A DNA stretch of 64,000 bases from Bacteroidia bacterium (GTDB taxonomy: Bacteria > Bacteroidota > Bacteroidia > AKYH767-A > OLB10), in assembly GCA_016788065.1 (NCBI GenBank), contig JAEUTI010000006.1, positions 1 to 64,000 on the forward strand. The letters are read 5' to 3'. The translations under genes were made by a program, and so were the position numbers. How positions within the stretch are numbered: position 1 is the stretch's first letter; each line of letters begins with the position of its first letter. A model generated the notes under the pieces. That model was not told the DNA's origin. It ran no database searches and saw only the letters and a list, made by a program, of their open reading frames with translations. Positions 1 through 64,000 of this stretch are shown here, in pieces.

Positions 1-1880
1 GGTATCGCAATACTGCCTTTGGTGGTGGTGGATTACAAAAGAACACTACCGGATCTATGAATACAGCAGCTGGTTACTATTCACTCGTTAATAATACTAC
101 AGCAAATTACAATGCTGCATTTGGAGCTTATTCATTGTATGCAAATACCACAGGAGAAAACAACAATGCTTTTGGAGTAAATGCTTTAGTTACAAATACT
201 ACAGGTGCAAACAACAATGTTTTTGGTACAAATGCAGGATATTATAATACTACAGGAGGTTCGAATAACTTTTTTGGTACCGGAACAGGAACAAGTAATA
301 CTACAGGAAATAATAATACTTACATGGGTCATGAATCAGGCCGCTTAGTTACAACAGGAAGCAACAACACATTCTTTGGTTTTCAATCGGGATATTCTCA
401 AACAACTGCTTCTAACAACACATTTCTTGGATACGGGACCGGTTTTAATAATACAACAGGAACATATAATGTATTTAGTGGACATATAGCCGGTGCCGAT
501 AATACCACAGGTTCATACAACACCCTGGAAGGAGCATTCGCCGGAACCAGCAACACAACAGGTCACCGTAATACATTTATTGGTTCGGTAACCGGTAATG
601 CAAATACAACCGGTTCATGGAATACAGCAGTTGGTGTTGATGCATTGAAACTAAATCAGACTGCACATGGTAATGTTGCTATGGGATTTGAAGCGGCAAT
701 GAATTCAACAGCATCAGACAACACCATGATTGGTACACAAGCAGGTAAATTCAATACTACAGGTTCAATGAATACTTTTCTCGGATATAACTCAGGAAGT
801 GCAAATACAACAGGTTATAACAATGCCTTTGCAGGGACTCGTGCAGGAGCAGCAAATACAACAGGATATGAAAATGCCTTTTTTGGTGGATTTGCGGGCG
901 CGAACAATACAATCGGAAATGACAACTCGTTCTTTGGACGAGATGCAGGTTTCAATAACACTACCGGAAGTGGAAACACCATGATTGGTGAAATCGCCGG
1001 AAGAACATTAACAGCAGGAAATGCAAACACTTTTGTGGGACAAAATTCGGGTTTCGCAACTACGGTAGGAAACAACAATACATTTATAGGTCAGGGAGCT
1101 GGAAGTACGAATATAACAGGTTCAGACAACATTGCTATTGGTTTAAATGCACAGGTAGGAACAGCTTTAATGAATGCTACTGCAATTGGAAACAACGCTG
1201 TGGTAGCATCAAGTAATAGCATGGTATTAGGTGGTACGGGTGTGAGTGCTGTGAATGTTGGTATTGGTACTACCACTCCTACTTCCCGTTTGCACCTTTC
1301 AGCTAATTCCGGAGGAGTTATTCCAATGATTGTTCAAAACACAGTTAATACCGGACATAGTGGCATTCACTTCAGAAACGATCTCAATGTTTCGCAGGGC
1401 CAGTTTGGCTATGGAAATGGTTCTGCCGCTACCTATAGTAACAGAGTATTTGCAGGTAGTGTTACAGCTATACCTTTTGTACTTACCACAGGCGATGTTG
1501 AAAGAGTTCGCATAGATGCAACAGGTAATGTAGGAGTTGGAACCACCAATCCAACTACTGATCTGGAAGTTAATGGATTTACCAAACTTGGTTCGAATGC
1601 ACCTGCTGTGAAAATGGTAAAATTAACAAGTACAACCAATTCATTTCAGGGTGGGTCAACAAGTATACCACACGGATTAAGTATTACAAAAATACTTTCA
1701 GTATCTGTGCTTGTTGAAAAAACTGCGACTAACCTAATTCCTGCCGGAAATACAAATGTAGCAGGTGACGAATTCCATTTTCAGGTTACTACATCACAAA
1801 TATCTGTTACATTAAAATCTGCAAATTCAGCAAATCTTCTTAGCAAGCCAATCAGAGTTCTGATTACTTATGAAGAATAA
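1..1880 (+). CDS. 17-residue NTTG-repeat surface protein, 5'-truncated by window edge
   Basis: The open frame runs from base 3 without a start, so the N-terminus lies outside the window; the ATG at 57 is internal. About the first 385 visible residues are consecutive repeats of roughly 17 residues with the pattern NTTG-x2-NTF-x-G-x2-AG-x2, followed by a segment GVGTTNPTTDLEV typical of Bacteroidota proteins annotated as tail-fibre or hemagglutinin-like, and a C-terminal beta-rich domain ending VLITYEE. The 815-residue gene at 6630 has the same repeats, the same C-terminal domain and the same last seven residues, so the two are paralogs. The glycine/asparagine/threonine periodicity suggests a beta-roll or YadA-head-like fold (inference). 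A surface or extracellular adhesive role is likely but unproven. The gene converges on the response regulator, with five bases between stop codons. Confidence 0.75.
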   Translation, partial: YRNTAFGGGGLQKNTTGSMNTAAGYYSLVNNTTANYNAAFGAYSLYANTTGENNNAFGVNALVTNTTGANNNVFGTNAGYYNTTGGSNNFFGTGTGTSNTTGNNNTYMGHESGRLVTTGSNNTFFGFQSGYSQTTASNNTFLGYGTGFNNTTGTYNVFSGHIAGADNTTGSYNTLEGAFAGTSNTTGHRNTFIGSVTGNANTTGSWNTAVGVDALKLNQTAHGNVAMGFEAAMNSTASDNTMIGTQAGKFNTTGSMNTFLGYNSGSANTTGYNNAFAGTRAGAANTTGYENAFFGGFAGANNTIGNDNSFFGRDAGFNNTTGSGNTMIGEIAGRTLTAGNANTFVGQNSGFATTVGNNNTFIGQGAGSTNITGSDNIAIGLNAQVGTALMNATAIGNNAVVASSNSMVLGGTGVSAVNVGIGTTTPTSRLHLSANSGGVIPMIVQNTVNTGHSGIHFRNDLNVSQGQFGYGNGSAATYSNRVFAGSVTAIPFVLTTGDVERVRIDATGNVGVGTTNPTTDLEVNGFTKLGSNAPAVKMVKLTSTTNSFQGGSTSIPHGLSITKILSVSVLVEKTATNLIPAGNTNVAGDEFHFQVTTSQISVTLKSANSANLLSKPIRVLITYEE

Positions 1881-1885
1881 TTTGC

Positions 1886-2632
1886 TTACAACTGGTTAAA
1901 GATTTTCCGGACATCGGGTAAGCGCCTGCGCGAAACTTCGACCTGAGATTTGTCTTTCATCAATACGATCCCATCTTGTGACAGCGATTCAACAAAAATG
2001 CTGTTCACCAGATGGGATTTGTGTATTCTTACAAATCCTTTATCATTCAACAGTTCTTCATACTCCTTTAAAGTTTTGGATGCAAGATGTTTTCGTTCAC
2101 CACTTAAATAAAACATCGTATAGTTTCGGTCGCCTTCCAGTCTGATAATCTCATTGATTTTCAGAAACTGCATGCCCTGATTTCCGTGAATAGCAAGTGT
2201 AAAATCATCGTTCTTACGGGCTGCCAGATTACTTACTAAATTCTGATACTGAAGATTTGTGGGCGCAACGGAATTCCTTCGTTGCAAAAAGCGCTGAACC
2301 GCGTTGGTAAGTTCTTCCACATCAATTGGTTTCAATAAATAATCGAGTGCACTAAAGCGGATTGCCTGAATTGCATATTGGTTAAATGCTGTTGTAAAGA
2401 CAACATCAAAATTCACTTCTTCCAGTTTGTTCAACAAATCAAAGCCATTCATAAAAGGCATCTGAATATCCAGAAAAACGAGATCAGGTTTCCACTCTTT
2501 AATTTTAAAATAGGCATCCATTGCATTATGAACCACTTCAATAGAAGTAATTTCCGGGGCACTTCTTTCGAGTAAAGTCTTCAGAATGCTGCAGGCCTTC
2601 TGTTCATCATCAACTATGAGCGCTTTAATCAT
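1886..2632 (-). CDS. LytTR-family response regulator
   Basis: This 248-residue protein has an N-terminal receiver domain (about residues 1-120) with the acidic pair D8/D9, phospho-acceptor D55 in FLDIQMP and a conserved K in the LLKPID motif. The C-terminal LytTR DNA-binding domain (about 150-248) contains the typical RLEGDRNYT and RIHKSHLVN segments. It is the output protein of a two-component system; the cognate kinase gene lies directly upstream on the same strand with a 12-bp gap, so the two are almost certainly co-transcribed. In known LytTR/LytS pairs the kinase phosphorylates the regulator, which then binds direct repeats in promoters. Candidate targets are the flanking repeat-protein genes, which is inference from position only. 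Confidence 0.95.
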   Translation of the reverse strand: MIKALIVDDEQKACSILKTLLERSAPEITSIEVVHNAMDAYFKIKEWKPDLVFLDIQMPFMNGFDLLNKLEEVNFDVVFTTAFNQYAIQAIRFSALDYLLKPIDVEELTNAVQRFLQRRNSVAPTNLQYQNLVSNLAARKNDDFTLAIHGNQGMQFLKINEIIRLEGDRNYTMFYLSGERKHLASKTLKEYEELLNDKGFVRIHKSHLVNSIFVESLSQDGIVLMKDKSQVEVSRRRLPDVRKIFNQL

Positions 2633-2644
2633 GAATATCTATTC

Positions 2645-5600
2645 TTAATTTTCTTTATCATTATATACCGAGCTGTCAAGAGGCAAGGTTACAGTTACTC
2701 TGGTGCCGCCGGCATTTCCATAACTATCAAAAAGATCAGTGACTTCAATCTTCGGCCGAAATCGGGTTTGCAGTCTTACCAGTTCAATTCGTTCCTGTGT
2801 GATGCGCATCCCTTTGCTCTGATGATTCGAAACAGAAATACCACCTGCTTTAATTTCAGAAGCTTTCTTCCTGCCAATACCATTATCTGTTACAGAAAAC
2901 AACAACTGCTCATCATCAACGAGTCTGAATTCGATAGAAAGTTCACGAATACCTTCTTTATGAAGCAATCCATGCCAGATAGCATTTTCAATAAAGGGTT
3001 GAACTATTAGTGAAGGAATAAATACTTCTTCAGGATCTATCTCATCAGATACTTCAATAGTATATTTAAAACTCTGTCCGAAACGGAGCGATTCCAGTTC
3101 CAGATACAACTGAATAAATGCAAGCTCTTTATCGAGTGGTATAGAATTGAGTTCGCTGTTGTCAATTACCATTCTCAACAATCTTGAAAAATGAATCAAA
3201 TACTTCTGAGCTTCATCTACTTTCTCTTTTACGATGCACTCTTGAATAGCATTCAAAGAATTAAAAATAAAATGTGGATTCATCTGAGCCCGAAGTGCCA
3301 TCAAACGCGTTTCGGCCACTTTCTTTCCAATCTCCAGTAACACCCGCTCTCTGTCAGCAGCCTGCTGATCGAGTAATGCCCTTGCAATTTTCGTAGAACA
3401 AATAGAGGCTATGGTCGATAACAATCGAAGATGTTCTTTGGTAAAGAATCGTTTGGAAGAATGTTCAGAATCAATAACACCAATTACCTTACCTTCAAAA
3501 ACAATGGGCACCGACAACTCACTGAGTCGCATATCGTCATCAGCAATATACCTGCTGTCTTTAGTGGTGTCGTTCACTAATATTGGTTGTCCCGATGCAG
3601 CAACAGCTCCAACAATTCCTTTCCCAACAGGAATTTCCAATGGATGAACGATTTCAAAATCCTTTGGATTCTTAGGCCCGTAAGCAGCTTTCTGGACCAG
3701 CACATTTCTTTTTTCATCTAGTAAATAAACAACTGCATCCTGGAATCCCAGACGTGAAATGCAATTTCTGCATACATCCCACAGAATTTCATCAACAGAA
3801 TTTTTTCCATAAAAAGAATTGGCAAAATAGTCGATTGTTTTCTCCGATTCTCCTTTAAGAATTTGTTTCTCTCTTAATCTGATAAACCAGAAAATCAAGG
3901 CACCCATCGACAAAATAAGCAATCCTCGGAACCACCAGGTTTTATAAAAAACATATCCTACTTCAATTTGAAGATACCTGACCTCAGCATTGTTTCCGGG
4001 ACTTTTTACTTTAAAGAGATAGGTCCCACCATCTATATTAGTATAGTTTACACTGTTTTGAAGACCTTCCGTTGATAGCCAATCCTGATCGACACCTTCC
4101 AGCTGATACTGGAATTTTGCAGGATGGATCGTATGAAAACCCATACTTGCAAATGACACAGAAAAGAAATTACTTCCTGATGGAACCCGGATTGTCTGTG
4201 GGGAATTTAAATTTATCCCGGTTGCGACTTCCTTTCCCATGATTTTGAAAGAAGTGAAAAAAACGGAAGCTTCCTGTATAGAATCATTTATATGGTCAGG
4301 ATTAAAATAAGTAAATCCCTTGTGTGTTCCGAAAAATATGGTTCCGTCTGCCGTTTGCATTGACTTGGATTCACGAAACTCGTTTACGGCAAGACCATCC
4401 TGAACAAAATAATTTCGGAAGCTTTTATTGGATGGATCAAAAACAGAAATGCCATTGTAAGTCGACATCCAACCTCTGTTCTTAGAATCTATTTCAATGT
4501 TACAGATCTTATTATCGCTTAAACCATCAGCTGTTGTGTAATGCTTTTTAAAATTCATTTGCTTATCAAGCTCGTATAAGCCATTATAATCTGAAAGCAG
4601 AAACCCTCCGTTTCGGAGAGGCTTAATATTTACTTGTTCCGATAGTTTATCCTTTGTATCATCAGGGGAATGTAATTGGATAATTGAGTTTTTCTCCAGA
4701 TCCCAGATGAATGTACCATAATAATCACTGAATACAAACATCTTTCCCGGAAGGGCATTCGAAACCCGGCTCATTCTGCTAAGTCCACCAACAAAATTAT
4801 CTTTGTCAACCTCTAATACTAATGAATCTGCTTCATAATCAAAACTCATCAATTTATTATCAAATGAAAAAAATAATTTCCCGTCTGCAGTTCTGCTCAT
4901 GCTTCGGCAATCATTAATTCCTTTTAACTCAGCAATAGTAGTATCAGGAATATAAAAGTTGCTTGTTGCGGTTTTGAGATCAACCCGTACCAGAACATCA
5001 GATCTGGTACCAATCCACAACATACTGTCTTTATCGAACATCAAACCAACAATAGATTGATGTGGGAGTTTTACTTTACCATAAGTAACTTCCTCCAAAG
5101 AACTGCAGCTATGTGTAATTCTATTGTAACGAAAAAGTCCTTTCATAGTGCCAACCCATACAAACTCAGAGTTTTGTTCCGCAAAACATTCCACAGCTTT
5201 GATGCTAAAGCAAAGGCTGTCGTTTGAAGAAAAAGGCACATGCATAAATTGGGAACCTCTGATATTGGTACGGTCAACTCCATTATTGTAGGTTCCTACC
5301 CACAAAATACCATTTCTATCTTCGAACAAACCACTTATGAGGTCGCTTGATAAACCATTCGGCAGTAAAATATTGGAACGTATTTTTTGTAAGGAGAAGT
5401 CTTCCTGATTAATTCGCACCAGTCCGGTGTACTGTGTACCTGCCCAGATATACCCTTTGGAATCAGCAATCAAACGTTTTACTTCATTGAACTCTTCTGT
5501 CGAATCATTGAGTCCGGTAAAATTGATGTTGTGATTTTTTTTCGATTTAAAGTCAAAGCAAAATACACCTTTCCGAAGCGTACCCGCCCATAATCTTCCG

Positions 5601-6337
5601 TTAACATCAAATGCCATCGATGAAAAATAATCGTTATCGACAAAATATTCACCGGATTGTTTTGAATTGTAAACTACCGTCGAAAAATCAGACGTGTTCA
5701 TCTTAACAATTCCTTTTTGAGTAGAAATAAATAACATGCCGGTTTGGTCGAGTATCAGACTTTTTATCCAGGCTCTTTTAGTCGTCCAGCCCGGAACTAA
5801 TTTTTCACTGTTAAAATACCTGACCTTATGAGTATTTTTGTCATATCGCATCAAACCATTTCCGGTTCCAACCCAAACAATGTTTTTATCACTGCAAATT
5901 GCAAAAGCATTATTAATGTAAATGTCATCAGGATTAACATTTAAGAAGTTTACAGCCTTCACAATGGAATCTTTATTGATATCTAGAAAATAAATTCCGA
6001 AACCTGTTCCGAAAATAAGATTGCCTTCATCATCTGTTTCGAGGCAATGAACTAAATCAACCACATCACGTGTGGCAAAATCTGTTGGTTTATAACTCTT
6101 CGTAGTATAGCCATCATATCTGCCTACTCCATTCTTGGTGGCGAACCATATAAAACCATGCTTATCCTGCAGGATGTCATAAACCGTATTATGAATTAAC
6201 CCATTTTCATTGGTAAGGTGACTGAAACGAAACTGTCCGGGTTGTGCTTTAGCAAAGTTCGGGGAAAACACCATTGAAAATATGGATGTAAAAAGTAGCA
6301 GAAAGATACCGAGTGGGGATTTTAAATAAATTTTCAT
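2645..6337 (-). CDS. Propeller-domain LytS-type sensor histidine kinase with GAF
   Basis: A 1230-residue membrane kinase. I choose the ATG at 6337 because it opens directly into a signal peptide (MKIYLKSPLGIFLLLF), whereas the longer frame to 6394 adds 19 polar residues. A TAnnTTTG-like element on this strand (6355-6362) lies just upstream of the chosen start and inside the longer one. Domains in order: signal peptide; about 700 residues of Reg_prop beta-propeller repeats (motifs such as HGFIWFATKNGVGRYDG); a Y_Y_Y domain; one transmembrane helix (WWFRGLLILSMGALIFWF); a cytoplasmic GAF domain; a His_kinase/HATPase core with the phospho-His in NPHFIFNS near residue 1022 and ATP-binding motifs ENAIWHG and DNGIG. 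It lacks a fused receiver, so it depends on the LytTR regulator encoded immediately downstream. The ligand is unknown; related propeller sensors detect extracellular glycans or envelope signals. Confidence 0.92.
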   Translation of the reverse strand: MKIYLKSPLGIFLLLFTSIFSMVFSPNFAKAQPGQFRFSHLTNENGLIHNTVYDILQDKHGFIWFATKNGVGRYDGYTTKSYKPTDFATRDVVDLVHCLETDDEGNLIFGTGFGIYFLDINKDSIVKAVNFLNVNPDDIYINNAFAICSDKNIVWVGTGNGLMRYDKNTHKVRYFNSEKLVPGWTTKRAWIKSLILDQTGMLFISTQKGIVKMNTSDFSTVVYNSKQSGEYFVDNDYFSSMAFDVNGRLWAGTLRKGVFCFDFKSKKNHNINFTGLNDSTEEFNEVKRLIADSKGYIWAGTQYTGLVRINQEDFSLQKIRSNILLPNGLSSDLISGLFEDRNGILWVGTYNNGVDRTNIRGSQFMHVPFSSNDSLCFSIKAVECFAEQNSEFVWVGTMKGLFRYNRITHSCSSLEEVTYGKVKLPHQSIVGLMFDKDSMLWIGTRSDVLVRVDLKTATSNFYIPDTTIAELKGINDCRSMSRTADGKLFFSFDNKLMSFDYEADSLVLEVDKDNFVGGLSRMSRVSNALPGKMFVFSDYYGTFIWDLEKNSIIQLHSPDDTKDKLSEQVNIKPLRNGGFLLSDYNGLYELDKQMNFKKHYTTADGLSDNKICNIEIDSKNRGWMSTYNGISVFDPSNKSFRNYFVQDGLAVNEFRESKSMQTADGTIFFGTHKGFTYFNPDHINDSIQEASVFFTSFKIMGKEVATGINLNSPQTIRVPSGSNFFSVSFASMGFHTIHPAKFQYQLEGVDQDWLSTEGLQNSVNYTNIDGGTYLFKVKSPGNNAEVRYLQIEVGYVFYKTWWFRGLLILSMGALIFWFIRLREKQILKGESEKTIDYFANSFYGKNSVDEILWDVCRNCISRLGFQDAVVYLLDEKRNVLVQKAAYGPKNPKDFEIVHPLEIPVGKGIVGAVAASGQPILVNDTTKDSRYIADDDMRLSELSVPIVFEGKVIGVIDSEHSSKRFFTKEHLRLLSTIASICSTKIARALLDQQAADRERVLLEIGKKVAETRLMALRAQMNPHFIFNSLNAIQECIVKEKVDEAQKYLIHFSRLLRMVIDNSELNSIPLDKELAFIQLYLELESLRFGQSFKYTIEVSDEIDPEEVFIPSLIVQPFIENAIWHGLLHKEGIRELSIEFRLVDDEQLLFSVTDNGIGRKKASEIKAGGISVSNHQSKGMRITQERIELVRLQTRFRPKIEVTDLFDSYGNAGGTRVTVTLPLDSSVYNDKEN

Positions 6338-6354
6338 ACCGGGGCGGAAATGCC

Positions 6355-6362
6355 CAAATTTA
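6355..6362 (-). promoter_or_regulatory. Possible -7 element for the propeller kinase operon
   Basis: On the minus strand these bases read TAAATTTG, matching the Bacteroidota -7 consensus TAnnTTTG, 17 bases ahead of the chosen kinase start. No clear TTG element lies 19-21 bases further upstream, so it is a weak call. It supports the start at 6337 over 6394. Confidence 0.35.
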
Positions 6363-6629
6363 AGTGATTCCGTTTGATTTTCATAATGGTGCAAATCGTT
6401 AAAATCTTCCGGTTATCAAGCGGTCGGGGGATTTATCAAATGGTCAAATCAGGAAGTGCAGGGGAATTTCAGAAATCAACCTACTACCTGAAGTGATAAA
6501 ATCAAACGGTTCAAACGCTAATCAAACGGCATTTAAAAACCATAGGATAAACGGTATATCCATAGAATAAGAATTACTTGCCATCAGCCTTGGAGCGACC
6601 GTAATATTGCCAAAATAAAAATTACTGCC

Positions 6630-9077
6630 ATGTACCATATGCTTAAAGAAAGTAACAAATTCGTAAATTTAATTTTCATCGTGTGCCTTTGGTTGCTGCT
6701 ACTATTATCGGTTGCATCATTCGGGCAAAATGTAGGAATCAACAATCCAACTCCCGATGCCAGTGCATTGCTTGACCTGACTTCAACATCCCAGGGATTG
6801 CTGGTACCCAGGATGACCACAGCACAAAGAACAGCCATTGCTTCCCCTGCAACTGGTTTGCTGGTTTTTGATTCAACCTTAGGAGAATTTTGGTTTTTTG
6901 ATGGAACGATATGGAGAAAAATATTAGGTGATTCAAAGGGATGGAATACAACCGGAAATGCGGGAACAGTTGACGGTGTAAATTTTATTGGCACAACAGA
7001 TAATGTTCCCTTGAACTTTAAAGTGAACAACACCGATGCCGGCCGAATAGATCACATCAATCACAACCTTTATCTGGGACTGGTTGCAGGTGAAAACTCA
7101 ACCGGTAAAGAGAATGTTTTCATCGGAGATTCTGCCGGCTATCAAAATACAACAGGTCAGTTTAATTTAATGAGTGGCTATCAGGCAGGAAGTAACAATA
7201 CAATTGGTAACTGGAATACCATGCTTGGACATAAATCGGGATACAGTAACAGCACAGGATCTATAAATACTTTTGTGGGAGCGTGGGCAGGTATAAACAA
7301 TACAAACGGTAGTTACAATACCATAACAGGAACCAGTGCCGGATTTGGTCTCACCACAGGAAGCAATAATTCTATATATGGTGTTTATGCAGGAGCCAGC
7401 GGTTTCACTCCGAATTTTACAGGATCCTATAATTCCATATTTGGTGCCTATGCAGGAAATGCTATTACAACCGGGTTTGAAAATGTATTTATGGGAAGCT
7501 CCTCTGGCGCTGCAAACACAACAGGGAATACAAACACTTTTGTTGGAACATTATCGGGTTCTGCAAATACTTCAGGTGCGAATAATACATTTATAGGACA
7601 TTCTTCCGGAAAATTAAACACAACAGGGACGCTAAATACATTCGTAGGAAGAAATGCAGGTGTAGCTAATACTACAGGAAGTTACAATACAATTATTGGT
7701 GAAGGTGCCGCTTACAATGCCACTGCAGGTAGTCATAATACTTTTGCAGGATGGGTTGCAGGATTCAATAATCAGGGGACTGGAAATGTCTTTCATGGTA
7801 GTCAGGCGGGTTATTCAAACACTACCGGTGTGAATAATTTGTTTATGGGAACATTATCGGGATATCTGAACACATCAGGTAATAATAATATTTTTGTTGG
7901 AAGGACTTCGGGCTATAATAATATTACCGGCAACGACAATGTTTTTATGGGTAATGCTTCGGGCTCGGCAAATACAACTGCAAACAGTAATACCTTTATT
8001 GGAAACTTATCAGGCCAGGATAACACCACCGGCGACCTGAATACTTTTATTGGTGCTTCGGCAGGTTCCAACAATATTACCGGAGCACAAAATACTATGG
8101 TAGGTGCAGCGGCGGGACTTACCAACACCACCGGCGCTTTCAATGTGTTTATTGGACGATCAGCCGGCAGATTAAATACAACAGGCGTTAGCAATACTTT
8201 TCTTGGACATTCATCGGGTTTAAACAATACAACAGGAAATCAAAATACTTTTGTTGGTAGGAATTCAGGTTATTCAAACACAACAGGTACTAATAATACT
8301 ATTGTAGGTGAAGGCGCAGGGTATAATGCTACAACAGGAAGTTACACAACAAGTTTTGGATGGGCATCCGGGTACAACAACCAGGGAAATTACAATACTT
8401 TTTACGGAAGTGAGTCCGGGTATTCAAACACAACTGGAGCAAACAATACCTTTATTGGAGGATATGCAGGATACACGACTTCAACAGGTATTAGTAATGT
8501 TTTTATGGGTCGTAGTGCAGGATATGGAAATACAACAGGAAACGAAAATATATTCATTGGAGTTTCTGCCGGAAGTGCTAACTCAACGGGTACAAAAAAT
8601 TTAGGTTTAGGTACAAATACGAATGTCGGGACAAATTTAACAAACGCCAATGCAATTGGTTATGGCGCAATGACAACGATCAGTAACAGCATGGTGTTAG
8701 GAGGCCTGGGACCAAATGCTGTAAAGGTTGGTATTGGAACCAATGCCCCAACAGCAGAACTCGATGTGTTTGGCTATACTAAATTGGGTAATGATGCACC
8801 GAAAATTAGAATGAAAAAAATGACCTCGACTCTGACTGCATTAGGAAACGGGTCGACAAATTTTTTACATGGATTAGTAACCTCAAAAATATTACAGGTA
8901 ACTATTTTCATTGAAAATGGCAGCGGTAATTATTATCCGCCAAATTTTACACACATCCCCGGAGTGGAATATCAATATTACCTTACCCCATCCACAATAA
9001 CTATTCAAAATACTGCTTCAAACACCACTGTTTTATATGGACGTCCGGTGACTGTTTTAATCACCTATGAAGAGTAA
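6630..9077 (+). CDS. Secreted 17-residue NTTG-repeat protein (complete paralog)
   Basis: An 815-residue exported protein. A signal peptide (hydrophobic core IFIVCLWLLLLLSV, cleavage near ASFG-QN at about 33) precedes a segment with VGINNPTPDASALLDL and GLLVPRMTTAQR, found in many Bacteroidota extracellular proteins. From about residue 140 to 690 it is almost entirely consecutive 17-residue units of the form NTTG-x2-NTF-x-G-x2-(A/S)G-x2, roughly thirty copies, some of them degenerate. The C-terminal domain (about 700-815) ends VLITYEE, as in the paralog at 1-1880. No standard T9SS type A domain is visible, so the export route after the inner membrane is uncertain. It diverges from the histidine kinase operon across a 290-bp intergenic region, so shared regulation is plausible. 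Start could be ATG 6630 or 6639. Confidence 0.8.
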   Translation: MYHMLKESNKFVNLIFIVCLWLLLLLSVASFGQNVGINNPTPDASALLDLTSTSQGLLVPRMTTAQRTAIASPATGLLVFDSTLGEFWFFDGTIWRKILGDSKGWNTTGNAGTVDGVNFIGTTDNVPLNFKVNNTDAGRIDHINHNLYLGLVAGENSTGKENVFIGDSAGYQNTTGQFNLMSGYQAGSNNTIGNWNTMLGHKSGYSNSTGSINTFVGAWAGINNTNGSYNTITGTSAGFGLTTGSNNSIYGVYAGASGFTPNFTGSYNSIFGAYAGNAITTGFENVFMGSSSGAANTTGNTNTFVGTLSGSANTSGANNTFIGHSSGKLNTTGTLNTFVGRNAGVANTTGSYNTIIGEGAAYNATAGSHNTFAGWVAGFNNQGTGNVFHGSQAGYSNTTGVNNLFMGTLSGYLNTSGNNNIFVGRTSGYNNITGNDNVFMGNASGSANTTANSNTFIGNLSGQDNTTGDLNTFIGASAGSNNITGAQNTMVGAAAGLTNTTGAFNVFIGRSAGRLNTTGVSNTFLGHSSGLNNTTGNQNTFVGRNSGYSNTTGTNNTIVGEGAGYNATTGSYTTSFGWASGYNNQGNYNTFYGSESGYSNTTGANNTFIGGYAGYTTSTGISNVFMGRSAGYGNTTGNENIFIGVSAGSANSTGTKNLGLGTNTNVGTNLTNANAIGYGAMTTISNSMVLGGLGPNAVKVGIGTNAPTAELDVFGYTKLGNDAPKIRMKKMTSTLTALGNGSTNFLHGLVTSKILQVTIFIENGSGNYYPPNFTHIPGVEYQYYLTPSTITIQNTASNTTVLYGRPVTVLITYEE

Positions 9078-9121
9078 TCATATAAAAAAGGACTATTTCA
9101 AACATCTTCAACTAACTAAAA

Positions 9122-10939
9122 ATGCATCTTACTCAAGATAACCACCATTCAATAAATTACAGAGATTCCTGTAATGGGGCTGATATACTTTTGACCCAGT
9201 TAATTAATTCAATACTGGTCATGTCAACCTATCTAAACACTTCAACCATCTCTCAGAGCGAGTACATTACCGCTGATAATCAAGCTATTACCAAAACAAA
9301 AGCTAAAGCCAAAAATGTGGATCAGCTTGGTAAAACCATTTATTATGAAGCTGAAAAAGCAAAATCCCGGACTTCATTCTATATCAAATTATCAGTTATC
9401 TTAATCATTATCAACGCATTGCTGATAATCAACGCGTTCGCACAAACCGTAACCGTAAACAATGCCACCATTACCAATAGTTCGGTTATTACTGTTAAAG
9501 GTGCTTTATTAAGCAATGCCGGAAGTTCTTTAGATAATGATGGAACCATTGAAATCTCAGGAGATCTGACCAACAATTCAGGCGGTTCACTTTTCGGACT
9601 CAGCACCGGAACGGTTGTATTAAACGGTGGATCTCAAAATATAGCCGGTTCCTCGTCGACTGGATTCAATGACCTCACCATTGCAGGCACAGGTGCAAAA
9701 ATTTTGCAACAAGACATCAGTGTTGGAGGGAATTATGCTTCCCCCACAGGTGTATTATCCTTATCAACCCAACATTTAATTTTAAATTCACAACTACTTA
9801 CCGTTAAAAATCCATCCCCTACTGCAGTCAATCGCACATCAGGATTTATTGTTTCAGAAACTGATCCTGTATCAGGATATGGTCAGGTAAAATGGTTGAT
9901 AGGAACAGGAACCGGAAATTACATTTTCCCTTTTGGAAATGCTTTGGCTTCTTCCTACTTGCCGGTATCCTTTAACATTACTGCTGCCGGAAATAATGCG
10001 AATGGAAATCTGACTGTCGCCACCTATCCTACATCAGTTATTGCAACACCAAACAACCGGCCTTTACCAACCGGTTTAAGTTCATTAATGTCACTTTCCG
10101 GAACAGAAAATGCTGCAAATGTAGTCGACAGATGGTGGGTGATGGATGCTTCTTCATACACTACACCTCCTGTTAGTGATCTTGCACTAACTTACAGGGA
10201 TAGTGAGTGGGATGCAACCGGAGGAAGTACAAATTCAATAGTTGAAAACTTATTAAAAGCACAATCAAGTGATGGCAGTGCATGGAATCCAGTTCCGGCG
10301 GGAATTGTAAATGCCACTACCAATACCGTTATAATTAACAACGTAAGTGCTTACAATCCATTCTGGACATTAGCAGGCAGCAATGGTCCCTTGCCAATTG
10401 AACTATTAGTTTTTGATGCATCATTAAACGATAAAAACATTGTTGAACTAAACTGGGCAACTGCAACTGAAATAAACAATGATTTTTTCACTGTAGAAAA
10501 ATCACGTGATGGAATAAACTTTGAACCATTTACGATGGTAGATGGGGCTGGGAATTCCACCAGTGTACTTTACTATCAAACTGAAGACAAAGAACCATTT
10601 GAAGGCATCACTTACTATCGTTTGAAACAAACAGATTATGACGGTGCATTTACGTATTCAGATATCCGTGCAGTAAACATTCACAAAATCAACTTCGGAA
10701 CATTTGCAGTATTTCCAAATCCAGCAAGCGATCATTTCTACATTAAATTTGATGATGCTTCAGCTATTGGTGACATGCAAATTCTGGACGTAAACGGAAA
10801 GGTGATCAGAAATTATTCTTCTGCAACTTTCGAAAACAATACCGATAACATTACCCGAATTGAGCGTGATGGAATTGCACCGGGAATTTACTTTGTCACC
10901 ACTGGAAGTGGGCAGATGCAAAAATTAATCTTCCAATAA
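9122..10939 (+). CDS. T9SS type A sorting-domain protein with long N-terminal extension
   Basis: The 605-residue product ends in a clear T9SS sorting domain: FAVFPNPASDHFYI, then a beta-rich region closing GIYFVTTGSGQMQKLIFQ. Upstream of it is a segment LPIELLVFDASLNDKNIVELNWATATEINNDFF (shown here only as its type: the recurrent stalk that precedes the sorting domain in this group). The middle contains a beta-helix-like stretch of NATITNSS and DNDGTIE motifs. The only membrane segment, KLSVILIIINALLIINAFAQ, starts near residue 88 instead of at the N-terminus, so either the start is wrong (M34 at 9221 or a GTG near residue 66 are alternatives) or the protein has an unusual cytoplasmic extension. 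Function is unknown, probably a cell-surface or secreted protein. It follows the repeat protein by 44 bp in the same direction and may share its transcript. Confidence 0.72.
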   Translation: MHLTQDNHHSINYRDSCNGADILLTQLINSILVMSTYLNTSTISQSEYITADNQAITKTKAKAKNVDQLGKTIYYEAEKAKSRTSFYIKLSVILIIINALLIINAFAQTVTVNNATITNSSVITVKGALLSNAGSSLDNDGTIEISGDLTNNSGGSLFGLSTGTVVLNGGSQNIAGSSSTGFNDLTIAGTGAKILQQDISVGGNYASPTGVLSLSTQHLILNSQLLTVKNPSPTAVNRTSGFIVSETDPVSGYGQVKWLIGTGTGNYIFPFGNALASSYLPVSFNITAAGNNANGNLTVATYPTSVIATPNNRPLPTGLSSLMSLSGTENAANVVDRWWVMDASSYTTPPVSDLALTYRDSEWDATGGSTNSIVENLLKAQSSDGSAWNPVPAGIVNATTNTVIINNVSAYNPFWTLAGSNGPLPIELLVFDASLNDKNIVELNWATATEINNDFFTVEKSRDGINFEPFTMVDGAGNSTSVLYYQTEDKEPFEGITYYRLKQTDYDGAFTYSDIRAVNIHKINFGTFAVFPNPASDHFYIKFDDASAIGDMQILDVNGKVIRNYSSATFENNTDNITRIERDGIAPGIYFVTTGSGQMQKLIFQ

Positions 10940-10989
10940 AAATATTACCAAACGAGAAACACACGTCCGTAAAAGGCAGAACGCGGACT

Positions 10990-11022
10990 GCAGCTCCGGC
11001 CCTATTTCCGGGGCTGCTTTTT
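10990..11022 (+). terminator. Rho-independent terminator after the T9SS gene
   Basis: GCAGC-t-CCGG and CCGG-g-GCTGC form a stem of nine pairs around an 8-base loop, immediately followed by five T residues. It sits 50 bp after the stop of the 605-residue protein gene. Confidence 0.85.
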
Positions 11023-11033
11023 AAAACAAAAAA

Positions 11034-11062
11034 AGCCAGCCGGATTCCGACTGGCTTTTTTT
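11034..11062. terminator. Bidirectional terminator between convergent genes
   Basis: AGCCAG-c-CGG and CCG-a-CTGGCT form a strong stem with a 3-base loop. It is preceded by a run of A and followed by a run of T, so it can stop transcription from both strands. It lies 16 bp beyond the stop of the minus-strand sortilin-like gene. Confidence 0.85.
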
Positions 11063-11077
11063 ATTTTCTGCTTTAGT

Positions 11078-14000
11078 TTACTTCTGTATCACCAACTTTT
11101 GTGTGGAACGCATTCCGCCACCGTTGATGTGCAACTGATAAACACCCGCATCAAATTTAGTAAGATCAAGTTTCTTGCTGAAGTATGCTTTTAGTTCAGG
11201 AAGTTGTTCGTTATATATAACCTGACCGAGTGCATTGGTAATTTGTAGGTTATAATCTGCAGGAGTTGCAGGAGTAAATGATACATTAAATACACCATTG
11301 CCCGGATTCGGATTAATGCTGATAAGATCATTCGCAGTGATTTCATTTATCCCAACAGTATTACAAGTATCAACTGCCATTACAGAAGTACGGGCAGTGT
11401 TGCAAGTAATTTCGGTATATACCCAGTTGTAGAAGAAATAATAATATCCCGGTGAACCGGCATTACTGTTAGTGATATTAATCAGACTGCTGTTGTATGG
11501 GTAAACTGCACCGGATGAATTCCGGAAAAGATCCACATTACCACGACATTTGATGAAATAATTAGTTCCCGGATACAGTGTGAAATTAACATTCACAGTA
11601 AGTGGGTTATTCGGACTCGCAGCCATAAATATTGTAGTATCAATAACTGTATTTCCCTGAGAATCCAAAATCTCAATCGTTCTGTTACCGGCTGAATTTG
11701 GATATACATCCAATGTGTTAACCACAACCGGAGCAAGTACATCGAAATACAAACCTCTGATATCATTTGCAGTGAAGAATGCTCCTGCACCAAATCCGTT
11801 ATTAAACTCACCTGTGAAATCCTGTAAGCCACTAGGGAAATCTTCATCCACCCAATAAGTTGTTGTAGCAGCAATATTTGGCGAATAAGTACTTCCGGTG
11901 TTCAGTAAATTTCCACCACCCGGAGCATCCCACCATCTGAGATTTCCGAATCCAGTTCCTGAAGCTGAAAGGTTTACAACACCCGGTCCGCAACGTTGTG
12001 CGCCAACAGTTGCCGGAGCATTATACGGACTTGGTGTAATTGTAATATAATTGGTTTGTGTGTAGCTGTTTGTTCCAATTGAATTGGTTACAGAAAGCGT
12101 AACTTCGTATGTGCCCGGAGTGTTATAAGTAACTACCGGATTCTGGTCAGTTGAAGTTGAAGGATTACCTCCCTGGAATGTCCATGACCAGGAAGTTGGT
12201 GAACCTGTTGAATAATCGGAATATTGCAAAGCAGTTCCTGGGCAACCAATTCTTGTATTTACAGTAAATGACGATGCAGGAGGATAAGTGCCGGGAACAA
12301 ACAGATCACTTTCCCACATACCTCTTCCATAAGTTGAAGCTCTTAATTTTCCTGATGGATAAAATACTTCAAGTTGTGTTACAATAACGTTTGGCAGACC
12401 ATTGAAGAATGGTTCCCAAACATTGATAGAAGCATCTTTATAGAACACACCTAAATCTGTTCCAATATAAATTGCATCATTTGAATTATTCACAAAGGTG
12501 ATACAGTTAACCGGTACATTTGGAATAGAAGCAGAGATGTTAATCCATGTTGCACCCATATCATTCGTCTGGAATACTTTGTTGGTATTTGAAAATCCGG
12601 AGTATGTAATCCATGCTTTATTCGGATCAGTGTTGCTGCATGCGATGCCGGTGATAGTACCGGATGGCACGTTGCTGATAGTGTTCCAGTTGGTACCGCC
12701 GTTGGATGTCATGTATAAACCGGTTGCTTTGGCAGCCCAGATCACCTGATTGTTTGCAGGTGAAACAGCGAGTGTATTAATTTGTGCTGTATTTGTGAAG
12801 TTAGAAATCTTAACCCAACCAGCTCCACCGGTAGTACTTCTCCAAACATTCACAAAACCTGCGTACAATGTGTTAGCGCTTACAGGATCCTGTAACCATG
12901 GAGTAACCCATGCTCCTGCTTCATTAATTCCGTTTGTTGCTCCGGCCCATGTTGCTCCACCATTAGTAGATCTGGCAAGTCCGCCATTCTGAGTTGAACC
13001 CCAGATATTCTGATCATTGGTACGATCAATAAAGCAAAGCATACCATCACCACCAAGAATGTGTGACCAGGTAAGGCCATTAAATTTATTGGTACCATTA
13101 TCTTGCCATCCCTGAACGAGTAAGCTTGGATTTGTTGCTGATTGTCCGAAACCATACATCTGTGCAATAGCAAGACCGTTGCTCAGGTTATTCCACGATG
13201 CACCACTGTTATCAGTAACATAAATACCACCATCATTACCCATGTAATATTTCGTGCTGTTCTCAAAATTAATATCATGGTAATCAACGTGTGTATTTCC
13301 ACCATTCTGATTCCATCCAGAACCACCATTAGTAGAGCGAAGGAAATCTGTCTGACCACCAACAACTACTTCATCTTTATTTGTTGGAGAAGCATCGATA
13401 CACAAGTCATACCATTGCTGAGTTCCTAATCCCGGAGTACTTGGTTTAGTAAAACTTACGCCGCTGTTTGTAGATTTATAAAAACCTTCCGTACCATAGT
13501 TTGGTGCAGGCAAACCAACAATCATGTAAACATAATTTGGATCTGCTTCTGTAACGGCAATTGCCATACGGCTAACATTGGTAACATTTGGCAAACCGGT
13601 TGTAGTTTTTGTCCATGTAAGACCTGCATCAGTAGAACGATAAAATTCACCACCAGCAACATAAACAGTATTTGGATCACCCGGCTTAAACTCCATGTCT
13701 TTGAATGATCCTGTTTGTACCAGTGTAAATGTTGCGGCAGCATCAGTACTACGGTAAACACCACCGGTAGTAGCTACCAGAATTATATTTCCATCATTAG
13801 GATTAACCAAAATTTTACTCATCTGGCGATAGTTCGCTGTGAAGAATGAGAGACCGGTAGTATTCCAGGTAGCACCACCATCAGTTGATTTAAGAACACC
13901 TATTGTGTAAGTATCACCAGCATCACCATCACCTGTTGCAAGATACATGATATCAGGATTTACTGGATCAAATGCAAGATCAGTACAACCAATTACCTGT

Positions 14001-14515
14001 GCTAACTGATCGGTATTGGTAGTCCATAAAATTCCGCCATCATCCGATTTCCACAATCCTCCTGCAGGAGAGCCTACGTATAAAATATCGGGATTGGTAG
14101 GATGAATACGAACGAAGTTCAATCGTCCGGCACCACCACCACCATTAGGAACCACATCGGGACCGATGAATGTCCAGTTACCTGCGTTAAAAGCACTTAC
14201 TTGCTGACGGTATTGTTTGCTTTCTTTCCAAACAGCTGCCGGATTAAAACGGGTGCCATCGGATCCAACACGTGGAGCCATGATATACTCCCAACGCTTG
14301 TATTGTTTGTAACCGGGAACTCTTGAAGGATCGGTTCCAAACTGCTGGCGATAGTTCGCTACATAGTCGTTGTAATATTCATTGAAAGACCGCTGAACTT
14401 CAAAGAAGTTCGTATTCGGGTCCTGCATTTTCTTAACCCAATCCTGTGCGAATAAGGTAGATGAAAACAGGAAACAGGCTAGCAACAATGCCAGTTGTCT
14501 GAGTGTTAATTTCAT
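11078..14515 (-). CDS. Sortilin/VPS10-like BNR propeller protein with PKD and T9SS domains
   Basis: A 1145-residue exported protein. The start at 14515 opens with signal peptide MKLTLRQLALLLACFLFSST...FAQ; the longer frame adds 16 unlikely residues. Residues about 100-740 carry many VPS10/BNR-type blades (for example GGLWKSDDGGILW, YRSTDAAATF, FYKSTNSGVSF), a ten-bladed propeller fold as in sortilins and xyloglucanase-like proteins. Next comes a PKD domain (SWSWTFQGGNPST, near 790) and an Ig-like CHU_C domain (SASGTGFGNLRWWD). The end is a T9SS type A sorting domain (ISINPNPGNGVFNV ... GVYQLHINGGGMRSTQKLVIQK). Catalytic residues cannot be assigned by eye; it may be a glycan-binding or structural surface protein. 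The gene at 25304 is a second, diverged member with the same architecture. A good promoter lies just upstream. Confidence 0.88.
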   Translation of the reverse strand: MKLTLRQLALLLACFLFSSTLFAQDWVKKMQDPNTNFFEVQRSFNEYYNDYVANYRQQFGTDPSRVPGYKQYKRWEYIMAPRVGSDGTRFNPAAVWKESKQYRQQVSAFNAGNWTFIGPDVVPNGGGGAGRLNFVRIHPTNPDILYVGSPAGGLWKSDDGGILWTTNTDQLAQVIGCTDLAFDPVNPDIMYLATGDGDAGDTYTIGVLKSTDGGATWNTTGLSFFTANYRQMSKILVNPNDGNIILVATTGGVYRSTDAAATFTLVQTGSFKDMEFKPGDPNTVYVAGGEFYRSTDAGLTWTKTTTGLPNVTNVSRMAIAVTEADPNYVYMIVGLPAPNYGTEGFYKSTNSGVSFTKPSTPGLGTQQWYDLCIDASPTNKDEVVVGGQTDFLRSTNGGSGWNQNGGNTHVDYHDINFENSTKYYMGNDGGIYVTDNSGASWNNLSNGLAIAQMYGFGQSATNPSLLVQGWQDNGTNKFNGLTWSHILGGDGMLCFIDRTNDQNIWGSTQNGGLARSTNGGATWAGATNGINEAGAWVTPWLQDPVSANTLYAGFVNVWRSTTGGAGWVKISNFTNTAQINTLAVSPANNQVIWAAKATGLYMTSNGGTNWNTISNVPSGTITGIACSNTDPNKAWITYSGFSNTNKVFQTNDMGATWINISASIPNVPVNCITFVNNSNDAIYIGTDLGVFYKDASINVWEPFFNGLPNVIVTQLEVFYPSGKLRASTYGRGMWESDLFVPGTYPPASSFTVNTRIGCPGTALQYSDYSTGSPTSWSWTFQGGNPSTSTDQNPVVTYNTPGTYEVTLSVTNSIGTNSYTQTNYITITPSPYNAPATVGAQRCGPGVVNLSASGTGFGNLRWWDAPGGGNLLNTGSTYSPNIAATTTYWVDEDFPSGLQDFTGEFNNGFGAGAFFTANDIRGLYFDVLAPVVVNTLDVYPNSAGNRTIEILDSQGNTVIDTTIFMAASPNNPLTVNVNFTLYPGTNYFIKCRGNVDLFRNSSGAVYPYNSSLINITNSNAGSPGYYYFFYNWVYTEITCNTARTSVMAVDTCNTVGINEITANDLISINPNPGNGVFNVSFTPATPADYNLQITNALGQVIYNEQLPELKAYFSKKLDLTKFDAGVYQLHINGGGMRSTQKLVIQK

Positions 14516-14560
14516 AAGTAAGTTGATTTGGAGTTTATGAGTTGTATTAGGTTCAATTTT

Positions 14561-14591
14561 CAAATGTAGTACTATAATTGAAAATTAGCAA
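14561..14591 (-). promoter_or_regulatory. Promoter for the sortilin-like gene
   Basis: On the minus strand TTG (14591-14589) is followed after 20 bases by TACATTTG (14568-14561), a full match to the Bacteroidota TTG/TAnnTTTG promoter. The inferred start of transcription gives a leader of about 40 nt before the ATG at 14515, again favouring that start codon. Confidence 0.65.
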
Positions 14592-14694
14592 CATATATTA
14601 CAACAATTTTTAGGTTAAACGACTGGAAAAGTGTGGTTTAGCAACAAATATGGCCGATTTTGATGAAAAATTACCAGTTAAACCCCATAAAATA

Positions 14695-14726
14695 CAAATG
14701 GCGAATGATTTCTCATCCGCCATTTG
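14695..14726 (-). terminator. Long hairpin downstream of the small exported-protein gene
   Basis: CAAATGGCG-a-ATGA-tttc-TCAT-c-CGCCATTTG forms a 13-pair hairpin with one mismatch and a TTTC tetraloop. It lies about 50 bp past the stop at 14775. The T-run after the stem on the minus strand is weak, so it may be a terminator or an mRNA-stabilising structure. Confidence 0.5.
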
Positions 14727-14774
14727 GTGCCTGAAAGTCCGTATTACGGAGCAATATTCAAATCTTATTCGTTC

Positions 14775-15149
14775 TTATTTTACAGCACTTTGTATACTCA
14801 GATCGCCTTCCGCACGAATTGCCAATACATAATCGGTAGCTGTGCAAAATCTTCTTGTTTTGGATGGGTCAGCATTCGGGAAAATCAAAACAGAACCTTC
14901 CATTTTTCCCATTTTACAGTTCTTATCAACTTCAGCTTTCTGCTCAGCAGTCTTTACATAAATAACGTTCACCAAAGCAGGATTTATTTGCTCTCCCATT
15001 AGTGTAGTCAGATCGTGACCTGTTTGTTCAGAAAAAACATAAACATTGAACAGATTGGCAGCATAAATTTCAGAACATAATTTATTTTGGGCATTAACAG
15101 AATAAGAGCCGAATGCCAGAAGAGCAAGGAGGAATAATTTAATTTTCAT
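14775..15149 (-). CDS. Small exported protein of unknown function
   Basis: A 124-residue protein starting with signal peptide MKIKLFLLALLAFGSYSVNA-Q; the ATG at 15149 is preferred to the in-frame codon at 15197, which adds 16 charged residues. After cleavage about 104 residues remain, with three cysteines (in NKLCSEI, KNCKMG and RRFCTAT) that could make disulfides in the periplasm. No family is recognised. It follows the 211-residue exported-protein gene by 52 bp in the same direction and probably shares its transcript. Confidence 0.65.
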   Translation of the reverse strand: MKIKLFLLALLAFGSYSVNAQNKLCSEIYAANLFNVYVFSEQTGHDLTTLMGEQINPALVNVIYVKTAEQKAEVDKNCKMGKMEGSVLIFPNADPSKTRRFCTATDYVLAIRAEGDLSIQSAVK

Positions 15150-15201
15150 GAGCTGTTTTTTTTGTAAATATAATAATTCTTTTGAATAATCGGTCATTTG
15201 C

Positions 15202-15837
15202 CTATTTTTCCATTACCACAAAGCCATTCAGCAAGGTTTCCATTTCATCTTTGTAACCATCAAACAAATTAGAGGCCGTATAGCAAAGCACTTGTACGGC
15301 ACCGGCAGGACCGCCATAGTAGTAACCAAAATACTTAAACTTTACACCTTGAATGGTACCTTCCATTTGCATCATCAATAATTTTACACCGTTCACCATC
15401 CTATATTCCTGAGCAACTATTTTGGCATCGGGAGCAGCTGACTGTGCATTTTCAAATGCTATTCCCGATAAACTCTCCACAGGAATTTCAATTTTCTCCG
15501 TAATCAGAAGCATATACAAATCTTCGTTCTTTAACTGAAATTCAAATTCTGCAGCTTCATCTTCACCTGCTTTTTTAAATGACCAAAGTTTGGGATTAAT
15601 ATTTATTCCAACAGGAATGCGATCACTCTTCACCAAAAATGAAGATGCTTTATCAGTAGTAAATGTACCCGGATTTTCAGGTATAACAACTTCTTCTTTG
15701 GGAGCTGCATTTGCATAGCTCCAGCTGCCATTATCATAAAGTAATACCTCATCGCCTTTTTCGGTGACAGCCTTTATCTGGGCATTAGTTGTAAAGGCTA
15801 AAAAACAACCCGTTAACACTAAAAGAATTTTTTTCAT
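15202..15837 (-). CDS. Exported hypothetical protein with DNGSWSY segment
   Basis: The 211-residue protein has a signal peptide (MKKILLVLTGCFLAFTTNA-Q, cleavage near 19) followed by the segment KGDEVLLYDNGSWSYAN, a pattern seen at the N-terminus of many exported Bacteroidota proteins. The remaining 150 residues alternate hydrophobic and charged positions, ending in VQVLCYTASNLFDGYKDEMETLLNGF, which resembles the C-terminal part of small PsbP/DcrB-like folds (a weak similarity by eye). No catalytic motif is seen. It is the first gene of a likely two-gene unit with the small exported protein downstream. Confidence 0.7.
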   Translation of the reverse strand: MKKILLVLTGCFLAFTTNAQIKAVTEKGDEVLLYDNGSWSYANAAPKEEVVIPENPGTFTTDKASSFLVKSDRIPVGININPKLWSFKKAGEDEAAEFEFQLKNEDLYMLLITEKIEIPVESLSGIAFENAQSAAPDAKIVAQEYRMVNGVKLLMMQMEGTIQGVKFKYFGYYYGGPAGAVQVLCYTASNLFDGYKDEMETLLNGFVVMEK

Positions 15838-15945
15838 AGATCTGATTTATAATTTATAAATGTCGGTAAACCTACTCAATCCGCCAAAGGATAAATAGTA
15901 TATGTATGATAATCAACAACTTAATTTATCTATATGAAATTCATA

Positions 15946-17055
15946 TCATTTCCCATCCATTAGTTGGCGACAGTGTTCATATAAAGTGTCAGCAATTTTT
16001 TTGAAGCTCAGGTTTTTTTGAAAATAAGAAATGAGTTTATCTGATGATGGTTTACCCATACTTTTTAACTGCATTAATTTGCGAAAAAGATCCTCATGAT
16101 CTCCGGTTTCAAACAGTAATGCCACTTCACCTGAACTGGTAATTTTAATAAATGGTGGAATGGAAGAAACAACAGGAAACAACCCACATGCCAGTGCCTC
16201 AATTAATGCATAACCGGAACCTTCATGGTGACTTCCGGAAATAAAATAATCGGCGGCACTATACCAATTTGCAATTTCTGAATGATCAATTTTTCCAACC
16301 AGTTGAACAGCACTTTTCAAAGCAGTTGAACCGGATAACATGTCATTGGTTTCATTCAATAAATCATTGCTTTGAAAGATCATAAAAAGTTTTGCATCGG
16401 GTTGAATCATTGCAAACTTTTCAAATGCTTTTAAAACCGTTATCGGGTCCTTGTCGGGATGCAATCTTCCTACCCACAAAAAATTATAATTGCCTTCCAT
16501 TGCGATGGTTTTTCTCGCAATATCTTTTGCAACAGGCTTTAAAAACGTCGATGCTTCCAGTAATTCTAATATAGGTTTAGATGAGTGAATTATTTGTGCC
16601 TGTTGCCAGGGAATGCTGTTATATTGAGATGTAAAAAAATAGGCATCAGTCATACCATCCGCAATTCGGTGGAAGAATTTTTTAATACTATTTTTTGAAG
16701 GCAAGCCACCATGGTGCTGAACAACAATTTTTACTTTATTGCCTAATATCATTCTAAGTGCGATAATCTTTTCAGGATAAACTAATCCGTGCACCATTAC
16801 AATATCAGGATTCCATTTTTTCAATTTGCGGGCAAAACCAAATAATGGATCCCGCACCAGAGATGTTCCTTTAAATCCATGAAAGGTGCATCCATCTTTT
16901 GTAAATTGGGTATTAGTTGCAAGATTTAACACCGGAATAACTTCAAGCTTTCGATCGGCTTCAAAAATATATTGATAAGATGTGCTGAACCTGTTTACCA
17001 TTTGCTGCAAGTCGGCAGTTGGGTGATGGTAAAAACTGAGATCGATTATTTTCAT
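15946..17055 (-). CDS. Glycosyltransferase family 4-like protein (GT-B)
   Basis: A 369-residue cytoplasmic glycosyltransferase. The C-terminal GT1-type domain shows the sugar-nucleotide binding region FLWVGRLHPDKDP (about 195-207) and the E-x7-E motif in EGSGYALIEAL (about 285), followed by GLFPVVSSI. The N-terminal half has the acceptor-side Rossmann pattern with IVMVHGLVYPEKI and VVQHHGG. Retaining GT4 enzymes transfer sugars from nucleotide donors to glycans, lipids or proteins; donor and acceptor cannot be read here. It is a lone gene, not in a polysaccharide cluster, and is divergent from the methyltransferase gene across 68 bp that holds promoter elements for both. Confidence 0.88.
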   Translation of the reverse strand: MKIIDLSFYHHPTADLQQMVNRFSTSYQYIFEADRKLEVIPVLNLATNTQFTKDGCTFHGFKGTSLVRDPLFGFARKLKKWNPDIVMVHGLVYPEKIIALRMILGNKVKIVVQHHGGLPSKNSIKKFFHRIADGMTDAYFFTSQYNSIPWQQAQIIHSSKPILELLEASTFLKPVAKDIARKTIAMEGNYNFLWVGRLHPDKDPITVLKAFEKFAMIQPDAKLFMIFQSNDLLNETNDMLSGSTALKSAVQLVGKIDHSEIANWYSAADYFISGSHHEGSGYALIEALACGLFPVVSSIPPFIKITSSGEVALLFETGDHEDLFRKLMQLKSMGKPSSDKLISYFQKNLSFKKIADTLYEHCRQLMDGK

Positions 17056-17068
17056 GGCTAAGATGGTT

Positions 17069-17076
17069 CAAATATA
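17069..17076 (-). promoter_or_regulatory. -7 element for the glycosyltransferase gene
   Basis: On the minus strand the bases read TATATTTG, matching TAnnTTTG, 13 bases ahead of the ATG. No TTG at the ideal spacing is visible, so confidence is limited. It would give a very short leader. Confidence 0.4.
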
Positions 17077-17086
17077 AGTCTAAGAA

Positions 17087-17117
17087 TTTGTGAAACCCTT
17101 ACAAAATCTTACTTTTG
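17087..17117 (+). promoter_or_regulatory. Promoter giving an almost leaderless methyltransferase mRNA
   Basis: TTTG (17087-17090) is followed after 19 bases by TACTTTTG (17110-17117), a full match to the Bacteroidota promoter. The ATG is at 17124, only six bases after the -7 element, so transcription should start at or next to the start codon. Confidence 0.7.
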
Positions 17118-17123
17118 CACACC

Positions 17124-18011
17124 ATGTTACTATTGTCGCCACAAAATTTCCCCGATTATGAGCTCATCGATGCGGGTGATTTCGAAAAACTGGAGCGTTT
17201 TGGAAAGTATATTACGATTCGTCCCGAGCCTCAGGCTGTCTGGGGCAAGGTGTTGACTACCAAGGAGTGGGAAAAGCAGGCACATGTAAGGTTTATACCG
17301 AACTCAAGTTCTTCGGGAAGCTGGAAAAAGTTCAAGGAGATGCCTGATCAATGGAAGATAGCATATGATCTGATTGGGGAGAATGGAAGCAAGCAGAAAA
17401 TGGTACTTCGCCTGGGATTAACTTCATTCAAACATGTGGGAGTTTTCCCTGAACAGGCAGTAAACTGGAATTATATTTACAATGCGGTTTCAAGTCTGAA
17501 AATAAACAAGCCCAAAGTACTTAATCTTTTTGCATACACGGGAGGTTCCACACTTGCAGCACAAGCAGCAGGTGCCGATACCACACATCTCGATTCTATA
17601 AAACAAGTGGTTACCTGGGCACGGGAAAATATGGAGCACAGCAAACTGGAAAATATCCGGTGGATTGTTGAAGATGCTTTAACTTTTGTGAAACGCGAAG
17701 TTAAGCGCGGTAAAAAATATAACGGAATCATTTTGGATCCGCCAGCATACGGTCATGGTGCCAATGGTGAGAAGTGGAAACTGGAAGAACAAATTCAGGA
17801 AATGACACAATTGGTAACATCACTTCTCGAACCTGAAGATCACTTTTTATTACTCAACACCTACTCTTTAGGTTTCTCTTCTGTAATCATTGAAAATCTT
17901 TTAAACGAAACACCGCTTCGAAATACTTTTGAAACCGGAGAACTTTTTCTTCATGCAACTAGTGGGGTTAAGTTGCCACTTGGGGTGTTTGGACGGAGTA
18001 AAATTAGGTAG
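17124..18011 (+). CDS. Class I SAM-dependent methyltransferase (RlmI/RlmK-like)
   Basis: A 295-residue methyltransferase. The ATG at 17124 is chosen over a TTG three codons earlier, which is part of the promoter. Motif I is VLNLFAYTGGSTLAA (about 127-141), followed by the acidic residue of motif II in HLDSIK and by motif IV DPPAYGHG (about 203). These match the PF10672 group related to RlmI/RlmK 23S rRNA methyltransferases, though it lacks an N-terminal PUA domain of usual length. The likely substrate is RNA, but the exact target base cannot be inferred. The stop codon TAG coincides with the first unit of a 12-bp tandem repeat array. Confidence 0.85.
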   Translation: MLLLSPQNFPDYELIDAGDFEKLERFGKYITIRPEPQAVWGKVLTTKEWEKQAHVRFIPNSSSSGSWKKFKEMPDQWKIAYDLIGENGSKQKMVLRLGLTSFKHVGVFPEQAVNWNYIYNAVSSLKINKPKVLNLFAYTGGSTLAAQAAGADTTHLDSIKQVVTWARENMEHSKLENIRWIVEDALTFVKREVKRGKKYNGIILDPPAYGHGANGEKWKLEEQIQEMTQLVTSLLEPEDHFLLLNTYSLGFSSVIIENLLNETPLRNTFETGELFLHATSGVKLPLGVFGRSKIR

Positions 18012-18179
18012 TTAATTAAGTGGTTAATTAGGTAGTTAATTAGGTGGTTAATTAGGTGGTTAATTAGGTGGTTAATTAGGTGGTTAATTAAGTGGTTAAT
18101 TAGGTGGTTAATTAGGTGGTTAATTAGGTAGTTAATTAGGTAGTTAATTAAGTGGTTAATTAAGTGGTTAATTAGGGGA
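18003..18179. repeat. 12-bp tandem repeat array starting in a stop codon
   Basis: Fourteen full 12-bp units run from 18012 to 18179, consensus TTAATTAGGTGG, preceded by a 9-base partial unit at 18003-18011 that includes the TAG stop of the methyltransferase gene. Variation is limited to two positions (GG/AG and GG/AG at the unit end). As 12 is a multiple of three the array is open on the minus strand as a run of LINHLIN residues, but there is no protein evidence for that frame. The copy number is expected to vary between strains. Confidence 0.95.
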
Positions 18180-18194
18180 ATCATCAAATCACCA

Positions 18195-18454
18195 AATCAG
18201 CACATCAGCACATCAGCACATCAGCACATTAGCACATTAGCACATTAGCACATTAGCACCCCCTCGACTTCGCTCTGGGCAGTGCTTGCCCCTTTCCACT
18301 GGCCACTAATGTGCAGTCACATTTTTATTTCTCAGGAACAAAAAATCAGCACATCAGCACTTTTCGACTTCGCTTAAGGCACCGCATCAACACATCGACT
18401 TCGCTCAGGGCAAGCATTAGCACATTAGCACATTTGCACATTTGCACATCAATT
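18195..18454. repeat. 9-bp repeats and dispersed TCGACTTCGCTCAGGG motifs
   Basis: From 18195 to about 18257 a 9-bp unit alternates between AGCACATCA and AGCACATTA, and it reappears at 18347-18360, 18413-18447. Between them are three copies of a motif close to CTCGACTTCGCTCAGGG (18261-18279, 18363-18380, 18393-18411). A fourth copy occurs in reverse at 41367-41387. There is no gene in this stretch, which separates the convergent methyltransferase and acyltransferase genes. Confidence 0.85.
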
Positions 18455-19582
18455 TCATTTCATTGTTATATATGCAAATCTATTTTTCAGTTTCAGGAAG
18501 GGTGTTTCATAAAAGCGATAACTTATGGATGCTATGAAAATGGTGAAGCCCAGGGCCAGGAAAGTGTCGAGGAATAATACCTGGTAAAGTCCGGTGTTAA
18601 TTCCCAGTTTTTTGGTAATAGTGGTGGCTACAAGGATGCCAATAAAATGGAGACAATAGAGTCCGTATGTTATAGTTCCCAGCTTGGAAATTCTTTTAAA
18701 ATCAGACATTTTAAAAAGTGAATTCTTTGCATAATTCTGCTCCAGAATAATTGACAACATGATTAGGGCTATGATGCTACGTTCGAAAATACGAAGTGGA
18801 AAACTAGAGAACATCACCTCATCGCGGAATAAAAATATCAATCCGAATAAGATATAAATAATTACAATCTGATATTTTTTAAGATTTTCGAACAGCTCTC
18901 TAAATTTTTTACTTTCAGAAATCATCCATGCTCCGAATGCTCCGATAGCCATATCACCTATACATGAGAGTGTATGGTGTTCGTGCAATAATGGAGAATC
19001 ATTCATGGCCCGGTAAAAAAGACTGGAAACAATTATTGCAGCAAATGCCATCCAGTAATTTCGCACCGGTAACACAAAAAGGATCACCGGCCAAAGCAGA
19101 TAAAACTGTTCTTCGATTGCAACACTCCATAAAACTCCCAACACCGATGAATCAGGGAGTCCGCTTCTGATAATATCAAAGTTATTCAGGAATGTCAGGT
19201 ACATAATTGGAGAGGCTGTCTCGTTCGGTGCCTGACCAAAAAATTCCTTGATCATGGGAAACATAACAAAACCAAAAAAGACACAGAAATAAAATAAGGG
19301 CCAAATTCTAAGTATTCTTCTTATCCAGAAATTTCTTAAATCGATTTGCCTGTTAAGTTTCTTTTCTTCAATTAGTAAAAAGGTAATCAGAAATCCGCTG
19401 AGTACAAAAAAGAAATTCACTCCGAGATTTCCGTTTCCAAACAAATCCTTTTTAATGAAAGTATAGATTGGATTTTCTTTAACGAAATCATACTCTGTAT
19501 GAAAGGAATGAAAAAAGAAAACCGACAGAAAACATAAAAACCGCAGACCATCCAGATTTTCAAAATAAACTTTCTTACTCAT
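18455..19582 (-). CDS. Acyltransferase family 3 (OafA/YrhL-like) membrane protein
   Basis: A 375-residue integral membrane acyltransferase with about ten hydrophobic segments. The N-terminal signature LDGLRFLCFLSVFFFHSFH contains the conserved H of helix 1 and R of the DGLR motif. FFFVLSGFLITFLL follows near residue 60, and LWSVAIEEQFYLLWPVI near 155 carries the conserved WSLxxEEQFY pattern. Members move acyl groups, usually acetyl, onto cell-surface sugars such as O-antigen or exopolysaccharide. No SGNH extension is present. It stands alone; the downstream gap holds only repeats. Confidence 0.92.
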   Translation of the reverse strand: MSKKVYFENLDGLRFLCFLSVFFFHSFHTEYDFVKENPIYTFIKKDLFGNGNLGVNFFFVLSGFLITFLLIEEKKLNRQIDLRNFWIRRILRIWPLFYFCVFFGFVMFPMIKEFFGQAPNETASPIMYLTFLNNFDIIRSGLPDSSVLGVLWSVAIEEQFYLLWPVILFVLPVRNYWMAFAAIIVSSLFYRAMNDSPLLHEHHTLSCIGDMAIGAFGAWMISESKKFRELFENLKKYQIVIIYILFGLIFLFRDEVMFSSFPLRIFERSIIALIMLSIILEQNYAKNSLFKMSDFKRISKLGTITYGLYCLHFIGILVATTITKKLGINTGLYQVLFLDTFLALGFTIFIASISYRFYETPFLKLKNRFAYITMK

Positions 19583-19609
19583 AAATAGCTGAGATGCGCA
19601 ATGGTGAAG

Positions 19610-20167
19610 TTAAACTATTGAATTATTTTTTAATGCAGGCAATCCGTCAATGCTCTTTAAATTTTTTTCCTGCTGATATGCTACCACCCCCGCTTCTCCT
19701 TTATGATCGGCCCATTTAATCATTACATCGCGATCCGATTTAAAATCCATCAAAGGCACGCCATATCCACAGGAATCACTTACCCGGTTCACATGTAACA
19801 CGATGTATGATCTTACTCCAATACGGGAAGGGAATAATTCCTGATAATTGCTAAACTCAACATCTGCAGGCAAAACTACCTCTCCGGTACCATGCAACCG
19901 CATAATTTTGGGCGGCCCTTCAAATGCACAAAACATAATCACCATTCGGCCATTTTCCTGCAAATGAGCAATTGTTTCGACTCCGCTTCCGGTCAAATCC
20001 TGGTAAACAACCTTATTTTCAGACATTATCCGCAGCGAATCTAGTCCCTTCGGGGAGCAGTTTATATGACCCTGCTGATCTAATGGTGCTGTCGAGACAA
20101 AAAACACCTTCTGATTTTCAATCCATTTCCTTTGCTCAGGAGCTATGACTTCAAAATGTTTTCCCAT
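19610..20167 (-). CDS. Pyridoxamine 5'-phosphate oxidase-like FMN-binding protein
   Basis: A 185-residue soluble protein with the split-barrel fold of the PNPOx-like family. The pattern KVFFVSTAPLDQQGHINCSPKG (family N-terminal strand), YQDLTGSGVETIAHLQENGR and MVIMFCAFEGPPKIMRLHGTGEV is typical of the subgroup annotated as pyridoxamine 5'-phosphate oxidase family. These proteins bind FMN or related cofactors; most are not true PdxH enzymes, and this one lacks obvious PdxH C-terminal residues. Downstream 28 bp lies the start side of the acyltransferase, in the same direction; a joint transcript is possible but functionally unlinked. Confidence 0.85.
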   Translation of the reverse strand: MGKHFEVIAPEQRKWIENQKVFFVSTAPLDQQGHINCSPKGLDSLRIMSENKVVYQDLTGSGVETIAHLQENGRMVIMFCAFEGPPKIMRLHGTGEVVLPADVEFSNYQELFPSRIGVRSYIVLHVNRVSDSCGYGVPLMDFKSDRDVMIKWADHKGEAGVVAYQQEKNLKSIDGLPALKNNSIV

Positions 20168-20327
20168 GAAACGAAAGTAGGAATTAATATTGATGAGAAA
20201 TTTCCAGAGAATTGTTAAGTGCTAAAAGAATCATTAGATCTGGCTCTGAAAGCACCAAAACATCTATATGCACCAGACTAACTTATTTTAAATAATAATC
20301 CTTTATTGGGACAAAGAGTATCTCCTT

Positions 20328-20492
20328 TTACTTTTGCCCAACAAGTTTAGAGTTTTTGTCTTGCAATTTAACTTTAATATATGCCTTCAACTGGTCTAAA
20401 GTCATATTTTGTGTTTCCAAACTAATTTTGTCTCTTATTTCACGCATCATTTTAACTGCATCAAAAGACTTTTCTATTTTATTCTTCTTCAT
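20328..20492 (-). CDS. Small 54-residue protein overlapping the PIN gene, probable antitoxin
   Basis: A short frame of 54 codons plus TAA begins with ATG at 20492, inside the last codons of the PIN gene (14-bp overlap, different frame). The product starts MKKNKIEKSFDAVKMMREIR and has two predicted amphipathic helices with many lysines, including KISLETQNMTLDQLKAYIK. The size, the overlap and the FDAVKMMRxxRD pattern resemble small partners found beside PIN-domain genes in other bacteria. A toxin-neutralising role is inferred from context only. Order is toxin first, the reverse of the usual VapBC order. Confidence 0.65.
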   Translation of the reverse strand: MKKNKIEKSFDAVKMMREIRDKISLETQNMTLDQLKAYIKVKLQDKNSKLVGQK

Positions 20493-20943
20493 ATTTTACC
20501 AGGTCTTTAGGGCTTCTAATTTCGATCATTGGATACCCAAGTCTGAGATTAACAGAATTATATCCTTTTATTTTATCAAGATTTACAATATGCTTAAAGT
20601 TCCAACTTGCTAAAACATCTACCTTGTAAATGGTGGCCAAGGCAATATGTCTGCAATCTTCGATACTTGTTTTACCTACAACCTTTTCGTCAATGTAAGT
20701 TTTTGCTAGAATCATCGCTTCTTCAGACAATTCAACTCTTTCAAAAAAATCTGCCGGGTATCTAAAAAGCAACTCTCTAACGTGAGCAGGGGCGCTAATT
20801 AGTTCAAGGTCAAGCAAATCCGAAACTACAAATTTAATTTCTCTGTTTTCAAGTCTGAGGAACAACAAATTTGTCGCCTCTTTGAATTCCTCATCAAAGA
20901 ATCCCTCAACAACCGAAGTATCTATATAAATTCTTTGAACCAT
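20479..20943 (-). CDS. PIN-domain protein, VapC-like ribonuclease toxin
   Basis: A 154-residue PIN-domain protein. Expected metal-binding acids are present: D8 in RIYIDTSVVEG, E47 in LLDLELIS, D96 in SIEDCRHIALA and D109 in YKVDVLASWNFKH. The SWNFKHI motif marks a PIN subgroup common in Bacteroidota and cyanobacteria. PIN toxins cleave tRNA or other RNAs with Mg2+ or Mn2+. The 3' end overlaps the 54-codon gene by 14 bp, indicating translational coupling as in toxin-antitoxin modules. A TAAATTTG -7-like element lies at 20961-20968 on this strand, giving a short leader. Activity and target are untested. Confidence 0.88.
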   Translation of the reverse strand: MVQRIYIDTSVVEGFFDEEFKEATNLLFLRLENREIKFVVSDLLDLELISAPAHVRELLFRYPADFFERVELSEEAMILAKTYIDEKVVGKTSIEDCRHIALATIYKVDVLASWNFKHIVNLDKIKGYNSVNLRLGYPMIEIRSPKDLVKYEEE

Positions 20944-21340
20944 TTCAATTTTTAGACTTTCAAATTTACTTAAAATAAATGTTCTTACTGAACAGTTTTG
21001 GCTTTTTAAAATGGATAATGGAGAAGAAGTATGCCTTTAAATTACAAATTGGAAGACTTAGTAGTGATAATATTAATTGATTTTAAAAAGTTAATTGGCT
21101 AATTACCAATGTATTTGATAGTAAATTTTGTAAGTTATAGGGATATTCAACATGTGAATTAATAGGCATTAGTACCTTTCCAGGATTATAAATGCTTTTT
21201 AAATCAACCTGTTACCGATCATAACAGCCACATCTAAGCCTGCTAATCCATCAGATAACGGTAAAAACTGTGTGTTTGAAAGAGTGAATAATAAAACACC
21301 TTTTTAACTTTTACGTTACTAACTTTGTAGAATCACTGCC
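20944..21340. other. Intergenic region between divergent PIN and DUF4175 genes
   Basis: Nearly 400 bp without a convincing gene on either strand. The right end holds a -7 element (21320-21327) for the DUF4175 gene and the left end a weak one for the PIN gene (20961-20968). I see no other structure. Confidence 0.6.
21320..21327 (+). promoter_or_regulatory. -7 element for the DUF4175 operon
   Basis: TAACTTTG matches TAnnTTTG and ends 13 bases before the ATG at 21341. No TTG lies at the right distance upstream, so the promoter may depend on an activator or on another sigma factor. Confidence 0.45.
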
Positions 21341-24300
21341 ATGAGAGGAAGCAATTATCAGGAACTAATCGGAAAGCTGGATGAATTCATCCGCAAGTAC
21401 TACAAAAACCAGCTTATAAGAGGTGGTTTGTATGTATTTACGGCTTTATCCGGAGCCTGGCTGGTATTTACCAGTCTGGAGTATTTCGGCCATTTTTCAA
21501 TTGCTGTGCGCACCACCTTATTTTGGTCTTTTATTCTTGCAGCTGCTTATGCGATGTGGATTTACATTCTCACCCCATTGTCGAAGCTTTACCGATTGGG
21601 GAAAGTAATCAGTCACGAACAGGCAGCCGGAATTATTGGGCAACATTTTCCAAATGTGCAGGATAAGTTACTTAATACACTGCAACTTAAAGCTGAAGCC
21701 GATAATCAAACAAATGCAAGTGAGTTATTGCTGGCAAGTGTTGAACAGAAAACCGAAGAACTGCGCCTGGTTCCATTTGCTGCTGCTATTGATTTAAAGA
21801 AAAACCGAAAATATTTAAAGTATGCAGCGTTACCCGTAATTTTTCTTTTAGTCATTTTGGTTGCAGCACCAAGCCTGTTGTTTGATGGCAGTGAGCGACT
21901 GATGAAACACAGCACTCATTTCGAAGTGCCTGCTCCTTTTATTTTTGAAATTGAAAATGATAAGTTGCAGGCTGTACAAAACGAAGATTTTTTACTCGAT
22001 GTAACCGTGTCCGGAAAGGTTGTTCCTGATGAAGCTTATATTGAAATTGATGGTAATCAGTTTAAACTCGATAAAGAGAATCGTATAAATTTCAAATACA
22101 CATTCCGGAATATACAAAAGACAACCCGTTTTCACTTATTCGCAAATGGTTATAGTTCGCGTGAATATGTTCTGGATGCTATTCCTAATCCATCGGTTTT
22201 AAATTTCAACATTTCACTTCAGTATCCATCTTACTTAGGAAAACAGGCCGAGCAGTTAACCAATACCGGCGACCTGACAGTTCCTGCAGGAACAAAAATT
22301 AAATGGTCGTTTGAAGCGCGTAATACCAACACCCTGAAAATGGGATTTGCCGACAGTACCTATTCTTTAAATGCGGATGGATCCTTGTTTGAATATTCAC
22401 GATCATTCATGAAAAGTACCGGTTACACGGTGACTCCCGAGAATGAATTTATGGTTTCAAAAGAGCCAATGGATTACAACATTAATGTAATTCCTGATTT
22501 GTATCCGGTGATTCAAACCGAACAACAACAGGATTCGCTGAGTACTCAACTGCTTTACTTCAAAGGTTTAATACGCGACGATTATGGATTCAGTAAAATG
22601 GCATTCCATTACCGCTTTATAAAGACTTCCGAAGAAAATTTACGTTCAAAAAATCTGGTAACCGAAAATATTGCAGTTAATCGTTCATCCAATCAGGATC
22701 AATTTTTTCATGCCTGGAACATGCAGTCTTTGATGATTGAACCCGGTGAAGAGGTGGAATATTATTTTGAAGTATGGGATAATGACGGCGTTTCCGGACC
22801 GAAATCATCTCGCACGCAATCGATGGTTTTCAGAGCTCCTACTTTACAGGAACTTGCTGAAAAAGCTGAACTGAATGCTGATAAGATGAAGGCTGATCTG
22901 GAGAAAAGTATTCAGCAGAGCAAAAAATTACAGAAAGATCTTCAGGCCGTATCACGCGATATGCTCGAGAAGAAAACCATGGGTTATGAAGAAAAGAAAA
23001 AGATTGAGGATCTTCTGAACCAGCAAAAAGAATTGCAAAAACAAGTTGAGAGTCTGAAAAAAGAAAATCAGATGAACAACTCTCAGGAGAAAGAATATCG
23101 CAAAGACAATGAAGAGCTGCAAGAGAAAAAAGCAGAACTTGAAAAGTTGTTCGAGAAACTCATGAGTGAAGAGATGAAGCAGCTGATGCGTGAACTGGAA
23201 AAAATGCTGCAGCAGCTGAATAAAGATCAGGTGAAAGATATGGTCGAGAAAATGAAACTCGATAATAAAGATCTGGAAAAGCAACTTGATCGCACATTGG
23301 AATTATTTAAGCAACTGGAAGTTGAACAGAAACTGAAAGAAGCCATCAGTAAACTGGATGATCTTGCTAAAGAACAAAATAAACTTGCTGAGAAAACTGA
23401 AGAAGCAAAAACCGATAATAAGGAATTAGAGAAAAAGCAAGATGAGATCAACAAGGAATTTGAGAAATTAAAAGAAGATGTAAAATCGCTCGAGAAGAAA
23501 AACGAAGAGTTGGAATATCCTCAGGAACTTCCGAAGAGTGAAGAGGAAATGAAGGAAATAGAAGAGCAGATGGAGCAGAGCAAGCAAGAGCTCGGCGACA
23601 ACAAGAAAAAGAATGCCGCCAAATCTCAGAAAAGTGCGGCTGAGAAAATGGAGAAGCTTTCCGAAAAAATGAAACAGCAGCAAGAGCAGGCTGAAGAGGA
23701 AAGTGCTGAAGAAGATATGAATGCCTTGCGAGCATTGCTTGAAAATCTGATTCGTTTCTCTTTCAATCAGGAAAGTCTGATGGAAGAGTTAAAAACTATG
23801 GATGTAAATAATCCACGGTATACTAAAATGGCACAGAAGCAACGCGAATTAAAAGATGATGCGAAAGTACTGGAAGATTCTTTGTTTGCACTTAGCAAAA
23901 GAGTGCCACAGATTTCATCATTGGTTAATACGGAAATTGCATCCATCAATGAAAATATTTCGCAAACCATTGCACATTTACAGGATCGTTATGTGCCACA
24001 AGCACGTTCCGAACAGCAGTATGTAATGACATCCGTAAATAATTTAGCGTTGTTGCTCACGGAAGCTTTTGATCAGATGCAACAGCAGATGAAGCAACAA
24101 AAGGAACAAAAAGGAAGTAGCGGAAATTGTAAAAAACCAGGCAAAGGAAAACCTTCCCCATCGGCACAGAAAATGCGACAGATGCAGCAGCAGCTTAATC
24201 AGCAAATGAAAGCGCTGAAAGAAAAAATGGATGGCAAACAAAAAGGTGATGGTCAGGGTAAGAAGTCGGGTGGCATGAGTGAGGAGCTTGCCAGACTGGC

Positions 24301-24700
24301 TGCCCAACAGGAAGCTTTGCGGAATGAATTGCAGCAATTGAGCAATGAAGAAAATAAAGACGGTCAGGGTTCTATGGGAAATCTGGATAAGGTTGCCAAA
24401 CAGATGGAAGAGACCGAAAAGGATATTGTAAACCGGAAAATTACTGCCGAAACGCTTCGTCGTCAGGAAGAGATTTTAACGCGACTTTTGGAAAGCGAAA
24501 AAGCCGAAAGAGAACGTGAACAGGACGAAAAACGACAGTCAAATGAAGGCAACGATGCCATTTTTAGAAACCCCGGACAGTTCGAAGAATACAAAAAGCT
24601 GAAAATGAAGGAATTAGAATTATTAAAAACTATTCCTCCAGGCTTTAATGCATTTTATAAAAACCTCGTAAATTACTACTTTCAAGCCCTAGAAAATTGA
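21341..24700 (+). CDS. DUF4175 family membrane protein with long coiled coil
   Basis: A 1119-residue protein. The first 180 residues have three membrane helices (GGLYVFTALSGAWLVF, TLFWSFILAAAYAMWIYIL, YAALPVIFLLVILVAA) in the arrangement of DUF4175 proteins. Residues 190-500 form an extracytoplasmic beta-rich region with LRDDYGFSKMAFHYRF-type text (here LIRDDYGFSKM). About residues 510-810 and 960-1090 are charged coiled coil rich in K, E and Q. It ends with a segment ETLRRQEEILTRLLESEKAERE and FYKNLVNYYFQ. The role of the family is unknown, though it is conserved in Bacteroidota next to an anti-sigma-type ATPase and ybeY. Seven bases after its stop the ATPase gene begins, so they form an operon. 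Confidence 0.85.
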   Translation: MRGSNYQELIGKLDEFIRKYYKNQLIRGGLYVFTALSGAWLVFTSLEYFGHFSIAVRTTLFWSFILAAAYAMWIYILTPLSKLYRLGKVISHEQAAGIIGQHFPNVQDKLLNTLQLKAEADNQTNASELLLASVEQKTEELRLVPFAAAIDLKKNRKYLKYAALPVIFLLVILVAAPSLLFDGSERLMKHSTHFEVPAPFIFEIENDKLQAVQNEDFLLDVTVSGKVVPDEAYIEIDGNQFKLDKENRINFKYTFRNIQKTTRFHLFANGYSSREYVLDAIPNPSVLNFNISLQYPSYLGKQAEQLTNTGDLTVPAGTKIKWSFEARNTNTLKMGFADSTYSLNADGSLFEYSRSFMKSTGYTVTPENEFMVSKEPMDYNINVIPDLYPVIQTEQQQDSLSTQLLYFKGLIRDDYGFSKMAFHYRFIKTSEENLRSKNLVTENIAVNRSSNQDQFFHAWNMQSLMIEPGEEVEYYFEVWDNDGVSGPKSSRTQSMVFRAPTLQELAEKAELNADKMKADLEKSIQQSKKLQKDLQAVSRDMLEKKTMGYEEKKKIEDLLNQQKELQKQVESLKKENQMNNSQEKEYRKDNEELQEKKAELEKLFEKLMSEEMKQLMRELEKMLQQLNKDQVKDMVEKMKLDNKDLEKQLDRTLELFKQLEVEQKLKEAISKLDDLAKEQNKLAEKTEEAKTDNKELEKKQDEINKEFEKLKEDVKSLEKKNEELEYPQELPKSEEEMKEIEEQMEQSKQELGDNKKKNAAKSQKSAAEKMEKLSEKMKQQQEQAEEESAEEDMNALRALLENLIRFSFNQESLMEELKTMDVNNPRYTKMAQKQRELKDDAKVLEDSLFALSKRVPQISSLVNTEIASINENISQTIAHLQDRYVPQARSEQQYVMTSVNNLALLLTEAFDQMQQQMKQQKEQKGSSGNCKKPGKGKPSPSAQKMRQMQQQLNQQMKALKEKMDGKQKGDGQGKKSGGMSEELARLAAQQEALRNELQQLSNEENKDGQGSMGNLDKVAKQMEETEKDIVNRKITAETLRRQEEILTRLLESEKAEREREQDEKRQSNEGNDAIFRNPGQFEEYKKLKMKELELLKTIPPGFNAFYKNLVNYYFQALEN

Positions 24701-24707
24701 TACCAAA

Positions 24708-25136
24708 ATGACAGCTACCAAATATTCAAATTCCCTGGAAATTGTTTCCCAACCTCAAAGCATTAACATCATTGAAAAAGTAATCGATGATTTAAAGAAT
24801 GAGTTCGATATCCATGAGGATTCTTATGGAAACATCCTGGTTGCTGTTACTGAAGCCGTGAACAATGCCATCATGCATGGAAATGATTGCGATCCTTCCA
24901 AGCAGGTGAAAGTCAGCTATGAAGTCGATGGCGACCGCATTGTATTTACTGTTTCTGATGAAGGTAAAGGCTTCGACTATTACAATCTCCCCGACCCTAC
25001 TGCTCCTGAAAACCTCGAAAAACCTACCGGACGTGGAGTCTTTTTAATGAAACACCTCGCCGATCAGGTAATTTTTTCTGAAAATGGCAAAGTGGTGGAA
25101 TTGTATTTCAAGACCCACAATGATACTTTGGCATAA
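24708..25136 (+). CDS. Anti-sigma-factor-type ATP-binding protein (HATPase_c)
   Basis: A 142-residue single-domain GHKL ATPase like SpoIIAB/RsbW. N-box: VAVTEAVNNAIMHGND (about 47-62); G1: VSDEGKGFD (about 84-92); G2: GRGVFLMKHLAD (about 107-118). Such proteins act as switch kinases on STAS anti-anti-sigma factors or bind sigma factors; neither partner is encoded nearby. It begins seven bases after the DUF4175 gene. In other Bacteroidota it is generally followed by ybeY; here ybeY is 7 kb further right. Three short hairpins follow its stop. Confidence 0.88.
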   Translation: MTATKYSNSLEIVSQPQSINIIEKVIDDLKNEFDIHEDSYGNILVAVTEAVNNAIMHGNDCDPSKQVKVSYEVDGDRIVFTVSDEGKGFDYYNLPDPTAPENLEKPTGRGVFLMKHLADQVIFSENGKVVELYFKTHNDTLA

Positions 25137-25219
25137 TCTTTCTTAAATATTGATCTTCAACTTTTTAGATTAAAAAATCAAATCCCCCCTTTTGAACAAA
25201 GGCTAAATTTATTTAATGA

Positions 25220-25296
25220 ACAACCTTTTTTGGTTGTAAAAAATAAAAACAACTAAAAATAGTTGTAAATTAAAAAAACAACCATTTTTAGTTGTT
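25220..25296. terminator. Three tandem copies of an ACAAC...GTTGT hairpin
   Basis: ACAACC-TTTTTT-GGTTGT-like (25220-25237), ACAACTA-AAAA-TAGTTGT (25249-25266) and ACAAC-cattttta-GTTGT (25278-25295) form three similar AT-rich hairpins between the convergent ATPase and sortilin-like genes. They are flanked by A and T runs and may act together as a bidirectional terminator. Confidence 0.6.
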
Positions 25297-25303
25297 ACTC
25301 CTT

Positions 25304-28300
25304 TTAATTGATAATTATCAATTGTGGAGCAGTATCATTTACAGATACCGAATAACATCCTTTTGCGAGCGTGCAAATATCAACCACATCATCAAAGCCT
25401 GAAACAGTTTTATTTAATACGGCACGACCGGTAAGGTCATTAATCACAATAGTATTTAACCGGGCCGTGTAGCCTCTGATATAAAGCTTCGATGTTGCAG
25501 GATTGGGGAATAAAGAAAATTCAACATGCTGAGGTTCCTGTAAAGATGTTGTTCCTGCTTCCATAATTCTGAAATCATCTATATAGAGGAGCTGACCGGA
25601 ATATCCTTTATTTATAAAAGAAATCGTTACTGCTTCTTCACCAGCAAAGGGAGTTAAATCAAGAGAGTCCCTGATCCAATCAGAAGGAAGGTTTGGCGTC
25701 CAGAATGTAGCGGGATAGGTTGCTGCTGAATTTGCAAGTTGTAATCCTCCTTTCGCATACAACACCACATCATTACCACCACATGCACGCACTGCAATTT
25801 TTAAAGAGTCCGTAGTAAACTGATCACGACGATTATAGGAGCGGTAGAAATACAACATCGGATTGGTTGCTGTTGAAAGATCTATCTGTGGAAGAATAAA
25901 TGCTTCCTCCAATCCTGCAAGTGCCCAGTTAAAATTATCATACACCAAAAAATCATCGCCGGGTCCTGATGAACCATCGGGATAAAACGATCGCCACCAG
26001 GAAACACCATCACCATTCACATCTGTTTTGCTGCATCCGGCAGGAAGAATCTGAAGATTTAAATCGCCTATAGGTTCATAATATGGAATTGACTGAGGAA
26101 TCTGAATACTGATGTAGTTCGGTAATGTCAGCGTGTCGGACCCTCCACTGTTGTATGCAATGAGTGTAACTGAATAATTGCCCGATGCAGCATAAGAAAC
26201 CACAGGATTGTAATCAACAGAAGTAGCAGGTGTACCACCCGGGAACAACCATAAAACAGAATCAACTATACCACATGAAATATTTTCAAGAGTAAGTGAA
26301 GCACCCACACAGGATGTTGTATTAGGAAGCTGAAACAAAGCTACTGGTGGCAAAACATATCCGGGAGGTGTTGGTTGAAACAGGTCGCTTTCATAAACCC
26401 CTCTTCCAAAAGTTGCAACCCTTAACTTACCGGTATTGTATTGAATTTCGATTCCATGTATAATAACAGCCGGCAAGCCGGTATTGTATAATTGCCAGTT
26501 TGAAAACGTATTATCTTTATAAAAAACAGCTCCATCTGCAGCAGCATAAATGGCACCGGCAACTCCGGTTTGACAAACCAGTTCATTGATTGGAATATTA
26601 GGTAGTCCTGCAGAAATATTAGTCCAGTTTTGGCCTGCATCTGCAGAAAAAAAGACTTTATTCCCCGAACTATATCCGGAGAAAGAAACCCAAATATGAT
26701 TTTCGTTTACAGGATCAACAGCGATGGAAGAAATTGCAGCCTGACCAACCGGCAACCCTGCAGATATATTAATAAAATTACTAGTTCCGTCGGTGGTTAT
26801 ATAAATTGAATCGGTATATGCCACATAAACAAATCGGGGATTAGATCGACAAACTTTGTAGGCAAGCGGCGATCTTATAAATGAATTTACGGGATTGTAA
26901 GGTGTTTCGACAAACTCCATAAACGATGCACCACCATCATCACTTTTGTAAATATCATTCCATGAAGAAAAATAGCAAACATTTTCATTACATTCATCGA
27001 ATTGAATGCTATTTGCCTCATAAGATCCATTACCAATCATTGGATGAGAAGAACTATAAAAAGAACTTCCGCTGTTCGTGGTAAAGTATGGGGTATTATG
27101 AGCTAAATGAAATCTGTCATCATTTAACGGACTCATACTGGTGGAGAAAGCTTCCACAAAGAAATTTGAAAAGGTAGTTGCTATACCACTGTTGCCAAGT
27201 ATATATGGACTTACATCCAGTGTTGCAACAACAATTTTATAGGGATCTGATTGGGAGACAGCAAAATCATATAAGTGTGTCAGCTCCATGTTTGCTGTGA
27301 TATTCTGGAAAGTTAATGCTCCATCCACTGAACGATACAATCCACCATCATTACAATAATAAATAATATTATCATCAAAAGGGTCGAACAAAATACCTCT
27401 TTGATCGGCATGCATGTATGGAAATGAGCCGCTTGAATTTGGAATTGATGCTGTTGTATAAGCGGTGCCACTGCCATTTCTGAAAGCCGTTCCCCGGTAT
27501 CCTGAAGCTATTCTGTCAGGTGTAATTTGAGAAACATCCGATTGATAACAGGCATCACCGGCAAGTGAATCGATTATGGAAAATGTTAAACCATTATCTA
27601 ATGATTTGTGAACATACAATTTGGTATTAAATCCTGATCCAATCCATACCCCCGCGGTAAACAGATATAAAATATTTGGATCAGCTTTCGTAGTGCGAAC
27701 AAAATATTCGTAGCTGTAATCAAATGTGCTTAACACGCCGGAAGTTATCTGGGTAAATGTTGTGCCGCTGTTAACAGAACGATAATAGCGTTTTCCAACA
27801 GCATATACTGTGGTGGTATCTCCCGGTTTAAACCTCACACTTAATATAGTATCGTTTATAATTTTATTCCATGATACTCCGCCATCAAAAGTTCTGTATA
27901 AACCATCTGTTGTTGCAGCCAATAATGAATTCGAATTCGACGGATTAATAATGAGATCCCCGATTGTATGGCCATCTGCCGGTGAGAAGGAGAGTCCGGT
28001 AACATTCCAGGTAGTACCGGTGTCAGTTGATTTAAATAAACCCATACTATTTGGAGGCATATCCATATTGTGGGTTCCGGTGGCCAGGTATAATGTCGAA
28101 GTATTCAATGGATCATAAACCAGACAAGAGGTATTTTGTGTGGGCATATTTTCGGTGATCGGCACATAGGAATTTCCATTGTTTGTAGTCATCCAAACAC
28201 CACTGTGTGGAGTGCAGACATAAAACCTGCCTGAATTAACCGTATCAATAGTGATCGATGAAGTGCGGCCAACATCATTCAATAAACTACCACTGGCATC

Positions 28301-28579
28301 GATAGGCGTCCAGTTTGCAACTTGCTGTTGTGGATTTGAATTTTTAAATTCAACAAGCTCCTCCATCCATGCACCATAAAGGTTTTTATTAGTTTCAGGA
28401 AAAGTTCTTTTCTCCAACATCTTTCGGAATGCAGTCTTATTTTCGAATCGCTCATCTCCCATTTTATTAACGGAAGTATTCCATTTAGAATTAGAAACTC
28501 CATTACCGGCTGGATTTTGAGCACAAACTGAAAGTGAATACACACAAAAGGTAACGAGCAGAAGATGTAATTTTTTCAT
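25304..28579 (-). CDS. Second sortilin/VPS10-like BNR protein with PKD and T9SS domains
   Basis: A 1091-residue exported protein starting at ATG 28579, where the signal peptide MKKLHLLLVTFCVYSLSVCA-Q begins; the frame to 28651 adds 24 residues without a signal. The body has VPS10/BNR blades (HSGVWMTTNNGNSY, LYRTFDGGVSWNK, GLYRSVDGALTF, IYKSDDGGASF) to about residue 720, then a PKD domain (VLWLFPGGTPATSVDYNP), a MAM/jelly-roll-like segment (YIDDFRIMEAGTTS, about 1010) and a T9SS type A domain (FSLFPNPATSKLYIRG ... CYSVSVNDTAPQLIIIN). Architecture and short segments (ANNQVIW versus NENHIWVSFSGYS) match the protein at 11078, so the two are paralogs. Substrate and activity are not readable. Confidence 0.86.
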   Translation of the reverse strand: MKKLHLLLVTFCVYSLSVCAQNPAGNGVSNSKWNTSVNKMGDERFENKTAFRKMLEKRTFPETNKNLYGAWMEELVEFKNSNPQQQVANWTPIDASGSLLNDVGRTSSITIDTVNSGRFYVCTPHSGVWMTTNNGNSYVPITENMPTQNTSCLVYDPLNTSTLYLATGTHNMDMPPNSMGLFKSTDTGTTWNVTGLSFSPADGHTIGDLIINPSNSNSLLAATTDGLYRTFDGGVSWNKIINDTILSVRFKPGDTTTVYAVGKRYYRSVNSGTTFTQITSGVLSTFDYSYEYFVRTTKADPNILYLFTAGVWIGSGFNTKLYVHKSLDNGLTFSIIDSLAGDACYQSDVSQITPDRIASGYRGTAFRNGSGTAYTTASIPNSSGSFPYMHADQRGILFDPFDDNIIYYCNDGGLYRSVDGALTFQNITANMELTHLYDFAVSQSDPYKIVVATLDVSPYILGNSGIATTFSNFFVEAFSTSMSPLNDDRFHLAHNTPYFTTNSGSSFYSSSHPMIGNGSYEANSIQFDECNENVCYFSSWNDIYKSDDGGASFMEFVETPYNPVNSFIRSPLAYKVCRSNPRFVYVAYTDSIYITTDGTSNFINISAGLPVGQAAISSIAVDPVNENHIWVSFSGYSSGNKVFFSADAGQNWTNISAGLPNIPINELVCQTGVAGAIYAAADGAVFYKDNTFSNWQLYNTGLPAVIIHGIEIQYNTGKLRVATFGRGVYESDLFQPTPPGYVLPPVALFQLPNTTSCVGASLTLENISCGIVDSVLWLFPGGTPATSVDYNPVVSYAASGNYSVTLIAYNSGGSDTLTLPNYISIQIPQSIPYYEPIGDLNLQILPAGCSKTDVNGDGVSWWRSFYPDGSSGPGDDFLVYDNFNWALAGLEEAFILPQIDLSTATNPMLYFYRSYNRRDQFTTDSLKIAVRACGGNDVVLYAKGGLQLANSAATYPATFWTPNLPSDWIRDSLDLTPFAGEEAVTISFINKGYSGQLLYIDDFRIMEAGTTSLQEPQHVEFSLFPNPATSKLYIRGYTARLNTIVINDLTGRAVLNKTVSGFDDVVDICTLAKGCYSVSVNDTAPQLIIIN

Positions 28580-28850
28580 AAGTGAGATATTCGCATGTGT
28601 TAACAAAGTAACAGCAACAACCTGACGGATTCGACATTTTGATGGTTGCATAATCTTTCAACATTTAACTTTACTTTGTATTTCCTTCCCGAACCATTTA
28701 ACAAACCTCAACCAATCCGGATTACTGATATATGCCTCCGAAAATCAATTAATTAAATGTATATCAAGGCTATACAGATCACATTATTGTGAATTTAAAA
28801 TAATTAAAGTACTTTCAACGATTGGAAAATAACAGAAAAGCATATTTAAT

Positions 28851-30182
28851 ATGATGGTACATATAAGGAGGCAATTGGCTAATGTTTGTATGATGTTGCT
28901 GTTTTGTGCTGGAATAAACAAATCGGCGAACGCACAACTACCATCTCCTGCACTGGTCGGTTACTGGCACAATTGGAATGATGCGAGTGCTCCTTACATT
29001 CCTTTAAATGCCATCGACAACCGCTATAATGTAATAGAAATTTCTTTTGCAGTTCCGGTATCGCCACTGGATATGACCATGACTTTTACTCCTGATAACG
29101 GAAGTGTTCCGGCATTCATAGCGCAAGTTCAGGCATTGCAGGCTGCCGGCAAAAAAGTATTGTTGAGTATTGGTGGTGCAAATGCATTTATCGATTTAAC
29201 AACAACTATTAACAGAGATGCCTTCATCACTTCTATGACCAACTTGTTGGTGACTTATGGCTTTGATGGAATAGATATCGATATAGAACATGGAAATGCC
29301 ATCACCATTACCGGAGGAACCATTGCTAGTCCCACAAATGTTTCGCAACAACACTTGATTTATGCCATTCAGCAAATCATGCAAAACTACCGGACTACTT
29401 TCGGCAAGAAAATGTTACTGACCATGGCTCCCGAGACTGCATATGTCACCGGTGGCATGTCGGCTTATGGAGGAATCTGGGGCGGCTATTTACCGATCAT
29501 AAATGCTTTGCGCGATTCCATAGATTTATTACATATGCAATTGTATAATAGTGGTTCAATGTATGGAATCGATGGCGCTATTTACACACAAGGAAATGCC
29601 GACTTTATTGTTGCTATGACCGAGGCAATTATCCAGGGATTCCAAACCGGTGGAGGATTTTTTCAGGGATTACCCGCTTATAAAGTTGCTGTAGGTTTAC
29701 CTGCATGCGGCAATGCTGCCGGTGGCGGATTTGTAAATGATGCTACTGTAAAAAATGCAATTGATTACATCCGTGGAAACGGACCAAAACCGGGCCTTTA
29801 CACACTCACCACCACATATCCCGATTTAAGGGGTATGATGACCTGGTCAATTAACTGGGATGCTGTGAATACTTGTGAATCATCATACAATTATGCCATT
29901 AATTATGAATTAATTTTCGGTACCACAACTGCAGTGAGTGAGTTGAATGCTACAGACTACTCAATGCAGATATTCCCCAATCCATCAAATGGAAATTTTT
30001 TCATTCAATGTAAATTAACAACAGCTGATTTAATTATTACTGACATAGCAGGTAAAATAATTTATACTGAACAGCAATTTACCGATCTTCAGCAAGTGGA
30101 GATAACTGAACCCGGAATTTACCTTATTCAACTACGAAACGGGGCCGTAGTTCTGAATGGTAAAATTATCATCACAAAATAG
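28851..30182 (+). CDS. Secreted GH18 chitinase with T9SS sorting domain
   Basis: The 443-residue protein has a signal peptide (LANVCMMLLFCAGINKSANA-Q, cleavage near 29) and a GH18 TIM barrel. The catalytic signature FDGIDIDIEH supplies D139, D142, D144 and the proton donor E146, all intact. SIGGAN at about 106 is the conserved SxGG strand, and MMTWSINWD near the end of the barrel provides the usual Trp and Asp. The C-terminus is a T9SS type A domain (MQIFPNPSNGNFFIQ ... GIYLIQLRNGAVVLNGKIIITK). It should hydrolyse beta-1,4-linked GlcNAc polymers outside the cell. No chitin-binding module, GH20 or SusCD genes are adjacent. Confidence 0.93.
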   Translation: MMVHIRRQLANVCMMLLFCAGINKSANAQLPSPALVGYWHNWNDASAPYIPLNAIDNRYNVIEISFAVPVSPLDMTMTFTPDNGSVPAFIAQVQALQAAGKKVLLSIGGANAFIDLTTTINRDAFITSMTNLLVTYGFDGIDIDIEHGNAITITGGTIASPTNVSQQHLIYAIQQIMQNYRTTFGKKMLLTMAPETAYVTGGMSAYGGIWGGYLPIINALRDSIDLLHMQLYNSGSMYGIDGAIYTQGNADFIVAMTEAIIQGFQTGGGFFQGLPAYKVAVGLPACGNAAGGGFVNDATVKNAIDYIRGNGPKPGLYTLTTTYPDLRGMMTWSINWDAVNTCESSYNYAINYELIFGTTTAVSELNATDYSMQIFPNPSNGNFFIQCKLTTADLIITDIAGKIIYTEQQFTDLQQVEITEPGIYLIQLRNGAVVLNGKIIITK

Positions 30183-30265
30183 TATTACCTGTTAAATACT
30201 AAAGAAGTTTTATTGAAATAACACATATACTATTTAAATTCATCAAAAACACCTGATATCATTTT

Positions 30266-31579
30266 ATGAAACTCAAACTGCACTGGAAAATATTAATTGG
30301 AATGGCATTGGGTGTACTGTTCGGGTTGTTGATGAACAGTCTGGGATTAAAGGAAATAGTTATTGATTGGATAAAGCCATTAGGAACTATTTTCATAAAC
30401 TGTCTCAAATTAATTGCAATGCCTTTAATTCTGGCATCCTTAATTACAGGACTAGCTGAGTTAAAGGACTTTTCAAAACTTTCTAAAATGGGTGGCAATA
30501 CTATTGTCATTTATTTGTTTACAACCGCATTTGCTGTAAGTCTGGGATTGGTATTAGCTAATATCATTCAACCCGGAAGTTTTATAAATGAAGAAGCACG
30601 TTCTACCTTACTAACCACCTTTGCAGGTGATGTTGATTCCAAAATTCAGGCAGCTCATGCTACACAGGAAAGTGCACCTTTGCAACCTTTGATTGACATG
30701 GTTCCTGATAATCTTTTTAAAGCGATGAGTAGCAATGGCAGCATGCTGCAAGTTATATTCTTTGCTATTTTATTCGGCATTGGGTTGATCTTAATACCGG
30801 AAGAAAAAGCACGACCCGTCACAAACTTTTTCTCAGGCTTGAATGAAGTAATTTTAAAAATTATTGACCTGATTATGCTCACAGCACCAATCGGTGTTTT
30901 CTCCTTATTAGCTGCGTTGATCGTTGAAATTCCGGATGCCTCCATTTTGGGTGGATTAATTGCATATGCTTTAACTGTAATATTTGGCTTGTTATTATTG
31001 CTGTTTGTGTTCTATCCGGGATTACTGATAACATTAGCCGGTGTGTCGCCAAAAAGATTTTTTAAAGCAATGTTACCAGCTCAGCTTGTAGCTTTCTCCA
31101 CGAGTTCATCTGCGGCAACATTGCCTGTTACCATGGAATGTGCTACTGAGCATCTGGGAGTTGAAGAAGAAGTTGCAAGTTTTGTTCTTCCATTAGGAGC
31201 CACTGTGAATATGGATGGAACAGCTTTGTATCAGGCAGTAGCTGCTATTTTTATTGCTCAGGTAATGAGTATCGAGCTTACGCTGTCGCAACAATTAATG
31301 ATCATTGTAACTGCAACTCTGGCAAGTATTGGTTCAGCAGCTGTTCCCGGAGCCGGAATGGTAATGCTGGTTATTGTTCTTGGTCAGGCCGGAATTCCCG
31401 AAGCAGGATTAGCTTTAATATTTGCAATCGATCGTCCACTTGACATGTTCCGAACCGTAATAAATGTGAGTTCAGATGCTTGTGTGTCAACTTTAATTGC
31501 TAAGAAACAAGGAATGCTTCGGAATCCTGTTGCTAAAGAATGGGATGATAATTATAAAGCTACTAATATTAAAAAATAA
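30266..31579 (+). CDS. Dicarboxylate/amino acid:cation symporter (DAACS family)
   Basis: A 437-residue integral membrane transporter of the GltP/DctA family, of normal length with about eight helices and two re-entrant loops. The serine-rich loop STSSSAATLPVTMECA (about 270-285) and the motif GATVNMDGTALYQ (about 310-322, containing NMDGT) are diagnostic for substrate and Na+/H+ binding; AAVPGAGMVML and DRPLDMFRTVINVSSD follow. It imports glutamate, aspartate or C4-dicarboxylates with cations; the exact substrate is open. The next gene starts 25 bp downstream in the same direction, making it the likely head of a three-gene unit with ybeY at the end. Confidence 0.93.
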   Translation: MKLKLHWKILIGMALGVLFGLLMNSLGLKEIVIDWIKPLGTIFINCLKLIAMPLILASLITGLAELKDFSKLSKMGGNTIVIYLFTTAFAVSLGLVLANIIQPGSFINEEARSTLLTTFAGDVDSKIQAAHATQESAPLQPLIDMVPDNLFKAMSSNGSMLQVIFFAILFGIGLILIPEEKARPVTNFFSGLNEVILKIIDLIMLTAPIGVFSLLAALIVEIPDASILGGLIAYALTVIFGLLLLLFVFYPGLLITLAGVSPKRFFKAMLPAQLVAFSTSSSAATLPVTMECATEHLGVEEEVASFVLPLGATVNMDGTALYQAVAAIFIAQVMSIELTLSQQLMIIVTATLASIGSAAVPGAGMVMLVIVLGQAGIPEAGLALIFAIDRPLDMFRTVINVSSDACVSTLIAKKQGMLRNPVAKEWDDNYKATNIKK

Positions 31580-31604
31580 AATTCAAGCAACAATTTTATC
31601 GTTT

Positions 31605-32186
31605 ATGAAATCGCCTGCATTTTCAACAACAGATGAGTATATCGCTACATATCCCGATTCTCAAAAAAAACTTCTCAATCAATTAAGAAATACTGTTTTA
31701 AAAGTTGCACCACATTTAAAGGAAACCATCAAATACGGAATGCCTACTTTTGAATTTCATGGAAACCTATTACATTTTGCAGCATGGAAATCGCATATTG
31801 GCTTATATGCAACTCCTTCAGGAAACGAAGCATTTGCAAAAGAACTGAAACCGTATGTTGTAAGTAAAGGTGCTATTCAATTCCCATACGATCAGCCGTT
31901 ACCTGTTAAATTAATTTCCAGAATAGCCATTTTCAGAATACAGGAAAACTTATTTAAAGCTAAAGTTAAGAAGCTGAAAGTGAAACCCGACATCACTTAT
32001 CATAAAGATGGTTCGATCTGGGCCATAGGGAAAATGAAAAATGGTCGACAGGAAGGAAAGTGGGAATGGTTCCGGAAAGATGGAAGCATGCTACGTGCAG
32101 GCAGTTTTAAAGACGGCAAGCAAGTGGGGAAATGGACCACATACGACAAGATGGGAGAAGCATATAAAGAAACTATATTCAAATAA
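31605..32186 (+). CDS. DUF1801 protein with C-terminal MORN/YwqK-like repeats
   Basis: A 193-residue cytoplasmic protein. The ATG at 31605 is chosen since the longer frame from 31497 overlaps the transporter gene and begins with non-conserved residues. Residues 1-118 match DUF1801 (YdhG-like): APHLKETIKYGMPTFEFHGNLLHFAAWKSHIGLY and KGAIQFPYDQPLP are its core strands. The last 65 residues carry two or three YwqK/MORN-type units (GKMKNGRQEGKWEWF, GSFKDGKQVGKWTTYD). The family has a steroidogenic-START-like fold of uncertain function. It starts 25 bp after the symporter gene and ends five bases before ybeY. Confidence 0.82.
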   Translation: MKSPAFSTTDEYIATYPDSQKKLLNQLRNTVLKVAPHLKETIKYGMPTFEFHGNLLHFAAWKSHIGLYATPSGNEAFAKELKPYVVSKGAIQFPYDQPLPVKLISRIAIFRIQENLFKAKVKKLKVKPDITYHKDGSIWAIGKMKNGRQEGKWEWFRKDGSMLRAGSFKDGKQVGKWTTYDKMGEAYKETIFK

Positions 32187-32191
32187 TAAAA

Positions 32192-32623
32192 ATGGAATCA
32201 CCCATCAGTTTTTTTAATGAAGATGTAAAATACATTCTTAAGGATAAAAATGCTATTCGCGAATGGATAACATCCGGAGTAAAAAAAGAAAAATTTCGGA
32301 TTGAAACCATCAATTACATTTTTTGCAGCGATAAATACCTAAGAAAAATTAACAAGCAGTTTTTAAATCACGATTACTTTACAGATATCATCACCTTTCC
32401 GCACGAACAATTTACAGCACAAATCGGAGGCGATATTTATATCAGTCTGGATCGCATTCGGGAAAATGCTAAAGAATACCATCAATCTTTTTCAAATGAG
32501 CTTCACCGCGTAATGGCACATGGCGTATTGCATTTATGCGGATATGGCGATAAATCAGAAGTCGAAGAGAAACTGATGCGTAAAATGGAAGATAAGTGGC
32601 TTAAAGCGAGAAATTTTATTTAA
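32192..32623 (+). CDS. ybeY: Endoribonuclease YbeY (rRNA maturation factor)
   Basis: A 143-residue UPF0054 protein that processes 16S rRNA 3' ends and takes part in ribosome quality control. The metal site is HGVLHLCGYGDKS with H110 and H114; the third usual His (position 120) is Asp here, a variation I believe is common in Bacteroidota orthologs. The upstream substrate-groove motif LNHDYFTDIITFP is intact. The start at 32192 lies five bases after the DUF1801 gene. The expected neighbours (DUF4175 and the anti-sigma-type ATPase) are 7 kb to the left, as if DNA had been inserted between them. Confidence 0.93.
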   Translation: MESPISFFNEDVKYILKDKNAIREWITSGVKKEKFRIETINYIFCSDKYLRKINKQFLNHDYFTDIITFPHEQFTAQIGGDIYISLDRIRENAKEYHQSFSNELHRVMAHGVLHLCGYGDKSEVEEKLMRKMEDKWLKARNFI

Positions 32624-32642
32624 ACATACGGTATTTCTTACC

Positions 32643-35600
32643 TCAACGCTTTACCACAAGTTTCATATACATCGGCTCAACTTTTTCATTACTTAGTTTA
32701 ACCTGATACATTCCGGAAGCAAATGGCGATGTGTCCACGGAATATCCCGAAGTAATTTCTTGCTTCTCAAACACCACTCTGCCATTCATGTCTGTTAATG
32801 TAAAATCATAAGCCATTTCACCATCGAAATAAACCGTAAATTCATTGGAAGCGGGATTAGGAACTCCGATCAGGCTGTTTTTATCGGTTAGCATCACAGC
32901 TACTATTTCAGAATAAGAACTTCTTCCATCAAAGTCGGTTTGTTTCAACCGGTAATAGGATAATCCCCGATATGGCTCGGTGTCGGTGAATGCATACGAC
33001 AATTGATAATTACTATTGCCGGCTCCATCCGTTATTCCGGCGGTTTCAAATTCGATACCATTTTTACTTCGTTCAATCGTAAAATAGTCGTTGTTGATTT
33101 CGGATGCGGTAATCCAATCGCATCTCACAACTTTATTTTCAACAGGTTTTGCAGTGAACGATAATAATTCAATTGGCAATGGAGAAACCTGACCGAGTTT
33201 TAAAGTAAACATGTCCATTGGTGATCCATTAGCAGTGATAGAAAATGTGGGAGGGAAAGGATCGAAATCAACGGTAGTGCTAAAATTACCGGAAGCATAA
33301 ACATTAAACAAACTATCGACTGCTACGCTTACGATCTCATCATTACCGGCACCACCAATATTATAAAACCAACATGTGCTGTCGGCAACTCGCAGGCTTA
33401 GTATAAATCCATCGTTCAACCCATTGGATGTAATATTTTGCGTCTGCGAAATAAATGGATTCATATCAATGGTTCCACCAAAAACTCCGGAGACATAAAT
33501 GTTCTCAGCAATGTCTTTTGTAATTCTGGAAGGCTTATCGTTGCCGGTTCCTTTCAGGTGTCCTGTCCACAAGTGATTACCATTCGGATCGAGCTTTTGA
33601 ATGTAACCATCATTATTTGTTGCCCCTCCTGAAGTTGTCAAATTATAGATACCGGGGCCGGGATCAAAATCGGCTGTGAATTTAAAATATCCGGTATGAT
33701 AAACATTATTTGAATTATCAGTTATAATATCGACACCAACATCATCAGAAGCGCTTCCTATTGATTTTGCCCAAACAAAATTTCCAGCACTTGTTAATTT
33801 TAGCACGAATATGTCTGCAACCGCATAAGATGTCATGTTAAAAACACCGGCATTGGGATCAAAATCAGCGGTACCGGAATAGTAACCGGTTACAAGTACG
33901 TTATTTGCATTATCAACAGTGATTCCATTTCCGATATCATAAGCGGTTGCAGAACCAATTGTTTTTGCCCAACTAATTACACCGGTTGTATCCAATTTCA
34001 AAACGAAAATATCACTCGTATTTCCTGCAGAAACCATATTAAACGTTCCTGAATTCGGATTAAAATCGACAGTCCCTTTATAATTCCCCGTTAAATAAAT
34101 CATATTATCCTTCACGGTAATTGCAGACACTTCTTCATCATAGGTACCTCCAATTCTTTTTACCCATACCACTTGATTACTATTATTCATCTTCATGATA
34201 AAAATATCTTTCCCGCCGGCTGAAGTTCTATTTATATCTGCGTCAATATGACTTTTAGCAAAATTAGCTGTTTGCTCAAATGTACCTGTAATGTATTTAT
34301 TCCCTTGTGCATCACGGCAAACGGATGTTACCTCATCGTCGCCGGGACCACCAAATTCATAGGAGGAAATCCCACCACCACCAGTTGAATTGGTCAGAGA
34401 AATCATAGCGTTTTTGTTTTGAAATCCCCACAGAATTCCTCTTGCTGAAGATCCTAAACTATAACCTCCTGCAAATAATTGTGTAGATATGTACTTCGCT
34501 GATGAGAGATTTGCAACCACACCGGCCGATCCAATGCTGTGTGACCAGATATGGTCGAGATTCAGATTCAATCTCAAAGTAAAAATATCTTCTGCTCCCT
34601 TCGAAGTCTTATAGCTGGTTGCGGCGGAACCATCGAAATCAACTGTCTGCATGAATTCCCCGGTGAGATAAAGGACGCTACCAAGACCGATTGCAATATC
34701 ATATATGATCTCCTTATCTGGTCCGGCTAAAACACAATGATCGTAATAATCGCCATTAGCAGTTAATTTTAAAATCAAACCTTCATCTTCAGAAAGCGTT
34801 CCATAATATGGTGGAGTGGCAGTTACGCTTACTACTCCTGCATTTGGATCAATATCTTTGGTATATCTAAAACTGGTTGCCATCAGCACATAAGTGGTTG
34901 CTCCCTGTGAGACCTCCAGATTAATCTCAGGGTACCATGCGTTTTGTGGAAATGTTTTAGACCAAACAAAAGCGCCTGCAGATGACAGTTTCAGGATGCA
35001 GGGAACACCATTCACTGTATTCATTAAACTGGTGCCCGCGCCAATATCAAAATCAACATTCCCACCGAATGAATACATGGCAACATAAACATTTTCGTAG
35101 GCATCTGTTTTTATATCCTGCGGCCATAAGCCTGCAGGAGTTCCTATGACACCACCACCCCACACAAATGTTCCGGTACTGGAAAGTTTTACAACATAAA
35201 TCGCTCCATTGGTATTTGCATTTACTGCCACTGTTGCTGCACCGGGATCAACGTCCATATCACCTCTAAGCCAACCGGTGACAATAATATTATCAAGATC
35301 ATCGACTACAACTGCCTCCGGATAATTACTGTCGGTAATAGTTGGAAGTGTTGAGGTTGTACGCAGTTGCTTAGCCCAGGTAAATGCACCGGCAGCAGAA
35401 ACTTCCATTATAAATGTATCACTAAAAGCCCCGGTTAATACCGTGAAAGTAAGAACGGGAGCATCAAAATTTATATCTACGGAATTAAAAAATTCACCAG
35501 CTACAATTACGTTGTTATTTATGTCGAGATCGAGCGCTTGTATATTCATGCTTTGACTGGCAGCACCAAATTGTTTTGACCAAACATATCCTCCATTCGT

Positions 35601-36098
35601 ATTCAATTTCAAAAGAACAGTTCCATTCGCAAAGGCCGGCTGGACAATATTTACAACGCCTGCTCCCGGGTCAACATCCAAAGTGCCACCAAAAGATATT
35701 CCCAGATAAATATTGCCGGCAGGATCAACGACCATGGCATCTATATATTCCCAACCGGAACTTGCTATTCTGACTGCCCACAAAAAATTACCGTTAAGAT
35801 CAGATTTCATTACAAAAATATCCCCCTGATCAATACCCGCTAAATTATTAACTGCTGCTCCAGGATTAAAATCGGTTGTGATTTCATAACTGCCTGCGAC
35901 ATAAACACTCGCACTTGCATCGGTACCTACAAAGGATCCTACTTCTTTTCCGGATCCTTTACCAAAACGCGCCCATTCAAAAGTCTGGAATTGAGCCTGA
36001 CCATTGTTGTAAAACATCAGCAGACCGCAAATTAAACTTACCCAAAATTTATGAGATCCCTTAAAGTTGTGTTTTAATATATAAACAGAATGTAACAT
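32643..36098 (-). CDS. SBBP-repeat beta-propeller protein with T9SS sorting domain
   Basis: A 1151-residue exported protein. The signal region (FWVSLICGLLMFYNNGQA-Q, cleavage near 36) follows a 17-residue basic N-region. Most of the protein consists of about 50-residue SBBP-type units containing DxxGNxYVTG, FDPGAG and ILKLxxxGNFxWAK elements (for example GDIFVMKSDLNGNFLW, DIFVLKLDTTGVISWAK), which fold as beta-propeller blades. A stalk segment LPIELLSFTAKPVENK leads to the T9SS type A domain (IGVPNPASNEFTVYF ... GMYQVKLSNEKVEPMYMKLVVKR). Function is unknown; surface attachment or secretion is inferred. It is convergent with ybeY, 19 bp apart. Confidence 0.88.
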   Translation of the reverse strand: MLHSVYILKHNFKGSHKFWVSLICGLLMFYNNGQAQFQTFEWARFGKGSGKEVGSFVGTDASASVYVAGSYEITTDFNPGAAVNNLAGIDQGDIFVMKSDLNGNFLWAVRIASSGWEYIDAMVVDPAGNIYLGISFGGTLDVDPGAGVVNIVQPAFANGTVLLKLNTNGGYVWSKQFGAASQSMNIQALDLDINNNVIVAGEFFNSVDINFDAPVLTFTVLTGAFSDTFIMEVSAAGAFTWAKQLRTTSTLPTITDSNYPEAVVVDDLDNIIVTGWLRGDMDVDPGAATVAVNANTNGAIYVVKLSSTGTFVWGGGVIGTPAGLWPQDIKTDAYENVYVAMYSFGGNVDFDIGAGTSLMNTVNGVPCILKLSSAGAFVWSKTFPQNAWYPEINLEVSQGATTYVLMATSFRYTKDIDPNAGVVSVTATPPYYGTLSEDEGLILKLTANGDYYDHCVLAGPDKEIIYDIAIGLGSVLYLTGEFMQTVDFDGSAATSYKTSKGAEDIFTLRLNLNLDHIWSHSIGSAGVVANLSSAKYISTQLFAGGYSLGSSARGILWGFQNKNAMISLTNSTGGGGISSYEFGGPGDDEVTSVCRDAQGNKYITGTFEQTANFAKSHIDADINRTSAGGKDIFIMKMNNSNQVVWVKRIGGTYDEEVSAITVKDNMIYLTGNYKGTVDFNPNSGTFNMVSAGNTSDIFVLKLDTTGVISWAKTIGSATAYDIGNGITVDNANNVLVTGYYSGTADFDPNAGVFNMTSYAVADIFVLKLTSAGNFVWAKSIGSASDDVGVDIITDNSNNVYHTGYFKFTADFDPGPGIYNLTTSGGATNNDGYIQKLDPNGNHLWTGHLKGTGNDKPSRITKDIAENIYVSGVFGGTIDMNPFISQTQNITSNGLNDGFILSLRVADSTCWFYNIGGAGNDEIVSVAVDSLFNVYASGNFSTTVDFDPFPPTFSITANGSPMDMFTLKLGQVSPLPIELLSFTAKPVENKVVRCDWITASEINNDYFTIERSKNGIEFETAGITDGAGNSNYQLSYAFTDTEPYRGLSYYRLKQTDFDGRSSYSEIVAVMLTDKNSLIGVPNPASNEFTVYFDGEMAYDFTLTDMNGRVVFEKQEITSGYSVDTSPFASGMYQVKLSNEKVEPMYMKLVVKR

Positions 36099-36237
36099 GG
36101 CAGAATCTTAATAATTTACAAATAACACGAGATCAATGTCTCAAATCAATTACCAAAAGTGGTAACTTATTGGTTCACAAACCATACACGAAAAGGTGTA
36201 AAAACAGGCGAAATTGTGTGTTATAAATCAAAAAGAG

Positions 36238-36885
36238 TCAAAAGAAGCCAAAAATATTTTTGTTAATGGCCTTGGCAACAGCCTCTGTCATGGAACTAAC
36301 ATGCAGCTTTTCATATATTTTTTTCATGTGAGCACGCACAGTGTCATAAGAAATACAAAGTTCATCGGCAATCATTTTGTAACTCTTACCATTTACCAGC
36401 AATCCCAATACTTCCCTTTCCCGGGCAGATAAGTTATAATCATCGCTTGATGAAGGTTTTACACCCTGAAACTGATTGAGGACTTTCTTTGCTACGCTGG
36501 GAGACATTGGCGCTCCGCCATTATGTACTTCCACAATTGCATCCAAAAGTTTTGCTGAACCGGCATTTTTTAAAATATAACCACTTGCACCGGCTTTAAG
36601 TGCTGAAAAAATGCGGTCATCATCATCGAAAACCGTTTGCATCAGAATGTGTATATCAGGGAAATATTTACGGATGAGAATAACCCCTTCAATACCATTA
36701 ATACCGGGCATATCTATATCCATAACCACAACATGTGGATTAGTGGTGCTTATCTGGTCTTTAAGTTGTTTGCAATTAGGGAAAGAGCCAACTAACTGTA
36801 AATCATCAGAATCCCCGATTAAAAGAGAAATAGAATCCCGCAGCATGTCATTATCATCAAAAATTGCTACCCGGATTTTACTCAT
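36238..36885 (-). CDS. NarL/FixJ-family response regulator
   Basis: A 215-residue regulator. The ATG at 36885 (MSKIRVAIFDDND) is preferred to the frame from 36915. Receiver domain: acids D10/D11, phospho-acceptor D56 in VVMDIDMPGING, and K near 106 in YILKNAG. A LuxR-type HTH is at about 145-210 (LSAREREVLGLLVNGKSYKMIADELCIS, DTVRAHMKKIYEKLHV). The kinase gene lies 104 bp upstream on the same strand, so this is its cognate partner. It has no visible target operon nearby; regulated genes are unknown. Confidence 0.94.
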   Translation of the reverse strand: MSKIRVAIFDDNDMLRDSISLLIGDSDDLQLVGSFPNCKQLKDQISTTNPHVVVMDIDMPGINGIEGVILIRKYFPDIHILMQTVFDDDDRIFSALKAGASGYILKNAGSAKLLDAIVEVHNGGAPMSPSVAKKVLNQFQGVKPSSSDDYNLSAREREVLGLLVNGKSYKMIADELCISYDTVRAHMKKIYEKLHVSSMTEAVAKAINKNIFGFF

Positions 36886-36989
36886 ATTGTTCAGAATCAA
36901 TTTGCAAAATAACAAGGTATTTTTCGATACTTCAACTACTAAATGTGGTAATAATAACGATGACTTGCCGCAGCTCCTTCATCCCGCCA

Positions 36990-39356
36990 CTAGGAAAACT
37001 GAATTGAAACCACTGCTCCATTTGGTGAATTTGATGTTAACTTAAGTTCACCACCAATATCGGCGGCCCGCGATTTCAAATTGTGAAGTCCGTTGCCACC
37101 AAGCCCGTTGCCATTTTTTAAAGCTGGGAAACCAATTCCATCATCGGAAACAATCAGGTGCATACCATTACCTGTTTTATGAAGCGAAACCAAGACATTT
37201 GTGGCCTTTGCATGCTTTACAATATTGTGAATGGCTTCCTTAAAAATGAGAAACAGATTTTTCCTTTTCTCCGGCGAAAGTATCATTGGTAACAGATCTT
37301 CATCAAAATCGAAACGAAAAGAAATTCCATTTGGAGATAACATCATTGCAGCAAATGCAAGCATGCGGTTTTTTAATTGATCAACCGATTCATTACCAGG
37401 ATTCAGACTCCAAACGATGTCACTCATTTTATCAATTAAATCACGAGAAGCATAACTGATTTTATTGAGCACCTCTTCATTACCTGCATTTTTCAATGCT
37501 CGGTTTTTTGCAACGTCACTATAAACGGAAATGCTGCTCAACGTACTGCCTAAATCATCATGCAGTTCGCGACTAATACGCAAACGCTCTTCGATTAGCG
37601 ATAGTTTTTTTTCATTTTGCTTTTTCCTGCTAAAGAAAATAAATAAGAGGTAACCTGCAATAATGGTGATAAGAACAGCCAGTAACGAAACATTACGAAG
37701 TGACTTTTCCTTATCCGCTATTTTTCCCAGCATCTCCAGATTCTTTTTACTCATTTCGAGTTCCGACTGATTCAATAAAAGTTGTTGCTCCTGATTGTTT
37801 TTATTTAACTTTATTTTAGACAACTCAAGATCTTTTATCTGACCCGCTTTGCGTTCCAGTTCCAATTCATCTGCTTTGCGCTGCGCCTTCGAAGCTTCCA
37901 AAATCAACTGCTGCTCTTTGCGTTCAAGATTTAGCTTATTAATTTGTTGCTCCGACAATAATCGCTGAATTTGCTCCTGCTTCTGAGCTGTTTGAAATTT
38001 AGTTTCCGACTCCACAATTATTTTTGCTTTGTCGGCATTGTAAATGGAATCCTGAAAAGCTTTGTATTCTTTGAAATAAAACAATGCTTTATTATAATCA
38101 CTTTTCTTTTCAAAAATCAAGGAAAGAAGCTCTGCATTTTCCATAAGTTTTTTATTATCGCTAATGGCATGAGATTCGTTATATCCCTTGTCGGCATAAA
38201 AATAAGCACTATCGATATTTCCAAGATGATAGTAGTTCATTCCGGCTAAAAAATAAAAATAAGGAATATCTGTTTTAGCTTCCTGAATCTTACACATCTC
38301 CATTCCGGTAAGTGCATGTTTCAACGATTGTTTATAATCCTTTAACTCATAGTAAAGATCTGCATTCCCACTATGCGATGCCATAACAAAATAGTCGCTT
38401 TTACTTTCTACAGCTGCATCATAAGCTTTGCTAAAATAATTTCTGGCTTCCTTGTAATTTTTCTGAAGCAAAAATACATTCCCCTTTTCAAGATAAATTC
38501 TTGCGATCTTATTCCCGATTCCGGCTGATAACGAAAGCTCCAGTGCCCGATCATAATATTCATGAGATCGTTCAAAATTATTCTGGTGATAAAAAATATT
38601 TGCCAATGTCACATACAGCCAAATTTCATCGTTTTTGTTGTTACTTTTTTTGCTATACTCAAGTGCTTCATAGCCTATTTTTATAGCTTCATCGAACTTA
38701 TGTTGCTCAAAATAAATATTACAAAGTTTTACAAGTGTGCTGCTGATCCTGAAACTGTCTCTGAGAATTCGAGCCTGCTCCAGCGACTTCTCCGTATAAA
38801 CTAAAGCACTGTCGAACTTACTTAAATATGTGAAATTATTTGCAATAGAATTCCAGGTCCAAATCAACCCCGTTGTGTCTTTTATTTCTATATATATCTC
38901 TTCTACCTGTTTAAGTATTTCAATCTTCTTTTCATTTTGTGCTCCCAATGACGTACTGAGATTACCTAACGCAAGTGCATAAGCCCTTCGGAATGGAGTA
39001 TTTTTTAACAACTCACATGCTCTGTTGGCATAAACAAAAGTTGAGTCATACATTCCTTTAAAATTGAAGTATGCCGCCCGCTGATAAGAAACAGTTCCTG
39101 TAAAAAAAGGTGATGTTTGACGCTGTGCAATTTTATAAGCCTTATCGAGATATTCACGCGACAATTCAATGTTTGACCTTGAATGCAAGCTGAACAATCT
39201 GATCAGGGCATTGAATTTTAATGAATCTGTCTGAACCGAATCTAGAATTGCCTCCCATTTTGTAATTTCATTTTGCTGTGCACAGGAATTGGTAGTCGTA
39301 AACAAAAACGCTATAAAAAAAATTCCGGCTAAAATCAGTCGAATCGGGCTAATCAT
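36990..39356 (-). CDS. TPR-containing HisKA_3 sensor histidine kinase
   Basis: A 788-residue kinase. The ATG at 39356 starts a signal peptide (MISPIRLILAGIFFIAFLF ... SCAQQ), while the longer frame to 39479 lies beyond the promoter. Periplasmic residues 40-400 are tetratricopeptide repeats (for example ARNYFSKAYDAAVES, SLKHALTGMEMC). A coiled coil with repeated LELERK segments leads to one membrane helix (NVSLLAVLITIIAGYLLFIFF, near 550). The kinase core has the phospho-His H599 in RISRELHDDLGSTLS and HATPase motifs KEAIHNIVKHAKA, DDGIGFP and GNGLHNLKSRA. It is paired with the NarL-type regulator downstream. TPR kinases of this form are widespread in Bacteroidota; the signal is unknown. Confidence 0.92.
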   Translation of the reverse strand: MISPIRLILAGIFFIAFLFTTTNSCAQQNEITKWEAILDSVQTDSLKFNALIRLFSLHSRSNIELSREYLDKAYKIAQRQTSPFFTGTVSYQRAAYFNFKGMYDSTFVYANRACELLKNTPFRRAYALALGNLSTSLGAQNEKKIEILKQVEEIYIEIKDTTGLIWTWNSIANNFTYLSKFDSALVYTEKSLEQARILRDSFRISSTLVKLCNIYFEQHKFDEAIKIGYEALEYSKKSNNKNDEIWLYVTLANIFYHQNNFERSHEYYDRALELSLSAGIGNKIARIYLEKGNVFLLQKNYKEARNYFSKAYDAAVESKSDYFVMASHSGNADLYYELKDYKQSLKHALTGMEMCKIQEAKTDIPYFYFLAGMNYYHLGNIDSAYFYADKGYNESHAISDNKKLMENAELLSLIFEKKSDYNKALFYFKEYKAFQDSIYNADKAKIIVESETKFQTAQKQEQIQRLLSEQQINKLNLERKEQQLILEASKAQRKADELELERKAGQIKDLELSKIKLNKNNQEQQLLLNQSELEMSKKNLEMLGKIADKEKSLRNVSLLAVLITIIAGYLLFIFFSRKKQNEKKLSLIEERLRISRELHDDLGSTLSSISVYSDVAKNRALKNAGNEEVLNKISYASRDLIDKMSDIVWSLNPGNESVDQLKNRMLAFAAMMLSPNGISFRFDFDEDLLPMILSPEKRKNLFLIFKEAIHNIVKHAKATNVLVSLHKTGNGMHLIVSDDGIGFPALKNGNGLGGNGLHNLKSRAADIGGELKLTSNSPNGAVVSIQFS

Positions 39357-39383
39357 AATTTTTAAGGTTGGGCAGCTTGTCTC

Positions 39384-39415
39384 CAAAGATAAATAATGGC
39401 GACTGAAATTTTCAA
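39384..39415 (-). promoter_or_regulatory. Promoter for the TPR kinase and regulator genes
   Basis: On the minus strand TTG (39415-39413) is followed after 21 bases by TATCTTTG (39391-39384), matching the Bacteroidota promoter. The implied leader is about 20 nt before the ATG at 39356, which excludes the longer start at 39479. Confidence 0.62.
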
Positions 39416-39719
39416 TACCCTTTTTCCGGTATACCGGATACCAAATGTGCCCCCCTAATTTGGCCTGTACAATTACCAAATGTGGTGAATTTTGGGGGTG
39501 TCGGATGAAAATCGTAAAAATCGAATTTTAATGCATTTAGCTAATTATCAAATACATATGGTTGTCAGATGTTTTTAAAGGCAACCCTTCTAAATGAAAA
39601 AATCACTTACAGTATCGGCCCAACCATTGACAAGAGCCGGTTTTCTTCTCAAATTTGCTTAAGATGTGAGAAAACTGCATCCATCACAACTGAACCTAAA
39701 ACAGACCAAAATCTTTCTG

Positions 39720-41195
39720 ATGAAAAAATCTTTACTCCTTACCACCGCATTAATTACCTCCATTTGTTGTCACCAGGCACAAGCCCAGTGGTCGCGAATG
39801 GATGAAACCACTGCTGTTCCAAACACCCATGTGCACAGCAGATTGCCCGTTTCACCTTCTCCTGCATTGCTAAGCAAGGCAAATATTCCGCAGTCTGAAT
39901 GCATCTCGCCAGCATTAAAAGCACAGGTGCAGGCTGAAAACAAGCTAAATCGCGAAGCATTGATGGCTAAAAATCCTTCATTGTTTGCTAACCGAACTTC
40001 TCAACTGCCGACTTTTATCTGGCCCACGCAACCAAAAGCAGGTTTCACCGATTACGGATATTACACCGTTCAAAATCTGGTGGATCACAATGCAGCATTT
40101 CCGAATCAATTACAAGATTACAATTGCCTGCAGCGTACCTATGATTTTGGAAGCGGTAACCACGAAGGAACCGATATTATTTATTGGCCTTATGCCTGGA
40201 GAAGTATGGATGCAGGAATCATGGAAATAGTTGCTGCTGCTCCCGGAATTATTATCAATAAACGAAATGCATATCCCGACAGAAGCTGTCTGAATAATGG
40301 TAATTTAGCATGGAATGGAATTATTGTGGAACATGCCGATGGCTCGGAAGCATGGTACTGGCATTTCAAAACCGGAAGCGCAACTACTAAAAATGTGGGC
40401 GATGCAGTTGTTGCCGGCGAATATTTAGGTCTTGCCGGAAGCTCCGGAAGTTCCGACTGGCCACACGTGCATTTTCAAGTGAATGATGCAGCCGGAAATT
40501 TTGTGGATCCATGGGAAGGACCATGTAATCCAACAACGCCTGTTAGTCTCTGGCAAAATCAACAACCTTACAGTGTTCCATCCGTAAATCGTGTTTGTAC
40601 TAAATCTTCTCAAATAGATTTTTACGATTGTCCTGACCCTGAAATTACCTATGAAAAAGATACATTCCAATTGGGAGATTCCCTATGGGTTTGGGCTTAT
40701 GTGCGCGATTTGGAATTCAACTCAACCATGAATCTCGACCTCATCACACCTGCAGGAGTTAGCGGAATTAACTGGAGCTTTACTGTGCCTTGGGCAACCT
40801 GGCCAACATCATATGTGAGATGGTATTACATCGTCGATAACTGGTTTGTAAATGGAAACTGGAAATGGCGTGTGAACTATGGTGGTAATGTTTATGAGCA
40901 TGATTTTGTGATTGGAAATCCGCTGAGTACACAAGAAATTTCCGGAGTTAAGCCATGCATCATTTCACCAAATCCAGCACAAAATTCATTTACTCTTTCT
41001 GTTCCCGGAAATAAATCCATTAAAACAATCAGTGTTATTGATCAACTTGGAAGAGAAGTGCTTTCGATTAGTGAAAAACTAAATGGTGGCATTACGAAAA
41101 GTGAAATCGATTGCGCTGCATTACCTGCAGGAATATACCAAGTTAAGGCTTCATCAAATGAAGAAATATTTGTCTCCAAATTTGTAAAGCAATAG
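39720..41195 (+). CDS. Secreted M23-family metallopeptidase with T9SS domain
   Basis: A 491-residue exported protein; the ATG at 39720 opens the signal peptide (MKKSLLLTTALITSICCHQA). A LytM/M23 domain spans about 105-270: the Zn ligands H148 and D152 in GNHEGTDI, the second motif H249-x-H251 in SDWPHVHFQ, plus H215 in WYWHF, so the active site appears intact. After about 150 residues of beta-rich sequence comes a T9SS type A domain (CIISPNPAQNSFTLSV ... GIYQVKASSNEEIFVSKFVKQ). M23 enzymes cut glycine or peptidoglycan cross-links; a secreted version may lyse other bacteria or degrade proteins. It stands alone with its own terminator. Confidence 0.9.
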   Translation: MKKSLLLTTALITSICCHQAQAQWSRMDETTAVPNTHVHSRLPVSPSPALLSKANIPQSECISPALKAQVQAENKLNREALMAKNPSLFANRTSQLPTFIWPTQPKAGFTDYGYYTVQNLVDHNAAFPNQLQDYNCLQRTYDFGSGNHEGTDIIYWPYAWRSMDAGIMEIVAAAPGIIINKRNAYPDRSCLNNGNLAWNGIIVEHADGSEAWYWHFKTGSATTKNVGDAVVAGEYLGLAGSSGSSDWPHVHFQVNDAAGNFVDPWEGPCNPTTPVSLWQNQQPYSVPSVNRVCTKSSQIDFYDCPDPEITYEKDTFQLGDSLWVWAYVRDLEFNSTMNLDLITPAGVSGINWSFTVPWATWPTSYVRWYYIVDNWFVNGNWKWRVNYGGNVYEHDFVIGNPLSTQEISGVKPCIISPNPAQNSFTLSVPGNKSIKTISVIDQLGREVLSISEKLNGGITKSEIDCAALPAGIYQVKASSNEEIFVSKFVKQ

Positions 41196-41214
41196 GAAAA
41201 ACCAACCACAGTGG

Positions 41215-41245
41215 AGCCGCATTACTCAGGTAGTGCGGCTTTTTA
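41215..41245 (+). terminator. Rho-independent terminator after the M23 gene
   Basis: AGCCGCA and TGCGGCT form a 7-pair stem around a 12-base loop, followed by five T residues. It lies 20 bp past the stop codon. Confidence 0.85.
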
Positions 41246-41963
41246 GTTCCTGAGTAAAAAGATGGGACTGCTGTTGGTTTGGTGATTTGAAAATTTGGTG
41301 ATTTGATGATAAGTATTTGTGAGTAAAAAGATGGGACTGCACATTAGTGACAAGTGACAAGCGCCGCCCTGAGCGGAGTCGAAGGGTGACAAGTGGGATG
41401 CCTTCGTAAAAAGAAGTGACTGCACTTGGCTGGGTGATTCTTTCCGCTGATCGTAGTAGAAGGCGGTCACCGCAAGGCACGATGCTGGGGTGCTGAATTT
41501 TTGTGTCATTAGCGGCAGAGCCGCGTCATTAGGTCATTGGCGGAATTCTCTCCACATCGCGCCAGCGAAATTCTCTGCGTCTCCCTAACTCTGCGTTCAA
41601 AAAAAAGTCATTAGCGGCAGAGCCGCGTCATTAGGTCATTTGCAGCAAGCTGCGTCGTTCCTCTCCACATCGAGCCAGCGAAATTCTTATGAAGCAGGCT
41701 CCTGTCCAGCAGCTGGTAGTTACTTTGCCATGAATACACCGACAGGCCATTGAAACAATGCTTTTAATTTGCTATTTTTGTACCTTACGCCAAATCCTTA
41801 ATCCTATTGACATTTTAGTCGAGCACCAAATTGATTCTGAGCAGCATTCATCCTGACATCTATCATCTATAATTTATCATCCTAACGAAATTTATTTCTG
41901 AGCACAAATACATTAATCCTTAATTCTTAATTCTTAATCCTATAATCCTATAATCCTTCCCTG
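41246..41963. repeat. Repeat-rich intergenic region before the TlpA-like gene
   Basis: No gene is supported here. It contains two copies of GAGTAAAAAGATGGGACTGC (near 41252 and 41321), two copies of GTCATTAGCGGCAGAGCCGC with the following GTCATTAGGTCATT (near 41506 and 41608), two copies of CTCTCCACATCG-x-GCCAGCGAAATTCT (near 41549 and 41660), and a reverse copy of the TCGACTTCGCTCAGGG family at 41367-41387. Just before the gene, 7-base units of the type TTAATCC/TTAATTC run from about 41911 to 41957. Confidence 0.8.
41750..41780 (+). promoter_or_regulatory. Candidate promoter for the TlpA-like gene
   Basis: TTG (41750-41752) and TATTTTTG (41773-41780) are 20 bases apart, matching the Bacteroidota pattern. 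The implied leader is long (about 175 nt) and contains the 7-base repeats. Confidence 0.5.
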
Positions 41964-43340
41964 ATGGCTAAGAAACTAATCTTCATAACTGTTTTTCAAT
42001 TACTAATTATCGTTACCGGCTATTGCCAGAAGAGTCCTTCGCTGATAAATGTCACCGGCCTCATTGAAAATAACGTCTCCGATTCGTTGTTAATCATGAA
42101 TGGTCTCGATGAGCCCGTGCATCAGATTGCAATCACCGAAAACAGTAAAGTAAAAGGATACTTTAAAGGTAAAACCGGTTACTACCAGATGATGCTGGGG
42201 CAGGAAAAATTTCCATGCTATTTTAAATCCGGCGACATGCATTCCTTTTCGGTGAACATGAAAGAATTTGGTAACACCATTCAATTTTCAGGCGGACAGG
42301 CAGCAGCAAACAACTACCTCATTGCAAAAGCAAAACGTGATGGTGTAACAAAAGCTGCAGAAGCAAATGGGATGGCTATAAAAATGGAAGAAGCCGACTT
42401 TATTAAATACAACGATTCTATTTTTAAAGCTAAAGCAGATCTATTAAACAATTCCGGAATTCAGGATGATGCCTTTATACAGCTTGAGAAAAAATCGCTT
42501 GCCATTGAGCAAATGAATGAGCTGGTAAATTTTCCGATGATGAAAATATTTGCATTGGGGCAAAAAGATTTTAAGACCAGCGCCACTTATCCGGATGCAT
42601 TTAAACTGACGAACTTCAACGACCCCGATTTAATTCAGGTGCCCGGTTATACGATGCTGATACAAAACCTGTCGTTTAAACTGGCCAATGAAAAAAAGGA
42701 ACGCAATGAAGTGCGGGATGTATTTACAGAATGTCTGAACATGATCGACTCTCTGGTTACCAATGCAGAAGTAAAAGAGCATGTGGCTTTTTACTTTGGT
42801 AAGATGGCATTAGAGCACACCAAAACACCGGCAGAATATGTAGCGAAATACAAGGCAATTGTAAAAGATCCGGCACATTTAAAAGTAGCTGACGATTGGT
42901 TCGCTGAGGTATCATCCACATTACCCGGCAAGCCTTCACCTGACTTCAAACTTAAAGATATAGCAGGCAAAGAATACACATTGAAAAGCTTCAGAGGAAA
43001 ATATGTTTACATCGATGTGTGGGCTACCTGGTGCATGCCTTGCATTGGTGAAATACCACACTTGAAAAAACTAGAAAGCGATATGCACGGCAAAGACATT
43101 GTATTTGTCAGCATCTGCACCTATGATGAAAAATCAAAGTGGGAAAAATACCTGAAGGAAAAAGAAATGTCTGGCGTGCAGCTCTACTCCGAAAAAACAG
43201 AGCCTTTCTTATCAAAGTATTCCATCCGCGGCATCCCTCGTTTCATACTTCTCGACAAAGAAGGAAAAATCATCAATCCTAATGTCGAGCGACCATCGGA
43301 TCCTAGTTTGAGGAAGGTTTTTGCGGAGTTGGGGCTATGA
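41964..43340 (+). CDS. TlpA-like thiol-disulfide oxidoreductase with DUF4369-like N-domain
   Basis: A 458-residue exported protein with signal peptide (LIFITVFQLLIIVTGYC-Q; the cysteine near 21 could be a lipid anchor but the lipobox is weak). Residues 30-130 resemble DUF4369, the N-terminal beta domain of many Bacteroidota TlpA-family proteins. Residues about 320-458 form a thioredoxin fold with active site WATWCMPC (C357 and C360) and cis-proline P425 in RGIPRF. It probably reduces or shuffles disulfides of exported proteins in the periplasm. It is a lone gene bracketed by short tandem repeats; a 6-bp repeat array begins three bases after its stop. Confidence 0.9.
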   Translation: MAKKLIFITVFQLLIIVTGYCQKSPSLINVTGLIENNVSDSLLIMNGLDEPVHQIAITENSKVKGYFKGKTGYYQMMLGQEKFPCYFKSGDMHSFSVNMKEFGNTIQFSGGQAAANNYLIAKAKRDGVTKAAEANGMAIKMEEADFIKYNDSIFKAKADLLNNSGIQDDAFIQLEKKSLAIEQMNELVNFPMMKIFALGQKDFKTSATYPDAFKLTNFNDPDLIQVPGYTMLIQNLSFKLANEKKERNEVRDVFTECLNMIDSLVTNAEVKEHVAFYFGKMALEHTKTPAEYVAKYKAIVKDPAHLKVADDWFAEVSSTLPGKPSPDFKLKDIAGKEYTLKSFRGKYVYIDVWATWCMPCIGEIPHLKKLESDMHGKDIVFVSICTYDEKSKWEKYLKEKEMSGVQLYSEKTEPFLSKYSIRGIPRFILLDKEGKIINPNVERPSDPSLRKVFAELGL

Positions 43341-43343
43341 ACA

Positions 43344-43385
43344 GAGTGAGAGTGAGAGTGGGAATGAGAATGAGAATGAGAACGG
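43344..43385. repeat. 6-bp tandem repeat directly after a stop codon
   Basis: Seven hexamers run in the order GAGTGA, GAGTGA, GAGTGG, GAATGA, GAATGA, GAATGA, GAACGG, three bases past the stop of the TlpA-like gene. Changes in copy number would not alter the protein. Confidence 0.85.
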
Positions 43386-43416
43386 CATAGAAATTTTGTT
43401 CCAAGCAGGGTCACCT

Positions 43417-43832
43417 TAATTCTTAATCCTTAATCCTTAATCTTTAATCCTTAATTCCTCTGAACGGGCAATCCGTTTTTCACAAATATCTTCGGCAGGA
43501 GAAGGGTAGTTCCTGTTACTTTTTGAACTATTAACTTTAGATTCTGACATTTTACCTTTATTTGAGAATTTAACAATTTAAATTGGACGTTGTACATTTT
43601 ACATTTTACATTGCGAATTTAACATTGAACATTGAGCATTTACGTCTGCCTCATCCCTGCCCTTCTCCTGCTTGGGCATTCCGTTATTCACAAATATTTT
43701 CGGCAGGAGAAGGGTAGTTCCTGTTACTTTTTGAACTATTAACTTTAGATTCTGACATTTTACCTTTATTTGAGAATTTAACAATTTAAATTGGACGTTG
43801 TACATTTTACATTTTACATTTTACATTGCGAA
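43417..43832. repeat. TTAATCC repeats and a duplicated 150-bp segment
   Basis: Units of the type CTTAATC run from 43417 to 43457. Two nearly identical segments follow: 43466-43617 and 43674-43832. The second carries one extra 7-base unit (ATTTTAC) near its end, and one or two base changes occur near the left edge (ATCCGTTTTT versus TTCCGTTATT). They share the stretch from GGCAGGAGAAGGGTAG to TTACATTGCGAA. No gene is seen in the segment on either strand. Confidence 0.9.
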
Positions 43833-44362
43833 CTTGTCATTTAGCATTGGAAGTTCAACATCGGGCATTTGACATTGAAAATTGCACATTGAACATTTTA
43901 AATTCCACGTTTTTAAGCAGAATTTTGAAAAAAAAGTTTTCAACACCCAAGGGTTTACCCTTGCTGTATTTGTTGCACAAAATTGCAAGTTCCTAACTTT
44001 TAATGTGTTATAAAACATCAAAATCCCACCCAAAAATTAGGTGGTTGACTTTTGATGGTGTATTTTTAGGGGATTGGGAAAGGGAGGTGCAATACCGGAA
44101 TTGTAAGCCGGTATCGAACGGTGGGTGATTAAAACTCCTTAGGAAATATAATGGATACTTAAAACTTTTTATATTTCATTCGACAAGTTAAATTTGAAAC
44201 AACAAATGGGGGATCCATGATGGGAATAAGAAATTCTGGTAAAAACTTTCCAGGCCATTAATAAAAATGATGCGAAATTCCACTCAATAATTAAATAATT
44301 GGTATTTAACCAATAAGTCGTTTTTAAACCTTTAAAAGGTTAGTTTAATAATTATTAAAAGC
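43833..44362. other. AT-rich intergenic region upstream of the HTH-HEPN gene
   Basis: No convincing gene. The left part continues with ACATTTT/GCATTT-type 7-base variation. At 44048-44072 lies a segment ACTTTTGATGGTGTATTTTT that recurs with small changes at 59066-59088. An AGGGTTTACCCT inverted repeat is at about 43949-43960. There is no clear TTG/TAnnTTTG promoter for the downstream gene. Confidence 0.5.
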
Positions 44363-45697
44363 ATGATTGAAGACCTAGATACATTGAAGAAAAAAATTGA
44401 AAATATAGTTTATAATTTTTTTGTTGATTCAACGGATTTTAATGGAATTCCGTTGCGCAATATTTCTCAAATGTTAAACATTGACTACGACAGTTCGATA
44501 GACTTCATAAAGGAATTAGTTATAGAGGACATAATTTCGATTCAATCAAGTACAAATCCTCACATTATTGGATTCAAACATTTTCCAATACTTAGCCAAT
44601 TACAGATTTTAGAAGAAGCTAAAAAGACGAAGGAAGTCCTTCATAAATTTGCAGAAATTACCATTTCATCAGAAGATACTGAATTTCCAGTATGTCTCTA
44701 TCCTAGTAAAAGTTACCTTAAATTAAATAGGGATATATCTAAATTTGATAATGCGATCTATTCAAAAATGCTGGCTCTTGGGGAGCCTCATTTAAAACCA
44801 TTTTTCTTTGATATTGAGGTGTTGGACAGGTATTTTAATGACCCACGATTTGATTTCAAATTTGAGGATTACTCCGGACGCATTTCATGCAAGTATGATG
44901 AAAACGAAAAGCCAATTGTAAGAGCGGAAGATGATATATTCCTTAAAACTTTTGGACTTGGTTTTGATGAAAAAGGTAACCGATTGGCAGTTGTATATTT
45001 GAGATACCTGAAAGATTTAACTGCTGAACATCAAGTTTATTGGAAAAGTAGAGAAAAAACAGGCAATTGTAAAATGCTTGCAGAATACCATCAAAATACA
45101 ATTCAAGGAAAATGGACATTTTCACATTCAATTTTCTCAGGTTTCATCATAGAACAAAAATGTATTAATGAGTTGACAGAATTGATTTTTTGTAAGCCAT
45201 TATTTAGGAAAACATTTGAAAATGAGAATAGACCTAAAGAATTCACATTTTTCTTTACACCAACCTTAAAAAATTATAATGATTTTATCTTATTGCTTGA
45301 CAAAATGATTTCAGAAAACATAAATAAGGATTTTTTTGAAGGTAAGGTTGACCTATTTGAATTTAAGGAAATTGGAAATGGCTTAGTTGAGAGACAATCT
45401 AAAGGCTCCCTACAAATTTTTGAGGAGTGGCTAACTTCTGTTTTTAATGTACAGGATGACGGTTCTGTTAGTGAACTTTTTAAACCATTAAAAAAAATTA
45501 GGCGAGAGCGACAAAATCCTGCTCATAAAATTAAGGACAATCAATATGATTTGCAGTTAATTAATAAGCAAAAAGAAATTATGATTGAAGCTTACACTGT
45601 GTTTAGAAATTTGAGAAATATTTTTCATCATCATCCAAAAGCAATGAACTTTGAAGTTTCAAAATGGTTGGAACAAGGTAATGTCAAAACGTTTTAA
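44363..45697 (+). CDS. wHTH-like and HEPN-motif protein, candidate defence component
   Basis: A 444-residue soluble protein that I do not recognise as a named family. Residues 1-75 (NGIPLRNISQMLNIDY ... IIGFKHF) look like a winged helix-turn-helix. The middle (about 90-340) is alpha/beta with motifs VYLRYLKDLTAEHQVYWKS and GKWTFSHSIFSGFI. The last 80 residues are helical and carry R415-N-x5-H422 in RNLRNIFHHH, matching the Rx4-6H signature of HEPN ribonucleases with the usual polar residue after R; RQNPAH near 386 is a second, weaker match. HEPN domains are the active part of many toxins and abortive-infection proteins. The next gene also has an N-terminal HEPN motif and a STAND-type ATPase, which supports a common defensive role (inference). 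Base composition is more AT-rich than in the first 40 kb. Confidence 0.7.
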   Translation: MIEDLDTLKKKIENIVYNFFVDSTDFNGIPLRNISQMLNIDYDSSIDFIKELVIEDIISIQSSTNPHIIGFKHFPILSQLQILEEAKKTKEVLHKFAEITISSEDTEFPVCLYPSKSYLKLNRDISKFDNAIYSKMLALGEPHLKPFFFDIEVLDRYFNDPRFDFKFEDYSGRISCKYDENEKPIVRAEDDIFLKTFGLGFDEKGNRLAVVYLRYLKDLTAEHQVYWKSREKTGNCKMLAEYHQNTIQGKWTFSHSIFSGFIIEQKCINELTELIFCKPLFRKTFENENRPKEFTFFFTPTLKNYNDFILLLDKMISENINKDFFEGKVDLFEFKEIGNGLVERQSKGSLQIFEEWLTSVFNVQDDGSVSELFKPLKKIRRERQNPAHKIKDNQYDLQLINKQKEIMIEAYTVFRNLRNIFHHHPKAMNFEVSKWLEQGNVKTF

Positions 45698-45888
45698 AAG
45701 AAAGTCAACCTGAATCATGGGTTTTGCATCAGCACGGGTGTTATGTAAAATTGGAGGTTTGTTTCGCAATAAACTTTAAAAATATATGAAGCTTTTAATG
45801 TCGAAATCCTCCCGAACGCAAAGAACGAAAACTTTGATCGTCAAGGTAAGGCTAAAATAAATACAATTAATTATTAAAATAAAATATA

Positions 45889-48800
45889 ATGAACGATCAA
45901 TATAACTGGCATAAAATTAAACATGCTTTAAAAGAAAATTTTATTAAACATGAATTCTTACAATATTCAAACACAGCATTTACAAGTGTTGATTTTGATA
46001 AGGGACTTGAAATTTATAGATATATATTAGAGAAAAAATCAACTAACCACGATGAGACAAAATCAGTTATTGATTCTTTACAGTCGTATGCTAATGGACA
46101 ACAAAATAAAGTTCTTTTAAAAGGCTTGATAGCTGGATATGAACCATTTCTTAAAAAGCTTTTTGAAATAATAAAAACACCATACAATACTAATCCAAAT
46201 AAACCTAAACCACCTGCACTCGGCTGGTGTTATAACGAGTTATTTGTGAAATTATCCATACCCAAGACTCCCCATATAGACGAATTCTTTGCTAAAACTG
46301 TAAATGGGAGAATTGAAAAGCCAAACCATCCTGCTTCGCATTTTGAATTAAATTTTTTAACAGATCTAACTAAATTTGGTAAAGAATTACACTCTTCTTA
46401 TTATCTTAGAAACTCTGATTTGCATAATGACCCTTCAATAGATACAAGAGATATTCCAATATTTATTGCAGATTTTTTAAATTCATATTTATACTTTACA
46501 TTTAAATACTATTCTGAACTCATTGCCAATATTCCAAATATAGATTTGATTCCTCCAGCTTCGATAAAAATAAATAATTTAGCTTCTCTTAGTGGTGGTG
46601 CATACAACCCTGAAATAGTTAACGAAGTAAAAAGAGATAATACAATTCAGACGATTGAAAACAAACTTCATAAATTAGATGTGCTTTTTATAGAGGGAGA
46701 TGAAGGTATTGGCAAGACTACCATATTGCATCAATTCATAAAAAAATACCCTGATAACTGTTTTGCATACTTTATTGATGGAAGGGATAGTGGCACTTAT
46801 TCTAATTTAGCAATACTTAAAGCATTATGTAATCAAATTCATTTTACTAATAAACAATATGAGTTAGAGGATGAGATTCGTACAGATAATTATAATAATG
46901 AGGATTGGTTAAAAAATTACTTTAATTCTGAAAAGATAAAAATTAAGCATAATCAAACATACTATTATATCATAGATGGGCTTGATGAAGTCAGTCAAGA
47001 CAGACAAAATGAACTCAAGGACTTGATATTGGATAAATTACTTTATGACAAAGCAAATTTTAAATTGATTCTAAGCGGGAAACAGAATAAGAGCCTTCTA
47101 AAACCAAGCTGTCAATTTGATAAATTTGATATTACACTTCTCTCGGAAAATGAATCTATTGCTATTTTCGGTGATGCAGCTACAAAAGAACAATTCGATG
47201 ATATAAATAAAATTTGTAAAAATAATGCAGGTAAAATTGTATTTTTTAGAAACTTAATCGAGAAAGGAGATATAAAAATTGAAAATATTATTGATAAACT
47301 TTCATCCGATTTGAAAAGTATTTACCAATATTTATGGGACAATACAACAATGGATGAAAACACTAAAATGACGCTAGCTATTATTGCTTTTCAAGATGAA
47401 AAATATGGCATCAGAGATATTTCTAAGATATTAAAAATTAGTGAAAGAAAAATTATAGATGCCTTACATGTAATACCATTTGTAAAGAAAAATGCAAGGG
47501 ATACTTATGAATATATTTTTGATAGCTTTGTTGATTTTGCAAAAAACAAACTTTCTTCTTATCAAAAAAAAATTGATAAAGTATTAATTGACTATTTGTT
47601 GGGAGATTTTAATTCTATTGATTCTTTGATACGTCTACCTGAAATGTATAAAAAAACAGGTAAGAAAGACGACTTAATGAAACTATTATCAGATGACAGA
47701 TGGAAGCAATTATTAGTTGCAAGCGAAAAAATTAGCGTCGTAACTAGAGTTTCAAACTTGACTCTTGATGCTATTCAGTTGGAAAATGAAAATAAGTACA
47801 TCCCTTCTATCCTTAAATATTCAGTTCTTAAATCTGCATTGAAAGAGCTTAGTCATACAACTGTATGGCAATATGAAATAGCTGCAAGTCTTGTATTAGA
47901 AGATTATATAGATGCTCAAAATTTAGCAAACATTGCATTTCTCAAGGAGGATAGGCTAAAAATGCTATCTTCTATCGCTCGAGCATATACAGAGAGAAAA
48001 AAAGAAGTTCCTCAAGCAATACAAGCAAAAATTCAAGATCTATATGATGATATTGATGCTTCGAAAGATTTTAAGAACATTAAAGAACAAGCACTAGAGA
48101 TTGCATCATTATTGATGTATTCAAATCCTAAATTAGCATTTCGATTAATTGAAGATTTATCTGGAACTTTTTCAGATAATGACAATGCATTTGATTGGGC
48201 ATTAGCACAAATTTCTCTTTCTGCTCATTCTGATCTGGAGAATTTAGGAAATGTATCCAAAGAAGATATTAATTCAAAGGTATATTCAAAAATACGCAAT
48301 CCAAAAATTAAAGAGTTTGCAGATGCAATATTATATCTATCCGAAAACCAAACATCAGAACAGATAATTGAAAGAATTAACCAATTGGAAAGCACGAGTC
48401 AAAAAATGTTTTTGATTAGAAACTGGATAGGTAACAATTATAAGGATGAATGTGTAGCTCAAATTATAGAATTGGGATTGAAATTAATTGTTGATAAGAG
48501 TGATAAATATGTCCCAAAATCTAGTGATTATAAAATTTTCGCAATGCCATTACCTTCTCTCAGGGATAAGGATAAAGCATACGAATTAATTGTTAAGATT
48601 GAGCAATATATCGCTTCAATTGAATTAAATTCAGGCAGAATTGACTTACTAGCTATTAAGTTATTCATTGCTCGAACTAAGTGCAATTTTGAATTTGATA
48701 TTGGCGAAGAAAAACTACTTGATATATATTCCGAGATTGAAAAAATATCTGATTTAGCAATAAGATGTACTTGTTTTGCAATTTATGCAAATGAGGCTAC

Positions 48801-51144
48801 AAAAATTAAAAATAAATTTCAAGACCAAAATCTTGATATGTATTTGGATACAGCAAGAAATGGTATAAAGGATAATATTGATAAGATTCTCGAACAAACC
48901 GCATCCCATTTTGAGATAGTCCAAAGTATAATAACTAATTTAATACGTTTGTACCCTTTAGATGCAATAAAAATTTGTCAAAAACTAAATAAATCTATTG
49001 ATAGAGACAATGCTTTTTTAGAGGCCTTAGCAACATATCTTAAACAAAGTGTTAAGAAAATTGATATAGATATTGTAGATGAGCTTTTGGAAAGTATAGT
49101 TGACTTAGATATCCAAAAAATAGCAATCTCTGAAATTGTTAATAGGTTAGTTGGGTTCGAAGATAACGAAAAGAGCTTTTTAAACAATTTTTACAAGTAT
49201 TTTGAAAGAGTAGATGCATTATTTGATAATAGAGTTAAGTGTATTTTATATGTTAAAGTTATATCTATTTTAGAGCAATTAGGAGATAATACTTCCATAT
49301 TTTGTGATAAACTAAATCATACTTGGAATGAACTAGAAAAGTCAATTCATAAGATAGAATTAGGTTTTGAAATAGCTTATAATGCTGCTTTTTTAAAGAA
49401 TACTGATTTCGCTAAAAGCATTTTACGCACCGTCAAAGAAGAAAAAAAAGAACCTAATTTATTATTAGACTCGCCTAATACCGCAGAGGTATTTAATATG
49501 GCAATTGAACTTACACTTAGAGTTTTTGCTGGATTAGTTGGCAAAGATAATTATGAGCAAAAAGATATTGATAATATTGAACAAATTATATCTTCTTTAC
49601 CTTCGGAAAGGCAACAAATGAGACTTTGGAACACTATAATTTTAAAAATTATTCCAAAGTCAAAAGATGATTTATTTCCTAAAAAATTAATCAATTCATA
49701 CATTATTCCAAAACTTACCAAAATTAAGAATTTGAATGAGCGCATTAGCGCTATTATGGAGAATATTGTTGTATTGTATTTTAATAATAAGCATTTACCT
49801 GCATTAAACGAATTACCGAATCAAAAATTAAAAGATGTTGCCATTTCAAAAGTATGTAACTATTTATTTACCAAGTGTCTGCCTGATGATGTTTGTGAAG
49901 ATAACAACGAAGGGTATTCCGTTAACTACGCAACAATAGAAACTATATTAGAATTGATTGACTTAATGAAAAATGACTATTTTATTGCCAATCAAATCAT
50001 TGAAATTCGTCAATCTATTTTATCTAAGGATACGTTAATTAGTAGTCAACAAAAGATAGTTATCAGGAATAAATTTGATAATATAGCAAACAATAAACTT
50101 CCGGATATAAACAACATTAAACATAAAGGGTATCAGTTACTAGTGAAAGCAAATGCACTTGCAATTCAATCAATTCCAAGATGGGACGAATGGGAAAATC
50201 TTTTACTAGAGATTGAAGATATACCAAACTTATCAGATAGGATTTATATGTGGGATTCTATTGCAGAGTTACTACCTAATGAATTCATGAGACAAAAACA
50301 AGAGTTAATTAGTAAAGCACTTGAATCAGCCTATAAACTTCCTTCTTATTTAGATACTGTTGAAAGAATACAAATGATATTTTTATCTCTATATAGAAAA
50401 TGTGTAACAGGGGTTGGTTTAAAACCATTACTAGAGAATTTCATTAAATTTGTAAATCACAATCCTCATAGTCCATTTTTAAGAGAAAATTTTAAGAATA
50501 TTCTCGATGTTGCACACTCAACCGACCCGGAAATCGCAAAGACTTTAGTTAATTCTTTTGACAAAGATTTAGCTAGAATTAACACAGGAGCGTACCTTAG
50601 TAATCATTTTAGCTTATTGGAGTTTCAAGCAAAATTAGAGAAGAAATTAAACCCCAATGAGAATGAACAAAGTCTACTTGAGAAAAATCCGAAATTTTTC
50701 AATAAAATTATTGAAAAGAAATTGGCACGCCTTAACGCTTCTAAAACGGTAGGAGACAATCTATATCCCAAAGATTTAGTTTACCAACTGAAAATGGCAT
50801 CTCAATATTCTATTTACGAAAGCCATAACGCGTTTTCATACTTTATAGAAAGGCTAGTGATGATGTATCAAGATACTGATGAATCAAAAAAACTAATACG
50901 TAAGTCATTCTTAGAACTTTTGGAAGTGTGTAATTTGATTAAACTATTATCCGTCCGAAATGCAGATAAAATTAGAAGCTTATTAGATGTTTTATCTTCT
51001 GATACAAATGAAAATAACGCTGAGGAACCAGATGACGACACACGAACCGATATATTAAAATATCATAGTAAAGGTAAAACGGCTGAGGAAATATCAGATT
51101 TTCTTGAAATTGATATAAAAGTGGTAAAGAAAATAATAAGTTGA
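45889..51144 (+). CDS. HEPN-STAND NTPase with long helical-repeat region
   Basis: A 1751-residue protein. N-terminal helical domain (1-215) with R174-N-x3-H179 in RNSDLH, a full Rx4-6H HEPN match, followed by a long helix as in HEPN folds. Then a P-loop NTPase: Walker A GDEGIGKT (270-277) and Walker B YYIIDGLDE (359-367, acids D363, D366, E367), a NACHT/STAND pattern. LILSGKQN (393-400) is a probable sensor strand. From about 500 to 1700 it is made of degenerate alpha-helical repeats (TPR/HEAT-like by eye), the part that in STAND proteins senses ligands. The last 30 residues (GKTAEEISDFLEIDIKVVKKI) form a small HTH-like tail. In known Avs/STAND systems the sensor triggers an N-terminal effector on phage infection; here the effector would be the HEPN RNase. 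That role is inference; the motifs are seen. Confidence 0.78.
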   Translation: MNDQYNWHKIKHALKENFIKHEFLQYSNTAFTSVDFDKGLEIYRYILEKKSTNHDETKSVIDSLQSYANGQQNKVLLKGLIAGYEPFLKKLFEIIKTPYNTNPNKPKPPALGWCYNELFVKLSIPKTPHIDEFFAKTVNGRIEKPNHPASHFELNFLTDLTKFGKELHSSYYLRNSDLHNDPSIDTRDIPIFIADFLNSYLYFTFKYYSELIANIPNIDLIPPASIKINNLASLSGGAYNPEIVNEVKRDNTIQTIENKLHKLDVLFIEGDEGIGKTTILHQFIKKYPDNCFAYFIDGRDSGTYSNLAILKALCNQIHFTNKQYELEDEIRTDNYNNEDWLKNYFNSEKIKIKHNQTYYYIIDGLDEVSQDRQNELKDLILDKLLYDKANFKLILSGKQNKSLLKPSCQFDKFDITLLSENESIAIFGDAATKEQFDDINKICKNNAGKIVFFRNLIEKGDIKIENIIDKLSSDLKSIYQYLWDNTTMDENTKMTLAIIAFQDEKYGIRDISKILKISERKIIDALHVIPFVKKNARDTYEYIFDSFVDFAKNKLSSYQKKIDKVLIDYLLGDFNSIDSLIRLPEMYKKTGKKDDLMKLLSDDRWKQLLVASEKISVVTRVSNLTLDAIQLENENKYIPSILKYSVLKSALKELSHTTVWQYEIAASLVLEDYIDAQNLANIAFLKEDRLKMLSSIARAYTERKKEVPQAIQAKIQDLYDDIDASKDFKNIKEQALEIASLLMYSNPKLAFRLIEDLSGTFSDNDNAFDWALAQISLSAHSDLENLGNVSKEDINSKVYSKIRNPKIKEFADAILYLSENQTSEQIIERINQLESTSQKMFLIRNWIGNNYKDECVAQIIELGLKLIVDKSDKYVPKSSDYKIFAMPLPSLRDKDKAYELIVKIEQYIASIELNSGRIDLLAIKLFIARTKCNFEFDIGEEKLLDIYSEIEKISDLAIRCTCFAIYANEATKIKNKFQDQNLDMYLDTARNGIKDNIDKILEQTASHFEIVQSIITNLIRLYPLDAIKICQKLNKSIDRDNAFLEALATYLKQSVKKIDIDIVDELLESIVDLDIQKIAISEIVNRLVGFEDNEKSFLNNFYKYFERVDALFDNRVKCILYVKVISILEQLGDNTSIFCDKLNHTWNELEKSIHKIELGFEIAYNAAFLKNTDFAKSILRTVKEEKKEPNLLLDSPNTAEVFNMAIELTLRVFAGLVGKDNYEQKDIDNIEQIISSLPSERQQMRLWNTIILKIIPKSKDDLFPKKLINSYIIPKLTKIKNLNERISAIMENIVVLYFNNKHLPALNELPNQKLKDVAISKVCNYLFTKCLPDDVCEDNNEGYSVNYATIETILELIDLMKNDYFIANQIIEIRQSILSKDTLISSQQKIVIRNKFDNIANNKLPDINNIKHKGYQLLVKANALAIQSIPRWDEWENLLLEIEDIPNLSDRIYMWDSIAELLPNEFMRQKQELISKALESAYKLPSYLDTVERIQMIFLSLYRKCVTGVGLKPLLENFIKFVNHNPHSPFLRENFKNILDVAHSTDPEIAKTLVNSFDKDLARINTGAYLSNHFSLLEFQAKLEKKLNPNENEQSLLEKNPKFFNKIIEKKLARLNASKTVGDNLYPKDLVYQLKMASQYSIYESHNAFSYFIERLVMMYQDTDESKKLIRKSFLELLEVCNLIKLLSVRNADKIRSLLDVLSSDTNENNAEEPDDDTRTDILKYHSKGKTAEEISDFLEIDIKVVKKIIS

Positions 51145-51415
51145 GACCTATAGAGAATAATAACATCGCAAAATAGCTATTTGACAAAATTAAATAGTGT
51201 TTTGCTGGTTCAAATTTTGTTGCAAACATTTGAGCTAGTTAAAGTTTATAGGAAATTAGAAAAATCAGGTAATTATGTTTGCTAAATTCTTGTCTTGAAT
51301 GCGAGAAGAAAAAGGTCCTATTCCCTGACAAATTGCTATGTAACTCTAGCTTTTCCCAGACTGGATTGACTTTAGAAATTTAAAATTTATAAGTTTATTT
51401 TAAATGAACTATGAT

Positions 51416-52216
51416 TTATTTGTTAGACGACTTATTTCCAAGAGATTCATGTGGTCGATAGTTATTGTAATCAGTTATAAATGCTTTTATTTTGTTTATT
51501 ACTTGATTCATGTCTTCAAACAAACAAGCATCCAAAACATCTTGACGGAATGACTTGTTGAATCGCTCCACAAATCCATTTTGCATTGGTTTGCCCGGCT
51601 AAATAAATTGTAGTTCAATATCATGTTCAGTACACCACTCTGCTAATTCACTGCTGATAAATTCCAGCCCATTATCCACACGTATCTTTTGAGGCTTCCC
51701 ATGTTCAAGGATGGCATGCTGTAGCGTTTTAATCACTCTGTTTGCAGGAAAGCTGAATCCTGCTTCAATATAAATGGCCTTCCGATTGAAATCATCTATT
51801 ATATTCAATACACGAAATTTTCTTTTATTCATGAAGGTGTCATGCGTGAAGTCCATGCTCCAGCTTTCATTACACTGCAAAGGTTGATTCAGGTACTGCT
51901 TTATCCTTGCTGGAATTCGTTTTTTCGTTCTCCCGCGATGATTCATTCCAAGTAGTAAATAGACCCGTCTTACGCGTTTATATATCCATTTCAGCCCATC
52001 TTGACGTATTCGTAAGTAATTCTTATCCTGACCCTCTCTGGGCTTTTGTTCAGCAAGCTTGTTTAGTTTTTCAATTACCAAAGAATCATCCTTGATCTTT
52101 GGGTAGTAGTACATGGACTTAGGTAGTTCAACTACGTTGCAAGCCCTGGTGATACTTACCTGATAACATTCCATCAGGAAAGCAGCCATATTTTTCCTTT
52201 CACCGGGGCTTACCAC
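51416..52216 (-). pseudogene. IS3-type transposase OrfB, interrupted by an amber stop
   Basis: The reading frame encodes an rve-type DDE transposase: the HTH_21 region (YLLLGMNHRGRTKKR), first catalytic Asp in SWSMDFTHDTF, second in KIRVDNGLEFIS. A TAG at 51599-51601 stops translation after ELQFI. The same frame continues PGKPMQNGFVERFNKSFRQD with the catalytic Glu and ends at 51416-51418. The stop probably replaced the Gln of the usual QPGKPMQN motif by a single C-to-T change. The truncated product lacks the third catalytic residue, so it should be inactive. Confidence 0.85.
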
Positions 52217-52482
52217 TTTTTTGAAAGTACATCCTTGAGCATTTTATTGTCCAAGACCAAATCAGCATACATGCCTTTAAGTTTGCGGTTCTCATCTTCA
52301 AGTTCTTTGAACCGCGTGAGCTGATCTCCATCCATACCACTGTACTTCTTCTTCCAATTGTAAAAGGTGGCACTTTTAACATCGAAGTCCCGGCAAATTG
52401 CCTCTACCTATTTACCCGTTTCTTTTTCTTTCAGCGCCTGTACGATCTGCGCTGCGGTAAATCTTGTTGTTTTATTTTACAT
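52210..52482 (-). pseudogene. IS3-type OrfA with two nonsense codons
   Basis: Read from ATG 52482, the frame gives M-stop-NKTTRFTAAQIVQALKEKE, then another stop (TAG) followed by VEAICRDFDVKSATFYNWKK and a leucine-zipper-like C-terminus ending MLKDVLSKKW before TAA. It is clearly the HTH_Tnp_1 protein of an IS3 element, broken at codon 2 and near codon 26. The 3' end keeps the slippery site that would fuse it to OrfB. Confidence 0.82.
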
Positions 52483-52718
52483 GCCTAAAGTTAAAAAATA
52501 ATTCTACTTTTAAGCGGTTCATTTTATAGGGAAGTTATAGTAATGGTAAATATAAACCTCTATAAACGAATAACTTAGACTATGTTACGCCTTCCGGTTA
52601 ATTCTGGAATAATTCAGCCGTGCACTTAGACTTGTATAATTATGGAAAAAACTGGTTTGCAAATGCATTAAATACCCCATAAATTGCTTTTAATATTAAT
52701 ATCAAAACCCAATTTTAA

Positions 52719-54239
52719 ATGAAAAAATTACTAATAATTTTCTGGGGAATAGTGGCTCATTCTACATCGTTATTTTCTCAAGGCACCTTTTCTGCTACGT
52801 ATAATTTTGGCAACACAAAGGGCATTGCAGTGACTTGGGACAATAAATTCATTATGTTTGCACAAAACGGGATTGGAAGAATATCTAAAGTTGATCCAAA
52901 CACTGGTAATCTGGACTGGACATCTGAAATTAGTTTCCAGGGTCGTCACTTTTTCATAAAAAGAATTATTGAGACAACGGATAGCAATTTTGTTGCACTG
53001 TTTTCCCAAATAGGAAATCCTACATTTTTCGGCGCAATAAAAGTATCCTCAAACGGGACGTTATTATGGGCAAAAAAATATTTTGCTACATTATCTAATA
53101 TAGGATTGGACTTATGTGCAACAATTGATGGAGGATTTATTATGGTCGGTTCAGGATGCGCGGGAGATAATTATGCCATCCGATGCGATACAGGTGGGAG
53201 TATTATTTGGCAAAAACATTACAAAGACTTAATTTCAAATGCCGGCTCATCATATAGAATTAAAAATGCAGGAAATAACAATTTTTATATTTCGGGAAGT
53301 AATCCAGGAGCCAACAATAATAAAGCTAATGTACTATTTAAAATTAATAGTGCTGGTGATTTATTATGGTTTCAAAAAATCAATATGGCTGGCATTAATT
53401 TCAGTTTTGCATTGACGGCCACCACAGACGGCGGTGCAACTATTGCAGGCAATACTAATGTATTAGATTCAAATATTGCTTACACTTACCTGTCACATTT
53501 TGATTCTGTAGGAAATCATGTGTGGCTAAAAGCATATCAGGATAATTATAATGGAAATTCCGTGAATGATCTTATCCAACTTAATAATGGAGAATATATA
53601 GCAAGCGGAAATTTATTTTATAATGATATCAGGAATGTTCAAATGTTAAATTTCAAAACTGATGTAAACGGGAACTTATTGTGGGCGAAAGCTGGGGGTA
53701 AAAATCAAGATGGTAGTGGCTACGACGATAATTTTTGTATAAAAGCCATAAATGATTCTACAATCTTAAATGGAGGAACTCATTCGATTTCCAAACTAAA
53801 TGCGAATGGATTTGGCTGGTGCTATACCGATTCGATCCATTTAATTACTCACCTTCCTGTTTATACAATTGAAACACCAACAACTATTTATTCGCATAAC
53901 CTTAATTTCATTTCCGATACAATCAATTATACATATAATTTAAATCCCGGAAGAGGACCATACAGTATTTGCACTAACATCACGAATATTCCTGATCTTG
54001 ATTATGAAAAGGCTATATCTATTTCTCCAAATCCTTTTGAAAATGAAGTAAATATCAGATCAGATTTCAATTTCGAAACTCAAATAAGTATCTTTGATAT
54101 TACTTCAAAAATAATATTTCAACAATATCATTCAGGTTCTTTAAAAATAAATACAGAGCATTTTAGAAAAGGGCTATATTTTTACGAGATAAGGGGAAAG
54201 AATGGAGAGTTCAAGTCAGGTAAAATTGTGAAGAATTAA
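52719..54239 (+). CDS. T9SS type A sorting-domain protein with propeller-like repeats
   Basis: A 506-residue exported protein with signal peptide (MKKLLIIFWGIVAHSTSLFS-Q, cleavage near 20). Residues 30-390 hold units of about 50 residues with IKVSSNGTLLWAKK, YAIRCDTGGSIIWQKHY, FKINSAGDLLWFQK and FKTDVNGNLLWAK, a pattern close to SBBP/delta-60 beta-propeller repeats. It ends in a T9SS type A domain (ISISPNPFENEVNIRS ... GLYFYEIRGKNGEFKSGKIVKN). Function is unknown; it is likely on the surface. It follows the decayed IS by about 200 bp in the opposite direction. Confidence 0.85.
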   Translation: MKKLLIIFWGIVAHSTSLFSQGTFSATYNFGNTKGIAVTWDNKFIMFAQNGIGRISKVDPNTGNLDWTSEISFQGRHFFIKRIIETTDSNFVALFSQIGNPTFFGAIKVSSNGTLLWAKKYFATLSNIGLDLCATIDGGFIMVGSGCAGDNYAIRCDTGGSIIWQKHYKDLISNAGSSYRIKNAGNNNFYISGSNPGANNNKANVLFKINSAGDLLWFQKINMAGINFSFALTATTDGGATIAGNTNVLDSNIAYTYLSHFDSVGNHVWLKAYQDNYNGNSVNDLIQLNNGEYIASGNLFYNDIRNVQMLNFKTDVNGNLLWAKAGGKNQDGSGYDDNFCIKAINDSTILNGGTHSISKLNANGFGWCYTDSIHLITHLPVYTIETPTTIYSHNLNFISDTINYTYNLNPGRGPYSICTNITNIPDLDYEKAISISPNPFENEVNIRSDFNFETQISIFDITSKIIFQQYHSGSLKINTEHFRKGLYFYEIRGKNGEFKSGKIVKN

Positions 54240-54655
54240 ATCGATAATTACAGGATAACACTGCTTTGCCTACAGGGTTGACAAAGACAATTTCTCATAA
54301 TTCTATAACAACATTTGATTTCCATAATTAGAAATCACAAACTTTTCCACTCCCTCTCCCGGTCATTTTACGCCGCCACTTTCAAAAACCACCTTCAAAA
54401 AGCAAGGGTTTTCCCTCGGGTATAAATACGGGGGTGGGTTCTAATAAATTAATAATTTAATCAAATAAAGCTTCTACTTTGGAACACAGAAAAGCGGTGT
54501 AAAGTGCTTTATATCCACATAAAAGCGAATGTTTTTTGAGTGAAAAAATAAGCTTGAAAAAATTTAAGGACAACTTTATTTATTCAAGATGCTTAACTTG
54601 ATAATTTGTGAATAATAACTTAATTTTACAAGAATGACATTCCTATAGAGGCAGT
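54240..54655. other. Intergenic region with a dispersed repeat
   Basis: No gene is supported. Bases 54366-54415 (TTTTACGCCGCC, CCACCTTCAAAAAGCAAG) recur with few changes at 58927-58976. The rest is AT-rich without clear promoter or terminator. Confidence 0.6.
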
Positions 54656-54994
54656 ATGAAAAATGAGACAAAATTGTTCACCATTAAAATAGTGCATACT
54701 TTAATATGGGTATTTTTTAATTTTGTAATTTTCTATATGCTTTATGCTGTAATTGTAAATAAGTTAGACAAATGGCTATGGATTGGTTATGGACTGTTTT
54801 TCCTGGAAGGGCTAACTTTAGTCGTTTTCAAATTTTTCTGCCCTTTGACCATAATTGCACGCAAATATTCAAATTCGACAAAAGACAATTTTGATATTTT
54901 TATACCAAACTGGCTTGCAAAATATAACAAGTTAATTTATACATCGATCTTAGTTTTGATAATCATTTTGACCATTTACCAACTTTTAAAATAA
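54656..54994 (+). CDS. Small membrane protein of unknown function
   Basis: A 112-residue protein with three hydrophobic segments (VHTLIWVFFNFVIFYMLYAVI, WLWIGYGLFFLEGLTLVVF-type and YTSILVLIIILTIYQLL). The central FFCPLTIIARKYSNSTKDNFDIFIPNWLAKYNK-like text, with conserved CPLT, is a pattern that I associate with hypothetical inner-membrane proteins in Bacteroidota. No catalytic residues are evident. It is a single-gene unit with a hairpin 25 bp past its stop. Confidence 0.6.
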   Translation: MKNETKLFTIKIVHTLIWVFFNFVIFYMLYAVIVNKLDKWLWIGYGLFFLEGLTLVVFKFFCPLTIIARKYSNSTKDNFDIFIPNWLAKYNKLIYTSILVLIIILTIYQLLK

Positions 54995-55018
54995 GCCTGT
55001 ATGCCAACAGTTATGTAA

Positions 55019-55039
55019 CGAGTTATGATTCATAACTCG
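55019..55039. other. Perfect 9-bp-stem hairpin between orphan genes
   Basis: CGAGTTATG-att-CATAACTCG is a perfect 9-pair stem with a 3-base loop. No T-run follows, so it is not a typical terminator. It could be an mRNA structure or a recombination-site remnant. Confidence 0.6.
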
Positions 55040-55044
55040 GCCTA

Positions 55045-55075
55045 TTGGAAAAAAACTAACTTTTGGCTAACTTTG
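55045..55075 (+). promoter_or_regulatory. Promoter for the 223-residue protein gene
   Basis: TTG (55045-55047) and TAACTTTG (55068-55075) are separated by 20 bases, a full match to the Bacteroidota promoter; the leader would be about 58 nt. Confidence 0.65.
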
Positions 55076-55139
55076 AGTGCGAAATATTACATATTGAAAA
55101 TACGCAATTGTTAAGGCATATTCAATAAACAATTAATAT

Positions 55140-55811
55140 ATGAGTATAGTGTTAGTTCCAATAGTGGTGTTTCTTTTGTTCATTGTGGCAATAGTATATT
55201 ACATAAAGAGAGACAAAAGCCAAACCAAAATCGAATCGGTATATCAAAAAATAGATGAAATTAACAATAGCATAAAGGACATTGGTATTGTCCGAAATAC
55301 TATAACAAACAAAGTATCCAATACGGAAAGTAAATATATTCGGCTACATAATTTGAGCAGAGTCTTTAAATATGATGATTCTGATAAATATTGGATTGAA
55401 TTTTGCATTGAAAATGTTTCGTCCGACGATTTGAATTTTAATCTATTGGATATTGCATTGGATTTGCATGGTGAAAAGGTGATATGCGATTTAATATTGC
55501 TACACGAAAAGGTTCCAGAATATCTGGCTCCGCCCTATGGTAACCGCTATTACAATACCGAATTTTTCCGCAACTACATTTTAGGGACAAAAGGTCAAAA
55601 ACTATTTTTCTTTTCAGGACGGTTTGCTTTGCCAATAGGGCACTATGAGTTCAGCGAATCTGATTCCATTGAAATAAATATTGGTATTAATAAATTGGAT
55701 GGCGATCAATTTATAGAATATGAAAAAATAAAGTTGATAGAATCTTTTAGTAAACTTAAATTTAAGAGAATACAATCAATAAATGACTCGATTAAATGGT
55801 TAAATGAGTAA
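55140..55811 (+). CDS. Membrane-anchored protein of unknown function
   Basis: A 223-residue protein. One N-terminal membrane helix (IVLVPIVVFLLFIVAIVYYI, residues 3-22) is followed by a short coiled coil (KIESVYQKIDEINNSIKDI). The rest is a probably cytoplasmic or periplasmic mixed alpha/beta domain with the strands KYWIEFCIENV, KVICDLILLHEKV and QKLFFFSGRFALP. I do not recognise a family. It has its own promoter and no partner gene in frame, typical of the orphan genes in this part of the window. Confidence 0.6.
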   Translation: MSIVLVPIVVFLLFIVAIVYYIKRDKSQTKIESVYQKIDEINNSIKDIGIVRNTITNKVSNTESKYIRLHNLSRVFKYDDSDKYWIEFCIENVSSDDLNFNLLDIALDLHGEKVICDLILLHEKVPEYLAPPYGNRYYNTEFFRNYILGTKGQKLFFFSGRFALPIGHYEFSESDSIEINIGINKLDGDQFIEYEKIKLIESFSKLKFKRIQSINDSIKWLNE

Positions 55812-56121
55812 GTCCCCTGCTGGCTTTTTCAAAAGGTTGATCTATAGCATCGCCACAAAAGTATTCTTCGCCTTTCAGGAGAAGCTTTTATAGTTTTTCA
55901 TAGTCTTAAATATGTCTTTAAAACTTCGCTTATACACAATCATTTCAAAGAATATACTTATATCATTATCAATAATATAAGCTTAGTTCCGGCTTTTATA
56001 ATGGAGCAAGTTGTTCAGGGAATTTATTTACTCATTTTTGAGATGACTGCGGTTTTTAGTCGGGCTGCCGTTAAAGGCAATTAGTGTGGACGAATTACGT
56101 TAAGAGTTAAGTTTTTAGAAA
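55812..56121. other. Intergenic region with hairpin and promoter-like block
   Basis: A terminator-like hairpin, CTTC-g-CCT-ttc-AGG-a-GAAG, is at 55866-55884, followed by T-rich sequence. A 33-bp block at 56031-56063 with CATTTTTGAGA and TTTTTAGTCGG resembles a block at 56619-56651 upstream of the next-but-one gene. No additional gene is seen. Confidence 0.5.
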
Positions 56122-56529
56122 ATGAATAAGTCCGCAAAACGAATTAGCATAACTGTGACTATTATTCTATTCTTTTTGCTTTTTACTTTGCCACTATTTC
56201 TTATAGTATTTTTCGAAAACTTTCCAGTTAAATCGCCGCCTAAAGTTGTTACCTTAATATTACAACCAGACACAAAGTATTCTTCAGGGTATACAGACGA
56301 AAAGTTTGAATCCATTAGCATCGGCATGACAGAAAAGCAAGTGCTGGATATTCTAGGAGAGCCGTTGACTCGTTGGCGACCTTACCTGAATACAAAATTC
56401 AAGGACAAAGAACATTTCGTAGGACTTCAGTATAGTGAAAGTCCTGGTAGCGGACATTATAACTTACGACAAATTTATCTTGATAACGGAAAGGTCGCTG
56501 AAATAATAAGCTATTTCTATATCGACTAA
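56122..56529 (+). CDS. BamE/SmpA-like small membrane-anchored protein
   Basis: A 135-residue protein with an N-terminal membrane segment (VTIILFFLLFTLPLFLIVFF, about 11-30) and, from residue 60, a short domain with GMTEKQVLDILGEP, the helix-turn signature of the BamE/SmpA-like fold, followed by strands EHFVGLQYSES and NLRQIYLDNGKV. BamE proteins belong to the outer-membrane assembly machinery, but many small proteins with this fold have other roles; the lack of a lipobox speaks against a true BamE. It stands as a single gene. Confidence 0.62.
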   Translation: MNKSAKRISITVTIILFFLLFTLPLFLIVFFENFPVKSPPKVVTLILQPDTKYSSGYTDEKFESISIGMTEKQVLDILGEPLTRWRPYLNTKFKDKEHFVGLQYSESPGSGHYNLRQIYLDNGKVAEIISYFYID

Positions 56530-56598
56530 ATTTCCTTCAGAATGCAGTCATTTGTTCCATTTGATGCAATTATTGCCTGACTAAAATGAGAGGTTTGG

Positions 56599-56628
56599 TT
56601 GCCAAGTTCATATATTTGCTTATTTTTG
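56599..56628 (+). promoter_or_regulatory. Promoter for the beta-lactamase-like gene
   Basis: TTG (56599-56601) is followed after 19 bases by TATTTTTG (56621-56628), matching the Bacteroidota promoter; the leader is about 75 nt. Confidence 0.6.
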
Positions 56629-56707
56629 AGAAAACGCGAATTTTTAGTCGGATTTACATTACACCTAATACCCAAACAACAGGTAAAATCAACGATAAAT
56701 AAAAGCT

Positions 56708-57892
56708 ATGAAACTCAAAATATTAATCGTGATAATGTTGATTTCTAACCTGGCAATAGGACAAAATCAACAAATCACCAGACTTGACGGGAGTAAAATC
56801 ACTGCTAGTGCAATTGACGAAACCGTTAACGGCTTAATGAAAAAGGCAAATGTTCAAGGATTGAGCTTGTCGATAATTAATAAAAACCAAACACCTTACA
56901 TAAAATCCTATGGGTATAAGAATTTAGCTAAAAACGAGTTTCTAGATTCTGCAACGGTTTTGTATGCAGCATCATTTAGCAAGGCAGTATTTGGCTATTT
57001 GACGATGAAATTGGTAGAGGAAAAAGTGATAGACTTAGACAAACCTCTTTACGAATATTTAAGCAAACCCATTCCGGATTATGAGTATTTCTCAGATCTT
57101 AAATCTGATGACAGATGGAAATTAATGACGGCAAGAATGTGTTTGAGCCATACAACAGGACTTCCTAATGTTAGATGGGTTCATCCAACAACAGGTGTTC
57201 AAGATACCCTTGGCATTATGAAAATATATTTTACTCCGGGACAGAAATATGCTTATTCGGGAGAAGGAATTAAACTTTTGCAGTTAGTTATAGAGGAAGT
57301 AACAAAGAAAAATGTTGAGGAATTGGCAATTGAAAAAATCTTCAACCCAATTGGAATGACAAGAACCGGATACATTTGGCATGAGCGGTTTGATGATAAT
57401 TACGCAACGGGTCACCTTTCAGACAACACACTCAATCCAAAGAAAAAGCGAACCATGCCGGTGGCCGGTGCTTCTTTGGTAACAACAATTACAGACTACA
57501 CCAGATTTATTGAGCATTTGATGAATCAGAAAGGTTTAGACGAAAGTATGTTTGAAGAAATGATCTCACCTCAAATTGAAATATTGTCAAAGTCACAATT
57601 TCCACCAATTACCGAAGAAACAACAACGGAGAACAAAGCCATTAATTTATCATATGGACTTGGTTGGGGTCTATTGAAATGCAAGTATGGCAGAGCATTT
57701 TTTAAAGAAGGACACGATGATGCCTGGAGAAACTATAACATAAATTTTATTGACAAAGGGATTTCAATAATAATAATAACCAATAGTGCTAATGGAGAAC
57801 TCATTTTTAAAGAACTATTAGAAACATTAATTGCAGATACTTTTACACCCTGGAAATGGGAAGCATACTTTCCAATCGACTACAAGAAGTAA
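56708..57892 (+). CDS. Beta-lactamase-related serine hydrolase (class C/PBP4*-like)
   Basis: A 394-residue exported protein (signal peptide MKLKILIVIMLISNLAIG-Q). The catalytic motif is S89-F-S-K92 (SxxK), in AASFSKAVFGYLTMKLVEE; the second motif is a variant YSG (in KYAYSGEGIKLLQLV) instead of YxN, and GHDDAWR near 335 corresponds to the HxG/KTG region. These features fit the Beta-lactamase (PF00144) family, whose members hydrolyse esters, amides or D-amino-acid peptides; true antibiotic resistance should not be assumed. It is a single-gene unit with its own promoter. Confidence 0.86.
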   Translation: MKLKILIVIMLISNLAIGQNQQITRLDGSKITASAIDETVNGLMKKANVQGLSLSIINKNQTPYIKSYGYKNLAKNEFLDSATVLYAASFSKAVFGYLTMKLVEEKVIDLDKPLYEYLSKPIPDYEYFSDLKSDDRWKLMTARMCLSHTTGLPNVRWVHPTTGVQDTLGIMKIYFTPGQKYAYSGEGIKLLQLVIEEVTKKNVEELAIEKIFNPIGMTRTGYIWHERFDDNYATGHLSDNTLNPKKKRTMPVAGASLVTTITDYTRFIEHLMNQKGLDESMFEEMISPQIEILSKSQFPPITEETTTENKAINLSYGLGWGLLKCKYGRAFFKEGHDDAWRNYNINFIDKGISIIIITNSANGELIFKELLETLIADTFTPWKWEAYFPIDYKK

Positions 57893-57931
57893 AGGTACAA
57901 AGGAGTAACACAGGTGACTGTTGTCCCTTTT

Positions 57932-57961
57932 GGTTGGATGGGAGAACAAAACCCATCAACC
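57932..57961. other. Hairpin with one bulged base after the hydrolase gene
   Basis: GGTTG-g-ATGGG and CCCAT-CAACC form a 10-pair stem with one extrahelical G and a 9-base loop, 40 bp past the stop. It lacks a T-run. A structure with an extrahelical base recalls folded attC sites, but the core-site sequences are not seen. Confidence 0.5.
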
Positions 57962-58045
57962 CCAATTTCAATTACGAACTGCTAGAATAAGCAAGAAATC
58001 TGATCACCAAAACAATAGATTATTGACAAAATATAGGATTAAAGA

Positions 58046-58753
58046 ATGAAAAGAATTGCATTTATTACCGACATACATTTAGGAGAACAATTTCCAATTG
58101 ACAATAATGTCAACCCACCTAAAAATCTTGAAACAGTTCTTAGTGATATAGAGAACAGAAAAATTAACGAAATAATTTTTGGTGGTGACATTGGCGAAGC
58201 AACTTCACATGACTATTTTTTTGAAAAACTAAAAAATCTAAATGTAAAATTGATTCTAGGAAACCACGACAAGTTTGATAAGGTAAAAGATCATTTTAAT
58301 AAAGACAAAAATAAAGATGAACTTTACTACAAAACAGAGGATGAAACGTACCAATACATATTTTTAGACAGTTCATCAGACGAATTGAGTAAAACGCAAT
58401 TAGAATGGATTCTAAATGAATTAAGCGAACAGAAAGAATTGGTTTTGTTTGTTCACCACCCTGTTCTGGAAATTGAAACAAAAGTTGACAAAGTTTATCC
58501 TCTAAAAAATAGAGATGAATTAAAACTGATTTTACTTAAATTTAAAAATAATGTGACAATATTTTGCGGACACTATCATATGAACGATGAACAAGAATTC
58601 AAAAACATAAAACAATACACAACTCAATCATTGTCTTTTCAACTCATAATAAACCCAACAGAAATAGAAATTGATAATTTAAATTTTGGATATAGAATAA
58701 TAACTATTAGCACTGAAAATATTAAAACTGAAATAATTAATTTCAAACAATAA
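58046..58753 (+). CDS. Calcineurin-like metallophosphoesterase
   Basis: A 235-residue soluble protein with the full set of metal-binding motifs: D9-x-H11 in ITDIHLG, GGDIGE near 47, GNHDKFD near 73, HHPV near 141 and GHYHMND near 178. It belongs to the Metallophos (PF00149) superfamily, whose members hydrolyse phosphomono- or diesters with two metal ions, including cyclic nucleotides, Ap4A and lipids; the substrate is unknown. It has no signal peptide, so it acts in the cytoplasm. It is a single-gene unit. Confidence 0.9.
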   Translation: MKRIAFITDIHLGEQFPIDNNVNPPKNLETVLSDIENRKINEIIFGGDIGEATSHDYFFEKLKNLNVKLILGNHDKFDKVKDHFNKDKNKDELYYKTEDETYQYIFLDSSSDELSKTQLEWILNELSEQKELVLFVHHPVLEIETKVDKVYPLKNRDELKLILLKFKNNVTIFCGHYHMNDEQEFKNIKQYTTQSLSFQLIINPTEIEIDNLNFGYRIITISTENIKTEIINFKQ

Positions 58754-59325
58754 ACGGAATATCGAAAAAGAAACAATTAAAACTCTAAAAATATACCGGC
58801 AGGCAAAATAGGTGTCTGTTGCCTGTCTGGTTAGTCGGAGAAACACAGTCACACTTAAACCGGTTAACCGTGTTATTTCCGCAATTGAGATCCTAATAAC
58901 ATTATTATTCCGTTCCTTCCACAGCCTTTTTACGCCGCCGTTTTCAAAACCCACCTTCAAAAAGCAAGTGTTTCCCCTAAGATAAAATTATGAGATGAGC
59001 TTGTATCTATTTGATATTGTGCATTTTAGTAATTGGTTAAAATCGAGTCTAAAAATAGGGCAACTCCTTTTAATGGTGTATTTTTAAGGTTTGCAATTAA
59101 AGTTAAGGAAGTTTAAGGCAATTTGCACGGTCAACAAACATTTATGAAATAACGGCGGTTAATACTTTATTTTACATTTGCAGATAGCCGATAGTGCAAA
59201 TAAACTTAAGGGTACAAACATAGCCATGCCTTCTCAAATCAAAAAAATGTTATATCAACTTTCGATAAGCTTGTGAAATTGAAAATTTTTCGGTTACCAC
59301 TAATCTTAAACAAAATTATCTAATC
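58754..59325. other. Intergenic region with hairpins and dispersed repeats
   Basis: No gene is supported. It holds a hairpin CAGGCAA...TTGCCTG (58800-58825), a CGGTTAACCG palindrome (58861-58870), the second copy of the TTTTACGCCGCC/CACCTTCAAAAAGCAAG repeat (58927-58976) and a copy of the AATGGTGTATTTTTA segment (59066-59088). TACATTTG at 59173-59180 is a possible -7 element for the YcxB-like gene. Confidence 0.65.
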
Positions 59326-59817
59326 ATGACTTCAGAAATCAAAGCTAACGTAACACGAGAGGACTACGCTTCATTTAATACACATTTGTTTATTAAAAGG
59401 AACGTGAAGAAATATATCGTCTTAAGTATAGTTATGTCTCTGGCATTACCTTTCTTAATTACCAGTAAATCTACTCCAGAACTTTCTGACTTTATTCTGA
59501 CCTTCATTGTTTACAACCTTTTCTTTTGGTTAGTAATATATAACAGGCTGAGGAAAACAAAAAATATTCCAATGGAGGGAGGCCCCACTTTAGGAGAAAG
59601 AAAATACATTATAAGTGATAGCGAATTCATCTGCGAGAATGAAATGGCTTTTTCTAAAATACGATGGGATGGGATTAAATGTGTGGATATTTCAAAGAAA
59701 GCTATATACTTATTTGTGGATACAAATCAGGCATTTATTATACCAAGAAGAACATTTCCAGACCTAATAACGGAAAATGAATTTGTTGAATTGATTAATC
59801 GAAAAGTAAAATTGTAA
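59326..59817 (+). CDS. YcxB-like membrane protein
   Basis: A 163-residue protein with two close membrane helices (YIVLSIVMSLALPFLI and FILTFIVYNLFFWLVIYN) after a 35-residue cytoplasmic start, and a C-terminal domain of about 70 residues (YIISDSEFICENEMAFSKI, WDGIKCVDISKKAIYLFVD, AFIIPRRTFPD) that matches the YcxB-like pattern. The function of the family is not known. It is a single-gene unit. Confidence 0.72.
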   Translation: MTSEIKANVTREDYASFNTHLFIKRNVKKYIVLSIVMSLALPFLITSKSTPELSDFILTFIVYNLFFWLVIYNRLRKTKNIPMEGGPTLGERKYIISDSEFICENEMAFSKIRWDGIKCVDISKKAIYLFVDTNQAFIIPRRTFPDLITENEFVELINRKVKL

Positions 59818-60010
59818 ATATAAAATAAATATGCAATTACCTGATTTTTCAATCCAGGTCCGAAAATAATTATTATAACTTCTATAAATAATCTAAAAAG
59901 GGAAATCACTACTGTTAATATAATTTTAAGTTAAAAATTGCTAATTTCCTGTCTATTCACAATACATTAAATTGTTATAGGTAACCAAAACGCAATACAT
60001 TTAATATAGC

Positions 60011-61192
60011 ATGAAAATAATTAAATTACTAGCAATGCTTCTTGTATTCACGCAGACCATTTTTGCACAAAAGTCGGCAGTGAATGAGTTCTCTTCAATC
60101 GACAAAATAGCCTTGCAACTTCCCGATTCATTGACAAATTCTACCGAGCAAATTGCAAGTTATATAAAATCTAACTTTTCGACAGACAAAGACAAATCAA
60201 GGGCCATTTTCATTTGGGTTGCATCAAACATTCAATACGACATTGATAATATGTTTGCACTAAACTTCTACGAAAAGAAAGAAGATAAAATTTCGAAGCC
60301 CTTAAAGACCAGAAAAGGTATCTGTGAAAATTATGCTGTACTATTCACAGATATATGTATAAAATCGGGACTTAAATCTTATGTTATTGAAGGCTACACC
60401 AAACAAAATGGTTTTACCGACTACATACCACACGCCTGGAGTGCCGCGCTTATTGACACTTCATGGTTTCTCTTTGACCCAACCTGGGGGTCTGGATATG
60501 TAAATGGCGGGAAATTCTACAAAAAAATAAACAACGAATACTTTAAAGTGATTCCTGCATCATTAATAAAATCTCATATTCCATTTGACTATTTATGGCA
60601 ATTCCTGAATTATCCGGTTAGTAATCAGGAATTTTACGAAGGTAAGACACAGCAAAATAAAACAAAAACATACTTTAGTTTCAAAGATACACTTCAGGAA
60701 TACGAGAAACTAAGTCACATTGAACAATTAAACGCATCTGCATACCGAATTGAAGCAAATGGTGTAAAAAATTCATTAATTTTTGACAGGCTTCAACGTA
60801 TAAAACTTGTAATAGAAAATGACAGACAAACTAAATCCGTAAATCTTTATAATTCAGCAGTTGTCGATTATAATGAAGCCATAAGAGCTATAAACGAATT
60901 TATAAATTATCGAAACGTTCAATTTAATCCTAAGAAATCTGATCCTGAAATACAAACAATGCTTGATAAACCTGATGCTAACCTGAAGGAAGCAAAAAAT
61001 AAATTAAGACAAATTACCAACACTGATCCTACCAATACAAAAATGATTGAACAACTGGCAACATCAATAGACGATGTTTCAAAACAGCTAAAAATGCAAC
61101 AAGAGTGGTTGGAATTATATTTCAGTAAAAGTAAATCAGGTCGCAAATCAATGTTTTACAAAGTAACTTGGTTTGGTATCCCATTAAATTAA
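60011..61192 (+). CDS. Exported transglutaminase-like protein
   Basis: A 393-residue exported protein with signal peptide (MKIIKLLAMLLVFTQTIFA-Q, cleavage near 19). Its transglutaminase-core domain (about 40-170) has the intact triad C105 in RKGICENYAVLF, H141 in PHAWSAAL and D156 in FDPTWGSG. The remainder is helical, with a coiled-coil region (about 280-370, e.g. NKLRQITNTDPTNTK). Bacterial members act as thiol proteases or as transferases on surface proteins; the target is unknown. It is followed at 72 bp by a hypothetical gene in the same direction. Confidence 0.85.
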   Translation: MKIIKLLAMLLVFTQTIFAQKSAVNEFSSIDKIALQLPDSLTNSTEQIASYIKSNFSTDKDKSRAIFIWVASNIQYDIDNMFALNFYEKKEDKISKPLKTRKGICENYAVLFTDICIKSGLKSYVIEGYTKQNGFTDYIPHAWSAALIDTSWFLFDPTWGSGYVNGGKFYKKINNEYFKVIPASLIKSHIPFDYLWQFLNYPVSNQEFYEGKTQQNKTKTYFSFKDTLQEYEKLSHIEQLNASAYRIEANGVKNSLIFDRLQRIKLVIENDRQTKSVNLYNSAVVDYNEAIRAINEFINYRNVQFNPKKSDPEIQTMLDKPDANLKEAKNKLRQITNTDPTNTKMIEQLATSIDDVSKQLKMQQEWLELYFSKSKSGRKSMFYKVTWFGIPLN

Positions 61193-61264
61193 CTGGGGAG
61201 GCAGACATTTACATTGTAGAACTACAGAAAACCATATAATAAATAATTAGTTTATCAAATTACA

Positions 61265-61819
61265 ATGACAATCTGGTATACAGCAAGAAACCTCTTTAAT
61301 AAGTCGTTTGAAGGCTCTAATAAATATATTGAATTTTCCGGATTGAAACAGACCGAAGAAATTGTTTCTTTAGACTGTTCTTTAAATGACCCGGTCTTTC
61401 TATTTGACTCAGACAATCAGGATGACTGGAAATTCGGTATCACAACTGAAAATGAATTTTTCACTGATTGTTATTCAAGTCTTGACTATGTAAAAACCAG
61501 AGCAAGAGACGTTAGAGAATATAATTTATTGGCGGTATGCTTTCAGCCGACAGCACCATATAACGAAGTTGATTTGGACGATTTTACATTTATTGGCTAC
61601 GACCTACTCGACCAATCTCATGGCAACAGCGTATTGACAAACTGCGTTGGATCACCAAATGTTTTTACAAACATTGAATTGAACAAATTTGGCCTAATAG
61701 ATATTTTTGATAGTGCAATACAAACTAAAGAAGCCTTATTTGCTAAAAATCCAAATGAGTTCCATTCTAACACAAATGTTTGGGCAATATGGAGGCATAA
61801 TACAATCGGACGTAAATAA
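61265..61819 (+). CDS. Hypothetical cytoplasmic protein
   Basis: A 184-residue protein with no signal or membrane segment. It is acidic, with strands such as VSLDCSLNDPVFLFD, EYNLLAVCFQPTAPY and FTFIGYDLLDQSHGNSVLTNC. I do not recognise a family. Small acidic single-domain proteins among orphan genes are sometimes immunity proteins, but nothing here shows that. It lies 72 bp after the transglutaminase-like gene and may be co-transcribed. Confidence 0.6.
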   Translation: MTIWYTARNLFNKSFEGSNKYIEFSGLKQTEEIVSLDCSLNDPVFLFDSDNQDDWKFGITTENEFFTDCYSSLDYVKTRARDVREYNLLAVCFQPTAPYNEVDLDDFTFIGYDLLDQSHGNSVLTNCVGSPNVFTNIELNKFGLIDIFDSAIQTKEALFAKNPNEFHSNTNVWAIWRHNTIGRK

Positions 61820-61914
61820 ACATTAACTTACCTCTATGGAGCCATAGAATGTTAATTGCTATAAAAATAGACTAAAATATTAACTTGACTTTATCCAAAA
61901 ACTGATTAGTCAGA

Positions 61915-62193
61915 ATGAATTTGACAATTATTATCATTATACTTGGATTAACATGCTTTATTCTAAATTTTTATGTTAGTTATTTATACTTGAATTTATA
62001 TAAAGCAGGTCTTATTCTTTCGGATAAAAGATTCTCCTGGAAAATATTTAAAGAAAGCCTGATTACCACCAAAAATGCTTCAGATAAACAAGCTATCAGG
62101 AAATGCTTTACATTTTATAAAATCTTGCTTCTTTTATTTTATACTTCATTATTACTAATATTTATACAATTACTCTTGACAACATCTAAATAG
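61915..62193 (+). CDS. Small two-helix membrane protein
   Basis: A 92-residue protein with an N-terminal helix (LTIIIIILGLTCFILNFYVSYLYL) and a C-terminal helix (KILLLLFYTSLLLIFIQLLL), joined by a basic cytoplasmic loop. No family is recognised. It starts 95 bp after the previous gene, in the same direction. Confidence 0.55.
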   Translation: MNLTIIIIILGLTCFILNFYVSYLYLNLYKAGLILSDKRFSWKIFKESLITTKNASDKQAIRKCFTFYKILLLLFYTSLLLIFIQLLLTTSK

Positions 62194-62322
62194 ACTTATA
62201 GCAAGGTTGGAGGGAAATTTGTATCTTTGAAAGTACATACGTTTAAAAAATCCAGATTCTCGACAATCTGTAAATCACCATTGACAATTGACCGCTTACA
62301 AGAAATAAGTGTATTTAAAAAT

Positions 62323-63597
62323 ATGAAAACCATCCGAACAATAGTTTTTTCTCTATTCCTTTCTTCCCAGGTTCTTGCTCAACCTGGACCTGATGTTGTT
62401 TTTCCTACCAATATAAATTTGAATCAATACCCATCCTTTCCCAGAGAATTTGATGAAGACGGCATTGCTGGTGACTTCTCGAGGCCAATATTGGGAATCA
62501 TTACAATTGATTCTACTTCAGACTTATCAATTATTCCACTTCTAAAAAAAGAGAAGAATTTATCTCTGAAAATTGATCTATGCAACATTCCTGCTGAATT
62601 TACAGCATTTGAAAACACCAAAAGGCTTCGATTAATTGATCTAAATGATTCAATTAATATTAGTTTTATTAATGGGTTTAGAAATTTGAAATATCTGTAT
62701 CTCGAAAATTCCGGAGACATACTATTCGACAATTATCTTTCGCTTGATTCACTTGTAGAAATTGATATTTCATTTAGCGAACGATTAACTAGTCTAAAGG
62801 CGTTGGAAAAAATAAATTCATTAGAAAAAATATCGTTAAGATATGTTCCGAAACTAAAGGAATTCCCTGAATTTGATTCAAATAATCGAATCAAGTATGT
62901 CCATATTTATCAAGAAATTGGGGATGGATGCACGGATTGTCTGCCCAGTCCCCATAAATTAAATATAACTAGCTTGAATAGGTTAAAACAGTTAGAAGTA
63001 CTCGTTATGTCTAATGTCAATGGGCTAACGGAAATACCAGGCGACCTATCTAAAAAGTTGCGTGTATTCGAAATAATCGATATTCAGCGAGCCAATAAAG
63101 ACTATGCAATCCGGTCTTAAATTCAAGATGTAAGTGGTTTTTCCAATTATGAAAAACTAGAGACAATTTATTTATCCGGAGTTCACATCAAAGTTTTTAA
63201 AGGAAATTTTGAAAAATTGAACTTGAAATACCTGACATTAAGCAGTGTGGTTGGGTTAGAAGATATTTCCGGAATTTTCACCATGAAAAGCATTGACCAG
63301 GTAAAAATTGAGTTATGTGGAATTCGAACTATCGATGGATCTTCTTGCAACGCTTTCATCAATAATATGATATTTAGCGATTGCTCGAATATAGAAAAAA
63401 TAGATTTTCTTTTATCGTGTGAACACATAAACCAACTGCAATTAGGCGGAGGGTCCATGTTATTGCTTCCTAAACCCAAAGAATGGAAGATACCTAATCT
63501 AAGAATTTATGCCCATGGTTCTGCGGGGGAATTTTATGTAATGAAAAAAGAAGGAGAAATAGTTGATAGTTTAAATTTGAAACCTTATATAAAATAA
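62323..63597 (+). pseudogene. Exported LRR-like protein gene interrupted by a TAA
   Basis: The ATG at 62323 opens a signal peptide (MKTIRTIVFSLFLSSQVLA-Q); an upstream TTG start at 62227 adds non-conserved residues. The frame encodes leucine-rich-repeat-like units of about 22-25 residues (LRLIDLNDSINISFINGFRNL-type, LKYLYLENSGDILFDNYLSL-type). It stops at TAA 63118-63120 after 265 residues, but the same frame continues without gap through IQDVSGFSNYEKLETIYLSG and further LRR units to a TAA at 63595-63597. The full product would have about 424 residues. A single nonsense change (or assembly error) explains the split. Function is unknown. Confidence 0.75.
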
Positions 63598-63718
63598 CTT
63601 AACTCCATAAAGGTTTATCACACTCCCGATGAGCATAAAGTCACAGCCTGTTACATTCAATCGCATTTCGCTTCTAAAATTCATCAAATAGACAAAAACT
63701 GCTTAGACAACTCGAAAA

Positions 63719-64000
63719 ATGAAAAATTATTTTCTACGAACGCTCGCTTCTGCTTTCCTGACAATATTACTTTTCAGCACTGCCTGCAATGGGCCAGTTA
63801 ACAAAGAATTACCAAAAGAAAAAGAACATCCTAAACTAATAAAAACCATTGGAGACCCCAGGTACGGCCATGTACGATGTGGCATGCAGGACAGAGCCGG
63901 CAATATTTGGTTCGGAACCACAGAAAATGGATTGTATAAATATGATGGGGAATCATTTCGCCAATTTCTGTTAGCCGATGGATTAATCAGTAATTCTATC
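63719..64000 (+). CDS. Lipoprotein with Reg_prop repeats, 3'-truncated by window edge
   Basis: From ATG 63719 the frame is open to the window end (94 codons). It starts with a lipoprotein signal (LASAFLTILLFSTAC-N, acylated Cys at 23), then a Reg_prop propeller repeat (MQDRAGNIWFGTTENGLYKYDG) and FLLADGLISNSI. This is the usual N-terminus of propeller-type sensors or of stand-alone Reg_prop lipoproteins; which one it is depends on sequence outside the window. Confidence 0.8.
   Translation, partial: MKNYFLRTLASAFLTILLFSTACNGPVNKELPKEKEHPKLIKTIGDPRYGHVRCGMQDRAGNIWFGTTENGLYKYDGESFRQFLLADGLISNSI

Follow-up and report, generated by a model that had tools for sequence, protein, structure and literature searches.

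Organisation of the locus

The window analysed comprises the 64,000 nucleotides at positions 1-64,000 of contig JAEUTI010000006.1; its source genome is called G000 in our comparisons, and a congener G001. The first-pass annotation described two 17-residue-repeat paralogs with a LytTR regulator and a propeller kinase between them, and both open reading frames were found as described (Table 1). We call the left and right paralogs Adh1 and Adh2. Adh1 is truncated by the window edge, and contig C12, which has an exact 141-bp overlap with the window contig, holds its 5' half; the joined protein runs to 897 residues without a stop. C12 also carries, 5' of Adh1, a second propeller kinase (K1), a second LytTR regulator (RR1) and a globin, in the order K1-RR1-globin-Adh1. 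The idea that both fibres flank one two-component system thus needs amending: RR2 and K2 do lie between the fibres and adjoin Adh2 inside the window, but Adh1 has its own upstream pair, outside the window.

Table 1. Features of the locus, in window coordinates.
Feature	Position	Strand	Remarks
Adh1, left fibre, 3' part	3..1880	+	Runs off the left edge of the window; 17-aa repeats followed by VGIGTTxP-bearing shaft modules and the C-terminal domain (about 1503-1877)
RR2, receiver + LytTR response regulator	1886..2632	-	Pfam Response_reg 7.5e-23, LytTR 1.5e-16
K2, propeller sensor kinase	2645..6394	-	Reg_prop propeller, Y_Y_Y, GAF, His_kinase
Direct repeat pair, period 20 bp, GTTATCAAGCGGTC / TTTATCAAATGGTC	6412..6445	+	Candidate regulator site; similar in G001
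Direct repeat pair, period 20 bp, ATCAAACGG / ATCAAACGG	6501..6529	+	Candidate regulator site
Adh2, right fibre, 815 aa	6630..9077	+	ORF, ends ...VLITYEE
Adh2 hydrophobic leader
Adh2 N-domain	about 6726-7050
Adh2 17-aa units, about 30	about 7068-8600
Adh2 C-terminal domain	8700-9074
Companion protein with T9SS sorting tail (Por_Secre_tail)	9122..10939	+	Pfam
Sortilin/PKD/Por_Secre_tail protein	11078..14563	-	Pfam; comes after the companion in G000 and G001

Pfam confirms that RR2 joins a receiver to a LytTR domain and that its partner, K2, carries a His_kinase domain. The true start of K2 is probably Met20, because the G001 ortholog begins there. No anti-phage families were found for the three proteins searched. 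Neither Adh1 nor Adh2 has a C-terminal T9SS sorting domain in Pfam; such domains are present in the companion and in the Sortilin/PKD protein.

Architecture of the fibres

The 17-residue period is pronounced: self-identity at lag 17 is 0.42 for Adh1 and 0.41 for Adh2, compared with maxima of 0.18 and 0.16 at any lag from 1 to 40 in 1000 shuffles. The 51-bp DNA period in Adh1 was also detected by Tandem Repeats Finder. Length variation, which had been anticipated from the DNA repeats, is seen between two species, which differ by two separate gaps of exactly one repeat unit each. Structure prediction, as proposed in the first-pass annotation, gave a monomer model of Adh2 with two strands per 17-residue turn, and fold comparison matched it to tailspike β-helices (Z 21.9 over 287 residues). 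The model is modest (mean pLDDT 61, mostly 60-80 in the shaft and about 60 in the C-terminal tip), and at this confidence the shaft is predicted to be a tailspike-like β-solenoid. A separate fold of the C-terminal 315 residues gave a poor model and was left out of use. Searching the PDB with the whole Adh2 sequence returned no meaningful match.

The common C-terminal domain ending in VLITYEE was confirmed: both reading frames end in this way, and about 125 C-terminal residues align with 41% identity. A profile of this C-domain matches structures of mosaic adhesive trimers (MAT), namely 8ond (Bd2133; E 1.1e-7) and 8oml (1.1e-3), and the fibre from G035, a genome of another family, matches 8ol4 (2.7e-10) and 8ond (8.5e-10). 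These matches rest mostly on a capping-loop motif, VGIGTxxPTxxLEV, which is present in the C-domain fibres and matched by the profile in Bd2133. According to PMC10769870, the MAT superfamily of Bdellovibrio bacteriovorus consists of trimeric fibres with a β-helical shaft, the capping-loop motif at the edges of the β-helix and a β-rich N-domain of about 130 residues after the signal peptide. Given the profile matches, the best reading of Adh1 and Adh2 is that they are MAT-like fibres whose shafts can be swapped.

The likeness to NS74-type MAT, as described there, extends to the leader, the conserved N-domain that follows it, the long predicted β-helical shaft, the VGIGTxxPTxxLEV motif and a C-terminal tip in place of S74. 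The genomic setting is also similar, as S74-ended paralogs occur in the same genome; Pfam finds the S74 chaperone domain (Peptidase_S74) at the C-terminus of these paralogs, and in neither Adh1 nor Adh2. Compared with the same description, Adh1 and Adh2 differ in their 17-residue NTTG shaft repeats, Bacteroidota host and different tip, and in having their own kinase/LytTR pair and a T9SS companion beside them. By sequence and predicted fold, we take the fibre to be related, within Bacteroidota, to the non-S74 Bdellovibrio MAT and to phage tail fibres.

Conservation of the neighbourhood

In G001, the order K1-RR1-globin-Adh1 is found on a single contig, and the divergent arrangement of RR2-K2 and Adh2-companion is also present as far as the contig extends. 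G035 has the same order, kinase-regulator-globin-(second globin-like)-fibre. At both loci of G161 and one of the two in G396, a propeller kinase, a LytTR regulator, a fibre and a companion all lie within 12 kb; the second G396 locus has a LytTR regulator and a fibre. Sixteen C-domain genes were compared: a LytTR regulator is near eight, a ninth has a kinase followed by the contig end, and seven lack a LytTR neighbour. Among N-domain genes outside the genus, a response regulator within three genes is slightly more frequent than in controls (7/33 vs 25/261, p 0.05). Adjacency of the companion is stronger (12/39 N-domain genes vs 3/261 controls), and it is the family of the Adh2 companion that recurs beside these fibre genes. 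Repeat genes without the N-domain have a regulator beside them in 1/18 cases and a companion in 0/18. In the regulator tree, a single clade (99/98) unites the sequences from G018, G035, G000 and G001 (RR1), and RR2 groups weakly with a G396 regulator (86/71).

Direct repeats upstream of the promoters

The first-pass annotation suggested searching for direct repeats between 6395 and 6629 and upstream of the left gene. Two pairs of 20-bp period are present in the former interval, the second adjoining a block that is nearly unchanged in G001, and two arrays of the same period precede Adh1. A lag-20 repeat occurs in 7 of 12 module promoters, five missing the threshold, and in 1 of 92 control spacers (p 3e-7); for the nine promoters outside G000, which were inspected after the lag had been noticed, the count is 4/9 (p 1.5e-4). 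In one promoter of G396 the exact repeat falls at lag 19 rather than 20. The half-site, about GTCATYCRCTMA, differs from the broad LytTR consensus.

The distance from the half-site to the -7 element is 36 for both arrays before Adh1 (G000 and G001), the globin and fibre arrays of G035 and the fibre array of G018, and 35 for the kinase promoters of G000/G001 and G035. Thus, in RR1-type modules of two families the repeats stand 35-36 bp ahead of the -7 element; the K2/Adh2 promoter has no -7 element at that distance. In the spacer between the globin and Adh1, the first array serves a 41-aa unit that is separate and closed by a terminator-like hairpin. The second lies directly before Adh1, with its -7 element 58 bp ahead of the start codon, and in G035 one array is directly before the fibre gene.

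A composite pattern matches the 4.26-Mb genome G000 twice without mismatch, each time before Adh1, and G001 also twice, both there, a rarity that is partly built in, as half-site and composite were derived from these same promoters. With 0-1 mismatch, no match was found in G003, G010 and G027. A one-mismatch match on contig C52 of G000, intergenic before an unrelated gene, and a perfect one on contig C1 of G035, within a coding ORF, look like chance, as do two-mismatch matches, which are no commoner than in the control. The 11-mer CAAACGGYTMA was rejected as a regulon motif (12 sites in G000 vs 15 in the reversed control); none of the remaining 17 sites (9 in G000, 8 in G001) has a 20-bp partner above 8/14, and the 11-mer alone is no evidence. 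Nor is lag 20 a general LytTR signature: in 104 intergenic regions of LytTR loci in G000, it passes 7 times, lag 21 passes 8 times and lag 14 passes 7 times.

Published LytTR sites, as described in PMC6193735, are 9-bp direct repeats 11-13 bp apart, equivalent to a period of 20-22 bp. Our regulators resemble known ones in their LytTR domain, in the direct repeats 5' of promoters and in the period of 20, which fits that description; the systems covered there differ from ours, which have a propeller-kinase two-component pair, a half-site of about GTCATYCRCTMA and up to four half-sites.

Interpretation

We favour, with some confidence, a locus of two surface-fibre systems, each MAT-like and driven by its own kinase/LytTR pair through the 20-bp repeats. 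Each fibre has an N-terminal leader, a conserved N-domain, a long shaft predicted to be a β-solenoid with 17-residue turns and a small β-rich C-terminal tip, and may be trimeric. The propeller histidine kinase, one sensor per fibre, would hand phosphate to the LytTR regulator, which would bind the tandem repeats that precede the fibre promoter and, in the case of pair 1, also those that precede the kinase promoter. Through the conserved 20-base repeats before the fibres, the regulator can probably turn fibre expression on. The fibre would then be displayed, probably along with the T9SS-secreted companion, and its tip may touch a partner surface or glycan. The first-pass annotation had suggested that the kinase may control both fibres; we retain a probable regulatory link beyond adjacency because of the conserved LytTR neighbourhoods and the 20-bp-period repeats, and replace the single system by one pair per fibre.

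The fibres might instead be constitutive, the kinase/LytTR pairs being neighbours by cluster history that control something other than the fibres, such as only themselves and the small genes near the globin. The seven C-domain genes without a LytTR neighbour, the stronger adjacency of the companion and the hairpin-ended unit served by the first spacer array all fit this reading, but the arrays directly before Adh1 and the G035 fibre argue against it, and we consider it unlikely. A prophage origin, with the fibres as remnant tail fibres in a bacterial chromosome, is suggested by the repeats themselves, which match PHROG virion/tail families (6002, 4636 and 23837; E 1e-31 to 1e-42) and share their unit with Pelagibacter, Roseobacter and Prochlorococcus phages. 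The matches occur in 25 of 50,697 phage records, all below 60% identity. Adh1 and Adh2, unlike phage tail fibres, lie outside a phage neighbourhood and come with a leader, an N-domain and regulators; with a T9SS-tailed companion, two-component genes and a globin around them, in a neighbourhood conserved across families, a prophage is very improbable.

We give equally little credence to YadA-type trimeric autotransporter adhesins with a stretched head repeat. The NTFxG of the repeat is similar to the SVAIG core found in YadA heads, and one paralog reaches E 0.015 against YadA_head, short of the family cut-off; against this, Pfam finds no YadA family, head or C-terminal anchor, in Adh1 or Adh2 up to E 10, on which YadA/TAA membership was rejected, the period is 17, and the C-terminus differs (Peptidase_S74 in the paralogs, their own C-domain in Adh1 and Adh2). 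No YadA head is among the folds listed in the fold comparison, which excludes nothing. The first-pass distinction between a 17-residue solenoid and YadA heads is supported by period, predicted fold and Pfam, but the repeat is also present in phage tail fibres and so is not unique.

Among Bacteroidota, pairs of a propeller kinase and a LytTR regulator are common, but few have known targets. The two MAT-like systems propose for such a pair a target, a candidate site and an exact spacing. More tentatively, they could exemplify a Bacteroidota fibre-display module, in which a propeller kinase and LytTR regulator, acting at tandem 20-bp sites at a fixed distance from -7, switch on a MAT-like fibre, tiny membrane proteins (32-70 aa) from which the kinase may receive feedback, and a T9SS companion acting as carrier or anchor of the fibre. 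If true, it would amount to a general module for contact sensing and attachment whose shaft and tip are exchanged between lineages. As a hypothesis, the locus itself extends MAT-like predator adhesins to Bacteroidota, and it points to a T9SS partner gene in connection with how such fibres get to the surface and stay there.

A look-alike of the Sortilin/PKD/Por_Secre_tail protein also follows a companion in G035.

The 17-residue repeat fibres

The window is the initial 64 kb of a contig (C24) from a 4.26 Mb genome (G000), whose proteins point to Bacteroidota. A LytTR response regulator, RR2, and a propeller kinase, K2, are flanked there by two repeat proteins, Adh1 and Adh2. The repeats described in the first-pass annotation are real: both proteins have a 17-residue period far above that of shuffled sequences. 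Approximate regular-expression counts give one chain of 27 units in joined Adh1 and chains of 24 and 7 units in Adh2. No Pfam or NCBIfam model matches either protein.

Features of the fibre loci
Feature	Position	Strand	Remark
Adh1	window 3-1880	+	5' part on contig C12
RR2	window 1886-2632	-	LytTR response regulator
K2	window 2645-6394	-	propeller kinase
Adh2	window 6630-9077	+	fibre
Companion	window 9122-10939	+	T9SS-tailed protein
41-aa ORF	L031:1186-1311 (G000 contig C12, off window)	-	between two 20-bp arrays before Adh1; one hydrophobic stretch

The first 141 bases of the window are identical to the end of contig C12, and joining the contigs yields a stop-free Adh1 of 897 residues; the overlap length suggests that an assembly-graph break at the repeats caused the contig end. 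On C12, Adh1 is preceded by a globin gene and a second regulator-kinase pair, RR1 and K1. A congener (G001) has the order K1-RR1-globin-Adh1 on a single contig that ends within the repeats, and the divergent K2 and Adh2, followed by the companion, on another that ends within K2. A regulatory link of the kind guessed in the annotation is probable, but not through a single shared pair, as each fibre has its own (K1-RR1 lying off the window).

Adh2 has 781 residues in G001 versus 815 in G000, and their alignment contains two gaps at separate positions, each of exactly 17 residues. In this one pair of species, repeat number changes in whole units, which agrees with the length variation proposed in the annotation.

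Predicted fold and relatives

An AlphaFold2 model built from four sequences (mean pLDDT 61, with 70-80 over much of the shaft) places one short and one long strand in each 17-residue turn. VIA-align matched phage tailspike β-helices at Z scores up to 21.9 (287 residues, r.m.s. deviation 2.5); pyocin and AP22 fibre tips matched residues 709-814 at Z ~6, in the range of common arrangements. Under E 0.001, Foldseek alone gave 8 viral matches and none in the PDB. Because of the strand pattern and the tailspike matches, the modelled shaft is likely to be a solenoid, as the annotation had proposed.

The fibres are ordinary in kind, resembling mosaic adhesive trimers (MATs) of Bdellovibrio and tail fibres. 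The profile of the conserved C-domain matches MAT structures (Bd2133, E 1.1e-7), mainly through a VGIGTxxPTxxLEV loop. The G035 fibre, which shares both conserved end domains and lacks 17-residue repeats, matches three MAT chains (E 2.7e-10 to 7.7e-8). Peptidase_S74 ends paralogs in G000 and G001 and a Niastella soli fibre, and, according to PMC10769870, 13/21 MATs. Adh2 is matched by 25 of 50,697 phage records, all below 60% identity. The shaft is therefore exchangeable between relatives: one G396 locus, like G000 and G001, builds it from 17-residue repeats, while G018, G035 and one locus of G161 have other modules in its place.

Gene neighbourhood

Fetched loci contained 45 genes with the conserved N-domain (39 when G001 is left out); 261 genes from 20 arbitrarily chosen stretches served as controls. 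A companion adjoins 16/45 (12/39 without G001) versus 3/261 controls (p 1.5e-9), and a response regulator lies within three genes of 16/45 (12/39) versus 25/261 (p 8e-4). With both G000 and G001 removed, the figures are 8/33 for the companion (p 1.4e-6) and 7/33 for the regulator (p 0.05). The companion's four best matches in G000 all adjoin fibre genes, and only these cover most of its length.

Full or near-full-length C-domain genes number 16: five from the order search of 42 genomes (two in G000, one each in G001, G018 and G035) and eleven more from the class search of 395. Eight have a LytTR regulator nearby (two each in G000, G396 and G161, one each in G018 and G035), that of G018 being separated from the fibre by three opposite-strand genes. 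The G001 gene is a ninth case, with the reservation that the adjoining kinase is followed by the contig end; the remaining seven have no such regulator nearby. No description of this conserved regulatory design and companion was found in the open papers searched, which were not exhaustive.

In G396 (L147:307-5748, contig C110), a LytTR regulator and a 17-residue-repeat fibre diverge like K2 and Adh2; in their promoter, 14 bp recur exactly at lag 19. On contig C41 of G000 (L046:345-6968), a further LytTR pair is preceded by a metalloprotease-like protein and a 390-aa protein matching fibre N-domain seeds. The same theme seems to recur at 36241-39479 of the window, where a gene resembling response regulators and a large one of kinase size adjoin the gene for a secreted protein of 1151 aa (32646-36098).

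Promoter repeats and small genes

Direct repeats, which the annotation had proposed seeking between K2 and Adh2 and before the left gene, occur at both places in G000 and G001 with a 20-bp period. Lag 20 was the best of lags 10-30 there and upstream of K1, its score being reached by 0 to 8 of 500 shuffles in six regions; the RR1-globin spacer was negative. In four further genomes 4/9 promoters passed the threshold, giving 7/12 module promoters overall versus 1/92 control spacers. Eight arrays chosen by hand contain 23 half-sites, with a consensus of about G[TC]CA[TA][CT]C[GA]CT[CA]A, in which CT and the final A had served as selection criteria. TAnnTTTG is the -7 element of Bacteroidota. It, or a one-letter variant, lies 36 or 35 from the half-site; no such element was found at 35-36 in the G018 kinase promoter or the K2/Adh2 promoter. 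The composite of array and -7 element is rare genome-wide and located in the module, the remaining matches being chance-like.

The 41-codon ORF before Adh1 is kept in G001 and followed by a strong terminator-like hairpin (14 pairs) with a T-run; G035 has a 32-codon ORF at the equivalent position. Its product might conceivably feed back on the kinase. Two more copies of the composite, each with a single mismatch, stand in G035 (L169:7023-7704) before the genes for two small membrane proteins (70 and 66 aa, both hydrophobic at the C-terminus), and a companion gene comes next. Upstream of these small genes are a kinase/LytTR pair and a remnant whose last residues are RILITYEE.

Elsewhere in the window, a 12-bp unit is repeated ~14.6 times at 18002-18259, followed by an array of an 8-bp unit, and 44000-64000, with G+C down to 0.28-0.36 and many short genes, is a possible island.
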